Positions 1-64,000 of a stretch of 64,000 nucleotides of DNA are shown in pieces. Origin of the DNA: Antedon mediterranea (taxonomy: Eukaryota; Echinodermata; Crinoidea; Comatulida; Antedonidae); NCBI RefSeq assembly GCF_964355755.1, contig NC_092680.1:19383001-19447000 (forward strand), in the 5' to 3' direction. The position numbers and the translations under genes were made by a program. Every line of letters begins with the position of its first letter. Positions within the stretch are counted from its first letter, which is position 1. The notes beneath the pieces are model-generated. The model had not been told where the DNA came from. It did not search any database and saw nothing but the letters and a program-made list of their open reading frames with translations.

Positions 1-2013
1 TTTTGCTTCCAATAATTATTTGCATATTATTATCAATTAATTATTGGAAACGTAACACATTAAGCGTACCACCTGGTCCGCGAGGATGGCCGTATATTGG
101 AAACCTTCTGACATTATCAGGCGAAAGTCCTCATGAAACATTAATGGAGATGGCAAAAAGATATGGAAGCGTGATGGCATTGAAACTTGGTGTATTTCCA
201 GTTTTCGTATTGAGTGACTATGAGAGCATCAGAGAAGCTTTTGTAAAATCAGGAGATACGTTCAGTGACAGACCAAAGATTGCGGTTTTTGAAGGTTTCA
301 ACAAAGGACGAGGTGAGTAAAATTTTTCAGTCTCAGGTGAATGAGTGATGGTGAAACCTATTTACGCTACTAAATAATTCCGATTGATTTGGTTTGCGAG
401 GATAAATGTGGTATTCCGGTTATTATGGGAATCAATTATTTATCCTTATCCACCTTCATTACCGTACATCATTCAATAAATTCACCATTCACTGATAATA
501 CAATATCGTCTAATCTAAGAGCAAATATTGTGATTAACCTGGTCAACTTTAGTTGATTAATTTTAACGAGCTGATTTTTTTAAAACTTATGATAAGGTGT
601 TCTTGGCGCTTTTCACAAAAATGGACAAAAGGAACAACGGCGGTTTGCAATGGCTGTCCTTCGTGGTTTTGGTATGGGCAAAACAAGTTTCGAGGGGAAA
701 ATTAACGAAGAAATTTATATGTACATTGACCATATCAAGAAAACATATCGAAATAATGCCTTTGATCCAGCACATATTACCAATACTTCTGTTTCAAATG
801 TGTTGACTTCAGTCCTCTATGGTCGTAGATTTAGTTATGATGACCCGTTACTACAAGAAATGTTGCGTATTACAAATCGATGCGTAGAACTAGCAACCAA
901 TGCAAGTTCAATGAACTTTTTGCCCATTCTAAAATATTTTCCAAATACAAGTTTTGCTGAATTCTGGAAGTTACATGTAAATTTAAAAGAAATTCAAGTA
1001 AACATTCTCAAAGAACATTTAGAGGATTATGATCCAGACAATCTCCGTGACTTCATCGACATATATATAAATGAAATTGAAAAGAATAAGGATAAAAGGA
1101 CATCTTTTGACGAGGGTAATCTGACATGTGTGGCAACGGATTTATTCGTTGCTGGATCTGAAACAACAGCAACAACACTCCTCTGGGCGATGCTGTACAT
1201 GTCTCTATATCCAGAGATTCAGCAGAAGGTTCACGATGAACTTGATCAGGTGGTAGGAGCAGGCAACCATCCAACAAAAGCTCATATTCCACAGCTTCCT
1301 TACACCGATGCTGTTCTCTTGGAGATTCAGAGAATGGGAGCAATTACCCCTCTAGGTATACCACATGCAGCTACAACCGACACCACCTTTCGAGGTTATG
1401 ACATTAAGAAAGGAACAATCTTTATCTCCAATATATTTGCAGTTCTGCGAGATCCCAAAGTTTGGAAAAATCCAGATGTTTTCTGTCCAGAAAGATTCCT
1501 TGATGAAAATAACCAAGTAACTCGTCGAGAAGAATTCATTCCATTTTGCATCGGTGAGTAAAACATAAATGTTATTTAATTAATGCTTTCAAAGTGCTTA
1601 AGAAAATGTTTTACAGATAATTTAAAGGTTAATACAAAACATCTTCAAGATCAAGTCTTAACTGTTATTAAAAAAAAGATGTTTATTAAAATAATAAGAG
1701 AAAATGGATATATTTACAAATTTAAAATGCGTTAAAGCCGATTCCTTAATGTTGGAATGTTGAAAGATAAAAGTTACAGAATAGAAAATAAATAATAACA
1801 CACTTTATCTCTTTTTCAACAGGTCGTCGCGAGTGTCTCGGGCAGCAATTGGCTAAAATGGAGCTGTATTTATTCTTTACAAATATCATGATGAATTTCA
1901 ATATTACCAGGCCAGAAAACGCTCCAACTCCTAATTTACGTGGAAAAATAGCAGCAACACGAGTGCCTCACAGCTTTCAGATAATAGCAACACCAAGGTA
2001 CACGCATGGTTGA
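1..2013 (+). CDS. Cytochrome P450, CYP2-like (gene 1), 5' end outside window
   Basis: Haem-thiolate monooxygenase of the CYP2 clan, expected to be ER-anchored and to use NADPH-P450 reductase; the substrate cannot be told. Coding exons are <1..312, 597..1553 and 1823..2013. Both introns start GTGAGT, end AG and are phase 1, splitting a Gly codon each time. About 485 residues are visible (the family has about 490-500). The first readable codon is TTG, not ATG, so the start lies upstream of the window. Visible motifs are the hinge PPGPRG, I-helix AGSETT (1150..1167), K-helix EIQR (1322..1333), PERF, and the haem loop F-C-I-G-R-R-E-C-L-G, which spans intron 2 with its Cys codon at 1834..1836. The C-helix Trp is Gln. 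AATAAA lies at 2078..2083, 65 bp past the stop. It converges on gene 2. Same subfamily as genes 2 and 3 but clearly diverged. Confidence 0.93.
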
Positions 2014-3226
2014 CTAATGGAAAGGAAACGCGAGTAAGCTTCCACAAGGAATCTGTTGATATTAGTAAAATAGAAAGAATAAAAACATTTAATTAATGAG
2101 ATGCATGGTGAAAGCAAAACACGTTTTAAAAACATGCTATCTTTTTACTAATATATACAAGTAACTTATATCATGAACAAAACCATTATTATTACTAAGG
2201 TACATAACCATTCCTGTTACTAACGATTACCTTTACACATTCAGTGTTTTTAGTTGCGTGGACGCGACTCTATAGTTCACTATGTCGGTCGGTCGGTCTG
2301 TCTGTCGGTCCGGTATCACTATGCGTTTTAGCACGCGACTTATGGCTGTTGGCCTTGTTTTTAATGAAGTAAATGGTTGGACATAGGCACTTCTAATTTT
2401 CCACACGCCTCGTTACTCCATTTTTCAATTTCAATATTTACATAAAATTACTTTTACAAATTATATATTACATTATATCCGATTTAATGTTCTCTTTGCA
2501 AAAACGAAAAAGAAACTTTGCCTCATGTTACATTGCAATTGTGCTTGAAGTAACATGAATAATGTTATTAAATTAACCAACACATTTAGCTTTAGCTTTT
2601 TGTCAAATGTCATAAATTCCATTATTTTGTAATGTAGGAGCTTGTAAATTTAAATGTTTAGATTAGTTTAAGTTGTATAAAAGAATTTGTTCGGATGATA
2701 ATAAAAAATAGATACATTATCTAGAATTGGCCAATAAATGGTAAGGCTTATTAAAAATATATATTATTTAATACTGACCTTAACTGCTTATACTGTAGAA
2801 TCCAATATATGTATTCAAACTTTGAAAAGGAGTGGTAAGGTAGACTTAACTATAATAATAACGCTATAAAATCGCGTTAAATTTATTCTTTGTACATAGA
2901 CATTTGATAGAATTTAAATGATAATGGGTGTTGTGGCGCAAGTCTGGCTCTTGTTATCTTAAAAACGTGGGCCTCATCGGGAGGCGCGACAGGGGTGGAG
3001 GTTGGAATAGAATGACAAACTATGGTAGTATAAATTATCATTGCTATTTTAAAATTGTACTTTGTTTTGTTTTAAAATTAAAATTACACATACTCTAACA
3101 ATCTAAACATCTGAGGAGTGAAGTATAGTCCCTAATACTGTATTAGGCCTATATACTTTGCTACACCATGAACAGCCTATAACAAAATCATTATACTGTA
3201 CTACTGTACATCACAGTTACACTAAC

Positions 3227-3257
<31 letters not shown>

Positions 3258-4139
3258 TTGTATAGCGCACATTTATACAACATTTAATTATAATCAGCGG
3301 CGCTTCACATTAATTAGTATCGTAACATTGTTTGAAATATAGTGCTTTTAAATGTTTTTTAAACTTATGACCACAAACAATTAAAAAAGAGCAAAACTTA
3401 CCTTAAATGCCATCTATACTGGCCCTTGACTTCTTTGATTTAAGTTTTTTTCTATCACAAATATTAAGCCTAACGTACCGTGCATCAATCTTAGTACCCC
3501 AGCTACTCTACGGGTGAAATACGACCAAGAGGTATGACACGTTCACATATCTCGATACACCTGACATAGTATGCAAATTAGGGTTATGCAATCCGTGTCA
3601 TTCATTTATTTTTTAGAAGTTAGACTAAACTTAATGGGTCGTTTACACTAAGACGATAAAAATAAACAATAATATATAGATTTTGTCCTCAGAAAACAAA
3701 AAAGAAATTAGAAAGGTTTTCATCCTTGAAATATAAAATAAATACAGTCTTTAATGAAAATATATATTTTTTAAATTGACGTCATGATGAATAAGATTGT
3801 AATTGTTTGTAACTACTGTGACGTGGAATAGCTTTGCTACGTCAGGGTGTTGAGTAATTGCTCAAAATTATTATTGATGTACAAATTACGTCGGAGTAGG
3901 GCAAAACATCTGACCAATGATGAATTAGAAATTGATAAAATGGTACGATTTCAATCTGATCGGAGTTGTCAATATGGAATGTCCATCGAAGTTAATAATA
4001 TATGAATAGTTACTCTAGTTCAAGGATGACAAATTTTCTATCTTTTGTTTTTAGCAGCGAACAATAAAATCGTAACGATACAACGATTTTATTGTTCCTA
4101 TTGTATCATTTGATCGTACTTAAATATTTTCATCAAAGA
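2014..4139. other. Spacer between convergent P450 genes 1 and 2, left part
   Basis: No gene is supported. It holds a GTCG/GTCT microsatellite (2284..2312), a TTA microsatellite (3228..3256) followed by TATAGCGC...GGCGCTTCAC, which looks like a fragment of the SINE tail seen complete near 41.6 kb, and a 15-bp-stem hairpin (4059..4073 with 4083..4097). The remainder is unremarkable AT-rich DNA. Confidence 0.6.
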
Positions 4140-4556
4140 CTGTTTCTGCTGCATAAAAAAATAACCGGTTAAAATCGGTGTGAATAAAATAACTTAATTT
4201 TCTTGGGAGCAGAAACAGGACAAATTTGTTGTAACAGGTTAAAAGGCAGCGCAAAATAACCGGTTAAAAACACCCAGTGTGTTAGAACGTCATTTAACCG
4301 GTTATCACTGGGCAATTTTTTGCTGCAACACGAAATAACGGTTATTTTATTGACAGCTGCTGACCCCGAGTCAACTACACGGCCGGCAATAACGTTTGAA
4401 TTAACCGCCAGTACCAATTGCATTCTGGGTAATTCTAACGATTTTTGTCAACGACCACCCATTGATTTAACCTGTTATTTTGGAGCAGAAACGCGGTCTT
4501 GTTATTTTAATCCATTTTAAAATAAACGGTTAATTTGCGTTATGCAGCAGAAACAG
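4140..4556. mobile_element. Miniature inverted-repeat element, AACCGGTT family, copy 1
   Basis: The 417-bp element has terminal inverted repeats CTGTTTCTGCTGCATAA (4140..4156) and the exact inverse at 4540..4556. It shares most of its length with the element at 21195..21586. The palindrome AACCGGTT occurs exactly at 4163, 4258 and 4296, with near matches elsewhere. No coding capacity; the short open frames across it are chance. Confidence 0.8.
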
Positions 4557-4992
4557 AAGTGTTACTCTCCAGTTCAAGGATGACAACTTTTCTGATATCT
4601 TTTGTTTTCAACAGGAAAAATGTTCATTTATCTATTTATCGTTTTTGTGTATTATGCGTAGTAAAAACGAAGGATTTCTATATTAAGTTCATTAAACTAT
4701 ACTACAGCGCCATCAATTTTTTTTATTGGTTGACAATTTAAAAAAACAAGAATACATACTAATGTAATTTTGTATAACGTTATTTACTTTCACTAAATGG
4801 GAGGCCTTTTTAATTATACAAGCCGTTAATATTTTTATTCTATCTATTTCTATTTTGGACCAACAAATAATAGTGTAACACAATAAAAAGTATTATATCA
4901 AATGTTGTTATATTAAATAGGCCTAATGTAAAGTTTTGTTTTTGCTTCCTTTTTCCTTTTCCTTTACTGGGGCCTCAGACAGACATCATATT
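4557..4992. other. Spacer and probable 3' UTR side of P450 gene 2
   Basis: No gene. The first 50 bp repeat a sequence also found at about 4010..4060, left of the element. On the minus strand AATAAA (TTTATT near 4833) lies downstream of the gene 2 stop and may be its poly(A) signal. The part near 4820-4990 is conserved downstream of gene 3, so the tandem duplication included the 3' flank. Confidence 0.5.
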
Positions 4993-7089
4993 CTACTGAT
5001 GGCGCTGTATTAGTATTACTTCAAAATTGTCCGGAATTCTTGTTGCTCCAATTTTACTGCGTTTGTCAGGCCCTGGTTGAGTATCTGACCAGTTGATCTT
5101 GAAATTCATCATTATATTGGTGAAAAATAACAATAGCTCTGTGTTAGCTAGCTGTTCACCTATGCAAGAACGACGACCTGTAAACAAGTACGTTATACTG
5201 TAATTATTATACATGATTTCAAAATATAAATGGAAATTTGTATCAGCATTTTGCTTCCTTAATGATGTATTGTCCTCCTGGAAAAACAATTTTATTTAAT
5301 CTACAGTTTTTCTGAGACAATAGATCTTAAATTATTTTTTTTATAAAAGATAATTGTACATTGATATCTGTATCTCTACTTGTTATTTATGAAATATATC
5401 AAATTGTAACCCAATTTCCATTAAGTAATAAAATGAACATTGCTCTCTTACCAATACCAAACGGGATCAATTCTTCTCGTCGAATTACTTGATTGTTGTC
5501 GTCCAAGAAGCGTTCTGGATAAAATGTGTAAGGTTCTTTCCAAACATTGGCATCACGTAGTACAGCGAATAGATTCGGCATGATAATCGTTCCTTTCTTG
5601 ATATCATAACCTCTGAAAGTTGTGTCGGCCGTAGCGGCATGTGGTACTGCCATAGGACCAATCGCTCCCATTCTTTGGATCTCCATAAGAACAGCATCGG
5701 TGTAAGGAAGCTGTGGAACATGAGCTTTTGTTGGATGGTTTCCTGCTCCTACCACCTGATCAAGTTCATCCTGAACCTTCTGTTGAACCTCTGGATGCTT
5801 AGACATGTACATCATTGCCCAGAGGAGTGTGGTTGATGTGGTTTCAGATCCAGCCAAGAATAAATCTCCAATAACGTGAGTCATGTTATCTTCATCGAAA
5901 CAAAATCGTCCTTTCGATCTCTCGATTTCAGCTCTGTAAACATCTATGAAGTCACGAGGATTGTCTGGGTCGTAATCTTTCCAATGGTCTTCGAAGATTT
6001 CTCTCGTGAACTCGTTAAAATTTGTTGTACAACTTACAACATCATCGAATTCTTTATGTGGAAAGTACTGCAGAAAAGGAACAAAATTCAAAGGTGTAAC
6101 AGCGGTAGCAATTTGTATACGTTTTTCAATGAAGTGGAGCATTCTCAAAAACTTTTCATCGTTGTAGTTATATCGACGACCGAATACGATTGAGCATGTG
6201 ATATTTGAGACAGCTACACCGAGAATATTTGCCGGATTCAATGAGACATTGGATAGCTCTTTCTTGATGTGATCAACGAATATATCAATTTCATCGTTAA
6301 TCTTTTCTTCGAAACTTGTTTTGCCCATACCAAAACCACGAAGCACAGACATTGCAAACCGCCGTTGTTCCTTTTGTGCATTTTCGTGATAAGCGCCAAT
6401 CAAACCTTTTGAAACAAAAGTGAATTTATTAGAAACTGGTGTTTAATTCTGTTCATTAGCTGACTTCTCCAAATTATTAGCCATGGACAATCAAGATAAT
6501 AATGATGGCTAACTTAAAGAGGACGACTTGCTGTTTCGCTGATATACTGGGTTACTATTGTTATAGCTTTCATGGTGAGAGACTATCTAACAATAAATAT
6601 TTGCTATTAAACGACAGTCGATTTCTTTTGCTGTTACTGTATCTTTAAGTAAATAGAATTACGTGGTGTCACTTAAAGTACGGTATACTTAGGACTACAC
6701 TCATTATCACTAGAATACATTTAAAAAGAATAAAACGATCACATACCTCGTCCATGATTTAAATAATCAAGGATAACCATTCTTGGTCTGTCGCTGAACT
6801 TGTCTCCAGATTTGACTAAAGCTTCTCTGATACTCTCGTAGTCACTCAATACGACGACTGGAAATACACCAAGTTGTAGTCCCATTACATTGCCATATTT
6901 TCTTGCCAGTTTTGTTATTGTTTCGTGTGGAGGATAACTTCCTAAAGACAGCAGATGGCCTACTAATGGCCATCCTGGTGGCCCTGGCGGAAAATTGGAT
7001 CGTACGCGTCTACGATACAAAATTGACACAAAAAAGAACACTATTATTCCAAGCAAGGCTGATTTCAAGTCAAAGTAGGAGAACAACAT
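4993..7089 (-). CDS. Cytochrome P450, CYP2-like (gene 2)
   Basis: Complete microsomal-type P450 of 493 residues. Exons on the minus strand are 7089..6747, 6405..5452 and 5177..4993. Donors are GTATGT and GTAAGA, and both introns are phase 1. Residues 1-33 give a membrane anchor (about 10-24) followed by a basic RRR stop-transfer patch; the proline hinge PPGPPG is at 34-39. AGSETT is at 299-304 (I-helix), EIQR at 356-359 (K-helix), PERF at 411-414, and the haem loop F430-G-I-G-R-R-S-C437-I-G. Position 125, where the family usually has the C-helix Trp of WxxxR, is Gln. The start is the ATG at 7089, because the frame upstream soon meets a TGA. Tandem twin of gene 3, in the same orientation. Xenobiotic or endogenous lipid/steroid oxidation is the family expectation, not something the sequence shows. 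Confidence 0.95.
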
Positions 7090-7833
7090 GTCAGTACGTT
7101 TGTAATAACTTCACATTCACAAGAAAATAAGAGAGCGACAGTCAACATCGGAAGGAAATAAGCATAATTGCTTCATAGTGAAGTAACCTTTGTTCTTTTA
7201 TTATCAACATTATAATAAAGGTAAATAGAACTACAGGCTAGTGCTGCTATCAAGTATGTCATTACATGTAACCTCGGAAACCTCAAGATATTCTCAACCC
7301 TATTTTCTTTTGGGAAGCACGTGACATGGTGTAAACGTAACTTTACTAGTGTCTATTCACCATGCAAACCTTAAAACAAATGTTATTTTATTTTTGCAGT
7401 ACAGTAATGCAGCACTTCATTTTTACAATTAGTCCAGTTCCGTATGTCAAAAAAGTGCATTCAAGTGCAAATCAAGGGGAAAGTGTAAACATTGTGTTTT
7501 ATATATTTGAAGCATGCTGATTATAAAAATCCATGTTGCCAAATTTCTAAAATTCATCTTCGACTCCTGACCTTAATTTGAAAATGTTGACCCATTGCAA
7601 AGAAAATGGTAATATATTCGTAACGCTTTATAAGGCATATATTATACAAGCCATTAATATATTTATTTTGTATAGTCTTATTTTTGACCAACAATAATGT
7701 AACACAATAAAAAGAGAGTAATATATTAAATGTTGCTATATAAAATTATGTAAAGTTATGTTTTTGCTTCCTTTCTTCTTATCCTTTGCTGGGGTATCAT
7801 AAAAATGAAGGCTTACACAGACATTATAATATT
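7090..7833. other. Spacer between P450 genes 2 and 3
   Basis: Contains the upstream region of gene 2, of which about 300 bp is closely repeated upstream of gene 3 (10472..10760), and the 3' flank of gene 3. I see no convincing TATA box. The shared sequence is the likely promoter carried by the duplication. Confidence 0.5.
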
Positions 7834-10471
7834 CTACTGATGGCGCTGTTTTAGTATTACTTCAAAATTGTCCGGAATTCTTGTTGCTCCAATTTTACTG
7901 CGTTTGTCAGGCCCTGGTTGAGTATCTGACCAGTTGATCTTGAAATTCATCATTATATTGGTGAAAAATAACAATAGCTCTGTGTTAGCTAGCTGTTCAC
8001 CTATGCAAGAACGACGACCTGTAAACAAGTACGTGATACTGTAATTATTATACATGATTTCAAAATACAAATGGAAATTTATATCAATATTTTAGTTTAA
8101 AAACAAGATAATTGTACATTGATTTCTGTATCTCTATCTGCTATTATGAAATATATCAAGCTGTAAACTAATTTCCATTACGTAATAAAGTACATTGCTC
8201 TCTTACCAATACCAAACGGGATCAATTCTTCCCGTCGAATAACTTGATTGTTGTCATCCAAGAACCGTTCTGGATAAAATGTGTAAGGTTCTTTCCAAAC
8301 ATTGGCATCACGTAGTACAGCGAATAGATTCGGCATGATAATCGTTCCTTTCTTGATATCATAACCTCTGAAAGTTGTGTCGGCCGTAGCGGCATGTGGC
8401 ACTGCCATAGGACCGATCGCTCCCATTCTTTGGATCTCCATTAGAACAGCATCGGTGTAAGGAAGCTGTCGAACATGAGCTTTTGTTGGGTGGTTCCCTG
8501 CTCCTACCACTTGATCAAGTTCATCCTGAACCTTCTGCTGAACCTCTGGATGCTTAGACATGTACATCATTGCCCAGAGGAGTGCCGTTGATGTGGTTTC
8601 AGATCCAGCCAAGAATAAATCTCCAATAACACGAGTCATGTTATCTTCATCGAAACAAAATTGTCCTTTCGATCTCTCGATTTCTGCTCTGTAAACATCT
8701 ATGAAGTCACGAGGATTGTCTGGGTCGTAATCTTTCCAATGGTCTTCGAAGATTTCTCTCGTGAACTCGTTAAAATCCGTTGTACAACTTACAGCATCAT
8801 CGAATTCTTTATGTGGAAAGTACTGCAGAAAAGGAACAAAATTTAAAGGTGTAACAGCGGTAGCAATTTGTATACGTTTTTCAATAAAGTGGAGCATTCT
8901 CAAAAACCTTTCGTCGTTGTAGTTATATCGACGACCGAATACGATTGAGCATGTGATATTCGAGACAGCTACACCGAGAATATTTGCCGGATTCAATGAG
9001 ACATTGGATAGCTCTTTCTTGATGTGATCAACGAATACATCAATTTCTTCGTTAATCTTTTGCTCGAAACTTGTTTTGCCCATACCAAAACCACGAAGCA
9101 CAGACATTGCAAACCGCCGTTGTTCCTTTTGTGCATTTTCGTGATAAGCTCCAACCAAACCTTTTGAAACAAAAATTAGTCATTAGAACCGGTGTTTTTT
9201 CTGCTTATTAGCCGACTTCTCCAAATTTGCCTTGGACGATCATCAGAAGTAACAAGTTATTAGATCTTAAGATGATATGATGGCTAAAGAGGAGGAAGAC
9301 TTGATAAAATTCACTCGGTGCTTTATATACTGTACTTTTGAGTTACTATTGTTATGTTTTCATGGTGAGAGACTATCTAAAAATAAATGTTTGCTACTCA
9401 GAAAACGAGTCAATTTCATTTCATGTTATCTTAAAATAAATACAAGAGTTACGTGGTGTTACTTAAAGGTGTATTGTCCCCCAAAAACATGACAAATGAA
9501 GATTAATAACATCATACTTTGAAGAGGTTATTTTGTAGTTTTAATCAAGTTAATCACTTTCGTAGAAAAAAAAAACTTAATAAATGACAAATAAATGTAA
9601 CCAAAACTCACTGGCTGGCAGCCAAGTTGACTATTTTTTGCTTTAAATTACAGCTTTTCGGGTAAATTGTTCTTCGATCCAATTTTTTATTTTTTCCCCT
9701 ATTATATGACATAAAGTGACATATTAAACAAAAAATATTTCTTCTTTAAAGATGTATTGTCCCTTTGACTAATTTCAAAAAAATACAAATTCGAAAAAAG
9801 GTGGGTCATTTTGAAGTATCATAATAGTTATTAACTTTCACCAAAAATTAGTCGAAAAAAAATCATTTAACAGACTGACGTTTTTTTGTTCAAAAAATAA
9901 CTTTGACTTCCAGTCAAAGTTTTCGATCAAAATCAAACTTGTAGTTTTTGGCTCGAATTTTCGACTTAAAGTGAATAACTTTAATATTACTTTGATATGG
10001 TTAATTTAAATTTAGAATATTTTGACCTTCATTTTTGTTTTTGTTTCAAGGGACAGTACATCTTTATAGGTTTACTTATAGGATTAGACTACATTATCAC
10101 TAGAATAGCCTACATTAAAAATAATCACCTCGTCCATGATATAAATAATGAAGGATAACCATTCCTGGTCTGTCGCTGAACTTGTCTCCAGATTTGACTA
10201 AAGCTTCTCTGATACTCTCGTAGTCACTCAATACGACGACTGGAAATACACCAAGTTGTAGTCCCATTACATTGTCATATTTTCTTGCCAGTTTTGTTAT
10301 TGTTTCGTGTGGAGGATCACTTCCTAAAGACAGCAGATGGCCTACGAATGGCCATCCTGGTGGCCCTGGTGGAAAATTGGATCGTACACGTCTACGATAC
10401 AAAATTGACACCAAAAAGAACACTATTATTCCAAGCAAGGCTGATTGCCAGTCAAAGTAGGAGAACAACAT
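7834..10471 (-). CDS. Cytochrome P450, CYP2-like (gene 3), tandem duplicate of gene 2
   Basis: Complete 493-residue P450 almost identical to gene 2. Exons on the minus strand are 10471..10129, 9160..8207 and 8018..7834, with the same exon lengths (343, 954, 185 bp) as gene 2. All motifs match gene 2: PPGPPG hinge, AGSETT, EIQR, PERF, haem Cys437. Differences are scattered substitutions, for example near the end of the G/F region and one Ile-to-Lys change five residues from the C-terminus. Intron 1 is 968 bp against 341 bp in gene 2, because of a roughly 600-bp repeat insertion. Its donor GTGATT is weaker than that of gene 2. An ATG 11 codons upstream is open only because of a 2-bp indel relative to gene 2; the conserved start at 10471 is preferred. 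The promoter region was duplicated with the gene. Confidence 0.94.
9466..10064. mobile_element. Short inverted-repeat element inside intron 1 of P450 gene 3
   Basis: Present in gene 3 and absent from the matching intron of gene 2. The ends read AAGGTGTATTGTCCC (9466..9480) and its near inverse GGGACAGTACATCTT (10050..10064), with TA on both outer sides, suggesting a TA target duplication. A second copy of the terminal motif in direct orientation lies at 9749..9763, so a 316-bp element may sit inside or beside a larger one. No ORF. The family is unassigned; Tc1/mariner-type MITE is the best guess from the TA. Confidence 0.7.
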
Positions 10472-12583
10472 GTCAGTATATGTTTGTAATAACTTCACAT
10501 TCACAAGAAAATAAGAGAGCGACAGTCAACATCGGAAGGAAATAAGCATAATTGCTTCATAGTGAAGTTATGAACTTTGTTCTTTTATTTATCAACATTA
10601 TAATAAAAGTAAATAGAACTACAGGATAGTGCTATGTATGTCATTACATGTAACCTCGAAAACGACATTCTCAACCATATTTCCTTTGGAAAGCATGTGA
10701 CATGGTGTAAACCTAATTTTAATAGTTTTTATTCACCATGCAAACATTTAAACAATGTTATTTATCTTTACTGTACAGTTTTTTTTTTCTTTTGTCAACG
10801 TCAGTCTTAATAGACTATGTATACAACGTCCGTCGCGAACGACAGTGTCATCTTAGTCTTACAATCTGAATGATGACTAAGCCAGGACTGTTTAAAGCAC
10901 CTTGATTGGTCCTAACATTGATCAAGGGATTCTCTCGCCTCCAGTGCCCGCATTCAGAGGAAAGGCTGTACATGTAATATAGATCCAAATAAGATCATAA
11001 AACACATGGACAGTATTTATGTTTTATTATAAATACACAAAACAAGAAAGAAACAGTGTTCCAATTTGTCTTTATTGAGTAAAAATCATTGAAAAAAAAA
11101 AGATTTGACAGATTTGATGGGTAGCATCTATAAACGGGCGTTCCCTTAATTTACAAAAAGTTTTAAAATATGTTCGTAATTTGTAATTGCTGTATATACC
11201 GTTACGTATGCATTGGCTTTCAAATAATAATATGCACAGTAGTAATACGTTTGTATTCGGTGATGGCCACATCAATCCTGTATGATAAAAGTATAGAACA
11301 ATTATCCCGGTTAAGCTAAATTACTAAATTAGCGATAATTTGTCAATTTACCGGGTAATAAGTAAGCCTGAACAGGATTATTATGAATCATAAAAAAAAG
11401 CAGTAACGAAAAATGTATACAAATTAAGTGCAGTCTTAGTACAGCCGTTTCTTCAATTTGTGATTTTATATTACACAATACAATCATATTATTCAACAAT
11501 TACAAATTTGAGAGAGCATTGATATCTACAATTCACTAATTAAATACAATTATAACCCATCTTTAGCAACAATTAAATGCATTATACCACTCAAACCCTA
11601 TGCTAATTGAAGATCTTTCATTTTCGACGGCCTAGAACCTAGAATCCGCCATCACATCCCATCTGAAGGGTGGGGGAGTGAGTATTGAGGGGACAGCACT
11701 TCATTTTTACCATGTTTAGGCCCTCGGTCTTTCTCACTTCCTTATTTCAAAATGCTGGTACGGACAAATCCCAATGTCCCCACATACGCGAAATGAATTT
11801 AAATGACGTAACTAGTTCCCAGGTCGTCGAAAAGTTGAAAGCTTCATGAGGTACGGTAAGGTTACCTGAACGGGAAGCCTTATGAAAATAGAGGTATTAT
11901 GATGGACTGGTAACTGAAACCAAACAAAAGCAAATAGGATAGATTAATACAGTGGGCTCAGTGTCGTAGCATAAAAATTGCTAAATATATAAATTGTTAA
12001 AATCCAGTCAAGAAATTGTAGGCAAGTACAAAAATTCTAAATACTATTCTAAAAAGAAATAATTCGCAATATATATATGTATTTATACAATGAACTCCAA
12101 TTGTATTCGAATTATACAATGTTGACAGATTCCCACCCCGTCTCGCCCCCACCCCGTCTCGCCCCCATCTCGTCCCACAACGTATTTGCAGTTTTGAAAA
12201 CAAAATTATATTATACATTACAGAATTGTTTATTTTATCAGAATTTATAAATAGAATTTTATTCTGATTTTGTACAATTATACCAGTAAATTTAATACCA
12301 TTGTATGGTATTTTTCATAATTAACAGCATAGCCTATATGTCTAAATCATTTTATAATATAATTTATTTATTATTTATAATCAGTTGCAATTAATCACAT
12401 TCATTAAGATTTTTTTTTTCTTAACAAAAATAAATTTGGAAATCCAAACTACAGAAATACATCCAAACTAAAAACTAATGAACAACTTTAATAATAGACT
12501 AATAATGTACATAATTTGAACAAGTATGAACGGGACATAAGTATCTAGTAATAGAGTCCCTGTATTGATTTGTCGTGTCATCT

Positions 12584-12714
12584 AAAGCTTCGTTCCCACT
12601 AGGATGCAATGTCACGACAAAGTGCAACGCAAGCGAGTTGACCAACGACAAGGAACAGTTTGGATAATCCATCGTTGTGATCTTAAGTACGGTACTAGTG
12701 GGAACGAAACTTTA
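12584..12714. mobile_element. Short TIR element, GTTCCCACTAG family, copy 1
   Basis: Begins with AAAGCTTCGTTCCCACTAG and ends with the inverse CTAGTGGGAACGAAACTTT. About 130 bp, no ORF. It shares its termini with the element at 13966..14150. Confidence 0.7.
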
Positions 12715-12994
12715 TAACCAATTAATTTAATAATTAATTATTTTAATTAATTAATAATTAATTATAACCAACTAATTTTATAACAGAAACAGAAATTACA
12801 ATCATTATCAACCTTTAAGTACACATATACAACCATATAATTACAATATAGATATATTTAGATACAAAACCAATCATAATTTCAGTGAACAATTACTTAA
12901 AATGTTTGCATTTTTACACTATTTTGCATTGATTAGGCAATCAACATCAGAATCACAATACAACTAGCAATAGGACAAGCCTCACCTAGCAGAC

Positions 12995-13083
12995 CTGCAG
13001 AATTTACACACACCAGGGCGCATACCCTACCATACACCATACCATACGCCACTGATTAATGCCCCGGTGTGTGTAAACAGCAG
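12995..13083. repeat. Short hairpin element with TTTACACACACC arms
   Basis: Arms TTTACACACACCAGGGC (13003..13019) and GCCCCGGTGTGTGTAAA (13061..13077) are inverted copies with one mismatch; outer bases CTGC.../...GCAG extend the pairing. The centre is CATAC-rich. No coding capacity. Confidence 0.55.
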
Positions 13084-13724
13084 AGTTTTACTAGAAAACA
13101 TGAACGGGGTATATGATGCACATCTTACTGTTTATCTAAGATTTTAATTTCATGGTATCATTATTTAAGATTTAAACTCTTATATATTTTAGATTAAGAT
13201 TATTTTTTTACTTTATATATTTTAAGATTTCAAATCTATCTAGTATAATATTTGCGAAATTTCAATATATCTTGCATTGTGTCAGTGCTGTGAGAAGTAA
13301 AATGATTATGCCTTAAATCAAGAAAAATCATAATTGCAAATCTTTTTGTAATACCATAAAGTGGAATACATTGAATGCTATAGGAATGAACCGATAATCA
13401 CACTGTTAATACGAAAGTAATAAATTGCATTGATAATATATTGACAGAATAAAGATATACAGGATATATTAAGTGAAACAGTCCAGTCTAAAGGAGGTAA
13501 CACGAAATTGTGAAGACATTCTTCCCAACTACTAACTATATTGTGTACTCAACATATAATAGGAATTGGGGAATGAATTTAATTGCATTGTCTAGCTTAA
13601 TACTCTGACTGTATGTGCTACTGATGAGCAAAAAATGTCAATATGAAGTACAAGTTCTTAAAATACAAGTAAGTCCACACACATGACATACACCACACTT
13701 TCACTCCAACATCAAGCTCATACT

Positions 13725-13919
13725 TAATGCCAATTTACAGAGACGAGCGGTAACGGTAAGCGGAAAATCGCATAGCTTGTGTCCCACGTAGAATCTGTAT
13801 CCATCTTGGGCAGAAACTGCCCGTCCGCTCCGCGTTGTGCGTAAACAGTCATAACGAATAACATAGATTCTATATTTGTATTACTGTTACCACTCGTCTG
13901 TGTAAATTGGCCTTTATTA
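13725..13919. mobile_element. TIR element, CCAATTTACACAGACGAG family
   Basis: About 190 bp with inverted ends of roughly 30 bp: TGCCAATTTACAGAGACGAG on the left and the inverse of CTCGTCTGTGTAAATTGGC on the right. A related, less complete sequence lies at about 50440..50560. Non-coding. Confidence 0.65.
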
Positions 13920-13965
13920 GGGGGCGCGGGTGACGGTTGAGGGTTTGTTCAATTCAATAACCCTC

Positions 13966-14150
13966 TAAAGCTTGGTTCCCACTAGAACGTAACGCAAGGA
14001 CGTAAACGCAACGCAAGCGTTTTAACCAATGACAAGCGAAGTTATAGACAGTTAGCAATCACAAGCGAATAAGCCATCGCTTGTGATTGGTCAATTCACT
14101 TGCGTTGCGTTACGTCCTTGTGTTGCGTCGCTAGTGGGAACCACGCTTAA
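13966..14150. mobile_element. Short TIR element, GTTCCCACTAG family, copy 2
   Basis: Ends TAAAGCTTGGTTCCCACTAG and CTAGTGGGAACCACGCTTA are inverted. The interior is self-complementary around AACGCAAG/CTTGCGTT, giving a long foldback. Same family as 12584..12714. Confidence 0.75.
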
Positions 14151-15568
14151 ATCTATGCACCCATAACACACAGTACACGTTCATACAACAAACACAAACA
14201 TCTATTCCACTGTTCACTCCGACAATTAATCAATCTCTCAAAATCGAAGGGACCACGTCAAAATTGTTTTACTGCAGTTACAGCAGCAACTACATATTGT
14301 ATATTCAACTGTATATACACTTATTTTCTTATTTTTGTGTATTTGTTATTGGACTAACAAATGTATTGTTTTGGTTCTAGGCATGCACTCATAACTTTCA
14401 TGTTTGCCGTTGTGTCAATTATCCCTTAACAATTCTCAACATTTATTATTCTCTCCTTCACTTCCCCTCCCAAAAAGCCCTTTTCACATACTAACATGTT
14501 CAACATTTATCTACTTAATTCAACACTAATAAAAAGCATTGGAACTGTGAAAAAATATATGTTGCTTTTTAAAAATTCTACTATGCTTGTACAACTTAAA
14601 TAGTGCATCGTGAATCATCAAATATAAATATTGCTTTAATATTTACGATAAAATTCATCAATAATATATAAGTATTATATCATAATTTTAGTAAATTTTA
14701 ACTTCTTTTATATGAAAAATAAGCTGCACATATTTGAAGAAAAAAAATATGATTATTGCAATTGTTGTTTTATCGTTTGATTGCTAAGCAAATCATATTT
14801 GATATATAGAAATATTATAGATAATAGTAATAAATTTAGACTTATTTAGCGAATTTTTGTATAAAGCTTCAATTAGCTTTCACATATAAAGGTATGCGCA
14901 TAGTTTCAATACATATATATATATAATCATTATAGGTAACTTTTTAGTACTTTGTTTAAACAATGTTGGATTAAAAACACACACTTAGCATAGGATTATT
15001 ACTGTACTACAGCAACACAGTACTCTGTAGGTCTATATAAGACTTTTAATTAACAGTATTTCATTAAATCACAACAAGGACATCCAGACCGGGTCAATTG
15101 ATCATACCCTTCTTACCACCCCTGTAATTGAATCAATATTACAAAATTCAAAGCCAGAACAAATTTATTTATTTGTTTAAAATCAGTTTTTAAACCCATA
15201 ATAGGCCAACTTATTTTCATCAATAACTGTAAAAGGTATGGATACGTCATAGAGACATCAGCTATACAACCATAACCCTTATTTTTAACCTGTGAATATG
15301 TTTCAGGGGAAAAAAGCAAAGCTATGCAAAATTGGATAGGTCAAGGGTCACTATCAATAATATATGGTACTGTACTTATAAAATATTGTTTTACGGCTTT
15401 TGTTTTCTACCTTGCGATGATTTTTAATTACATTATGAGTCAAGCTCAGTCAAGGTGCAAATATTTTTTGCGTAATAATTCTATATTGAAGATTTCAACT
15501 CCTTGATATCACTATTATAAGAGTTCAACTCCTTGGTGATAACACTACAGTTCAACACTTTCATATTG

Positions 15569-15902
15569 TATTTAAGAGTTCAACTCTCTGATGTTATATT
15601 TAAGAGTTCAACTCTCTGATGTTATATTTAAGAGTTCAACTCTCTGATGTTATATTTAAGAGTTCAACTCTCTGATGTTATATTTAAGAGTTCAACTCTC
15701 TGATGTTATATTTAAGAGTTCAATTCTCTGATGTTATATTTAAGAGTTCAACTCTCTGATGTTATATTTAAGAGTTCAACTCTCTGATGTTATATTTAAG
15801 AGTTCAATTCTCTGATGTTATATTTAAGAATTCAACTCTCTGATGTTATATTTAAGAGTTCAACTCCCTGATGTTATATTTAAGAGTTCAACTCTCTGAT
15901 GA
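15569..15902. repeat. 28-bp minisatellite, 12 copies, with a 13-bp palindrome per unit
   Basis: Twelve near-identical 28-bp units, each containing AGAGTTCAACTCT (6-bp arms, 1-bp centre) and then CTGATGTTATATTTA. Degenerate copies precede it from about 15495. Units differ by isolated C/T or G/A changes. It lies about 340 bp beyond the stop of the PTCHD-like gene. Confidence 0.95.
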
Positions 15903-15978
15903 CTATTAAATAGTTCTTCCAATATCATATAATTATGGGTTTTTTGGTAATATATTGGTTATTCAGAAAAAACTAAGT

Positions 15979-16163
15979 TAAACACATTTTCTGCTTCTTA
16001 TTAAAGTTTAGTTCATAGATTATAATCTATGAACTATACTTTATTCTACATTGAAACCAGAGTTGACACATTTCTGCTTCTTATTAAAGTTTAGTTCATA
16101 GATTATAATCTATGAACTATACTTTATTCCACATTGAAACCAGAGTTGACACATTTCTGCTTC
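15979..16163. repeat. 83-bp tandem duplication with perfect 28-bp palindromes and poly(A) signals
   Basis: Two copies of an 83-bp unit. Each carries a perfect 28-bp palindrome (16009..16036 and 16092..16119) and, read on the minus strand, AATAAA just before the palindrome (16045..16040 and 16128..16123). The unit falls within the expected 3' UTR of the minus-strand PTCHD-like gene, so both hairpin and poly(A) signal are doubled. Confidence 0.85.
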
Positions 16164-16237
16164 TTGTTTGGTTTGCATTGCTAAGATATTGTAAGATAAA
16201 ATGCTTTTTAAAAAAGATAAAAATTGATCATACTTCA

Positions 16238-19228
16238 TCAAACAACACTAATGTATGAATCAACTACGTGCTTTCTGTTATCATCATCTTCAAAAACAGG
16301 TAACATTGCTACATATGTATTCTTCTTCTCCATATCTGATGATGAGTGTGCAGCAGTTTCTGGCTGTGGATCTTCGGTTGCGTGTGGCATGCACGGCCCA
16401 AGAACGGTTAGAAAGACCGGTAAAAACACAAGTCCGTGAAGCGCGCCAAACACCATAACTAAGAAGAGAGTCTTAAAAAAAGTCGTGAAAACATACATTG
16501 GAGCTGTACATAAAGCGGACACACCAATTATAGTTGACAGCGCGCCTTGTAGGATTGGCATACCCAACGAATGAAGAGCGTCTATTGCGCGCTTATTAGG
16601 CGTACTCTCGGGTGATGTAACGTACGCGTACGTTATATGAGCTGTAAAATCTACACTGAATCCAATACAGAGAATAATGTTCATCATTGAGATACCATCT
16701 AAACTCACACCCCATAGGGTCATATATCCTATAACAGCTATGTCAATAGATATAATACAGAAAGTAACCCAGATTGTACATACTGGGTGTGGTATCATAA
16801 GCAACGCTACGATAAACATACTAGCTGTAGCAATTCCAAGTGTCTGTATTGTTGTGGGTAGAACTCCCACATACTGATCATAATGAATGAACGATGAGTG
16901 AAAAGCGGTGATGTTATATGGCGTGTCTTCTGCCATTTCGCGCATTTGTAACATCATTTTACGCTCTTCAATAGCATCAGTTAAATCACTTGTCAGTACC
17001 AAGAAGCGTGATCCTATGATTTCTGTGCGATTTTTGGAAAATGTAATATCTAAATTAAAACGCTTAGCGTGAGGACTCGCTAGAAATCCTTCAAGCATGA
17101 TAAAAAACTTCTCTTTACCAACGTCAGTTGTATTTGCTTTCATCTTTAGGAAGTGAAGAAATGGCCGAATCCAGGACTCTGTAAAACCTTTACACGCGTA
17201 GCTTGACGTTTCAAACTTTTGGGTGATTTTTTCAATATGAAATTGGGTTTCAGGTTCCCAATACGGTAGAGGATCTGTGAATATGATGCTTACAGATGGG
17301 CCATAATGCAAAAAGTACTGATCTTTCTTATCATAATATTTGTATGGATATGAATCTTCTGCGGCTATGTACTTTAAACGTAAGCCCTCTTGAACCCTAG
17401 CGCATCCATAAATGGCAATAAGAAAATACATAATAAATGACGCGAAAACAAACAATTTTACATACGGCTTCATCAGAAATGGTCCGTAGTATGCACGAAA
17501 AAACTTCATAACACGATGTTCAAGATCCACATTAAAATTTCTTGTGCGCGAGGAAAAACCTCCAGCGCAGAAGATGCGATATAGTCTAGATGGCGCTTCC
17601 TCGCGTGGGAGTACTTTTTTACACGAGCAACAGTGTTGATTATTCAACTCGCGTGCGCCTGTGTAAACCATGCATGCGCCAAAAAACGTAATTTGATAAA
17701 TGTACATAAAAAGAACGGAAAGGCCTGCGTAGGCACAGAACATTCGGACACTTGGAATTTTAGTGCTAGCTCCAATTGCAAACACCAATAGATCGGTCAA
17801 AGTTGTGATAGTGATTGATACAGCAGCCTCAGAAAATGTTCTTCCCATTCGATCCTCCAGTGAAAGGTTTTGCTTACATTGTCTCCATGACGCAATCATC
17901 AAGAACATATTATCAACACCAATACCTGCCAAGTAGATAATGATTTATTTTTTATTATAGATTAAGACAATAGTATTACTAAAAGTGTTTCTATATAATG
18001 GTGACACAATCAGTAATGAGGTCAGGATAAGTCATATACAAAAGAAAACCTTCTCTGGGACACCTCTATTTAGGGTACACAGCTTACCTTATCTCTATTC
18101 AAGACAATTTTTAGTTAGCTTATCAATTTTTGTACACATTACGCATCACTGAACAATATATTTCAATCATGGTGCCACTACTGCTAAAAAATGTCTACTG
18201 CCCTCTATACTGAGAAATAATAATAATAATTTCTACTCACCTAGAATAAGAAAAGGCATTGATGCCACAACCATGTTGAACTTAATTCCTCCAAAGCTAA
18301 GCATGCCAATAGAACTAAGAATAGCCAAACCAGCATTTACAACCCCAAGAAGACCTAGCCAAGGCCTGCTCAAAACCCAATCACGTTGGATACAAGACAG
18401 AATAGCAAACACGATAAGCATTCCAAACGTCGCTGCAAACCGTGGTATAACCCTTACACTAGCATTCAGCATTTCATCAGCCAGTGATACTGATGTCGCC
18501 ATGCTGATATCAAGTGTTTTTGATGTTTTGGCTTTTTCTGCGACGGAGTCCATAAACCGTCGCTCCCATTCCTTTCCAAAGTCCTTATCACTACCCGACA
18601 GCAAGTAGTACATTGACATTGCCCGAGCATTCTTGACCGTAACTCCGTCACTATAGAATGTAACACCACCCAAATTTTTACCAATAAACCTTGAAACATT
18701 ATTAACTGTTGTTATTGGATAAGTTAAGTTTAAAGATTTTGATGTTTCTTTTTCATACAATTTAAATATTGGATTTGTTAGACACGCCCCTTGCCATTTC
18801 ATACACAGATCAGCGTACGTCTTTTCAGTGCCATTTATAGATATCGGCAATTTGCGAATCGCCTCATCTAAATCTTGTAGTTCTCCGAACGTAGCTTCGG
18901 ATAGAATGTTATTTCCAAATTTTGGCGTCGCTATTAACTCTCCCCGTTGTATGAATGTTTCTAATGCACGGTTTGGAAGAAATTCCATTCCCTCGTCGCC
19001 ATTTCGGAATAACCTTCTAGCAATCACTCTGTCGTTTTTACCGGGACTACCCTCCGGTGTAAACAGATATTCAACATCGTCTTCCACATTGAACTGCAAG
19101 AATCCAATGAGTAACAAAAAAACTAAAAATAACGGTAGAAGAAGAAAAGGTAATGGCTGTCTGGCAAGGAGTCTACCATAGCGACCGAACCATCCACTGA
19201 TTATTTTGTCAATGCAATCAAACCTCAT
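16238..19228 (-). CDS. Patched domain-containing protein, PTCHD3-like
   Basis: Predicted 891-residue multipass membrane protein of the Patched/RND family. Exons on the minus strand are 19228..18241 and 17925..16238, with a 315-bp phase-1 intron (donor GTGAGT). TM1 is at about 26-46, followed by a large extracellular loop with several N-x-S/T sequons. A sterol-sensing-domain-like five-helix block ends in GIGVD (330-334), the first RND proton-relay-type motif, directly at the splice junction. The second half repeats the plan: TM at about 485-505, a loop, then helices with GFSVD (751-755). The C-terminus ends S-V-V. The start is the first ATG after an in-frame TGA. Role: Patched-like proteins move sterol or lipid cargo or modulate Hedgehog-type signalling; PTCHD3 itself is poorly understood, so function is inferred only from family. 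An additional 5' non-coding exon is possible. Confidence 0.93.
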
Positions 19229-21194
19229 AGTGCTGGTAGTCTGGTCACAATAGCTGCCACTTTCAGGATAATCATAAGAGTCTGAGTGTTGTCATAATTA
19301 ATTCTGAAAGATATAATTAATTAGATAAATTTAACAATAAATTAACTTAATGTTTTAATTATTTGGCATAGTATGTATTTTTATGAATGTTTATGTCTTT
19401 ATGTCTATTGTCAACAATCTTCTTTTCTTTGTATTTTCTCCCATTTCCTTTTAATTAATAGAACTTTCTTCAAACTCTACTACCTTATTTATGATTTATA
19501 CATTTTTTAGTATTAAAGTATGTTCTGTTAATACTAGGCAGCCCTTTCATTCCTCTTAATTTGCTGCAATCAAAAACCTGTTTATATGATTAATGAATGG
19601 AGATATAAAAGAAAATGTTAATATGACAGGGACAGTTCTACTGTAGAAAAAAAAATTTTGGGCCTGCTTAAGAAAAGTATTAAGACACAGCACAATTGGT
19701 TTGTGTAAATTAAGGCTTTCCACAATCCACAATTAATAAATACAAATGCTCTGATTTGCAAGAGCAAAACAAATTTGCTTGTGGTCAGAGGTCAGTTCAT
19801 TTGGCCAGTTTACATAGTACTGTGTAAAGATTAAATCAACTGATTGACATATTTTATTATAGGCTAAAAAAAACAAACGATAGAGACAAATTGTAATATT
19901 AATAATAATGTTCAGGTTACGTTAAAATTAATACAATTATTTTTAAATAGGTATACTATTATGTAAACTGTGGTCAGACTATACAATATAAACAATTCTT
20001 TTTGAAAATTAAATGTCAACCGGATAAGTGGAGAATAACTAACTAATCAATTTTACGTCATATCACACATAAAATAATAGAAAACAATCAATAAACTAGA
20101 AATCTATGGCAATAATAATGGCATTAGCTACAGTACAACATATGTCAGTCTGGTATTACATCACAGTGCTTACGTCACATGGCTTTACACAGATGTTCTC
20201 TTAACTATATATTCTAATTACCACGAGATGAGTAAAAAGGTTGGAGTAAGTAATTGCATGGATGGTAGAAGTGCTACCCTCTAGGGCAATGTAATCTCTC
20301 AGAAGAACTCGCTTATTATTACCATGAATTATCAAAGAATGCGATTTTGAATGTTCATATACTCTATAGTTCCGCTACCGATAACAAATTACAACAAGGT
20401 GATGACGTGGGCAGAAAACCGACGATGAATATTAGAATAGATAATTTTTTATTCAAATCAGAATCAAGGCAGTAGATTGGTCAGGTGGTTAAGCAGGGAG
20501 CCGCAAATAATGCCATAAAAACTGGTTCAAGAATCTTCTCGGTCTTTGTTAAGGCTTATATAATATGCTTATTTCAAAGAGAATGATTTATTTATTTATT
20601 TATTTTTAAAATATCCACAAATCACAGAAAAGAATCTGAATTGCTTGGGATTTACATAACACAATAACAATTGCACAGATCAATAATATACACATAAAAG
20701 GATTTATATGTTGGGGGACAAAATGAAGTGTCAATTAAGATGTCCCCTGAATAGGGGTTTGAAGTAGAGTTAGCATCCTCAGGGGTATCTCCTGTCACTA
20801 CATTAACTCCTTGACTCAAACCACTATGAATATCAGGTGGGAAAATCTTAGTGTCCTTATTGGTAGATATCAAGATATTTAAAGAAAAAATTGCAAAAGT
20901 ATTATTTGAAAATCATTTAATTTTAAAGAAAATAATACTGTACAATAGTGTCTCGTTTGGTAAGAAGCTTTATTATCACAAGAACTAAATTCTAATTTGT
21001 TTATGGTGTACATTCAAATGTAAACATTATACGTGTAGTTCTATTTTCCATTTACACTTCAGAACGCTTAAACCACGTCAATCAAATCAAAACATAAATC
21101 TAGCTATAAACTAACACTTTAAGGAAAAACGATTATAAAATGATGCAATACTGTAAATAACAAAGTCAACCAAATTATGATAAATGTGATAATG
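19229..21194. other. Spacer upstream of the PTCHD-like gene
   Basis: AT-rich, no repeat family recognised beyond TTTA runs (20586..20607). A minus-strand open frame at 20652..20873 has protein-like composition (Pro, Ser, Thr, Asp) and a PPTY motif, but no clear splice partners; treated as unproven. Confidence 0.4.
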
Positions 21195-21586
21195 GGCCTA
21201 TTTCTGCTGCATTAAAAATTTATAAAATAATAAATAAATTAACTACATTTTCTTGAGAGTAGAAACAGGACAAATCTGTGGTAACCGGTTAAAAGGCAAC
21301 GGAAAATAACCGGTTGAAAATACCAATTCAATTCTGTGTTAGAACGCCATTTAACCGGTTATCGCTGGGAAATTTTTAGCTGCAACACGAAATAACGGTT
21401 ATTTGATTGACAGCTGCTGACGTTTGAATTACCGCCAGGACCAATTGCATTTTGGGTAATGATTTTTGTCAACGACCACTCATTGATTTAACCGGTTATT
21501 TCGGAGCACAAATTGAGCAGAAACTTGTTATTATTAATCCATTTAAAAATAAACGGTTAATTTTCATTACGCAGCAAAACAGACCT
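21195..21586. mobile_element. Miniature inverted-repeat element, AACCGGTT family, copy 2
   Basis: Homologous over most of its length to 4140..4556, in the same orientation. Ends are GGCCTATTTCTGCTGC and the inverse of GCAGCAAAACAGACC. Four exact AACCGGTT palindromes at 21283, 21308, 21353 and 21490. Non-coding. Confidence 0.8.
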
Positions 21587-21957
21587 ATAGAAATGAGGTT
21601 TTACTCACACTCAAGCTTTTTAACCCAATCATAAGCTGTTGCGCCCTGCACCTGTAAGCTATATGATTTCAATATTTATTGTACAAAACCAATACTTATA
21701 TTGCAATTCATACTGATATAAAGTACAGTACCTTCACACTTGCATCAATAACACCTCTTCAAAATAACAAATGCATTTACAATAGCTCTTAACAAGGACT
21801 ATAAAATCATAGTGATTTAATACCGTAGTATAAATTAATATTTATCCAAAAGCAAGAATTTGGTTTTCAGTTATTAAATCAATGCTTGATCAAGGTAAAC
21901 AAATACAATTTAGCTCTCAAATTCATATTTAAATACATATTTCAATTACATAAATTT

Positions 21958-22161
21958 ATCAGGCCTTGACTTTTCAAAATTGTATGTGTGCTACAAATTG
22001 CACTCCTGAATACATTCAGGGGTGCTGTAGGTGTGCTGTTTGTACTTTGGTGTGTAGAAGTTTACCAAATTTAGGCGTGTTGTAAATTGCACTCCTCAGG
22101 GGCAGTTTAGGAGTGTGTTAGGTGAGTGATCACTCTCGCACCTTAAAAGACAAGGCCTGAT
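21958..22161. mobile_element. 204-bp TIR element, ATCAGGCCTTG family
   Basis: Begins ATCAGGCCTTGACTTTTCAA and ends with the near inverse TTAAAAGACAAGGCCTGAT. The interior repeats GCACTCCT and GTGTGCTGT-like motifs and is self-complementary in part. No ORF. Confidence 0.65.
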
Positions 22162-23429
22162 TCATCATGAATTGTTTCACTCAATAAGGAAATAAAGATA
22201 TTTTTTATTCTATTCTTCATTTAACAGTTTAGAAAGCAGTATCTGTATAAACTATAAAATAAAGAATACTTTGAACCAAATTATCTGAATCTTGTTTTTA
22301 ATTATCAGAAATAACAAGAATGGTATGTCATATTGAAAAAGGGTTTTACAGTACATATTTTAGGTTTTAATAACACAATTAATTTGTATTCATTATATCA
22401 AATCGGTTGTTTAAAACTCCACCACATCTTAGTAAAAATGTTTTTTTTGTTTCAAAATATTTCAAAATTATTCTCTATGAGATTGAGATCTAAAAATAAA
22501 CTGAATAAATTGAATACTGTATGTAGGAGTGGGCAATTATGATTATTAAATATTTAACAACTAATTGTTATGGTTATAATAAACTCCTGCATGTTTTGCT
22601 TTTCACCAATATTTAATACAGATGTTTATTATTATAGCATGCAATTTATAAAGAATGTATTGATCTGGCAAAAGCATATTGATCTATATTTATGAATGAA
22701 TTTGCTATATCATATCCTGTCTGTCGAGGCAGTAAACTATGCTGGAACAGAAAAATTAAAATAATATACACAGTTTTACAATTAAATGTTCAATATTCTG
22801 GAAACATTGGCTGCATTTCATTAAAGTTGTCTATAATAATAGCTGCAAGTCTACCGGTAACTGTTTATACAATAAAATAATAAGCACAAAAAATAGGTTA
22901 CTCACACTAAAAAAATTAACCCAACCTCTCAAGCTTTCGTGCTACGCCTAGATATGCTCTTTTTTCCCCGATTTCAATCTTTTATAAGTATTGTACGTAG
23001 AAACTTTTAAATTCTGAACCACATATCCTAATACGTTAAAATCCATAAATCTCTCTTTTTTCTAGAAAATCAGATAAATTCTACTTTGCAAGGGTGAGAA
23101 AGAGATGGCTTACCAATTAGGCGTGTTGCAAAGTGGATCATTCATAGATATTTGATCAAATAAGTTTATTTGCATAATATAACTGGTATCTTCGCAAAAC
23201 ATAAAGCTAAAAGCATTTCCCTACACTAATGGACAAATTAAAATGAAAAGAGAAACTTGTCCCGACACATATCAATGGTTCTCATAAAACTAGAGTGCCG
23301 GTCATAAATTTTATTTGATACTGTATCTTTAAGCATGTCATTTGAAACTTTAAAAACATTTTCATCGCATCGCAGAACATATCATTTTGCTTTTTGTATA
23401 CAGATAACAACTTGGTTTAATTTATATAT
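22162..23429. other. Spacer, nothing recognised
   Basis: AT-rich DNA without a supported exon, tandem repeat or inverted-repeat element that I can recognise. Confidence 0.4.
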
Positions 23430-23573
23430 TGATTATAACATGTAAATCATATTTTTAATATGTACGATGGACCTTTCAAATAGCATTATTTGAATAAACA
23501 ACCTGTTTGGAATAAACGTCCCTCGAGTAAATTCCTCTCTCGAATAAAGGCTCTCATGGAATATCGTGTGGAA
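23430..23573 (-). repeat. Sub-terminal repeats of the Tigger/pogo-type element
   Basis: Directly beyond the transposase stop there are four loosely repeated units of about 18 bp with the core (G)AATAAA(C/G) and CTCGA/CTCTCG (about 23488..23560). This style of terminal repeat is typical of Tigger/pogo elements and suggests the ORF still sits in element DNA. I could not find a matching inverted repeat on the other side. Confidence 0.45.
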
Positions 23574-25175
23574 TTAACTGTTAAATGCCATTTCTGCAGC
23601 TTCGTCTCTCCATTTTCTTAATTGCTTAAAAGAACTTGGATCCGTATCATCAAAAATTTCCAACCATTGTATGACAGTTCCAATTGCTTGAAAAGCTTTC
23701 TTTGGCGTGACCTTACTTTCTCTATCATCCTCCTCCACTGAAGATGACCATTCTGTGTTTCTTGCCTTAATCAACCATTGGTGATAGGCAGAATCTTCAT
23801 CCAGCCATTCATTCACACTCATGCTATCTTTAAAAGCAAGTTTTTCAAACATATTTTCAAATATCCTTCTATCAACTGAGAGATTTTCATCAACATCTTC
23901 CTCAGTAACTTCTTCACGCATTAATTTTCTCCATGATTTTTCCAATCTATTCGGTGTAATATCATCCCATGCATCAGCACTCCAACAAACTGCATCCTTT
24001 ATCTCCAATTCCTTAATAACTTCAGATTTTGGAATATCCTCATCCTGACAAAAAATGTGTGATAGAAGCTTCATTTTATAAAACATTTTCAGAGATTCTG
24101 CAATTCCTTGAGACATTGGCTGAAGTTTACTTTCATGCACTGAAAGATACATAACACGAATACTACCATCCACAGTTGACAGTTCATCTTCTGGTGGATG
24201 GGCAAGTCCATTATCTAATATAAGAATAGCTTTTGAAGGGATTCCTTTATCTCTACAAAATGTTTCTACAAATGGTACAAAGTGCTCAAAGAACCATCTC
24301 TTGAATAAATTGTTATCCATTCTAGAATTTCTTTGAGTAAAGTAGTTCACAGGTAGAGCATCTATTTGTTTGGAACATTGTTCTAAAGGGGCTTGATGTG
24401 TAAATGCCAAAGGTAATTTGCAAGTTCCATTAGCATTTGCAGAAGCTAATAAGGTCACGCAATATTCAGCAGCTTTTCTCTTGACCTTAGCATTCATTGA
24501 ATTACTGGGCATCAACTTCCAATACAGACTTATTTCATCTGCAGTAAAAATTTGATCTTTAGTGAGTCCTTCATCAGCAATGACTTTCATTAACTTAGTC
24601 TGAATTGGTCCTTTTGTAATCTCCAGATCACTTGTAATCTCCAGTCCACTTGTAATCTCGAGTCCACCTGTAATCTCTAGTCCACTTGTAATCTCCAGTC
24701 CACTTGTAATCTCCGGTCCACTTGTAATCTCCAGTCCACTTCTGGATGCCTTGTCAATGGACTGGATACCATGTCTTCTCTTAAATCCAGCCAACCAGCC
24801 AGAACTAGCTGTGAATTTCTTGTAACTATCAGGATAGAGTTCTTCCGCTAACAATAAAGCCTTGGTTTGAATTAAGGGACCAGACACAACAATTCCTTCT
24901 CTACGTTGCTCTTTCACCCATTCATAACAAGCTTCATCAACCTTTTCATAAATAGCTGAAGATAAGTATGACTTCATTAAAACTTGATCAGGAACTTCAG
25001 ATTTTGAAATGCTACTTTCAATGTTATCTCGCTTACCCCATATTGTGGAAATTGTTGATTTGGACAAATTGAACATATTTGCAACAACAGAATTAGATTT
25101 GCCCTTTTTCCTTTCAGCAATTATTTTCATTTTAGTAGCAAGAGACAAAGTTTGACGTGTCTTTGTAGGAGCCAT
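23574..25175 (-). CDS. Tigger/pogo-type transposase-like protein (CENP-B/Jerky-like), catalytic triad incomplete
   Basis: Intronless 533-codon ORF. Residues 1-54 form a CENP-B-N/Psq helix-turn-helix. Residues about 75-138 form the CENP-B-type second HTH (YEWVKEQRREG...GWLAGFKRRHG). Residues 147-188 are seven six-residue repeats of the type GLEITS. Residues about 205-400 form a DDE_1 domain: D213 in TADE, D321 in LILDNGLAHP, then LQPMSQG where the family has LQPMDQG, so the third acidic position is S355. A tail with AWDDITPNRLEKSWRKL matches Tigger C-termini. In an active element it would cut and paste DNA in the nucleus; domesticated relatives (CENP-B, JRK, TIGD) bind DNA only. The lost Asp argues against full activity, while the intact frame argues for youth or for selection. 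Confidence 0.88.
   Translation of the reverse strand: MAPTKTRQTLSLATKMKIIAERKKGKSNSVVANMFNLSKSTISTIWGKRDNIESSISKSEVPDQVLMKSYLSSAIYEKVDEACYEWVKEQRREGIVVSGPLIQTKALLLAEELYPDSYKKFTASSGWLAGFKRRHGIQSIDKASRSGLEITSGPEITSGLEITSGLEITGGLEITSGLEITSDLEITKGPIQTKLMKVIADEGLTKDQIFTADEISLYWKLMPSNSMNAKVKRKAAEYCVTLLASANANGTCKLPLAFTHQAPLEQCSKQIDALPVNYFTQRNSRMDNNLFKRWFFEHFVPFVETFCRDKGIPSKAILILDNGLAHPPEDELSTVDGSIRVMYLSVHESKLQPMSQGIAESLKMFYKMKLLSHIFCQDEDIPKSEVIKELEIKDAVCWSADAWDDITPNRLEKSWRKLMREEVTEEDVDENLSVDRRIFENMFEKLAFKDSMSVNEWLDEDSAYHQWLIKARNTEWSSSVEEDDRESKVTPKKAFQAIGTVIQWLEIFDDTDPSSFKQLRKWRDEAAEMAFNS
24612..24738 (-). repeat. In-frame 18-bp minisatellite within the transposase ORF
   Basis: Seven copies of an 18-bp unit (on the + strand CTTGTAATCTCCAGTCCA and variants) encode (G/D)(L/P)EIT(S/G/K) repeats between the DNA-binding and catalytic domains. 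The frame is kept because the unit is a multiple of three. Confidence 0.9.
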
Positions 25176-25972
25176 ACCGGCGAGTTAAATAAAAGTTTTC
25201 AAAGTTTCCACTTAACTTCTATCTTGAAATTGGACCATGGATTGGTTACTGCATAATATCTTGGCTTTTTTCGGTCTTTAATTCAATTCTGGAAAGAAAC
25301 GTCAGGATTTTCTCACAACTAAAACTTATTTCTTCTCATGAACTCATTGTTAAAAGAAATCTGTCAAGGCACAAGTAATATTTATATTTGCAAAAAAATT
25401 ATTAAAATTATCATGTTATAATCTGCTTACGGTATGTTTTTAAATGGGTCAATATTTCAGTCAATACTACAGTATTAAACTACATTTTGTTTATCCTTTA
25501 AGCTGTTTAATCCTTTTATAATGTTATTTTAGTAAAAAGTGTAGTTCTGGAGTAATTGCAGTAAAATAATATCTGACAAGTCTCCAATTCAATACATAGT
25601 ATGTAATTATTAGAAATGTATTCTATTTTATTTGAAATTAAATATTTACAATGTGAAAAATATAGTTAGTACAATACCTAAACAAGTATAATTTAACACT
25701 AAATAATATTCATTAGAATACAAATTGATATTGATATTAATATCATTACATAATTATTGTTATATTAAGATGATAAATAATTGTATCTACTGTACAGTGA
25801 TATATTTCTACATTTTTTTAAATGTAAACAAATAAAGGATTTCCTGACATGATATAATCAACCAAAAAGTTGTATATATCCTGCAATTTAAACAATAAAA
25901 TATGGATATACTGTAGTACAGTATCCACAACCTCCATGTTTACTATTATACAAATAATGAATGTTTATGAGT
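25176..25972. other. Spacer upstream of the transposase ORF
   Basis: AT-rich. I looked for an inverted copy of the 23430..23573 repeats and found none. No supported exon. Confidence 0.4.
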
Positions 25973-26090
25973 GTAATGGTACAAATAATGGCATGAGGTG
26001 AATGATGAAAGGTTATATTTCAATGAGGCACAAGTCAAGTCGAAATATAACCTTTCATCATTCATCAAATGCCATTATTTGTACCATTAC
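25973..26090. mobile_element. Foldback element with 49-bp arms
   Basis: Left arm 25973..26021 and right arm 26042..26090 are inverted copies with only a few mismatches (around GGCATGAGG versus GGCATTTGA), separated by 20 bp. Ends are GTAATGGTACAAATAATGG and its inverse. Non-coding hairpin MITE. Confidence 0.8.
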
Positions 26091-28717
26091 ATGAATATAA
26101 AAAATTCATTATTTGTTTTATATAACATCTAAATAGATTCCTGTTATTTGAATCATTGAAAATTAAGGTAGGCCTAGCCAAGACCTACATTTCATTCACA
26201 TTGATTAAAACAGTAACATTGGTTTTTAATAATTATATTAAATATTATTATTTATATGGATTTTATACAGTAAACGCACCCACTGTTAGTGTAATAATTA
26301 CAGTATGTCAACAAACTAACAAACAATCCTAGGCCTCGCAAGGCTAAAACGGCTAAGCCTACTATAATACTGACAGGCCTACTAGGCCTACTGTAGGACT
26401 ACTACTAGGCCTACTGTAGGCCTACTACTAGGCCTATCTAGTGTTTTTTTCAACCGCGAAACGTTTTTTTCCCCGTACACAATGTTAAAACGATCGTTTA
26501 ATAGTGCGTACTATTGCACACCATGTGACCCACAATCGTCCAATCAAATGACAGGAATTAATTTAGGTGTTATACTGTAGTATATATTTATTTTATATCA
26601 TTTTAGGTTTTTATAAAACATACTGTATTATTTATAATTTTTAAAAATAAAATGGCTTTTAAAAACAATTTCAAATTTAAAGATATTTTATATAGTTCAA
26701 AGACTTACAATACAAATTGATTCAATTATTTATAATTAATTTATTGTAATTATTGATTAATAATATTAATGTCAGTAAATATGTTAATACATTTTATAAG
26801 TAACTGAATAATTGCTCTTGTAATAAAAAATAATATATTTCACCATTTTACACATTTATATAAGCTGCAAAACTCATAAATTAAATGTGAACAGAAATAT
26901 TAATATATGTAACACTCAGTCTTTGAAGGAGACATTATAAAGAAGGCTGTCGACAACCAATATCGTTTAAGATTAGAGGGGTAACCCCAGGGTAAAGGTC
27001 AACCAATCATATCATGGTGCTAGCATCGATTTAATAAAGTAGTTATCAGAAACAAGGTGATGTAATCTACATTAATTTACATCTAAAATCCTAATCATGT
27101 CCGTTTATACTAAGATGATAACAACGAACAGAAAACAACAGAAAACTACAGAAAAAGAGAACAGACATTGTGTTTATCCTAGAACTATAGGATTAACCAT
27201 ACTGTGTGTGATATTATAGCTTTTTGTCAAACTAGTTTTATAGTGTAGACCGAGCTTAAGAAAATAATATTCTCACAATTCTAATCGAAAGATTAATTGA
27301 ACAATAAAATCATATCGTATGAATTTTATCGGTTTCATTTGATTGGATTTGTGAAAATATTATTTTCATCGATGACACAGTATAAAAGGTTTGTAGGTTT
27401 GTATTTTAGTTCTAGGATGATTTTGTTATTTTTTCGCAGCAGAAACAGGACAAGAGAAAAGTATCAGTTGGTGTAAAAATGGAAATAATTCCTCAATGGT
27501 CAGAAACAAATTTGAAGACTATCTTTCTGTTGTATAGAAAGGACATTAAACAGCTGTTTATGTTAAAATGTAATGTAATCTGTTATGCAAGTCTAAATAG
27601 TCAAAGAATATATAGTACAGACAATAGAACTTGTTGTCCCATAAGGACAAATTATAGACTGCCTATTGGGTAATACTGGACCGCCTATTGAGAAAGACTG
27701 CCAGGCACATGGGACACTGTCTACAGCAATCCATAACACACAAATAAATCTAGGTACATAATCAAATCATGAAGTAATTCCTTCATGATCCAATACAGTG
27801 TCATTGCATAATATTTGATAATTCGATAATATAGCAGTTACCTTTGGAATTTCAAAAACAGATTTACATTGATCACTGATAATGATGTTGCTATTATATA
27901 AAGACAGTGTTTGTAATATCATTCATGATTCGACATGTTCAGAATTTAAAAGTTTAAAGAGTTTAAAAGGTTATTCAATTATATAGTTAAATGTTGCAAT
28001 ACAGTTTAAATTAAATAAATTTGCAAAGGATTGAAACAAGAAAAAAATAGCAGAGCTACAGTATGGTAGCTGGCAAAAGAATATAATTTTATAAAACTAC
28101 ACACTAGCTGATACTAAGCATCAATATCCACATGAAATGGATTTTGTGTTTTTACAAACAGACACTAATGTTTAACATATTACTGTAGTTTATTCATTAA
28201 CAAGATTACAATTGAATTAAACTGTTTATTTTTATAGCTAAATTGTTTTAATTTTTCAGATGTAAATGAAAATTTCTTTGAGCTAAAATAAAGTGTTTTG
28301 TGTAGCTCTCTAAACCACATTTTTGAGCGAAACGCATGTTTATATCGGACCAATGCGCGGGTTAGTGTACAAACGATATAGCCTAAACACTTCAGAAGGT
28401 GGAATAGATAGAGTAAGTTTCTTATTATTCTATACTAAAGGTAGTATCTAAGTGTGTTACGTGGTTTTATTAGATTGTTACCAACGATAGTACTTGTCAG
28501 TAACATCGTCGAAAAGAGGCTAGTAAGCAAAAAGATACCACTCATATTGGCTACATGAAAATCCTGACATTCTGAATATAATTACTGTATAATACATTGT
28601 AGAATGCCATTACAAATTGCATCTCAAAGTACAATGTTGTGAGCACATTTGTTTACCTACAGTACAGTATTTCTAATTTAGGGTATAATATGTTGAAATG
28701 TAAAATTCATGTCTTAG
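26091..28717. other. Spacer with TAGGCCTA-rich patch and MITE remnants
   Basis: A short TAGGCCTACT/CTGTAGG tract lies at about 26330..26440. A right-end remnant of the TAGTGTAGAC MITE family is at about 27226..27258. The string GCAGCAGAAACAGGAC at about 27436 matches the end of the AACCGGTT-family element. No exon is supported. Confidence 0.45.
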
Positions 28718-28876
28718 GCTCAGTCTACACTATCAAACTTTATGCGAAAAAAAAATGTGATGTGCCCATATGAACATGATAATGTCATATCACTACCATA
28801 TTTACTGTAGGCATATCACTACCATATTTGGGCACATCACACTTTCTTTGATGAACTAGTGATAGTGTAGATAGAG
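28718..28876. mobile_element. TAGTGTAGAC-family MITE, copy A
   Basis: Foldback element with ends AGTCTACACTATCAAACT and the inverse of TGATAGTGTAGA. The interior carries GTGATGTGCCCATAT and ATATCACTACCATATTT in conserved order, here with a partial internal duplication. One of five copies in the window. Confidence 0.75.
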
Positions 28877-31709
28877 ATTTAACTGCATAAAATATATTTG
28901 TGTATAGATTATTCCCATTTCACTGGATAATATTAAGGATCCACACGCGGTATACAGGGAAATCTATCAAAACACGTCCTAAATATACTGTAGTTAACAG
29001 CTGAAGCTCTCTGAATACTGAAAACTTTCTTGGATAAATTCATACAGTACTGTATTATGTTATTCATGCATTCTAAAACCATACATTCTTAATCAAATAC
29101 AGTACTTTAGGGTTTCTGTTGTTACGACAGAATTGTATGGAAAAATGGGAATAATCTGTACATACAGGATAATATTTAAATTGTAAGCACGGTGTTGTTA
29201 GTATTACAAGCTGTATTTTTGGGATGGTAGACAAAACATGAATCCCAACCACTGCCACAGTCTGTTAAATTACCATCTTTAGCCTATTGAAACAAAAACT
29301 CACTACTGTTGCAGTACATTAGGCAATATGGTAATTTATATTTAGTGAAAATGCTAATATATTGCAATTGTATAGTTAAATAAATAATGCACATGTGTTG
29401 AACGCATTCAGAATGACAATTGACATATGTTAACAGTGAAATTTATACAATTGAATCTCCTTGTTATTCACTGCAGACATTTAAAAATAATCTGCGTAAA
29501 ACATTTCTGCTGTGAAAAAAACCGGAAGTACTAACAAAATACAAAAACATTTTATTCATCAAATCACAAATTACAATAAAATAATAGTATGTACAATGTT
29601 TCAAGAAAATGATGAAATGGGATCTCAGGATAAAACAGTGTGTACACAATCATAATATCATCTTCAATATCAGAATGAAAAATTGTTTGTGTTTTTTTAT
29701 ACTATAGAAAAAAAAAATAATACACCAATGATTTATAAAATATTCCCAATCTCAATTGCATTACAGTATCAGAAAGATTAGGGAACTTACATTTTCACAA
29801 TATGCTATATAGAGAAATAATTTTAGAATGACTATTGGACTCAATAGCTGCATTGTTGAATGTGGAGCATAATTAGGAAAGGTCATTAAAGATAACAAAA
29901 TATACCATTAGTAAAAATGTGCACTGACTGACTTGCTAATTTTGACATCTTTTCACAACTGAACAGAAAATCAACATTTTCCTTTAAATCACACAATCTA
30001 AATACTGTATACTGTATATGAAAAATATGAATGTATTTCATTGAAAATTCACTTTTCTTATCTTTTTCTTTCATAATGTTTGAAGAGAATTTTAAAGAGT
30101 ACTGACAGGCGGTCCCTTAAAAGTCATGTATTGTAACATATTAATGATAATTTATGCAGCAAATGAAACACAAGCAAAACGATTGGTTTCCTGCTTAAGT
30201 TACATATGATCTCTGTCTGAACACATGTTATAATATTTGTGATTAAAAATAAATATATTAAAAGAGACTGCATAAATCTTTCATGGTGAATTAACACATC
30301 CTGGAGTGAAGTTCATTGATAAGAACAGTTTAAATTTAACTATCAGCTCGGCCTTCAAAACTGTTTTACCTTGAGCTTAAGTTTGCTATTGATCACTGAA
30401 ACAACATATGAACACTTTGAAAGCAATAAAATAAATATTGAAATAATTGTAATTAATTAGGCACAAAATGCCTTATTTGCTACATACTAGAGGAGCATGC
30501 TTGCTCTGGTATAGCATGGAGAAATAAGTTGAGATTTCTTCATGAGTATAGTACTGTATTAAGGTATTATTGAATAATTGTAGAAAAAGCTACTTAAAAC
30601 ATTGTACTTGTTTCACCTATATTCTCAGTACATATTAATTAGCACGGGTAATCTATTCTAAATTTAAAATTGTGATAAAAAAAACTGTTTTTGGTTTTCC
30701 AAACTTGATTTTTCATTCAAAATAATTATGAGAGCTTTATTAATACAGGTACACTAGTAGTACTATATATCTTGAAATTATAGTATATATATATAATTAT
30801 AGTATATATAGACAAAACCATATAAGCCGCATACTGATCACAGTGTGTTAGCAAAAACCTTGCTTGTGGAGAATGTAAATCACGTACCTACATAAATATA
30901 GTGAGAAAATTAAAATATAGAAAAATGATATGAGAAAATTATATTCTTACCATATAAATATAACTGCTGAAATATTGTATAAGTCCATTGGATTGCATAA
31001 GAATTAGATCACATTGAGCATGCTGTGTAGTACATGCCTTCTATAATACCAGACACACCACATAATATGAATGAAACGATTTTCACTGCATAAAGCAATG
31101 AGGATTATACAGTACGTCACAGATCTACTACGTCAATGGCTGATCTGCTCAAGCGGAACTAATGATATGCAGGATAATAATCACTACAGTATTATGTATA
31201 TTCATATATGATTGCTATAATTCCCTATTTTTAATACCTTTTTACAACAATTTAGAGGGAAATAATTTGGTGAAAACTCATAATCTCTATTAAGAGAACG
31301 AAAAACATATTTCGATGGTTTAGAATTATAATGTATCTATATATAACCTACAGTATGTATTATTGAATTGGAAATTCAGTGGGGTTCTAAACCCACAGCG
31401 GCATTTTAACCATCATTTATCTATTTGATGCTATTTAAACAAAATTTGTTTAAAATCTACTGAAAGAATTATTAAACATACATTGCTATTTTTATATTCC
31501 ATTATTTAATAACTATTAATGTCAAAGGTCAGACTGTATTGCATAACTGTATTATTACATAATTTATTGTGGGTCGTACTGTCAAATTCTACTGCAGTGT
31601 CATTCGCTTGTCTTTTTTTTTAGATCAAATCTATGTTCTATTTAAAAGTCAGACGTTCTAAAAAGGGGACTGAGCTAGATGGTCATCCTGAGACAGAAGT
31701 AAACTGGAA
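28877..31709. other. Gene-free spacer
   Basis: AT-rich with many ACTGTA/TACAGT strings and a TATATA tract near 30780..30810. I find no supported exon, RNA gene or recognisable element. Confidence 0.4.
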
Positions 31710-33504
31710 CTAGACATGAAACTCGTCACTTTGACGAGTTAGTTATCCGCACGACAAACGCCACGTGCACGTCATACGTTGGAATATTGGACACAGAAAA
31801 AGATTATGGCATTATGACCTGAACTGAAGAATATGATATGTTGTTATTGCTGAATTCTGTTATTTTGTGTCATATAGTATACACAGTACAATATGTATAC
31901 ATATCACATACAGTGTAGAATAGATGAAATTGCGGGACCTGCTATTTATTCCAATTTTTAAAATGTTGACGGTTTCAAAATGAAACGTGAATGTAGCAAT
32001 TTCGGAAGGAAATTATCTCAGCAGAAACATATTAACGTGTAGAAGAAATTTTAATACGTGAAATATTAATGCGCGCTCTTTTAAATGTAATGAACTATGA
32101 CGCAAAAGATGAAAATATGACTTTGTTTATTTAACTGGCCATATGATGACGTCACAACATCTGATTGGCGAAAAGTTCACATGATTTCGTATCTACAATC
32201 CAATAGCTTTCTGAAAACGTTTTAATCGTGATTATCACATTTTATTCTTACGAGCTATAACAGATTAAAATTTACTGTAAAGATGAAATTAATGACGCTG
32301 TTAATTAAAATTTTTAGGCATGATGACGTCATAAAAATTAAAATATTTTGAACTCATGCGTAAGATAGTTGATTGACCTACATAATATTAAAATCTCGGA
32401 GAAAAAGGAATACAGATAGGCGTGATGCCCTCCATTTAATATGATGAGCAATAACAAAAGAGACAAAAATCCTATATTTTACATTCGTGTGGCCATACGA
32501 TGATGTCACAATGTCCGGTTAGCCATATTGATTCATGATCCGATTTCTACAACTCATCAACTTCCAGAATATGTAATTAAAAAAAAGTTTACCTCGTTGT
32601 TTAGAATCTATGACTGTTTAAAAAAAAAAAAAAATTTTTTAACTTTTTCATCAAAAACGCACGTAAAGTATCCAATTCAACGTGCCCGTATGACGTAATT
32701 GTAAGTCGAAATTGTTTTAAAATTGGTAAAATTACTATAAAAGGCTGGAAAAACATAATTCAATAAAAAAAAAATACTTTTAGCGCTACGTGCGCACCAC
32801 GCGCATAAAATTGTTCGCGCGCGTGGGAAATTTTGACATGCTCAAAATGTCATGATCAGCGTAGAAAGTTGATTAAAAATTAATTTTGCGCATTTTGAAT
32901 TTTAAATGCGCGTGCGCGCGTAACTTTGTGTAAAACACGCACTTTTTTTCCACAGAAAGTTAGCGCATGATATAAATTAAACTTTTGCTAAGTTTCAATT
33001 TAAATTGTTATATGGTTTTAAATCTATGTTAAATACGCGAAATTCATAAAATCGTGCGTAAGTCACGTTGCGCATTTCTGACGTCATTCACAATAGGAGG
33101 TGCACAACTTCACGTGAATGCCCATATGTTGACAAAGTTATGAAATTTTATGTTTACACATTTTTTATATAAGCGAGACACAAAAATAGAGGAGAAATGC
33201 GCGTGCGCGCGTAACGTCTTGTAAAACATGGCATTTTTAATCCACAAAAAGGTTGCCCTTGATATGACATAAATTTTCAGAAAGTGTCAAAATAAAATTA
33301 TGCTTGGTTTTTAGCCTATGATCAATCATAAAAAATCATAAAATCGCACGTAAGTCACGTTGCGCAACTCTGACGTCATTCAAAATAGGAGGTGCACAAC
33401 TTCACGTAAATGCCCATATGTTGACAAAGTTATAAAATGTTATGTTTACAAGTTTTTGAGATACGCGAGACACAAAAATGGAGGAGAAAGAAAGAAGAAT
33501 AATA
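31710..33504 (+). repeat. CRE-rich long repeat, monomer I (locus 1)
   Basis: Starts CTAGACATG then ACTCGTCActtTGACGAGT (8-bp-stem hairpin, 31721..31739) and TTATCCGC. The body contains diverged 177-bp repeats with TGACGTCA at 32147 and 32324 and a mutated TGATGTCA at 32501. The tail is rich in GCGCGTGCGCGCG. This monomer has the tail region twice (about 32900-33190 and 33195-33504). Non-coding. Confidence 0.85.
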
Positions 33505-35101
33505 CTAGACATGAAACTCGTCACATTGACGAGTTAGTTATCCGCACCACGACAAACACGTCATACGTTGGAATATTGCACACAGATAAAGATTATGGCA
33601 TTATCACAAGAACTGAAGAATATGATATGCTGTTAGTGCTGAATTCTGTCAATTTTGTGTCATATAGTATATACATGCAAACAGTATAATCTGTATACAT
33701 ATTACATACAGTGTAGAATAGGTGAAATTACGGGACCCGCCATTTATTCCAATTTTTAACATGGCGACGGTATCAAAATGAAACACTTAGATAGCAATTT
33801 CAGAAGGAAATTATCTCAGGAACAACATATTAACGTGTAGAAGAAATTTGAATACGTAAAATATAGATGCGCACCCTTTTAAATGTGATGAACTATTACG
33901 CAAAAGATGAAAATACGACCTTTTTTATTTAACTGGCCATATGATGACGTCACAACATCCGATTGGCAACATTTTAACATAATTTCCTATCTACTATCCA
34001 ATAGCTTCCAGAAAAAGTTTTAATCGTGATTATCACATTTTATTCTTACGAGCTATAACAGATTAAAATTTACTGTAAAGATGAAATTGATGCCACACGT
34101 GATTTAAATTTTTAGGCATGATGACGTCAAAAAAATTAAAATATTTTTTACTCATGCGAAAGATAGTTGATTGACCCAGACAATATCAAAATCGGAGTGA
34201 AAATGGAAAACGGATAAGTGGAGATGCGCTCTATTCAATGTGATGAGCTATGACGAAAGATACAAAAATCCTAAATTTTATATTCGCGTGGCCATACGAT
34301 GACGTCACAATGTCCGGTTAGCCATATTAATACCTGATCCGATATCTACAACTCATCTACTTCCAGAATATATAATTAAAAAAAAGTTCACCTCGTAGTT
34401 TAGAATCTATGAATGTTTTAAAAAAGGCATAATTTTGACGAATTTTGACAAATTTTTGAACTTTTTCATCAAAAACGCACGTAAATTATCCAATTGGATG
34501 TGCCCGTATGACGTAATTTTAGATCAAAATTGTTCAAAAGTTGGTAAAATTACTAGAAAAGGCTGGAAAAACATGAATCACGCGAAAAAATTTATTTTCA
34601 ACGCTACGTGCGCACCGTGCGAGTAAAAATATGCGCGCGCGTGGGAATTTTTGACATGCTCAAAATAACATGAAACGCGTAGAAAATTGATTAGAAATTG
34701 ATTTTTCGCATTTTGAAATTTTAAACGCCCGTGCGCGCGTAACTTCTTGTGAAACATGCCATTTTTTTTCTACAGTCAGTTAGCGCAAGATATAAATTAA
34801 ACTTTTGTTAAGTTTCAATTTAAATCGCTATATGGTTTTCGATCTATGTTAAATACGCGAAATTCATTAAAACGCGCGTAAATCACGTTGCGCAATTCTG
34901 ACGTCATTCACAATAGGAGGTGCACAATTTCACGTGAATGCCCACATGTTGACAAAGTTATAAAATGTTTTGTTTACAAGTTTTTGAGATACGCGAGACA
35001 CAAAATTGACAGAAAGAAAGAATAATACAGAAAAAAAAAAAAAAAAAAAAGATGATTTCATACAGTTACAAGGAGTTATCCGCTACTAAGCGGATAACTA
35101 A
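33505..35101 (+). repeat. CRE-rich long repeat, monomer II (locus 1)
   Basis: Joined head to tail to monomer I. TGACGTCA at 33945, 34122, 34300 and 34899. Ends with a run of about 20 A and a terminal hairpin 35075..35098 (10-bp stem GTTATCCGCT/AGCGGATAAC, loop ACTA), directly followed by CTAA overlap. Confidence 0.85.
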
Positions 35102-35165
35102 TAAAACTTGTTGTTGCCATAAACAGTTTTTCCCAGACAGTAGAAACAGGCCCTAAGACTAAAAG

Positions 35166-35390
35166 TAGTGGAGCTGCCGATTGGTGGTTAACATGACTTC
35201 CTTATAATCCAAATGTCCAGGGTTCAATCCTGACCTAGTGCATGGGTTGTAACTCACGACTCTTTCAACTCCACTACCTAAGCCTCAAATGAGACTTAGT
35301 TTATAAGCACGATCAATTATAAAATAGTTTATCCATCCTGTAATTGGTGAGTTTGTGGTCGCTATTGGATGCTTATGACATTTTTTTAAA
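35166..35390 (+). mobile_element. tRNA-derived SINE, copy 1
   Basis: tRNA-like head with a degenerate A box (TGGTTAACATG) and a clear B box (GGTTCAATCC at 35221), followed by a shared body that contains AAGCCTCAAAT, ACTTAGT and TTTATCCATCC. The same order occurs at 54030..54245. Confidence 0.65.
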
Positions 35391-36436
35391 TAAGAGTTTT
35401 AAGCACATGGGAATAGGTTTACCAAAGTATTTTCACAATAAAAATACTGTTATAACGCCCAGTATAAGTTTTTGAATACACTGACAAATTATTATAGCAT
35501 CTTTTATCATAACTGTATCTCTTTCTTCGATATTGGTCATGCTTTGTTGTTTCACTCTTGATATAACAACAATTGCTTTTATCAAACTTGTTGAGTGTTT
35601 ACTGTTTAAAGCCAACTTAGAGAGGTTAAAAAAGGGTTAAAGATTATAGTTAAAAAAATAAGGGCTGCCTTGTTAACCAGGGATCATTTTATTCTAGTTT
35701 GACAAAGCTCTTTGGAATTGCAAATGCATTCTTCACCTCACTTCTGCTGAATATGACTTATATAACTTTTTTATGCTTCACATAATATGTATTGTACAAC
35801 TGGAACATTTTCATAAAGTATTGTTGCTACAGTTTTTTAAACTAAACAGTACAATAAAAGGCAATTACTATGAAATACCTCCAAAGAATTTCTATTAAAA
35901 CTGATCCATAAGAATTCTGCTAGCCCTAAAGGTAGGCTTATGTCGACCTGGAACTGAAAACGACTCAACTAAAAGGTAATTGTGTAGAGCACAAGAACAC
36001 TAATAAATGTCAACTTTCAGTTGGAATTAAAAGGAACTGAAAATCTGTTTGCAAGTGCTTATGTAGAAATGAGTCGTAGTTACCCATATCATTATTTGTG
36101 CACAGGATGCAATTTGCATTAAAAGAGGCACCATTGTGAGCAAACATTTATATCAAATTGCCCATTCCACGGGTGACACAACTCAAAGTTTCAGTTTCAT
36201 AAAATTAGATTATGTTCAACATAACGTAACTCAACTGCAGTTAGGTTAAAATTTAGCACAACTTTGAGGTGGGGTAGATTGTGTTGAGTTGCTCAGAGGG
36301 CTTATTAATATGTTCAATTGAGAAACAAACCAACTCAAAAAATAAAACAGATCTTAACTATTGCATCATCCTACTACACAAAAAACTGCCATCTCATGAT
36401 TTTGAAGAAACAAGAGATTAGCTGCTTGATATTTAA
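35391..36436. other. Spacer, nothing recognised
   Basis: AT-rich DNA without a supported exon or repeat. Confidence 0.4.
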
Positions 36437-36576
36437 AGTTCTGTCTTCACCATCAAACTAGTTTAACAAAGAAAGTGTGATGCCAAAATATGGTAGTGAT
36501 ATGACATCGTCATGTCCATATGTGTGCACATCACATTTTTTTGTCATAAACAGTTTGATAGTGTAGACAGAGCTTT
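36437..36576. mobile_element. TAGTGTAGAC-family MITE, copy B
   Basis: Inverted orientation relative to copy A in its interior (TATGGTAGTGATATGACATC). The right end is TTTGATAGTGTAGACAGAGC. The ends pair with each other. Confidence 0.75.
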
Positions 36577-38261
36577 ATACAGAACGTATTATCAGATGGA
36601 GTTATACTTCCATATCGTAAGAAAGGTTACATTTAATAAAGATCATAGCAGCCTAGTATTCAGACTAGATTTAACGAACGCTTTCGTTAGAAAAAGTGTC
36701 ACAGATTGAGGCGAACATTTGGCATGCAAGAATAAATTGTATTGGTTCGAGGTCAAAATCGTTAATGCATAACTTTCGTATAGTAGGCTACTGTAAATGT
36801 ACATAACCTACTACTTTTAAGTTTTCGTAACGAACGGGAGGTCAGTGTCATATAGAGGTGGCTTGTGCTTAATCTTTTCCTAATCCTGACCTATTAGGTT
36901 GTACGCCGCTTCGTAGGTGTGAACAGGCCCTAAGAGTTTGTTTCTGAACAGGTTTAATACTGTATTTTAAAAGAACATTACAAATTCAATATGTTAACAC
37001 ATTAATTTAATATTTAATTACTAATAACACAAAAACATAACGTCCCTCAGAGCACATGTTAGTAGATTGGAATGTTACAAACAGTGAATATGTAATTATT
37101 AAATCGAAACTCATTTAATCTGTCAATAAATTATTTATGAATAATCCATCATATATTGTAACTACTGTAATTTAATTTATTGTTTATCTTATCCACAATA
37201 ACAGGAATTATTGTGTCGATCCTACAATACAGGCAATTAAAGATAATTGTTTTTTTTACCAAAGAAACTGGTCTATTTAAAGAATACATTTCAAAATAAA
37301 AATAAAATAAACATAAATTGAAGCTTTGAATCGAACATCGACGTAAACAAAATACAATTAGAATGTTTGAAAGCATGCCAAAGGTTTCATTCATAAAAAT
37401 TAAGAGTAAACTGTAGGGTTCCCTAAAAAACAGCACTGGCTTATAGCCAATTAATCTTTTACTAATAATTGGCTCAAACAAGAAATTGTTTTCACTTTAA
37501 CCTTCCAAGACTAGGCAGTTTGTCCAATGACTATACTGTATACTGCACTTTCCCTGGTAATTTTATATATTTAATAGTGTGTATGATGTCAACACGTTTG
37601 AGCTATTGTAACAACAATAACATAAATATATTATTAAGTGTAATCTGGCCATTTGATTGGTTGATGTTGTATCATGTGACATACATTAGTTTCTCCTATT
37701 TCAATGATTGCAGCAACTATTGCACTTTCAGCTTTGATGAAATGATTGTGGAACATGGTTGGTCAGACTATTTAATATTCAATTCTTCACCTCATTATTT
37801 GAAAACAATTTAACATTCTTTCCAACCACTTATTTTAGGGGTTTTTTTTCTAACCTGGTGGTATTGATTTTATAATACAATTTTCACATTAGTTTTACCA
37901 ACAAAATATTTTTACGCTCGATTTGAGGCAGTATTATAAACTTATTTGAATTACAATGGACAGTTTACAATCACTAAAAACTTAACAAATTTTGGCGCCA
38001 TACGATACAAAACATAGGTATCACCTTACAGTGCATTAAATGGAAATAGAGATGAAAAAATCTTTCAGCACAACACATGCAACAAAGAAAGGTACACACA
38101 GAAGTTTTTGTTTAATAAATTACAAACAATTGGAATATTTTTATAGTTTATTTTTTGGTTAATTTATGATACCTGATAGTATAGATTGTTTTACTAACAA
38201 TGTATTATGGACCACTTTTAGGTTGTGGGATGATGACCAAAAAGGGGATTTTTTTAAATTT
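36577..38261. other. Spacer, nothing supported
   Basis: Two overlapping open frames on opposite strands near 37149..37813 are AT-rich and low in complexity; I do not accept them as genes. No repeats recognised. Confidence 0.4.
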
Positions 38262-38345
38262 TATTTCATTTCAACAACATTTTAGTCCATCCAGCCGAAG
38301 CTGATCATTAAGGACCCTTAACAGAAATACTTCATGACAAGACAT
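38262..38345 (-). mobile_element. 3' end fragment of a non-LTR retroelement
   Basis: Read on the minus strand: AAGGGTCCTTAATGATCAGC..., GGCTGGATGGACTAAAATG, then GAAATGAAATAAAATTT. A short 3' UTR ending in an A-rich simple tail is typical of RTE/CR1-like retroelements. Too short for family assignment. Confidence 0.4.
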
Positions 38346-38479
38346 AAACATGTAACAATAACAATTTAAAATAAATATAATTTGTATATATAATAAACAT
38401 TACATTTGTTAGTGCAAGGAATTTGTTTGTGGAAAACAATATTCCATCATTTTATGAATATTTGAGGATTTCGACTTAC

Positions 38480-38695
38480 CGATTTCTTACAAGAATAATG
38501 AAAAGCGAAATCAGAATGTTAATTTGTATATATAAATATTTGTTGATGGATTCAAACATGTACTACAAATGGAGAGAGGCATTATATACCAAATAGATAC
38601 AAGTTTTGGTCCTCTCTCCTTCATCTTTTTTTTTGTGTAATGTATTATACCATATGGACTATATGAAATAAAAGTTGAATTGAAATTGAAAATTA
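38480..38695 (+). mobile_element. Possible 3' end of a non-LTR retroelement with terminal hairpin
   Basis: Hairpin GGAGAGAGG...CCTCTCTCC (38569..38617) followed by ATGAAATAAAAGTTGAATTG and (GAAATT)-type tail. Same style as the minus-strand fragment 200 bp away but a different sequence. Confidence 0.35.
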
Positions 38696-39086
38696 CATAT
38701 TCTCCCTGTGGCCTTCAATATCTTAATAACAATTTAAAAACGGGACATAATCATTTTTAATCTTGGAGGTTAGCATTTGGTGGAGGTAATATATATAATT
38801 TTTGATTGCTCGTTTTTCTTCCGTTCATTGAATGTCTTTTGTACTACAGTATATTCAAATAATACTCAGGAATTTTATTGCGATTAAGGTGGAGAATTAC
38901 CCAGCATTAACTAAACTTCAACTAAAGGTATTTATTTAATACACCCATAAGTCACCCTCCTAAAAACATTAGAAAACAAGTATTTGTATAGATTCTGCAT
39001 GAATGAATTCATTATAATAATAGAAATAGTAGAATCAATGTATATTTTAGTAAACAAGTAGAAGTTGAGAAAAAATAAAATAACAA

Positions 39087-39361
39087 GAATATAGGATTTA
39101 GAATCGAGAGTCTAACTGTCTAAATTATCTTATTTCAATGAAAATACTGAGTTATTTCAATGAAAATACTGAGTTACTTCAAATTATGGAAAGTTAAACA
39201 TTTTTTTAATAGGAAACTATACTTACAGTACAGAATATAAGATTTAGAATCGAGAGTCTAACTGTCTAAATTATTTTATTTCAATGAAAATACTGAGTTA
39301 CTTCAAATTATGAAAAGGTAAACATTTTTTTTTTAATAGGAAACTATACTTACACAGTACA
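39087..39361. repeat. Tandem duplication of about 146 bp
   Basis: Copy 1 (39087..39232) and copy 2 (39233..39361) share GAATCGAGAGTCTAACTGTC and all that follows. Copy 1 additionally holds a second copy of the 22-bp segment beginning TTATTTCAATG. Non-coding. Confidence 0.85.
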
Positions 39362-40675
39362 GTGCAAACACTTCAACCACAAAATTTAATTTCCCTGTTT
39401 TCCTTTGATGACCCAAAAAGTGTAATCAAAAACATGCCTTATCAGCAGACAAATACATCATATCTTTTGTTAATCTGTAACAAAATAAAACAATGCAGAA
39501 AAATGAAATGAAAAAATTTCCATATTTCGGACTTCATAACCATAGAATAGTTCAGTAGCTCAATAAATAATAAAAGCCACTCATTTTATGTATGTTTTAC
39601 ATTTTGTAGGGGTTTTTTTTGCATTGAAAGAAATAAAAAACAATGCAATTAAGAGAGAACATTTCTAGAAATAAATGATGTTATCAAAGCAGCAGTCTAA
39701 ACATCTTTAATGTACAAAAGTAAACTTTGCATTGAATTGTCAGTTGAATGACAGTTGACATTTAGGCAATTATATTACAAACAGTTTCAAATACATGTGT
39801 TATTACAAGTTCAAATGTACTTAGAATTGAAACTCCAGCTGCAATATATTGACAATAACATATGAATCATTCATATTTTTGAAAAAAGAAATTACTTAGA
39901 CTTGCTACGACCTATGACCTTGTTATGAATTCATTGTGTGCATACATTTCTGCTGCTTTCTCGATTTGACAAGTTTTTGAGTATTCTAGGACAAGACGAC
40001 AAGGAATGATAAAATAAGAATGTCATTTGCCAAGTCACCAACGTTGATTAGAGTTAAAATTGGTGAAAAAATATGTTTTCTTTAAATTTGCAAATGTAGT
40101 TCGTCACCATTAGATGTAAAAAAAACACCTAAAACAATAATTTGGCTAGCACATGGTTAATACATGATTACAGAATATGCATTGGTCAATTTAGGGATGT
40201 AACCAAATTTTTCATGCAAAAAATCTTTTACATATTATGATAATTAGAACTGGAAAAATGCACTAAATATCAGAAATGGTCCACCTAAATTATTTTGTCT
40301 AACTTTTTTAGTAAATTTATTTCATATATGATCATAAAACAGAAAACAAACGTTACAGAGTATAATCACCAATATACTGTAGCTACATATTGAATATTAA
40401 AACTTAATACATATGGTTTGATAATTCAACTTGTTTTCAATTATATTCCATGGAGATTATTGTATTGATAACATATTCATGACTTAAGCTTATTTACAGT
40501 ATAACTTATTAATCAGGATATCTACCATATCACATTACCTACCCCAACTGCCACTTACCTAAATTGGATAATTTCTCATATTCAATTATAATTAATGTCA
40601 TACGTATTAATGTCATTTAAACTAGTTTATTTATTTTCCTTTATAGTTTGGAAACTAATTATAAATAAACAATTC
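39362..40675. other. Spacer, nothing recognised
   Basis: AT-rich sequence without a supported exon or repeat. Confidence 0.4.
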
Positions 40676-40799
40676 TTATCTACACTACCAAACATTATGT
40701 GACACAAAAAATGTGATGTGTCCATATATGGACATGATGATGCCATCACTACCATATTTCGGCATATCAGATTTGTGATAGTATATAGGCAGAGCTTTA
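40676..40799. mobile_element. TAGTGTAGAC-family MITE, copy C (decayed)
   Basis: Retains TCTACACTACCAAAC, ATGTGATGTGTCCATATATG and CACTACCATATTT; the right end is eroded to GATAGTATATAGGCAGAGC. Confidence 0.65.
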
Positions 40800-41333
40800 A
40801 ATAGACTTTGGAGCTCAAAATTGATCTGAAATTGACCAAATTAGTATGTGTGCTGTCAATCATACAATCTACTTCACCGCCAAGTTTTGAATACCAGATT
40901 TTGTAATATTGAAAAAATCATGCACTTGCTATAAAAGAAAATGAAGCAAAAAAAAGAAAAGAACTCTTCCTACAATAAAAAAACAAAATAGGAAATACCA
41001 GATAATATTATAATCACATACACATGCTCCAAATTCTTATAATACAACACCGGTAATATGTATTATGCTTTAACTTTATCCAATAATCCATTCAAATTAG
41101 AAAAAAAAAACCTTTCTATACAGACATAGGATAGTTCAAAGAAAAGCTTATAAACTTAGAAGTGAAATAGTTTGGTCGGATACTTTCATTCAGGATATAC
41201 TGTAACAGTAGTGTGCGGATATGTTTCTTCAAGAGCAGAAAAGGATAATAATCTATTGTACCTACAAGATTTTGAAAGTCATGGAACACATTCTTAGATC
41301 TCTTTATGACCTAGATTTTCTATGGTAATACAA

Positions 41334-42030
41334 AAAGCGTTTTGTATTCTCGGATACAGTAAGAACTATATAAAATTTATGTGTAAATACAGATATCCGA
41401 GACGAGTAGGGGGTACCCTGTTGTTAGGGTATATAACAGTACAGATAAAAATGACTGCAACGTACAGCCTATGTTCCAGCTTTGTGGCTACGAGGTATTG
41501 TGTTTTGATTGCAATTCCACGAGATGCATTGTTTGATCGTGATCCTACGAACTGCATCGTTTTTTTTATCTTTTTTTTATACGAGAAGCATTGTTTTATA
41601 ATAATAATAATACCACATTTATATAGCGCCCTTTTCATGAGTAATCATGCTCAAAGGCGCTTTACAAGCATTATTACCCCAGTATTTTTTTGGGATCAAA
41701 CACGTATTGAAACATACTCCCATAATGCAGCCGGTAACCAGCGCAAAGTTGTGTCTAGATCTAACTGGGTACCCATTTATACACCTGGGTGGAGAGAGGC
41801 AACGTAAGTAAAGTATCTTGCCTATGGATACAAGCAATGCGGCGAGAGTTGGATTCGAACCTAGGTCTGACGATCGGTAGTCCAACACACTGCGCCACAC
41901 GCCCGTAATGTATAATAAACACCAGTGTTATCAATGAAGCATTTTTTATTCTCGGATTAAGGACTATATAAAATTTATGTGTAACAGTATACAGTATCTT
42001 TCGAGACGATTAGGGGGTACCCGGGTATAT
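41334..42030. repeat. Direct repeats of about 90 bp flanking a SINE
   Basis: The segments 41334..41430 and 41936..42030 share ATTCTCGG, ACTATATAAAATTTATGTGT and CGAGACGA(G/T)TAGGGGGTACC. The last string also occurs inverted in the SINE at 49.8 kb, so these may be fragments of an older SINE family duplicated around a younger insertion. Confidence 0.6.
41597..41905 (-). mobile_element. tRNA-derived SINE, minus strand, with ATT-repeat tail
   Basis: On the minus strand a tRNA-like head gives an A box TGGCGCAGTGTG (41897..41886) and a perfect B box GGTTCGAATCC (41861..41851). The body has TAAAGCGCCTTTGAGC and AGGGCGCTATATAAATG, then a (TTA)n tail. Open frames across it on either strand are not genes. 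Confidence 0.8.
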
Positions 42031-42054
42031 GGTAGAAGGAATATCTGTGTCACT

Positions 42055-42152
42055 CACAGTCATCAGGTGCCACATGAACGTCCAATCACAGTCATCAGGT
42101 GCCACATGAACGTCCAATCACAGTCATCAGGTGCCATTATGAACGTCCAATC
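42055..42152. repeat. 32-bp tandem repeat, three copies
   Basis: Three units starting CAGTCATCAGGTGCCA and ending AACGTCCAATCA; the third has a small indel. Confidence 0.95.
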
Positions 42153-45100
42153 AGATATGGACGACTTTGACCTGGCATTGTAACTCAACATGTTCCCACA
42201 ATTGTATTGCCCAACCAACAAAAAAGTTGAAATATGGTATGACACTGATGACAATTGAAGTTGATCAACGAATGAAGATTTTATCTGAATATGTAGATAA
42301 ACTATCTTTAACACAACCATTATACTGATAACCAAGACAATACTCAAACCTCATTAAACTGATTTCTGTTATGTGAAATTTGAATACTGTATATATTTTG
42401 ACAGAAAGAGAAACCTGGCCTGCAGCAACAATTACACAAAACAACAGTTTATTATTGGTGTTGGCAGTCTATGAGTGCTGCTTACCTGGATAAACCAATA
42501 ATATCCTTCTCCTCCAAAGGGAGTATATTTACGAAAATAAATTCCATTAACCATCCCTATCAGATAATGGTGCTATCCACGAACAGTAAAATCTAACCAT
42601 CCCAGATACCACTGTCATTATTTCGTTTCATTGTGCTGTCGTCTATGTACGTGTATAGAGCAACAATTTGAAAGTATTCTACGAATTCCTGAAGCTTTAA
42701 TTGTTAGTGTGAAACCAAGCCAAAGAGAACTCTGTTACCATTGTTAACATGACACATTGCAAACTGTGTAATAGAAAAATAAATAATAAAGAAGAATACA
42801 GTATGGGAAAGAAATTCAAAACTCGGATTCTTCTGCTTAATAAATAATATGAACTGTTAGATCATAATACCAAGTTATAATTAAAAAATAATTAATTTTG
42901 AGGTAAATCTAATTGAAAACCTAATTTTCATTATACCGTAGTCAAATCTAATTGGAAAACATCTTTGTTCACTTTAACATACCAAGACACTTATTATTTC
43001 TCAGTTTCATAATATTGTATGCATTTTTTATGAAAAATTAACTACTGTATAAATAAAGTTTTCATTAATCAACTCTAAACTATGCTACACTACCTCCCAC
43101 ATAAATTGAATGAAATATTGGTACTTTATTTAAATGTATTATTTTTTATTTTCAAGAAATTACTATAGTATCAGTTCAAATAATCTTCATTCTTCTAACT
43201 AAAACAAAATCTTTACCTTACAGTATAATTAATTTTCTAAGAAGCATACCATTTATTATGAAGATGATACAGTACTTATTAAAATGCCAATACTGTAAGT
43301 TAAACATCGGTGGATAATAAAAGATTTTATTTATGTTCTGAGAGTAAACACAATTTCCTTTCACCCTCAACTGTACTATCTAGTCTTAATTTTATACGAA
43401 TCCGAATAAAACAGTCTATGATTTCCCAAAAAAAGCAGAAAATTGCAGAAACAGATGAAGAGCAAAAAAAATGTAGGTTTTCACAAAACAAACCCATCCA
43501 ACATTGTCTTTCCATAGAGAAAGTTTTCCACGGTCCTTTCCACTGGTTCCCTTTTCCATATGGGTGGTTACGGTATGGTTAACTTTATACTTCCATATTT
43601 TTTCTCTATTATGTAATTTTAATTATACTGTAAGAAAGAATCTGTGTACAGAAATGGATGGTGTTGTCGGAATTCACAGTCCCTATTATAGAAAAATTCT
43701 GAATGCAAGTGTATCTAAATTGTAGTGGGCTCAGCCACAAACCCTAATTTCAATATACCTGTATCATATGCTAAAGCTTCCTGATGATATCTTGTCTCAC
43801 AGTATGGTGAACTAGGATTGTGTAGCTAGATTTCTTATTGTGCAAACTGCCAGCCAGCCAGGATATAGCGGTGCTTGGTAGTAATAATACCTCTAACACC
43901 ACAAGAAACAATAGATACAGAATGTATGAAAATGTTACATCCTACATCCAAAGATAAGGACAATAGATTTAATTGGATATTATAAAATAATCCTTATAAT
44001 AACGACACACCTTGGCAACATATTACCCGGGTCATCGAAACAAAAATAATTTTTCAAAAAGTGTTCACGATTTTTTCAAGGTTAGACAAATTACTTCCAA
44101 GCCAACAAGTAACAAATACAATATTTCGACAGCAAAGAGAAAGTTAGTTCCACATGCATTGATAATGACAATGAAGAGAAATTTATCAGTTTCGAAAAAC
44201 AAACTGCGTACGTAACCATTTCTCGAATATTCTTTTAAACACTGATTATCATAATACAGTATAGGGCCTTCATTTTATGTGGTGTATTTCTATTCCCAGA
44301 TTTTTATTTACATACACCATTCCAGGGGCGGATCCAGCATTATAGATTAGGGGAGGCTAAATATTTCATAAATGATTAAAAAGTTCCTTCGGGTTGCAGA
44401 AAATTAAAAAATAGTGAATAATTTATTTTAAAAAGACATGGCTGTTGCATTGAAGATGAAATGTACAATATATTGCCTATATATTTTATAAAACAACATC
44501 GATGCACGCTTACAATTTAAAAACAATTTGAAACAATTTATTTTGGACTAAATTACAGCATGTTTTAGACCATTTTAATTTTAAGAAATCAGAAATTCCC
44601 ATGTGTGTACAAAATTGTCATGTCTCCTCCTCCATCAATAATTCTACATTCCACGAGACTTTTAAAATTATTTGCTATTTTTATCTCATTCTTCTTTTTA
44701 TCAAATTAATTAATCTCCAGTATACACAGTTATATGGTTTCTTGGAGTATCTCTATGCCTGTCACATTTATATTAATTTTAAGTTTACACAATATAGTCT
44801 TTTCAACAGGAAGTTGTACAATCTATAATAGTCTTTTATGTAGAAACGCCTAGCCTTGGGCGTCTGACCTGGATTATTATTACCTTTAGTACAATTTAAT
44901 TATTATAATTGTATCATTTTTTATAATATTAATAATATTGTAAAATATTAATCCTTGTTCAATTTTAAAATACAATATCAACGAGGAAAGGACAATTTAA
45001 AACATGACTTGATTATTCAAAAGGGACACTTAGGCCTACACTTTTTGCAAGAGGGCAAAATCAAATGTTAGCTTGATTATAGAAGTTCATAATAAACTAT

Positions 45101-45841
45101 GTACTGTAGGTTTGTGTTAAAAATCAGACACCTGAATTTAAGTTACACAAAATTTGGAGCTCCCAGTGCATACTATTAACTATTTTTTCTACAGGTAGCT
45201 TTTTTCATATTTAATATTTAATTAACTAACATTATATTGTACTGAACACAACAACTATATTCTTTATTCATTTTCTTTAAAATCTGATTTTCCTTCATTT
45301 ATAATATCATAAAAATAATATAAAATAGGAATACACATAGACAATTATACTATGAAATAAATATTATAATTATTATACATCAGTGCAAAATTACTTCCAT
45401 TTATTGTCATACATAGAAATTATGTTTGCTCTGAGATTTATTTTATTTTATTACAGACCCACAGTTAATCATCGCCAATAACAGATACAAATACTTAAAT
45501 GAAAACCGAACCAAACCAACATGAACATGAAACAATAACAACAACAAACCATTAACCCTGCATTAAATAGCCAACTTATTAATTACCTCCCTATATTAAT
45601 ACAAACATGACCTTAAAAGGTACATTACAGTGCGAAAGATAGATACTGTAGATAGGTCAGTGAACATAATCATAGCATCCATTGATATCTCCAAATCTTT
45701 TATACTTCAATTAGTCTATCTATTATTTCCAATGAGGTCATGTCACAGACAATTTAAAAAGAAAGTACTGAGCAGGTAGATAGTACATGCACTTGATGGT
45801 GAAAATAAACAATGAAAAGACCATTCAAACTTTGTTCCTGT
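42153..45841. other. Gene-free spacer
   Basis: AT-rich. I looked at the longer open frames (for example 43310..43582) and found no family resemblance or splice context. No repeat family recognised. Confidence 0.4.
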
Positions 45842-45999
45842 GCTCTGTCTACACTATCTATCAAACTAGTTTGAAAAAAAAAACAGTTATGTTCCAAAAT
45901 ATAGTAGTAATATACCTAAATATGGTAGTGATATGACATCATAATGTCAATACTTGATTACAATTTTACATAAAGTTTGATGGTGTAGACAAGGCTTTA
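45842..45999. mobile_element. TAGTGTAGAC-family MITE, copy D
   Basis: Left end GCTCTGTCTACACTATC, right end AAAGTTTGATGGTGTAGACA; interior TATGGTAGTGATATGACATC as in copy B. Confidence 0.75.
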
Positions 46000-46034
46000 A
46001 ACTCAATTCACATGTAGAAAATCTTATAATTTTT

Positions 46035-46110
46035 TATTTTATTTATTTTATTCAAACTCATTCAACAGCGGGTAACCCGCCCCTTACAGAATGGAATAAA
46101 CTATACCATA
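46035..46110 (-). mobile_element. Possible retroelement 3' tail fragment
   Basis: TTTATTTTATTTATTTTATTC followed by CATTCAACAGCGGGTAACCCGC: on the minus strand a small GC hairpin (GCGGGTTACCCGC) and then an A-rich simple tail. Resembles the tail region of non-LTR elements; no more can be said. Confidence 0.3.
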
Positions 46111-46197
46111 TAAAAATATATATAAATCTTAAAATCTAGCAATACAAATTTATACAATTTTACTAATTTTATTACAAAAACAATTATAACGGTCAAA

Positions 46198-47734
46198 CTA
46201 GACATGTAACTCGTCACTTTGACGAGTTAGTTATCCGCACGACAAACGCCACGTGCACGTCATACGTTAGAATATTGCACACAGAAAAAAATTATGGCAT
46301 TATGACCTGATCTGAAGAATATGATATGTTGTTAGTGCTGAATTCTGTCAATTTTGTGTCATATAGTATATACATGCAAACAGTATAATCTGTATACATG
46401 TTACATACAGTGTAGAATAGGTGAAATTACGGGACCCGCCATTTATTCAAATTTGTAACATGGCGACGGTATCAAGATGAAACACTAAGATATAGCAATT
46501 TCGGAAGCAAATTATCTCAGCAACAACATATTAACGTGTAGAAGAAATTTGAATACGTTTAATATTGATGCGCGCTCTTTTAAATATAATGAACTATGAT
46601 GCAAAAGATGAAAATACGACTTTTTTTATTTAACTTGCAATATGATGACGTCACAGCATCTGATTGGCAAAATGTTCACATGATTTAATATCTACAATCC
46701 AAGAGCTTCCAGAAAATGTTTTAATCATGATTATCACATTTTATTTTGACGGGCTATTACAGATTAAAATTTACTGTAAAGATGAAATTAATGACCCACG
46801 TAATTAAAATTTTTAGGCATGATGACGTCATAAAAATTAAAATATTTTTATCTCATGCGAAAGATAGTTGATTGACCTAGACAATATTAAAATCTCGGAG
46901 AAAAAGAAATACATATAAGCGTGATGCGCTCCATTGAATGTGATGAGCAATAACGAAAGACAAAAAAATCCTATATTTTACATTCGTGTGGCCATATGAT
47001 GACGTCACAACATCCGTGAGGTAAAAATTCTGCATGAATTCATATCTACAACATATCTGCTTACATATTAAGTTAAAAAAATTAGGGGTAATCGTTGATC
47101 CTGAGAAGCTATAAAACATTCAAAATAGGCATAATTTTGACAACATTTTGTAACTTTTTCAACTAAAACGCGCGCAAATGGGCTAAATCAACGTGTTCGT
47201 ATGACGTAATTTTAATTTGAAATGATGTCAATCTTTTTGAAAATGACTAGGAAAGGCTGGAAAATCACAATTCAAGAGAAAAAAACATGATTTTCATGCT
47301 CTATGCGCACCGTGCGCGTAATATTTTTCGCGCGCGCGGTAATTTTGTACATGCTTAAAATGACATGAAACGCGTAGAAAGTTGATTAGAAATTATTTTT
47401 GCGCATTTTGAAATTTTAAATGCGCGTGCGCGCGTAACTTTGTGTAAAACACGCAATTTTTTTCCAACAGAAAGTTAGCGCATGATATAAATTAAACTTT
47501 CACAAAGTGTCAATTAAAAATCACTTTTAGTTTTTAATCTATGATCAATCATAAAAAATCATAAAATCGCGCGTAAGTCACGTTGCGCAACTCTGACGTA
47601 ATTCAAAAATAGGAGGTGCACAACTTCACGTAAATGCCCACAGGTTGTCAAAGTTATAAAATGTTATGTTTACACATTTTAGAGAAACGCTCTACACAAA
47701 AATAGCGAGAAAGAAAGAAGAATAATACAGAAAA
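46198..47734 (+). repeat. CRE-rich long repeat, monomer III (locus 2)
   Basis: Same start as monomer I. TGACGTCA at 46646, 46823 and 47000 (spacing 177 and 177). Its head resembles monomer II, its body monomer I. A GCGCGTGCGCGCG tail is present once. Confidence 0.85.
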
Positions 47735-49383
47735 CTAGACATGTAACTCGTCACTTTGACGAGTTTGGTTATCCGCCGCGCAAGTGGTGAAACATTAACA
47801 TTAAGGAGATAGGTTGAGGACAAAAGGAAGTGTTCACGTTGGCATTATGACCTGAACTGAAGAATATGATATGTTGTTATTGCTGAATTTTATTATTTAA
47901 ATCCATATATAGTATAGACAGTATAATCTGTATCCATATCACATACAGTGTAGAATAGGTGAAATTACGGGACCCGCTATTTATTGCAATTTTTAACATG
48001 TTGACGGTTTTAAAATGAAACGCGAAGGTAGTAATTCCGAAAGCAAATTATCTCAGCAACAACGTATTAACGTGTAGAAGAAATTTGAATACGTGAAATA
48101 TTGATGCGCGCTCTTTTAAATGTAATGAATTATGACGCAAAAGATGAAAATACGACCTTTTTTATTTAACTGGCCATATGATGACGTCACAACATCCGAT
48201 TGGCAACATTTTTACATAATTTCGTATCTACAATCCAATAGCTTCCAGAAAAAGTTTTAATCGTGATTATCACATTTTATTCTTACGAGCTATAACAGAT
48301 TAAAATTTACTGTAAAGATGAAATTACTGCCACACGTGATATTAATTTTTAGGCATGATGACGTCAAAAAAATTAAAATATTTTTAACTCATGCGAAAGA
48401 TAGTTGATTGACCTAGACAATGTCAAAATCGGGGTGAAAATGGAAAACGGATAAGTGGAGATGCGCTCTATTCAATGTGATGAGCTATGACGAAAGATAC
48501 AAAAATCCTAAATTTTCTATTCGCGTGGCCATACGATGACGTCAAAATGTCCGGTTAGCCATATTAATACCTGATCCGATATCTACAACTCATCTACTTC
48601 CAGAATATCCCATCCACAAAAAGTTGACCTTCTAGTTTAGAAATTACGACTGTTTAAAAAAAGGCATATTTTAAACGAATTTTTTAACATTTTCATAAAA
48701 AACGCGCGCAAATTGTCCAATTCGACGTGCTCGTATGACGTATCTTTAAGTCGAAATTGTTTAAAATTTGGTAAAATTACTAGAAAAAGCTGGAAAAACA
48801 TAAATCACGCGAAAAAAAATCGTTTTCCATGCTACGTGCGCACCGCACACGTAAAAATGTGCGCACGCGTGGGAATTTTTGACATGCTTAAAACGACATG
48901 AAACGCGTAGAAAGTTGATTATAAATTAATTTTGCGCATTTTGAAATTTTAAATGCGCGTGCGCGCGTAACTTTGTGTAAAACACGCAATTTTTTTTCAA
49001 CAGAAAGTTAGCGCATGATATAAATTAAACTTTTGCAAAGTTTCACTTTAAAATGTTATTTGGTTTTCGATATATGTTAAATACGAGAAAATCGTTAAAT
49101 CGCGCGTACGTCACGTTGCGCAATTGTAAACATCATGAAAAGCTTCGCTTGACGACGTTACATAAATTTCAAAATGTTAACATAGGTAACAAAATGTTAT
49201 GTTTGCAAGTTTTAGAGAAAAGCGTTACACAAAAATCATACAGAAAGAAAGAAGAAAAATAAAAAGTTGATGTTGATGATTTCGTACAATCACAAGAGGT
49301 TATCCTGCAACTTCGTTGCGGATAACCAAAAATATTGATCCCATACAATAACAAGGAGTTATCCGCCAAGTGCGGATAACTAA
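47735..49383 (+). repeat. CRE-rich long repeat, monomer IV (locus 2)
   Basis: TGACGTCA at 48182, 48359 and 48537 (spacing 177 and 178). Its head resembles monomer I, its body monomer II. The extreme left part after TTATCCGC is replaced by unrelated sequence. Ends with two hairpins, 49298..49327 (GGTTATCC...GGATAACC) and 49358..49380 (GTTATCCGC/GCGGATAAC, 5-nt loop). Confidence 0.85.
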
Positions 49384-49765
49384 AAAGAGATCAATAGAAT
49401 TATCTTTAACAACACAATTATTAAAAAGAAGACAAATACGTGAAATAAATCCATTCTTGGTAACATTAACACGACAATACGGCACATAAAGAAGATTACA
49501 TTTGGAATTACGAGTACGACAACCAACAGCTTTAACATGAAAGGAAAACAAGGATAAATTAAAACAAATTGTTACCAGGAAATAATTTCGCCAAAACCTA
49601 TACAAAACTACCTTTAAACTGCTAATCTACACATTTATAAAATTAAATAACAATAAAAATATAATACAACACTATGTTTGTAGACTTAAAATTCAGTTTG
49701 ATTTAGCAATATTATTAAACTAAATTTTTAAAATAAAATTATTCCCTGGTTGAATTGAAATATTT

Positions 49766-50029
49766 TATTTATACTGGGCAACCTCTTGAGTCAAAGACTG
49801 GTTCCCAGAGGGCCCAGTTATAATCAGTGGCTGTGATGTACTAGTACACCGGGATAACCCCCTACTCGTCTTGAAACATTTACTAGTGCACATGAGCTAG
49901 ATGTGTACACTGGACCTACAGTTTATAGCCCTTATCCGAGAAGACTAGTCTTCCACCAGAACTATGGACCTTGCCAATGTTATGGTTACGTAATTACAGT
50001 CCCACTGTCTTAACCGCTCGGCCACTCAC
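49766..50029 (-). mobile_element. tRNA-derived SINE with Leu/Ser-like head
   Basis: On the minus strand GTGAGTGGCCGAGCGGTTAA is a tRNA-Leu/Ser-type start and A box (50029..50010). The B box is degenerate. The body contains GACGAGTAGGGGGTTATCCC and ends near CAGTATAAAT. Distinct from the other two SINE types. Confidence 0.6.
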
Positions 50030-51780
50030 TTGGTATGAACATATTTTCTTGACGTAAAATTCTGGACCTTTTCACTGATATAACAAATATATTTTGTACA
50101 CAGCAGCTAATGTACGGTACATTACATTTACATAATAACTACCTACTAAACTTACTTTTGATTCTTTTATCTGCAACAAGAAAGTAAGAAAGTGAGAGGT
50201 TTGTAGGTCATCAGCCCTAGCACTAATTGCTACAAGTACAAATCACATCATCCTACAAGACAAAAATAACACATAATCTATTCTGTTACTTAAAAATGCC
50301 ATATTGAAAATCATAAATATTGTGAGAAAATCCATTTTAAAATCTATTTGTACTTTTAATAAAAAATGTACAATTTTATGTACAATTAATTCAAATGAAA
50401 TCTTACACAGTTAACAAATTAACTTACATACACCTTTTATTAAGGCCATTTTACACAGACAAGCAGCTAACGATAAAGCGGTAAACAAAAATATAGAATC
50501 TATGTTGTTTCTTATGACCATTACACACAATGCGATAGATACAGACTGTACTATATTTATTTTATATGTTCTGAATGTTTAGTTTTTCGCGCCGCGGCTT
50601 AAGCCAGCAATGTCCGAAGAGGAAATACTCATTAAGAAGCTTTATCATCGCGTTAGCTATAGTTTTAAGACCGACAGTTTTGGAAATTTTTAAATTTGAC
50701 TATAATTTATAGGTCCCTAAAAAAATGTCTGGGAAAAGGGAGTCTATGAAGGCCAACGGTTGAACGATTTTGGATTCTCGCCCTTTGATTGGTTGAAGCC
50801 AATCAACAGACTGCGCAAAGAATGTTCTCACTTGTACCACTGTGAAGTCACGTTGTCTCTAGAGGGTATTCAGTTGCATGCCTACAGTACAGGTTGAGGT
50901 CAAACACACACACAGAACATTAAAGTTCAAAATTGCCATTTTTTAATTAGTAGATTAATATTTGTTGGCAAATAATACATTGTTGGAAAGGTACACATGT
51001 CTTCTTTCAAATGCTGTTAAAAATTAGCAGAAATATCAATTATTTAATGAAATACAACCAGATTACTAACACCCACCAAAATGAACATGATGTGATTTAT
51101 AATTAAATAGATGTTAGATTTTGTGTATTTTTGCGATTAACGAACATATTTGTATTTTGTTACACGTTTCCATGGTAACAAAAACATATTTTCTATAAAT
51201 TACTAATAATATATCTGAAGAAAGAACAATGAATAATTTTAAAATGTCAAGCGGCGTTTTTTGTAAGAAATATTTCTTGTACAACAGCCATTTTATCACT
51301 TGGCTGCCGCCTAGTTTGATACTATCTCAATGTACAGTATGTTACTTTTGCAGTGCATACAAATCATTATTTATACATTATTTTTAACCATCTTATTATT
51401 GGTTTTACTGGACTGCACAGTTGGATATTATAATAATATTCTAACATATATTTTAAGCAGCTTCAATTAGACAAACTACATTACAAAAACCACCAACCAA
51501 AATATATTGGATAGTTATAAATTTACCAACTGTTTTGAACATCATTTCTGTACAGTACTGTATCTTTATAGTGGCATGCTTTGGTATTGGTAACGTTGGA
51601 AAGCTACGTTGTTGCATACGAGCAAAAGGCAAAATCTAGCTTAATTTTTATTAATCAGAAAACTGTTTTATGCCAAATGATCATGTGATAATACACTCAG
51701 TACACCTTTGTATTGTAATCAAACTTCAACTTTCCCCTAATTCAAAGCCATTGTTGGATTCCCTTTTCTAGGTTAAGTTA
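50030..51780. other. Spacer with one MITE remnant
   Basis: About 50440..50560 resembles the CCAATTTACACAGACGAG family element at 13.7 kb. Otherwise no supported feature. Confidence 0.4.
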
Positions 51781-51872
51781 AACCAGGGAGTTGTTAATAA
51801 CAACTCCCTGGTTAAACCATAGCTTTAATTTCACAATGATCATTGTGAAATTAAAGCTATGGTTTAACCAGG
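51781..51872. repeat. Two overlapping palindromes, one perfect over 66 bp
   Basis: A 66-bp perfect palindrome (51807..51872, centre 51839/51840) overlaps a second hairpin with 15-bp arms (51781..51795 and 51799..51813, loop of 3). They share the segment CCTGGTT. Either can form a cruciform, but not both fully at once. Confidence 0.9.
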
Positions 51873-52137
51873 TCAAAGATGGACCTACATTGTTATTCAC
51901 TCAATAAATAACAATTATACAGTATTATAAATTAAAAGATTTTTTTAAATAAACTGTTTATTTAAAAAAATCTGAATGCATTTGTTGGTCAGCTTTCCAA
52001 ACTATTTAATTTTAAGGATCATTTACAGTAAAAAATATTCTATATAACTGCAGTTACAACTAAGGATTCTTAAGTTATTCTACTACAATTACTGCAGTAA
52101 CTACAAATAAGAGGTTTGTTCGTTTATATGTAGGGGA

Positions 52138-52465
52138 TTACGACGCAGTCACTGCAATAAACAGTGTGATGATTGCCCCAACAAACACCAAGAATATACT
52201 GTACACCAGTAGCGTCACTGCTAGTGCTACAATATGAGCACTCACTGGTAAAATCCAGGGGCCCCGAGGCTTATGGGGGCCTCGGAGTTTATGGGGGCCC
52301 TGGAGCTTATGGGAGCCCCTGAGCAGTGCCCAGAGGAAGAAAACATGCATTATGTTGAAAAAGGCTAAAAACGCCAAGGGCTCCAGCATTCTTCCTATTT
52401 TATGCCACTGCTGTACACTATTGTCTGTACATTCAGCTTTACATTTCTTTGGCAAACTTCCCTAA
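52138..52465 (-). CDS. Possible terminal exon of a membrane protein (Cys-loop receptor TM4-like)
   Basis: Open frame on the minus strand preceded by TTATTTTAG, a plausible acceptor. Its hydrophobic segment KIGRMLEPLAFLAFFNIM resembles the fourth transmembrane helix of anion-type Cys-loop receptors (K-I-x-R-x-L-x-P pattern). It continues through a GC-rich repeat coding for GPHKLR-type units (about 52256..52320) and a second hydrophobic stretch before the stop. I found no TM1-TM3 or ligand-domain exons upstream, so it may be an orphan exon, a remnant or chance. Confidence is low. Confidence 0.22.
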
Positions 52466-52951
52466 AATAATACAATTATGATAAATTGGTTTAGCACTTG
52501 GAAGATTAAATATTAATTGATTCAGTTTAAAGTCCACATCAAGTTTGTCTGATGTTATCAACATACATTGCTCTAATGAACACGGTGACCGCAGTCAAAA
52601 TGTCTCCATACTGTAGCATTATTAAGATGACCCCATCAGCCGACTCAAGGAGGGTTCAAGAATTGAAACTATTTTATCAAGAAATGTACTATATACTTTT
52701 TTTTACTTTTTTGTTTTATATTTTGAAATATTATTTCATCAAATTGACAACAAAAAAGATAAATATACCCTTTTGTTACATAATTGAAAAAGCTGTATTG
52801 TTGTACTGTAATGTAATAAATATTATCAATAAAACACACAAACACAATGAATATTATGCATATATAATAATTCTAGGACCCTGCCTTGCTATCTGACTGC
52901 ATGATATTGGAGTTATATTTTGCAGTTCGCTCATGAGTCTTAAGCTCTGGC

Positions 52952-53315
52952 GGGTATTGCTAAACACCGCAAACCTCCAAAAAACCATAGCAAACCCCAC
53001 CGAACCAACATAAAAGTGATTGAATAATGTAGTGTACGACCCACTGGGTATATAAATTATTACATTTCTACTGTTAACTACTTTTTTGGGGATAAAACAT
53101 CATCTTTTGGCTAAAAATTAGCAATAATTTTTGACCAAAAAATGATGTTTTACCCCAAAAATAAGTAGTTAACAGTAGAAATTTAATATTTTTTTTACAT
53201 GGATATACCCAGTGGGTTGTAAACTACATGATTCAATCACTTTTAAGTTGGTTCAATGGGGTTTGCTATATTTTGTTGGAGGTTTGCGGGGGTTTGCGGG
53301 GTTTAGCAATACCCA
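52952..53315. mobile_element. 364-bp foldback element inserted in MITE copy E
   Basis: Nearly complete foldback: GGGTATTGCTAAAC at 52952..52965 and its inverse at 53301..53314. The two halves pair through AACTACTTTTTTGGGG..., GTGATTGAAT and others. It is flanked by the 7-bp direct repeat CTCTGGC (52945..52951 and 53316..53322), which is itself the start of the TAGTGTAGAC-family MITE that follows. Confidence 0.85.
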
Positions 53316-53473
53316 CTCTGGCTACACTATCAAACTTTATGTGACAACAAAATGCGATGCCCATATATAGACATGATGATGTCATATCACTACCATATTT
53401 AATCATATTACTACCATATTTGGGCACATCACACTTTTTTTGTCATACTAGTTTGATAGTGTAGACAAAGCTT
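53316..53473. mobile_element. TAGTGTAGAC-family MITE, copy E (interrupted at its left end)
   Basis: Runs CTCTGGCTACACTATC...GTTTGATAGTGTAGACAAAGC. Its first bases are duplicated at 52945..52951 by the foldback element. The interior has the same partial duplication (ATATCACTACCATATTT, then ATATTACTACCATATTT) as copy A. Confidence 0.8.
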
Positions 53474-53840
53474 TACAGTCATACACTCGAACACAACTCT
53501 GTAAGTATCACATAAAAAATTACAACTTACAAGCAGGGAATTCAAAATTAATTCTTTTTATGCATTACAAAATTATTGATTTCTACAATGTACATGTACA
53601 GTAACTGAGTGGTTTGAATATTTTGATATTAAATGAAATATGCTATACTTTATAGATTGCGCTAATTATTGTATTCATTGCTCTAATTTCTTTCATAATG
53701 CAATCAAGTGGATACAATAATAATTAAATGTTTCTGTTTATTATGAATTAGTAGTAGTAATAATATGTACCAATATTTTTATGCACATTGAGTATAGTAT
53801 TCTCAGGTGGGACAAATTATGTCGTAAACATCTTTCTACT

Positions 53841-53882
53841 TTAATTCCTGACGCAAACAAAATAATTTGTTACGTCAGGAAT
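53841..53882. repeat. Hairpin with ATTCCTGACG arms
   Basis: ATTCCTGACG and CGTCAGGAAT are exact inverted copies separated by about 20 bp. No further context. Confidence 0.6.
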
Positions 53883-54029
53883 AACTTAAATTATTTGTTC
53901 CATGAATGTGTTCATAACGTTGGATTTGGGTTTAACAAACACTCAAAAATAGGAAAGAAATATATTCGGTTTATGGTCTGACATTTTTTCTACAGGAAGC
54001 CAAAGCTAGGCTGGACTGATAGTTACAGT

Positions 54030-54245
54030 AGTACAGGCTGTAGCTTGGTGGTTATTAACATGCTTGCCTTCCAATGCCATAGTCCAGGGTTCAATCCTGA
54101 CCTAATGCAATGGTCAAGCAAATAAAAATTCCACTCCTTAAGCCTCAAATAAAACTTAGTAAAAGGACGATAAATTATAAATTAGTTTATCCATCCAGTG
54201 ATTCGTTCGTTATTCGTTTTCAGATGCAAATGAATTTTATTTTTT
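54030..54245 (+). mobile_element. tRNA-derived SINE, copy 2
   Basis: Same plan as 35166..35390: TTGGTGGTTATTAACATGCT, B box GGTTCAATCC at 54088, AAGCCTCAAAT, ACTTAGT, TTTATCCATCC, and an AT-rich end. Confidence 0.65.
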
Positions 54246-56461
54246 AAAATTCCAATTCCATGCAAGTGTTTTTAATTATATTTTTCCTTCTGTATTTGAA
54301 CAGATGGCTGAAAAGAAAATGATTATGGTGGTAGGCTAAAATTTAATCATACAGCAGGCCTTTTGCCAAGTGATTGCGTTGGTATTGGAAACTGCAGTAA
54401 ACACACTACTACTAGATAAGTCAAGACCCAAAAGATTTATTTGTATTTGAATAAAAAAAAATCACCAAACTTCGTGAAATACAGCCTGAAATGTTGTTGA
54501 TGAAAATGAGTCCATTTCTTTCATTAATTTTTATTATATTTAAAATCTACAATAGTTGAAGATTCTGGAAGATCACATTTACCTTTATTCGTAAGCAATT
54601 AATCGGATTGTCTGTATTTAACTCTTGATGCAATCCGGTTACGTCACAGACCGGTCATTATAAAGAAATAAATTTACTATAGTGAATTACAACGTTTTGG
54701 ATCATGTGATGCCATCTCAACCAAGCACGTTAATAGGCTATGTAATATTTCATAATACAGTACTTACAGTATCATGGTCTTTTTTTGTTATTGAAATTCA
54801 TTTAAAAGAAAATAAAAATGAAAATGTCCTTTAGTTTTGTTATAACATACAAATGTCTATTTATATTATTAAAACATACAATGTATATTTATATCATTAA
54901 AAAGTCAAGGTTAAAATTATAAATAAAAAAAAAACAGAATATCGTCTTTCTCAATTGTTACGCAGGTCTTACGACAGAGACACAGACCATGCAATAACTT
55001 GTAATTACAATAATTAATAATTTATTTGGAAGCTACATTTTTTAATGAAGATGCGTCCAGAGTAAGCAAAATAAAACTTTAACAATATAGGCCTCTAGTC
55101 AAATTTATAACAAAATATACAGAACTGAATATTAAATGAAACAATATTAAACAACCTATTTGAAATAAAGATTATTTACATCTCCATACAGTACTTACTC
55201 AACAAAGCCTATGCAGTGACTATGCATTTTTTAATGCTTGACCTATTTGTTGAAATGAAAGAAAGGACAATGAACAGAAAATATGAATAGAAAATATGAA
55301 TAGAAGAACCTTGTGGTTTGGCAGCATGCAGGGATTGGATATTTGCTCCTTGTGAATGTACTACACAATTGGACTCAAATACCATCCTGTTTATTCCTGT
55401 TTTGCAACAATGAATACAGACAGTATAGTGGAAAAGAATGAGTGTTTCTAGCCTGACATTCAATACCCTACTGAAAGAAAACGAAATAAATAAATAAATA
55501 AACAATTGTATATGCCTTGTTCCATATTGATATAAATATCTCATGCTTGTTCATAATGCTCTATTTATAAGTATTTTAAACAGAAAAAAACAAGCAGTTA
55601 TATGTACCTATACTGTACCCAACTGTGAAGGTGTCTGAGTATGTGTTTACAAAATAAAGCACCCTGAGAATTTGTGCTGGCATAGTCTGGGCTCCAGACG
55701 GAGTTTTGTCTTAATATTGGTAAAAATATAAATATTTTTGCACATATGGCGTTTCATACGTGTATTACTTGAGTTTCTATTTGTATTTTCAGACAAAAAT
55801 CAAAACGACGATGTGTGGAATGACATAAAAAAGACAATAAATACAGACTTGGAGCAACTCTTGTGCTGGCACAAGAGTGCCATAAACGAAACCTAGTTAT
55901 AGGTACATGTATGCGAATGTGAAGGTGTCTAAAGTATTATAACAGCTGGGTAAGCGTAACATGACACCAGATAACAATATTAATTTTGCAGGGGTAAAGT
56001 AGCATGATTGTATAGAATTCTCATAAATTCTTTCTGGCAAAGGTGACTGTGCAGTCTTACAGGACCAGTCCCCTGTACATTTTCTGGGTCAACTCCGGCC
56101 TCCAAAGTCTCACTATATTCAGATAAACAGCCATTAAAAAAATATGGGGAAACTTAAGATTCGTAACAGTAACACCCTTATAAAAAAGGTCTCTGTGGTC
56201 TAAAAAAGCTATTTTTGTTTTCTCAAATTTGCCATTGGTGAATAAAGAATTTAATAATAATAATACACTACAGTACCTATAATAAGTTGATCAAGACTAA
56301 CTTCCAAGAAGGATTATATTATTATGCATCATAATGTACAATTCATATGCAAACTACAGTAACATTTTAATATTATTCAATACATAATATAATAATTTCC
56401 ATTAAAAGTTGTCAGAATTAATCTATCTAGCCTACTGTAGGTATCACTATGAAAGGAGCTT
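54246..56461. other. Gene-free spacer
   Basis: AT-rich. A minus-strand stretch near 55300..55480 is preceded by a good pyrimidine tract and CAG, but its reading frames are not convincing. Nothing else recognised. Confidence 0.35.
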
Positions 56462-56662
56462 CTATGTGCACTGATTATTGTGTGTGGGTTTAAAATCTGT
56501 GATAACCGTAATGGGTTCAGTGTTGGTCAATGTTAACAGATACCCTGGTAAAAACCAAGAATTAGAAATAAAGGAAATCCCATAATTATCATTATAAACA
56601 AATTCTTGCGCATTTCCTTCTAGGTCTGAAACGTATGAGTAACCAACCTGGTAAAATAAATG
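56462..56662 (-). CDS. Possible isolated coding exon, family unknown
   Basis: On the minus strand TTTATTTTACCAG gives a strong acceptor directly before GTTGGTTACTC. The open frame reads GYSYVSDLEGNAQEFVYND and onward, with ordinary soluble-protein composition rather than AT noise, to a stop about 66 codons later. No clear donor and no neighbouring exon were found. Family unknown. Confidence 0.22.
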   Translation of the reverse strand, partial: HLFYQVGYSYVSDLEGNAQEFVYNDNYGISFISNSWFLPGYLLTLTNTEPITVITDFKPTHNNQCT

Positions 56663-56907
56663 ACTCATTTAAATATCATTTATAGTTATACTACAGGCTG
56701 TACTATCATCAGTAACTAGATACAAATTCAGTTTAAAAACAACCCTGTTTGCTGAATAAAAACTTGTCCTAGTGTCCACAATTCTTTCGACAACCAATGA
56801 TATTCTTATTCAAATTTACTCTTTCAGATACAGAAAAAGTATCCATTAATATCACTGGATACAATCATTTTTACTTTAGTGTATTCAGAATTGTATTATT
56901 TCTGGGG

Positions 56908-57092
56908 CCCTGCTCTGAGGCTGCTTAGTCCGGGGTCCTGCTCTGGGGCCCCCTTAGTCCGGGGCCCTGCCCTGAGGCTGCTTAGTCCGGGGCCCTGCTC
57001 TGAGGCCTCTTAGTTCAGGGAACTGCTCCGAGGCCCCCATAGTCCGGACCCTGCTCTGAGGCCTCTTACAGTAGTTCAGGGCCCCTGGGTTT
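56908..57092. repeat. GC-rich minisatellite, units of about 30 bp
   Basis: About six imperfect units built on CTTAGTCCGGGGCCCTGCTC and TGAGGC(C/T). In inverse orientation the same motif type, together with the neighbouring CCAGGGGCCC, occurs at 52256..52320. Markedly GC-rich in an AT-rich region. Confidence 0.8.
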
Positions 57093-57549
57093 AGCCAGTA
57101 AGCAGTCATAATGCTGAATATTGTGCTTTTATGTCTGAACTGTGCAAACATTTAATAAAAATTTATCAGAAAGTGAAACCAAATAGTATACTATTAATAA
57201 TGAAACCAAACATCAACAAGGAAGATGTTGAATATTTTATTGTCATAGATTGTATCATAGATACTGTAGTGTAAGCCTCACATCACCAAATATCGTCTTA
57301 TTTTAAAGACAACAAAAGTTATCGCAATAGGACAATAATAGTAATTATTTTTACATTAAATATAGTTTGTGACCTTAAATTAGATCTAAAAAAATTTATG
57401 GCATGGGGCTTTAATCTATACCATAAACAAAACATGTAGTCATTAAAAATATGCCATGGTTAGAGTTCCATGCAACTGCCTATTGTTACACAATTAAACA
57501 TACACTAACTCTGAGACGATCTTAAAAAAAAAAATTTCTTTTATTTTAG

Positions 57550-57566
57550 GATGAGTAAAGATGATG
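57550..57566 (+). other. Possible 17-bp microexon
   Basis: TTTCTTTTATTTTAG precedes and GTGAGT follows GATGAGTAAAGATGATG. Both splice signals are near consensus. It could be an internal microexon or contain a start (ATGAGTAAAGATGATG). No partner exons identified. Confidence 0.25.
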
Positions 57567-58370
57567 GTGAGTATTAAAAGACAAAAGCGAATTTTATTTT
57601 TAAATTGTGTTTAATTGATCGACAATCGAACCTACAAAACCACTAGATCCCTAGCCGCAGTTCGCAGAAAAAAAGAAGTGTTAAACTTTATACATAGTTT
57701 ATAAAAATGTGCATGTATGAGAGATTTTCAATTGACCAATCAATTGCATCCATTCTGCCAGATAAACAATTAACAACAATAATTACAAATGTAGTGCCTA
57801 TCTAAATAGAAAATGTATTTAGCCATTATAGTCTTTGCCTTTTTTACGAAACGAAAGACATCTTCGATCGATGCTGTGCAGGAAAGCGTAACAAACAGAA
57901 AAAACATAGCTCGACTACAGTAGCATATTTTCGCAGATTACAGTACATGTGCTTGATTTAAGTTGATTACATTTTTAAAGAATTTACTGAGGGCCTGTTC
58001 GAATGCGGTTTTTTGAGACCGGGTGGCAGTTCCAATTATTCAATGTCCTGGGCCAAAAACTGTACTTGTGACATTGTGTGCGACAGAAAATCGGGGTGTA
58101 TTTATGCAAGTTTGTGTTCCGTTATTGACGTAATGGTTTTTTGACATATGAATGATGGAATCTCAATGGCTATCTCATTATTATTTTCTTTTTTCTATGT
58201 TGCTGGAGAGTTTCCTGGTAATCAGATGTTGTAAATCTTCTTACAACTCCCTGCTTCAACTGTGTCTTTTTGACTGTTGGATTTTATTTTAGGCAATCAG
58301 CAAAATTGTAGGACAACTGTTAAGCTAGTATTTAGGCCTAGCTATAGAAGGTTAGAGAGGTGACATCTTA
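57567..58370. other. Spacer, nothing recognised
   Basis: AT-rich, no supported exon or repeat. Confidence 0.35.
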
Positions 58371-58990
58371 CTCCCTTAAAAGAGGGACTAGCCTAGGCCT
58401 ACTTATTAGAATAGGGGTTACTATTACTAACCGTAGTCTAGGCTCTAGGCATACTACTAGGCCTAATCTTCAATCTTCAGAATGATGACTGGACATCGCT
58501 GATTTCAGCACTATAATCCAGTGTGTTTGCAGCTTACACGGTACGCTACGTGTGCTCGGTTTTATTTATTTATCTATCTAGCCTAGGCGGCCCAGCTGGG
58601 TAGAGTTAGTTTAGGCCTGGCCTAGTTAGGCCTAGTAGAGTAGGCCTAGCCTAGCTAGGCCTACTAGGCCTAGAGGCCTATTAGCTAGGCCCTAGGCTTA
58701 TTAGCCTAGCTAGGCCTTGGCTATTTAGCCTAATAGGCCCTAGCCTAATAGGCCCTAGTCTAGCCAGGCTAGTAAAAAGGCGCTAGGGCCTAGGCTAGCA
58801 GGGCCTAGGCTAGCAGTCTGGGCGCGCCTCTAGAGGAGGCATAGGCTAGGCCTAGTAGGCCCTAGCCCTAGCCTAATAGGCCTAGCCTAGGCCTAATAGG
58901 CCTACTAGCCTAGCTAGTACTAGTAGGCCTAGCCTAGGCCTAGGCCCTAGTTAGCTATAGATTATAAAAGCTAGCAGGCCTAGGAGGAAT
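58371..58990. repeat. CTAGGC/TAGGCCTA-rich low-complexity tract
   Basis: A dense field of CTAGGC, TAGGCCTA, CCTAGG and GCTAGC strings without fixed period, most concentrated from about 58565. Because the words are palindromic the tract is nearly strand-symmetric. Smaller patches of the same kind occur near 26330..26440. Confidence 0.85.
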
Positions 58991-59567
58991 TATGATATTC
59001 TAGGCATACTTTTATCCCGTAATTAAAATTAACAACAATGTAGTTTACCTTATACATCCGATCCGATGTCACCATCCGATGAACCTCTTCTTCTTTTCTT
59101 TTTATCTCTCCTCTCTCATTGTTATGTGTTGCATGATGTGTGATGTTGCTGCTTGCTGTCGAGTTGTTGTATAGCGCCGCCTAGTGGTTAAGGTACTCAA
59201 AACTAAAAAAGAGCTGCAAATTCATAAAACAGTTTCAAAAATAAAATTACAATAGAAACAATTAATTAAATTTAATAAAATTAAACGATAAGTAAGTAAA
59301 GTTTAAAAATAAACAATTTAATTATTAGGCCTACAGCCACCAATATACTTAGATATAATGTAATTTTAATGTTCACAAACACAGTTATGTTGTAATGAAC
59401 AAACGTCTATCGCCTCCACCAAATTCTTCTGCTGAAAACACTATTTCTAAAATCTGTGGAATCAGTTAATTCTTACAGGTGACTTAAATTTCACTGGAAG
59501 AATCACTGTGTTCTGGGTGGTGCAAATAGTGAAACAATGGTTCAATACTAATAGTGCATCAACCGAT
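58991..59567. other. Spacer left of the tRNA array
   Basis: No supported feature; a TCT-rich stretch lies at 59084..59118. Confidence 0.35.
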
Positions 59568-59649
59568 TCCTTGGTAGTATAGGCCCCTATAGTGGTGAGT
59601 ATTTCCGCCTGTCTTTTCAGAAGACCGGGGTTCACTTCCCGCCAGGGAG
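59568..59649 (+). pseudogene. tRNA-Asp pseudogene, array copy 1
   Basis: Starts and ends like the intact copies, but has a 10-bp insertion (AGGCCCCTAT) in the D arm and an altered anticodon arm (CTGTCTTTTCAG), so the 3' strand of the anticodon stem is lost. Confidence 0.85.
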
Positions 59650-59737
59650 AGTTTACTCTTATATTTTTTGCTACCGTATTTGAGATATAAGAACATTAAC
59701 AAGAACATTTAAAAATTCTAGATGCGCATCATCCGAT

Positions 59738-59809
59738 TCCTTGGTAGTATAGTGGTGAGTATCTCCGCCTGTCACGCGGAAGACCGGGGTTCAATTCCCC
59801 GCCAGGGAG
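59738..59809 (+). tRNA. tRNA-Asp (GTC), array copy 2
   Basis: 72 nt. Acceptor TCCTTGG pairs with CCAGGGA (one G-T), discriminator G, anticodon loop CTGTCAC, anticodon GTC, T arm CGGGGTTCAATTCCCCG. A box TAGTATAGTGG and B box GGTTCAATTCC are intact. CCA is not encoded. Confidence 0.95.
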
Positions 59810-59898
59810 AGTTTACTTTATGTTTTTTGCATATTCGAGAAATCGGCCGAAGAATATTTGCAAGAAAATGTTAAAATACTAAAAGTGCATCAACCGAT

Positions 59899-59972
59899 TC
59901 CTTGGTAGTATAGTGGTGAGTATCCCCCCGCCTGTCACGCGGAAGACCAGGGATCAATTCCCCGCCAGGGAG
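59899..59972 (+). pseudogene. tRNA-Asp, damaged, array copy 3
   Basis: Two extra C before the anticodon stem (TATCCCCCCGCC), a C-A mismatch in that stem, and the B box changed to GGATCAATTCC, which removes the first T of the T-loop TTC. Anticodon GTC is still readable. Probably not functional. Confidence 0.7.
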
Positions 59973-60059
59973 AGTTTACTTTTGTTGCTACCATATTTAA
60001 GATATAAAAACATTAACAAGAATATATTCAACAATTCTAGAACTGCATCAACAACCGAT

Positions 60060-60131
60060 TCCTTGGTAGTATAGTGGTGAGTATCTCCGCCTGTCATGCG
60101 GAAGACCGGGGTTCAATTCCCCGCCAGGGAG
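60060..60131 (+). tRNA. tRNA-Asp (GTC), array copy 4
   Basis: As copy 2 except for one C-to-T change at the last anticodon-loop base (CTGTCAT). All stems pair. Likely functional. Confidence 0.88.
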
Positions 60132-60220
60132 AGTTTACTATTTTATTTTTTGCTACCATATTCGAGATTATAAGAATATTTACAAGAAAATTAAAAAATT
60201 CTAAAAGTGCATCAACTGAT

Positions 60221-60292
60221 TCTTTGGTAGTATAGTGGTGAGTATCTCCGCTTGTCACGCGGAAGACCGGGGTTCAATTCCCCGCCAGGGAG
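60221..60292 (+). tRNA. tRNA-Asp (GTC), array copy 5
   Basis: Acceptor TCTTTGG has a second G-T pair; the first base of the anticodon loop is T (TTGTCAC). T arm and B box intact. Likely functional. Confidence 0.88.
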
Positions 60293-60386
60293 AGATTACT
60301 TTTACGTTTTTTGCATATTCGACATCTAATTAATTATAAGAATATTTACAAGAAAATGTTAAAATACTAAAAGTTGATTAACCGAT

Positions 60387-60457
60387 TCCTTGGTAGTATA
60401 GTGGTGAGTATCACCGCCTGTCACGCGGAAGAGCGGGGTTCAATTCCCCCCAGGGAG
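60387..60457 (+). pseudogene. tRNA-Asp, damaged, array copy 6
   Basis: 71 nt: one base is missing at the T-stem/acceptor junction (CCCCCCAGGGAG instead of CCCCGCCAGGGAG), and there are changes at the variable region (GAGCGGGG) and anticodon stem (CACCGC). Anticodon GTC kept. Folding would be impaired. Confidence 0.7.
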
Positions 60458-60548
60458 AGTTTACTTTTATATTTGTTGCTACCATATTTGAGATATAAGA
60501 ACATTAACAAGAACATTCAACAATTCTAGAACTGCATCAACAACCGAT

Positions 60549-60620
60549 TCCTTGGTAGTATAGTGGTGAGTATCTCCGCCTGTCACGCGGAAGACCGGGG
60601 TTCAATTCCCCGCCAGGGAG
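60549..60620 (+). tRNA. tRNA-Asp (GTC), array copy 7
   Basis: Identical in sequence to copy 2 over the 72-nt tRNA. All stems and both internal promoter boxes intact. Confidence 0.95.
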
Positions 60621-60710
60621 TGTTTACTTTTAAGTTTTTTGCATATTCGAGATATAATTATAAGAATATTTGCAAGAAAATGTTAAAATAATAAAAGTGC
60701 ATCAACCGAT

Positions 60711-60726
60711 TCCTTGCCAGGAAGAG
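60711..60726 (+). pseudogene. tRNA-Asp deletion remnant, array copy 8
   Basis: TCCTTG is joined directly to CCAGGAAG in the normal flanking context (CAACCGA before, AGTTTA after), so the whole interior of the tRNA was deleted and only the acceptor arms remain. Confidence 0.8.
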
Positions 60727-60780
60727 TTTAATTTTATATTTGTTTTGCTACAGATATGCCTATAAGAATATCAACAAGAA

Positions 60781-63700
60781 AATGTTAAAATAATATACAG
60801 GGAGATGTTTTTTTTTAATGTTTGTCGTACCATTAGTGAAGAAGCAACAACAGATTTTAAAAATACCAAAATATTCACAATAAACAAACGCAATTTATCC
60901 AAAACAATATCTGAAATGTAATATTAATTATTTTAATGTACTTAAATGAATTCACATAACATATTTTGGTCACTGTCTACCCCAAATCTTAACATATTAT
61001 TAAATTAATACATTTTTCATCATCAAAGAAACTATCTTACCAGTAACGACACAATGCCTTATTTTTACTTTACATTATTCGGACTAGCACCAATGCTACA
61101 GCTGCTTATAAACAGTAACTAACAGACAATATAATACTTTTTGTATATGAATTAGGAATCGTGTCAAAACTATTCTACTGCAGTTACTGCAGAAATACAT
61201 TGTTTACTGAAAAAATATGCAATCATATGCATTTTGTTTGCAGACGAAGCTCGCTGGGTCTTGCTAATGCTAATTGCATACTAAAGTTAAACCATGGACC
61301 TATGGTTAAACCGATAAAGAGTAAACAAAGTTACTGGAGTAGTATAATTTTGACATGTTTTAATAGAAATACTGCATTTGCGGGAAACACGCACATTTAC
61401 AAAGCTGCTTTGATTAACAAAACAAAAAATATATAAAAATTTAAACTTCATAAATATGTAGTGTATAATACTGTTTGTTTTAATTTTTTAATTTGGAATA
61501 TTACAAAAAAAAAATTAATATAAGTAAAACAATAAAGTTATCTTATAAAACGTCTTTAACAGTTATGAGTATGACACCTTTGAATTCAAGGCGAAAGGAA
61601 AAACAACCCCATGGTACTTTCTACAGTAAAGCAGATTGCTAATGATGTTGCAGCGAGCGCCATTAATTCACACTCAATATACATTCTACCTATTATAATA
61701 GGAACACCTATTCTCAGAAAGCTCCCTTTGAAATGGTTGGGAGGAGTTTTCCTTTGTTTGGTGATCCCATTCATGCAGGTGCTTTAGTTTTTATTCACTT
61801 CCAATTCCAATATAAAGTATTTCATTGAATACCGCTGATATCAGATAACACTTGCTATTCAAATTTAAGTGTTTGCTTATCATTTTCTACAAAACTAGGT
61901 ACAAAACAGTGAAAATGAATTTTTTAACTGATTAAAACAAAAACGAAAGAATTCTTAGGAAAGCACTACATTAACTGTTCATTGAGAAAATATATAACAA
62001 ATTCAATGTACTACTAGTAACTACTTTTCTTTTGATCATTTTTACCCGTATTAGAAAAATATATTACAGTGTAAATAAATGGATATTTCTTCTTTTTTTT
62101 ATTGAGACCCGTCCACTATTAATTCAATGTAAACAAAAACAGTTATGTTATTGCCAGATAGTATGCAACTCATACTAGCAGATTGTCAACAATACTTTTT
62201 TCAACTTTCCAAAAAATCAAACATCTTAGAAGGTGTCTGAGTTTCAAAGAAATACAATTGATTGAAACAGTATCGTATATTAAACACTTATCAACCAATT
62301 ACATTCCAAAAATGTAATTGGTACAGGAGGTGTCATAAAATCCACTTGTTCAAATATGAGTACCTTTGTAACAGATTAAATCAGTAGTTTTTTTAAGATT
62401 AACCCAAAAGCACATCATCAATTCAATCAAAGTTATTACATTTTCATAATTTGAAATAAAACACAGCTCAATATTAATTTAAGATTAACCATGATATTAA
62501 ATGTTAACGATTTACAGGAAAAGGTACTTGCTATCGTTATCATTTCAACTTGATCGTTTTCAAACGATCGTTGCCGAACTGTTAACGATCAACGAGGATA
62601 GCGTCGAATAACATCGACAGGAAAACAGGCTTTAGATTGTAGTAGATCTCTTGCATGAAATATTCTGTAATGAAACATTCAAATGTTGCAATTAATTTAT
62701 GTACCTTTTTTGCTTTGTCAAGTCAAACACGCAGATTATTTATATTATCCCATATCCATACATTCTTACACCAGATTGTGAACGCCTTTGATCGAAATAC
62801 CTTACTTTATATGCAAATTACAAACTTAAATCTTTTAATACAACTTGCCTTTTTTTTTGCCTTTAGCAACCATTAAAACTACAACACTATTTCATAATCT
62901 TCGCACCAATTCCTGTACTCATAAATTTAGTTTATACAAAGCCAGATTACAAATAATCGCTCTTTAAATATTTTGCCAACAGCAACAATCAAAATATGAA
63001 TAACATTAAATGTATTATTACTTATAAAATATATTTACAATTCCATATTCTAGGCTCCAAGATCCTTGTACTCAAATATTGTGCTTTATACAACATTTTG
63101 CATATTAACAATATGCCTAAGGAGTATCTTTAATACATAACCCTTTTTCATATGTGTAGAATTTACAGATTCTGGAATAAGCCCACAAAATTGAAAAAAA
63201 GAGCCCACCAGCATATTTTGTATAGTATTCATATAGAAAAGTTATTATTAAATTTACTTGCATGTTTGGGGTGGGTTATATATTTGGGTGTTGCCCGTTC
63301 CAGACTTATATAAAAATGTATTGCAAAGAGATATACTGTATTCCCCACTACAATAGCAACATATATAAGAGAGATAGTATAGTGAACATATACAGTATAT
63401 GTTATAACTGAGCACAATTGAAGGATGCCAGCTTTTTATTTTGACCAGTACAGTACTGTATTTTCATTATTGGGTATTATCTTCTTTCTGCTCGAACATT
63501 CCAAAAGTATGGTCATCATAATATTATTATGATAAAGTGAAATATTTGAAATAAAATTAACACTATATAAAAATTATTCATACAAGTTAATGTTGATATA
63601 TATAATAAATTGGAATTAGTTAAGAAATACAATTTTTTTTCAAGTTGCACACAGTGACAATGTACACTTTATACAGTGTTATTACATGTTAGTATGTTCC

Positions 63701-64000
63701 TTTTAATGTGTACCTTTTGATCGATTACAACTATACATTGGACAGCAGGCTATGAGCAAAAACAATAAATGTTTTTTTCTCCAAAATGTTATACTTTGTT
63801 GGGAATTTCTTTTACTGAATTTCATACAAAAATAGCTCATCTAAAATCTTCCCAAAAAAAGTAGTGCTTGCAAAGTCTGTAGGGCCTACCAACAAGGATT
63901 TAAACTGCCCACCAATCAGTGGTGTTTGATTATCGTCCTATACGTAACCCAGGATTCCATTCAAATATCGTTGTACAGACCGGAATTCGATTTGCCGACC
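60781..64000. other. Right-end spacer
   Basis: AT-rich without supported genes. A perfect hairpin, ACCAATTACATT / AATGTAATTGGT with a 5-nt loop, lies at 62294..62322, and a GATCGTTTTC...AACGATC cluster near 62550..62600. Confidence 0.4.

Follow-up and report, generated by a model that had tools for sequence, protein, structure and literature searches.

Previous work on HINE / DINE-1 elements of mite, Culex and Drosophila described subterminal inverted repeats (subTIRs), a palindrome beside the 5' subTIR and a 3' stem-loop (PMC4067079), and in the Cg_HINE of the Pacific oyster a left and a right module flank satellite-like repeats 160-180 bp long (PMC7492417). All of these traits recur in a repeat of the crinoid Antedon mediterranea that occurs twice in the 64,000-nucleotide stretch analysed here (positions 19,383,001 to 19,447,000 of NC_092680.1; the window). 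A sequence-only reading of this DNA had described a dimeric non-coding repeat with CRE palindromes every ~177 bp, and that description was borne out. Our overall reading, to which we assign a probability of roughly 0.6, is that the repeat is a non-autonomous Helentron (HINE) spread by Helentron enzymes, and that its CREs were kept as sites for host bZIP (CREB/ATF) factors.

The first insertion is a tandem dimer on the plus strand at 31710-35099 (monomers 31710-33504 and 33505-35099), delimited by sequence, repeat families and head/tail alignment; the second, also a plus-strand tandem dimer, lies in an A6 run at 46198-49381 (monomers 46198-47734 and 47735-49381) and was delimited by sequence and paralogous empty sites. 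In each monomer, CTAGACATG(A/T) comes first, the palindrome AACTCGTCACTTTGACGAGTT second and the subTIR GTTATCCGC third; sequence and alignment place this head palindrome and subTIR on the plus strand at 31720-31740, 33515-33535, 46208-46228 and 47745-47765. In each dimer, the final monomer terminates in GTTATCCGC-loop-GCGGATAAC-T, and the element has a subterminal inverted repeat at either end, with GTTATCCGC close to the 5' end and GCGGATAAC at the 3' end. By the same evidence, the 3' terminal hairpin of the first dimer (plus strand, 35075-35098) is GTTATCCGC-TACTAA-GCGGATAAC, with GCGGATAAC an inverted copy of the 5' subTIR, and that of the second (plus strand, 49358-49380) is GTTATCCGC-CAAGT-GCGGATAAC, with a variant second hairpin just upstream at 49298-49327. 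The inner monomers lack the 3' end in both window dimers, the hairpin of the first dimer being found in its second monomer only. Genome-wide, the exact head 19-mer occurred 1,876 times and its reversed control not once. The 3' hairpin tail is likewise dispersed in the genome and also forms short tandem runs; tails of 65-74 bp were seen in runs of up to about six variants at C11:15781557-15781987, C6:15654984-15658049 (L014), C9:15804076-15807140 (L022) and other places, as if terminators accumulate or elements land beside each other's ends.

A search of window positions 31000-50000 against Rfam gave no credible match to a hammerhead or other known RNA, and tblastn detected no remnants of Helentron coding sequence in the window. 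Immediately beyond the 3' end of the first dimer, the stretch 35165-35290 includes a tRNA-like B box (GGTTCAATCC) and may be a SINE. The remainder of the window holds clustered cytochrome P450 exons, which occupy both strands (596-10525; Pfam E down to 1e-86), exons of a Patched/sterol-sensing-domain gene on the minus strand (16241-19291), an open Tc5/pogo-type transposase frame of 536 codons on the minus strand (23577-25184; DDE_1 and HTH_Tnp_Tc5) and a tandem tRNA-Asp array (59588-60716) with a unit of ~161 bp, in which ARAGORN called six genes.

Coding relatives of the repeat are present elsewhere in the genome. A genome search with the Helitron_like_N profile returned 87 matches, of which dozens fall in ~3,000-residue ORFs, and at all four Helentron loci chosen by their Rep domain, not by the repeat, the CRE body lay downstream of the ORF. 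At C3:30989000, the order along the joined stretch is head (1418), a 3,087-aa ORF (9061-18321), CRE body and 3' hairpin (21527-21549). The encoded protein combines Rep and a PIF1-type helicase in one ORF (Helitron_like_N, 5.3e-37; PIF1, 1.1e-28), with an Exo_endo_phos domain (residues 2562-2752, E 4.3e-9) C-terminal to PIF1 (2098-2300), and its full series of OTU, DUF6570, Helitron_like_N, PIF1 helicase and Exo_endo_phos is the published Helentron layout (PMC4067079). This copy also has its ends in common with the HINE, namely the head CTCGTCACTGTGGACGAGTTAGGTTATCCGC and a tail that agrees at 93% over 43 nt; head and tail were seen alongside the CRE body in this one of the four coding loci. 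Among the coding loci read, bodies beside ORFs were at best ~80-90% identical to the window copy, and ~80-83% at C3:30989000; a direct coding partner at >95% identity was not among them. The long 5' region of the latter copy (L055 2487-7308) contains nested tandem repeats of its own, with units of ~1.6 kb.

The second dimer interrupts another dispersed repeat (window 46020-46197 and 49382-49560), and empty copies of its insertion site therefore exist: ~20 near-complete paralogous matches run uninterrupted across the insertion point (at least 20 copies of the host repeat). The four empty sites that were fetched read ACGGTC-AAAAAA-GAGATC, and the filled site reads ACGGTC-AAA-CTAG...AACT-AAAAA-GAGATC, with three A before CTAG and five after AACT. 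Comparison of filled and empty sites thus indicates that the second dimer entered an A/T run (A6) without target duplication, a result that sets one insertion against several empty sites, the exact point within the A run not being resolvable. Helentrons are known to insert in A/T runs in this manner (PMC4067079). The whole second dimer behaves as a single insertion. Since the ends are shared with a coding copy, the body recurs at four coding loci, the domains follow the Helentron order, the empty sites reveal no duplication and the inner copies are truncated at their 3' ends, we conclude from sequence that the repeat is almost certainly a HINE.

The same observations bear on the idea that the repeat is ordinary satellite DNA, built of nucleosome-sized units and without transposon identity. 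Such an account would suit a unit close to the nucleosome repeat, the long tandem arrays of ~1.53-kb units in which the element also occurs, and AA/TT/TA power at 10.4 bp above that of shuffles (0.3% of which reach the observed value, at one of six periods tried). It is at odds with the defined ends of the element, its dispersed insertions, the clean empty sites and the recurrence of the body in coding Helentrons; we consider it very improbable, and as a full account it is refuted by the empty sites together with the shared ends. The closeness of the spacing to a nucleosome repeat had been put forward as a hint, and the 10.4-bp signal lends it something, but with one of six periods the link between nucleosomes and the 177-bp step stays suggestive and is too weak to carry weight.

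Within the body, the twelve phased palindromes of the window were all found where the sequence-only reading had placed them, recorded from sequence and without strand: in monomer 1 at 32147-32154, 32324-32331 and 32501-32508, in monomer 2 at 33945-33952, 34122-34129 and 34300-34307, in monomer 3 at 46646-46653, 46823-46830 and 47000-47007, and in monomer 4 at 48182-48189, 48359-48366 and 48537-48544. Eleven are perfect TGACGTCA, the sole mutated site being that at 32501, which reads TGATGTCA, and the steps are 177/177, 177/178, 177/177 and 177/178 bp in monomers 1 to 4, so that coordinates, spacing and the single mutation all agree with that reading, as does the sequence match of TGACGTCA to the CREB/ATF site (CRE). 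Matches to the CRE with at most one mismatch numbered 40 in the window, a count that none of the shuffles attained (15.5 +/- 3.5 expected). In the 354-Mb genome, the strict triple GATGACGTCA-N-GATGACGTCA-N-GATGACGTCA occurred 807 times versus 14 for the reversed control, and in-phase CRE pairs 2,930 times versus 58. The excess in the window and that of triples and pairs genome-wide therefore exclude chance as the source of the pattern. Perfect TGACGTCA occurs 25,377 times in the genome (10,612 for the reversed word), and counting three sites per triple and two per remaining pair gives ~5,000 in-phase sites, or about one fifth of that total by arithmetic. Across genomic copies the spacing ranged from ~173 to 181 bp; wide variation, which would have spoken against a phased repeat, was absent, and the spacing is best called near-constant rather than fixed.

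Further CRE-like sites lie in the element body, with TGACGTCA at 33079, 33371 and 34899 and TGACGTAA at 32691, 34509, 47202 and 47594. Those at 33079-33086, 33371-33378, 34899-34906 and, as TGACGTAA, 47594-47601 belong to a downstream repeat of ~290 bp and are of average conservation (no strand assigned). A perfect C/EBP-type palindrome, TTGCGCAA, precedes the downstream TGACGTCA by 11 bp, measured between their starts (consensus columns 1355-1373; window 33360-33378 and 34888-34906), and the TGACGTCA next to it shows no special conservation. In older copies elsewhere (e.g., C1:25976796 and C1:26543076), the series is extended one step farther upstream by a fourth in-phase TGACGTCA, at a position that reads TGTTGACGG or TGGCGACGG in the window copies. 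This fourth phased site was present in older subfamilies and has decayed in that of the window.

The body had been taken for an old 177-bp tandem repeat. The ~177-bp step of the palindromes stands, but ungapped self-matching of the body consensus peaked strongly at one offset only, 355 bp (53% identity versus 28 +/- 2.6%), and not at 177, which rules out a simple 177-bp satellite. In the four window monomers, units 1 and 3 are 59-66% identical to each other versus 49.6% for shuffles, in agreement with an alternating similarity of the units: it is strong between units 1 and 3 (z 14.5), weak between 0 and 2 (z 4.7) and between 1 and 2 (z 3.6), and undetectable between 2 and 3 (z 0.9). The 355-bp peak and this alternation together indicate that the 177-bp step is the half-period of an A-B-A-B arrangement. 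As judged from the consensus, the body today is an A-B dimer in which the palindrome and its surroundings are common to both halves; an ancestral unit of 177 bp is possible.

To what extent the palindromes have outlasted their surroundings was assessed on copies drawn by profile from all fetched loci; matches in two segments that had been picked by the CRE pattern were dropped, leaving 79, which are related rather than independent (~26 effective sequences at 93% identity). Substitution at the three phased CREs was 1.6, 2.4 and 4.1% versus 11.5% for the whole unit, and their CpGs changed at 0.9, 0.9 and 4.8% versus 13.9% for body CpGs. The triple fell in the best 0.5% of all positions taken at equal offsets, and in the best 0.2% after similarity weighting; among the 21 copies below 92% identity it was only in the top 2.4%. 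Over all copies, 125 of 155 phased sites were intact versus 82 expected. At places located by their flanks alone, mostly in young arrays, 91 of the 100 matches listed carried perfect TGACGTCA; for the CpG-matched control block of this genome-wide core count, the chosen flanks matched only 15 places. On the available copies, then, the core has changed less than flanking sequence has on average, and the earlier statement that the palindrome survived better than the rest applies to the three phased sites. It does not single out the palindrome: around consensus columns 288 and 466 lie blocks that equal the CREs in conservation at the same offsets, and at columns 975 and 1366 the element has two further CRE-like sites, both of average conservation. 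Better-than-average conservation is thus a property of the phased trio that other parts of the unit share, and because columns 288 and 466 are equally conserved, the constraint may belong to the whole unit.

These figures also have to be read against a passive origin, in which the CREs were already present in the copies that gave rise to recently active subfamilies, their apparent conservation reflecting the youth and common ancestry of the family. Most copies are indeed 92-100% identical and lie in young arrays, other blocks are conserved equally, and spread continued after the upstream phased site was lost. Against this, in the six copies whose identity to the consensus is below 85%, the phased CREs were intact at 14 of 17 sites where 3.8 were expected from the other 8-mers of those copies, and the CpGs of the phased CREs, although CpGs are expected to decay fastest, are among the least changed. 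We regard passive inheritance as unlikely, but as an explanation to be taken seriously.

We propose that Helentron Rep/helicase/endonuclease proteins would recognise the 5' subTIR/palindrome and the 3' hairpin, and that the element would have multiplied through them by rolling-circle transposition. Spread by Helentron proteins is well supported by homology, mobilisation being inferred from shared sequence. Where an inner copy lacks the 3' hairpin, the process would read on to the next terminator, and dimers and longer arrays would arise because inner copies are often of this kind; 3'-truncated inner copies have been described in tandem Helitrons (PMC7492417).

The TGACGTCA sites sit in the A-B-A-B (355-bp) block that is common to the 3' non-coding part of coding Helentrons. 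A host bZIP factor of the CREB/ATF type may bind them, promoting transcription of the element or open chromatin, and the sites would then have been kept because of this binding, as proposed by analogy with HSF-1 on Caenorhabditis Helitrons. We favour this explanation of the CREs only tentatively, at rather less than an even chance. Within an individual coding Helentron, this CRE-bearing block is downstream of the ORF, which is no ordinary promoter position, and an upstream position would arise only where copies are arrayed or an intermediate is circular; this placement and the loss of the upstream fourth site in young copies count against a CRE role.

Alternatively, the palindromes could be iteron-like sites for the element's own Rep or an accessory protein, serving transposition and not transcription. 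A body common to the 3' non-coding part of coding Helentrons and kept in non-autonomous copies would be expected of such sites, several blocks of the unit are conserved besides the palindrome, and palindromes repeated in phase would be fitting sites for a protein that acts as a multimer. Yet TGACGTCA is a known bZIP site, and we know of no Rep that binds it. Moreover, the published Helentron ends are subTIRs and a 3' palindrome (PMC4067079), which here have a distinct sequence of their own. We judge the iteron explanation to be quite unlikely. Returning to host bZIP binding, a further extension would tie Helentron spread itself to a CREB/ATF-type factor, with selection keeping the CRE array, so that the element seeded ~5,000 potential cAMP- or stress-responsive control elements; we consider this doubtful. 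Should the sites prove to be bound, about one fifth of the perfect CREs in the genome would trace to this family.

As a kind of element, a HINE is ordinary; what sets this family apart is an unusually well-preserved TGACGTCA series in thousands of copies scattered through the genome. In the literature searched, neither CRE arrays in Helentrons nor a direct link between Helitrons and CREB sites was reported, which is not proof of absence. As in HINE / DINE-1, tandem repeats (there in some copies) and coding Helentron relatives in the same genome are present, and the target is T-rich, with variable T runs and no target duplication (PMC4067079). Unlike in those elements, the arm of the terminal 3' hairpin is here an inverted copy of the 5' subTIR, the repeats carry phased TGACGTCA and the element forms long tandem arrays (PMC4067079). 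In contrast to Cg_HINE, the repeats are strongly diverged, have a 355-bp period and form a block that is also present in related coding Helentrons (PMC7492417). The oyster study could not link Cg_HINE to coding elements (PMC7492417), and the link that was missing there is supplied here by coding Helentrons in which this satellite-like block recurs. What had been an unexplained CRE repeat can now be tested as an instance in which a rolling-circle transposon distributes a single transcription-factor motif. The nearest parallel is found in the Caenorhabditis Helitrons with heat shock elements, where a rolling-circle element likewise distributes a stress-factor motif in many repeated copies (PMC6927752); HSF-1 binding was measured in that system, whereas the motif here is a CRE, a putative bZIP binding site.
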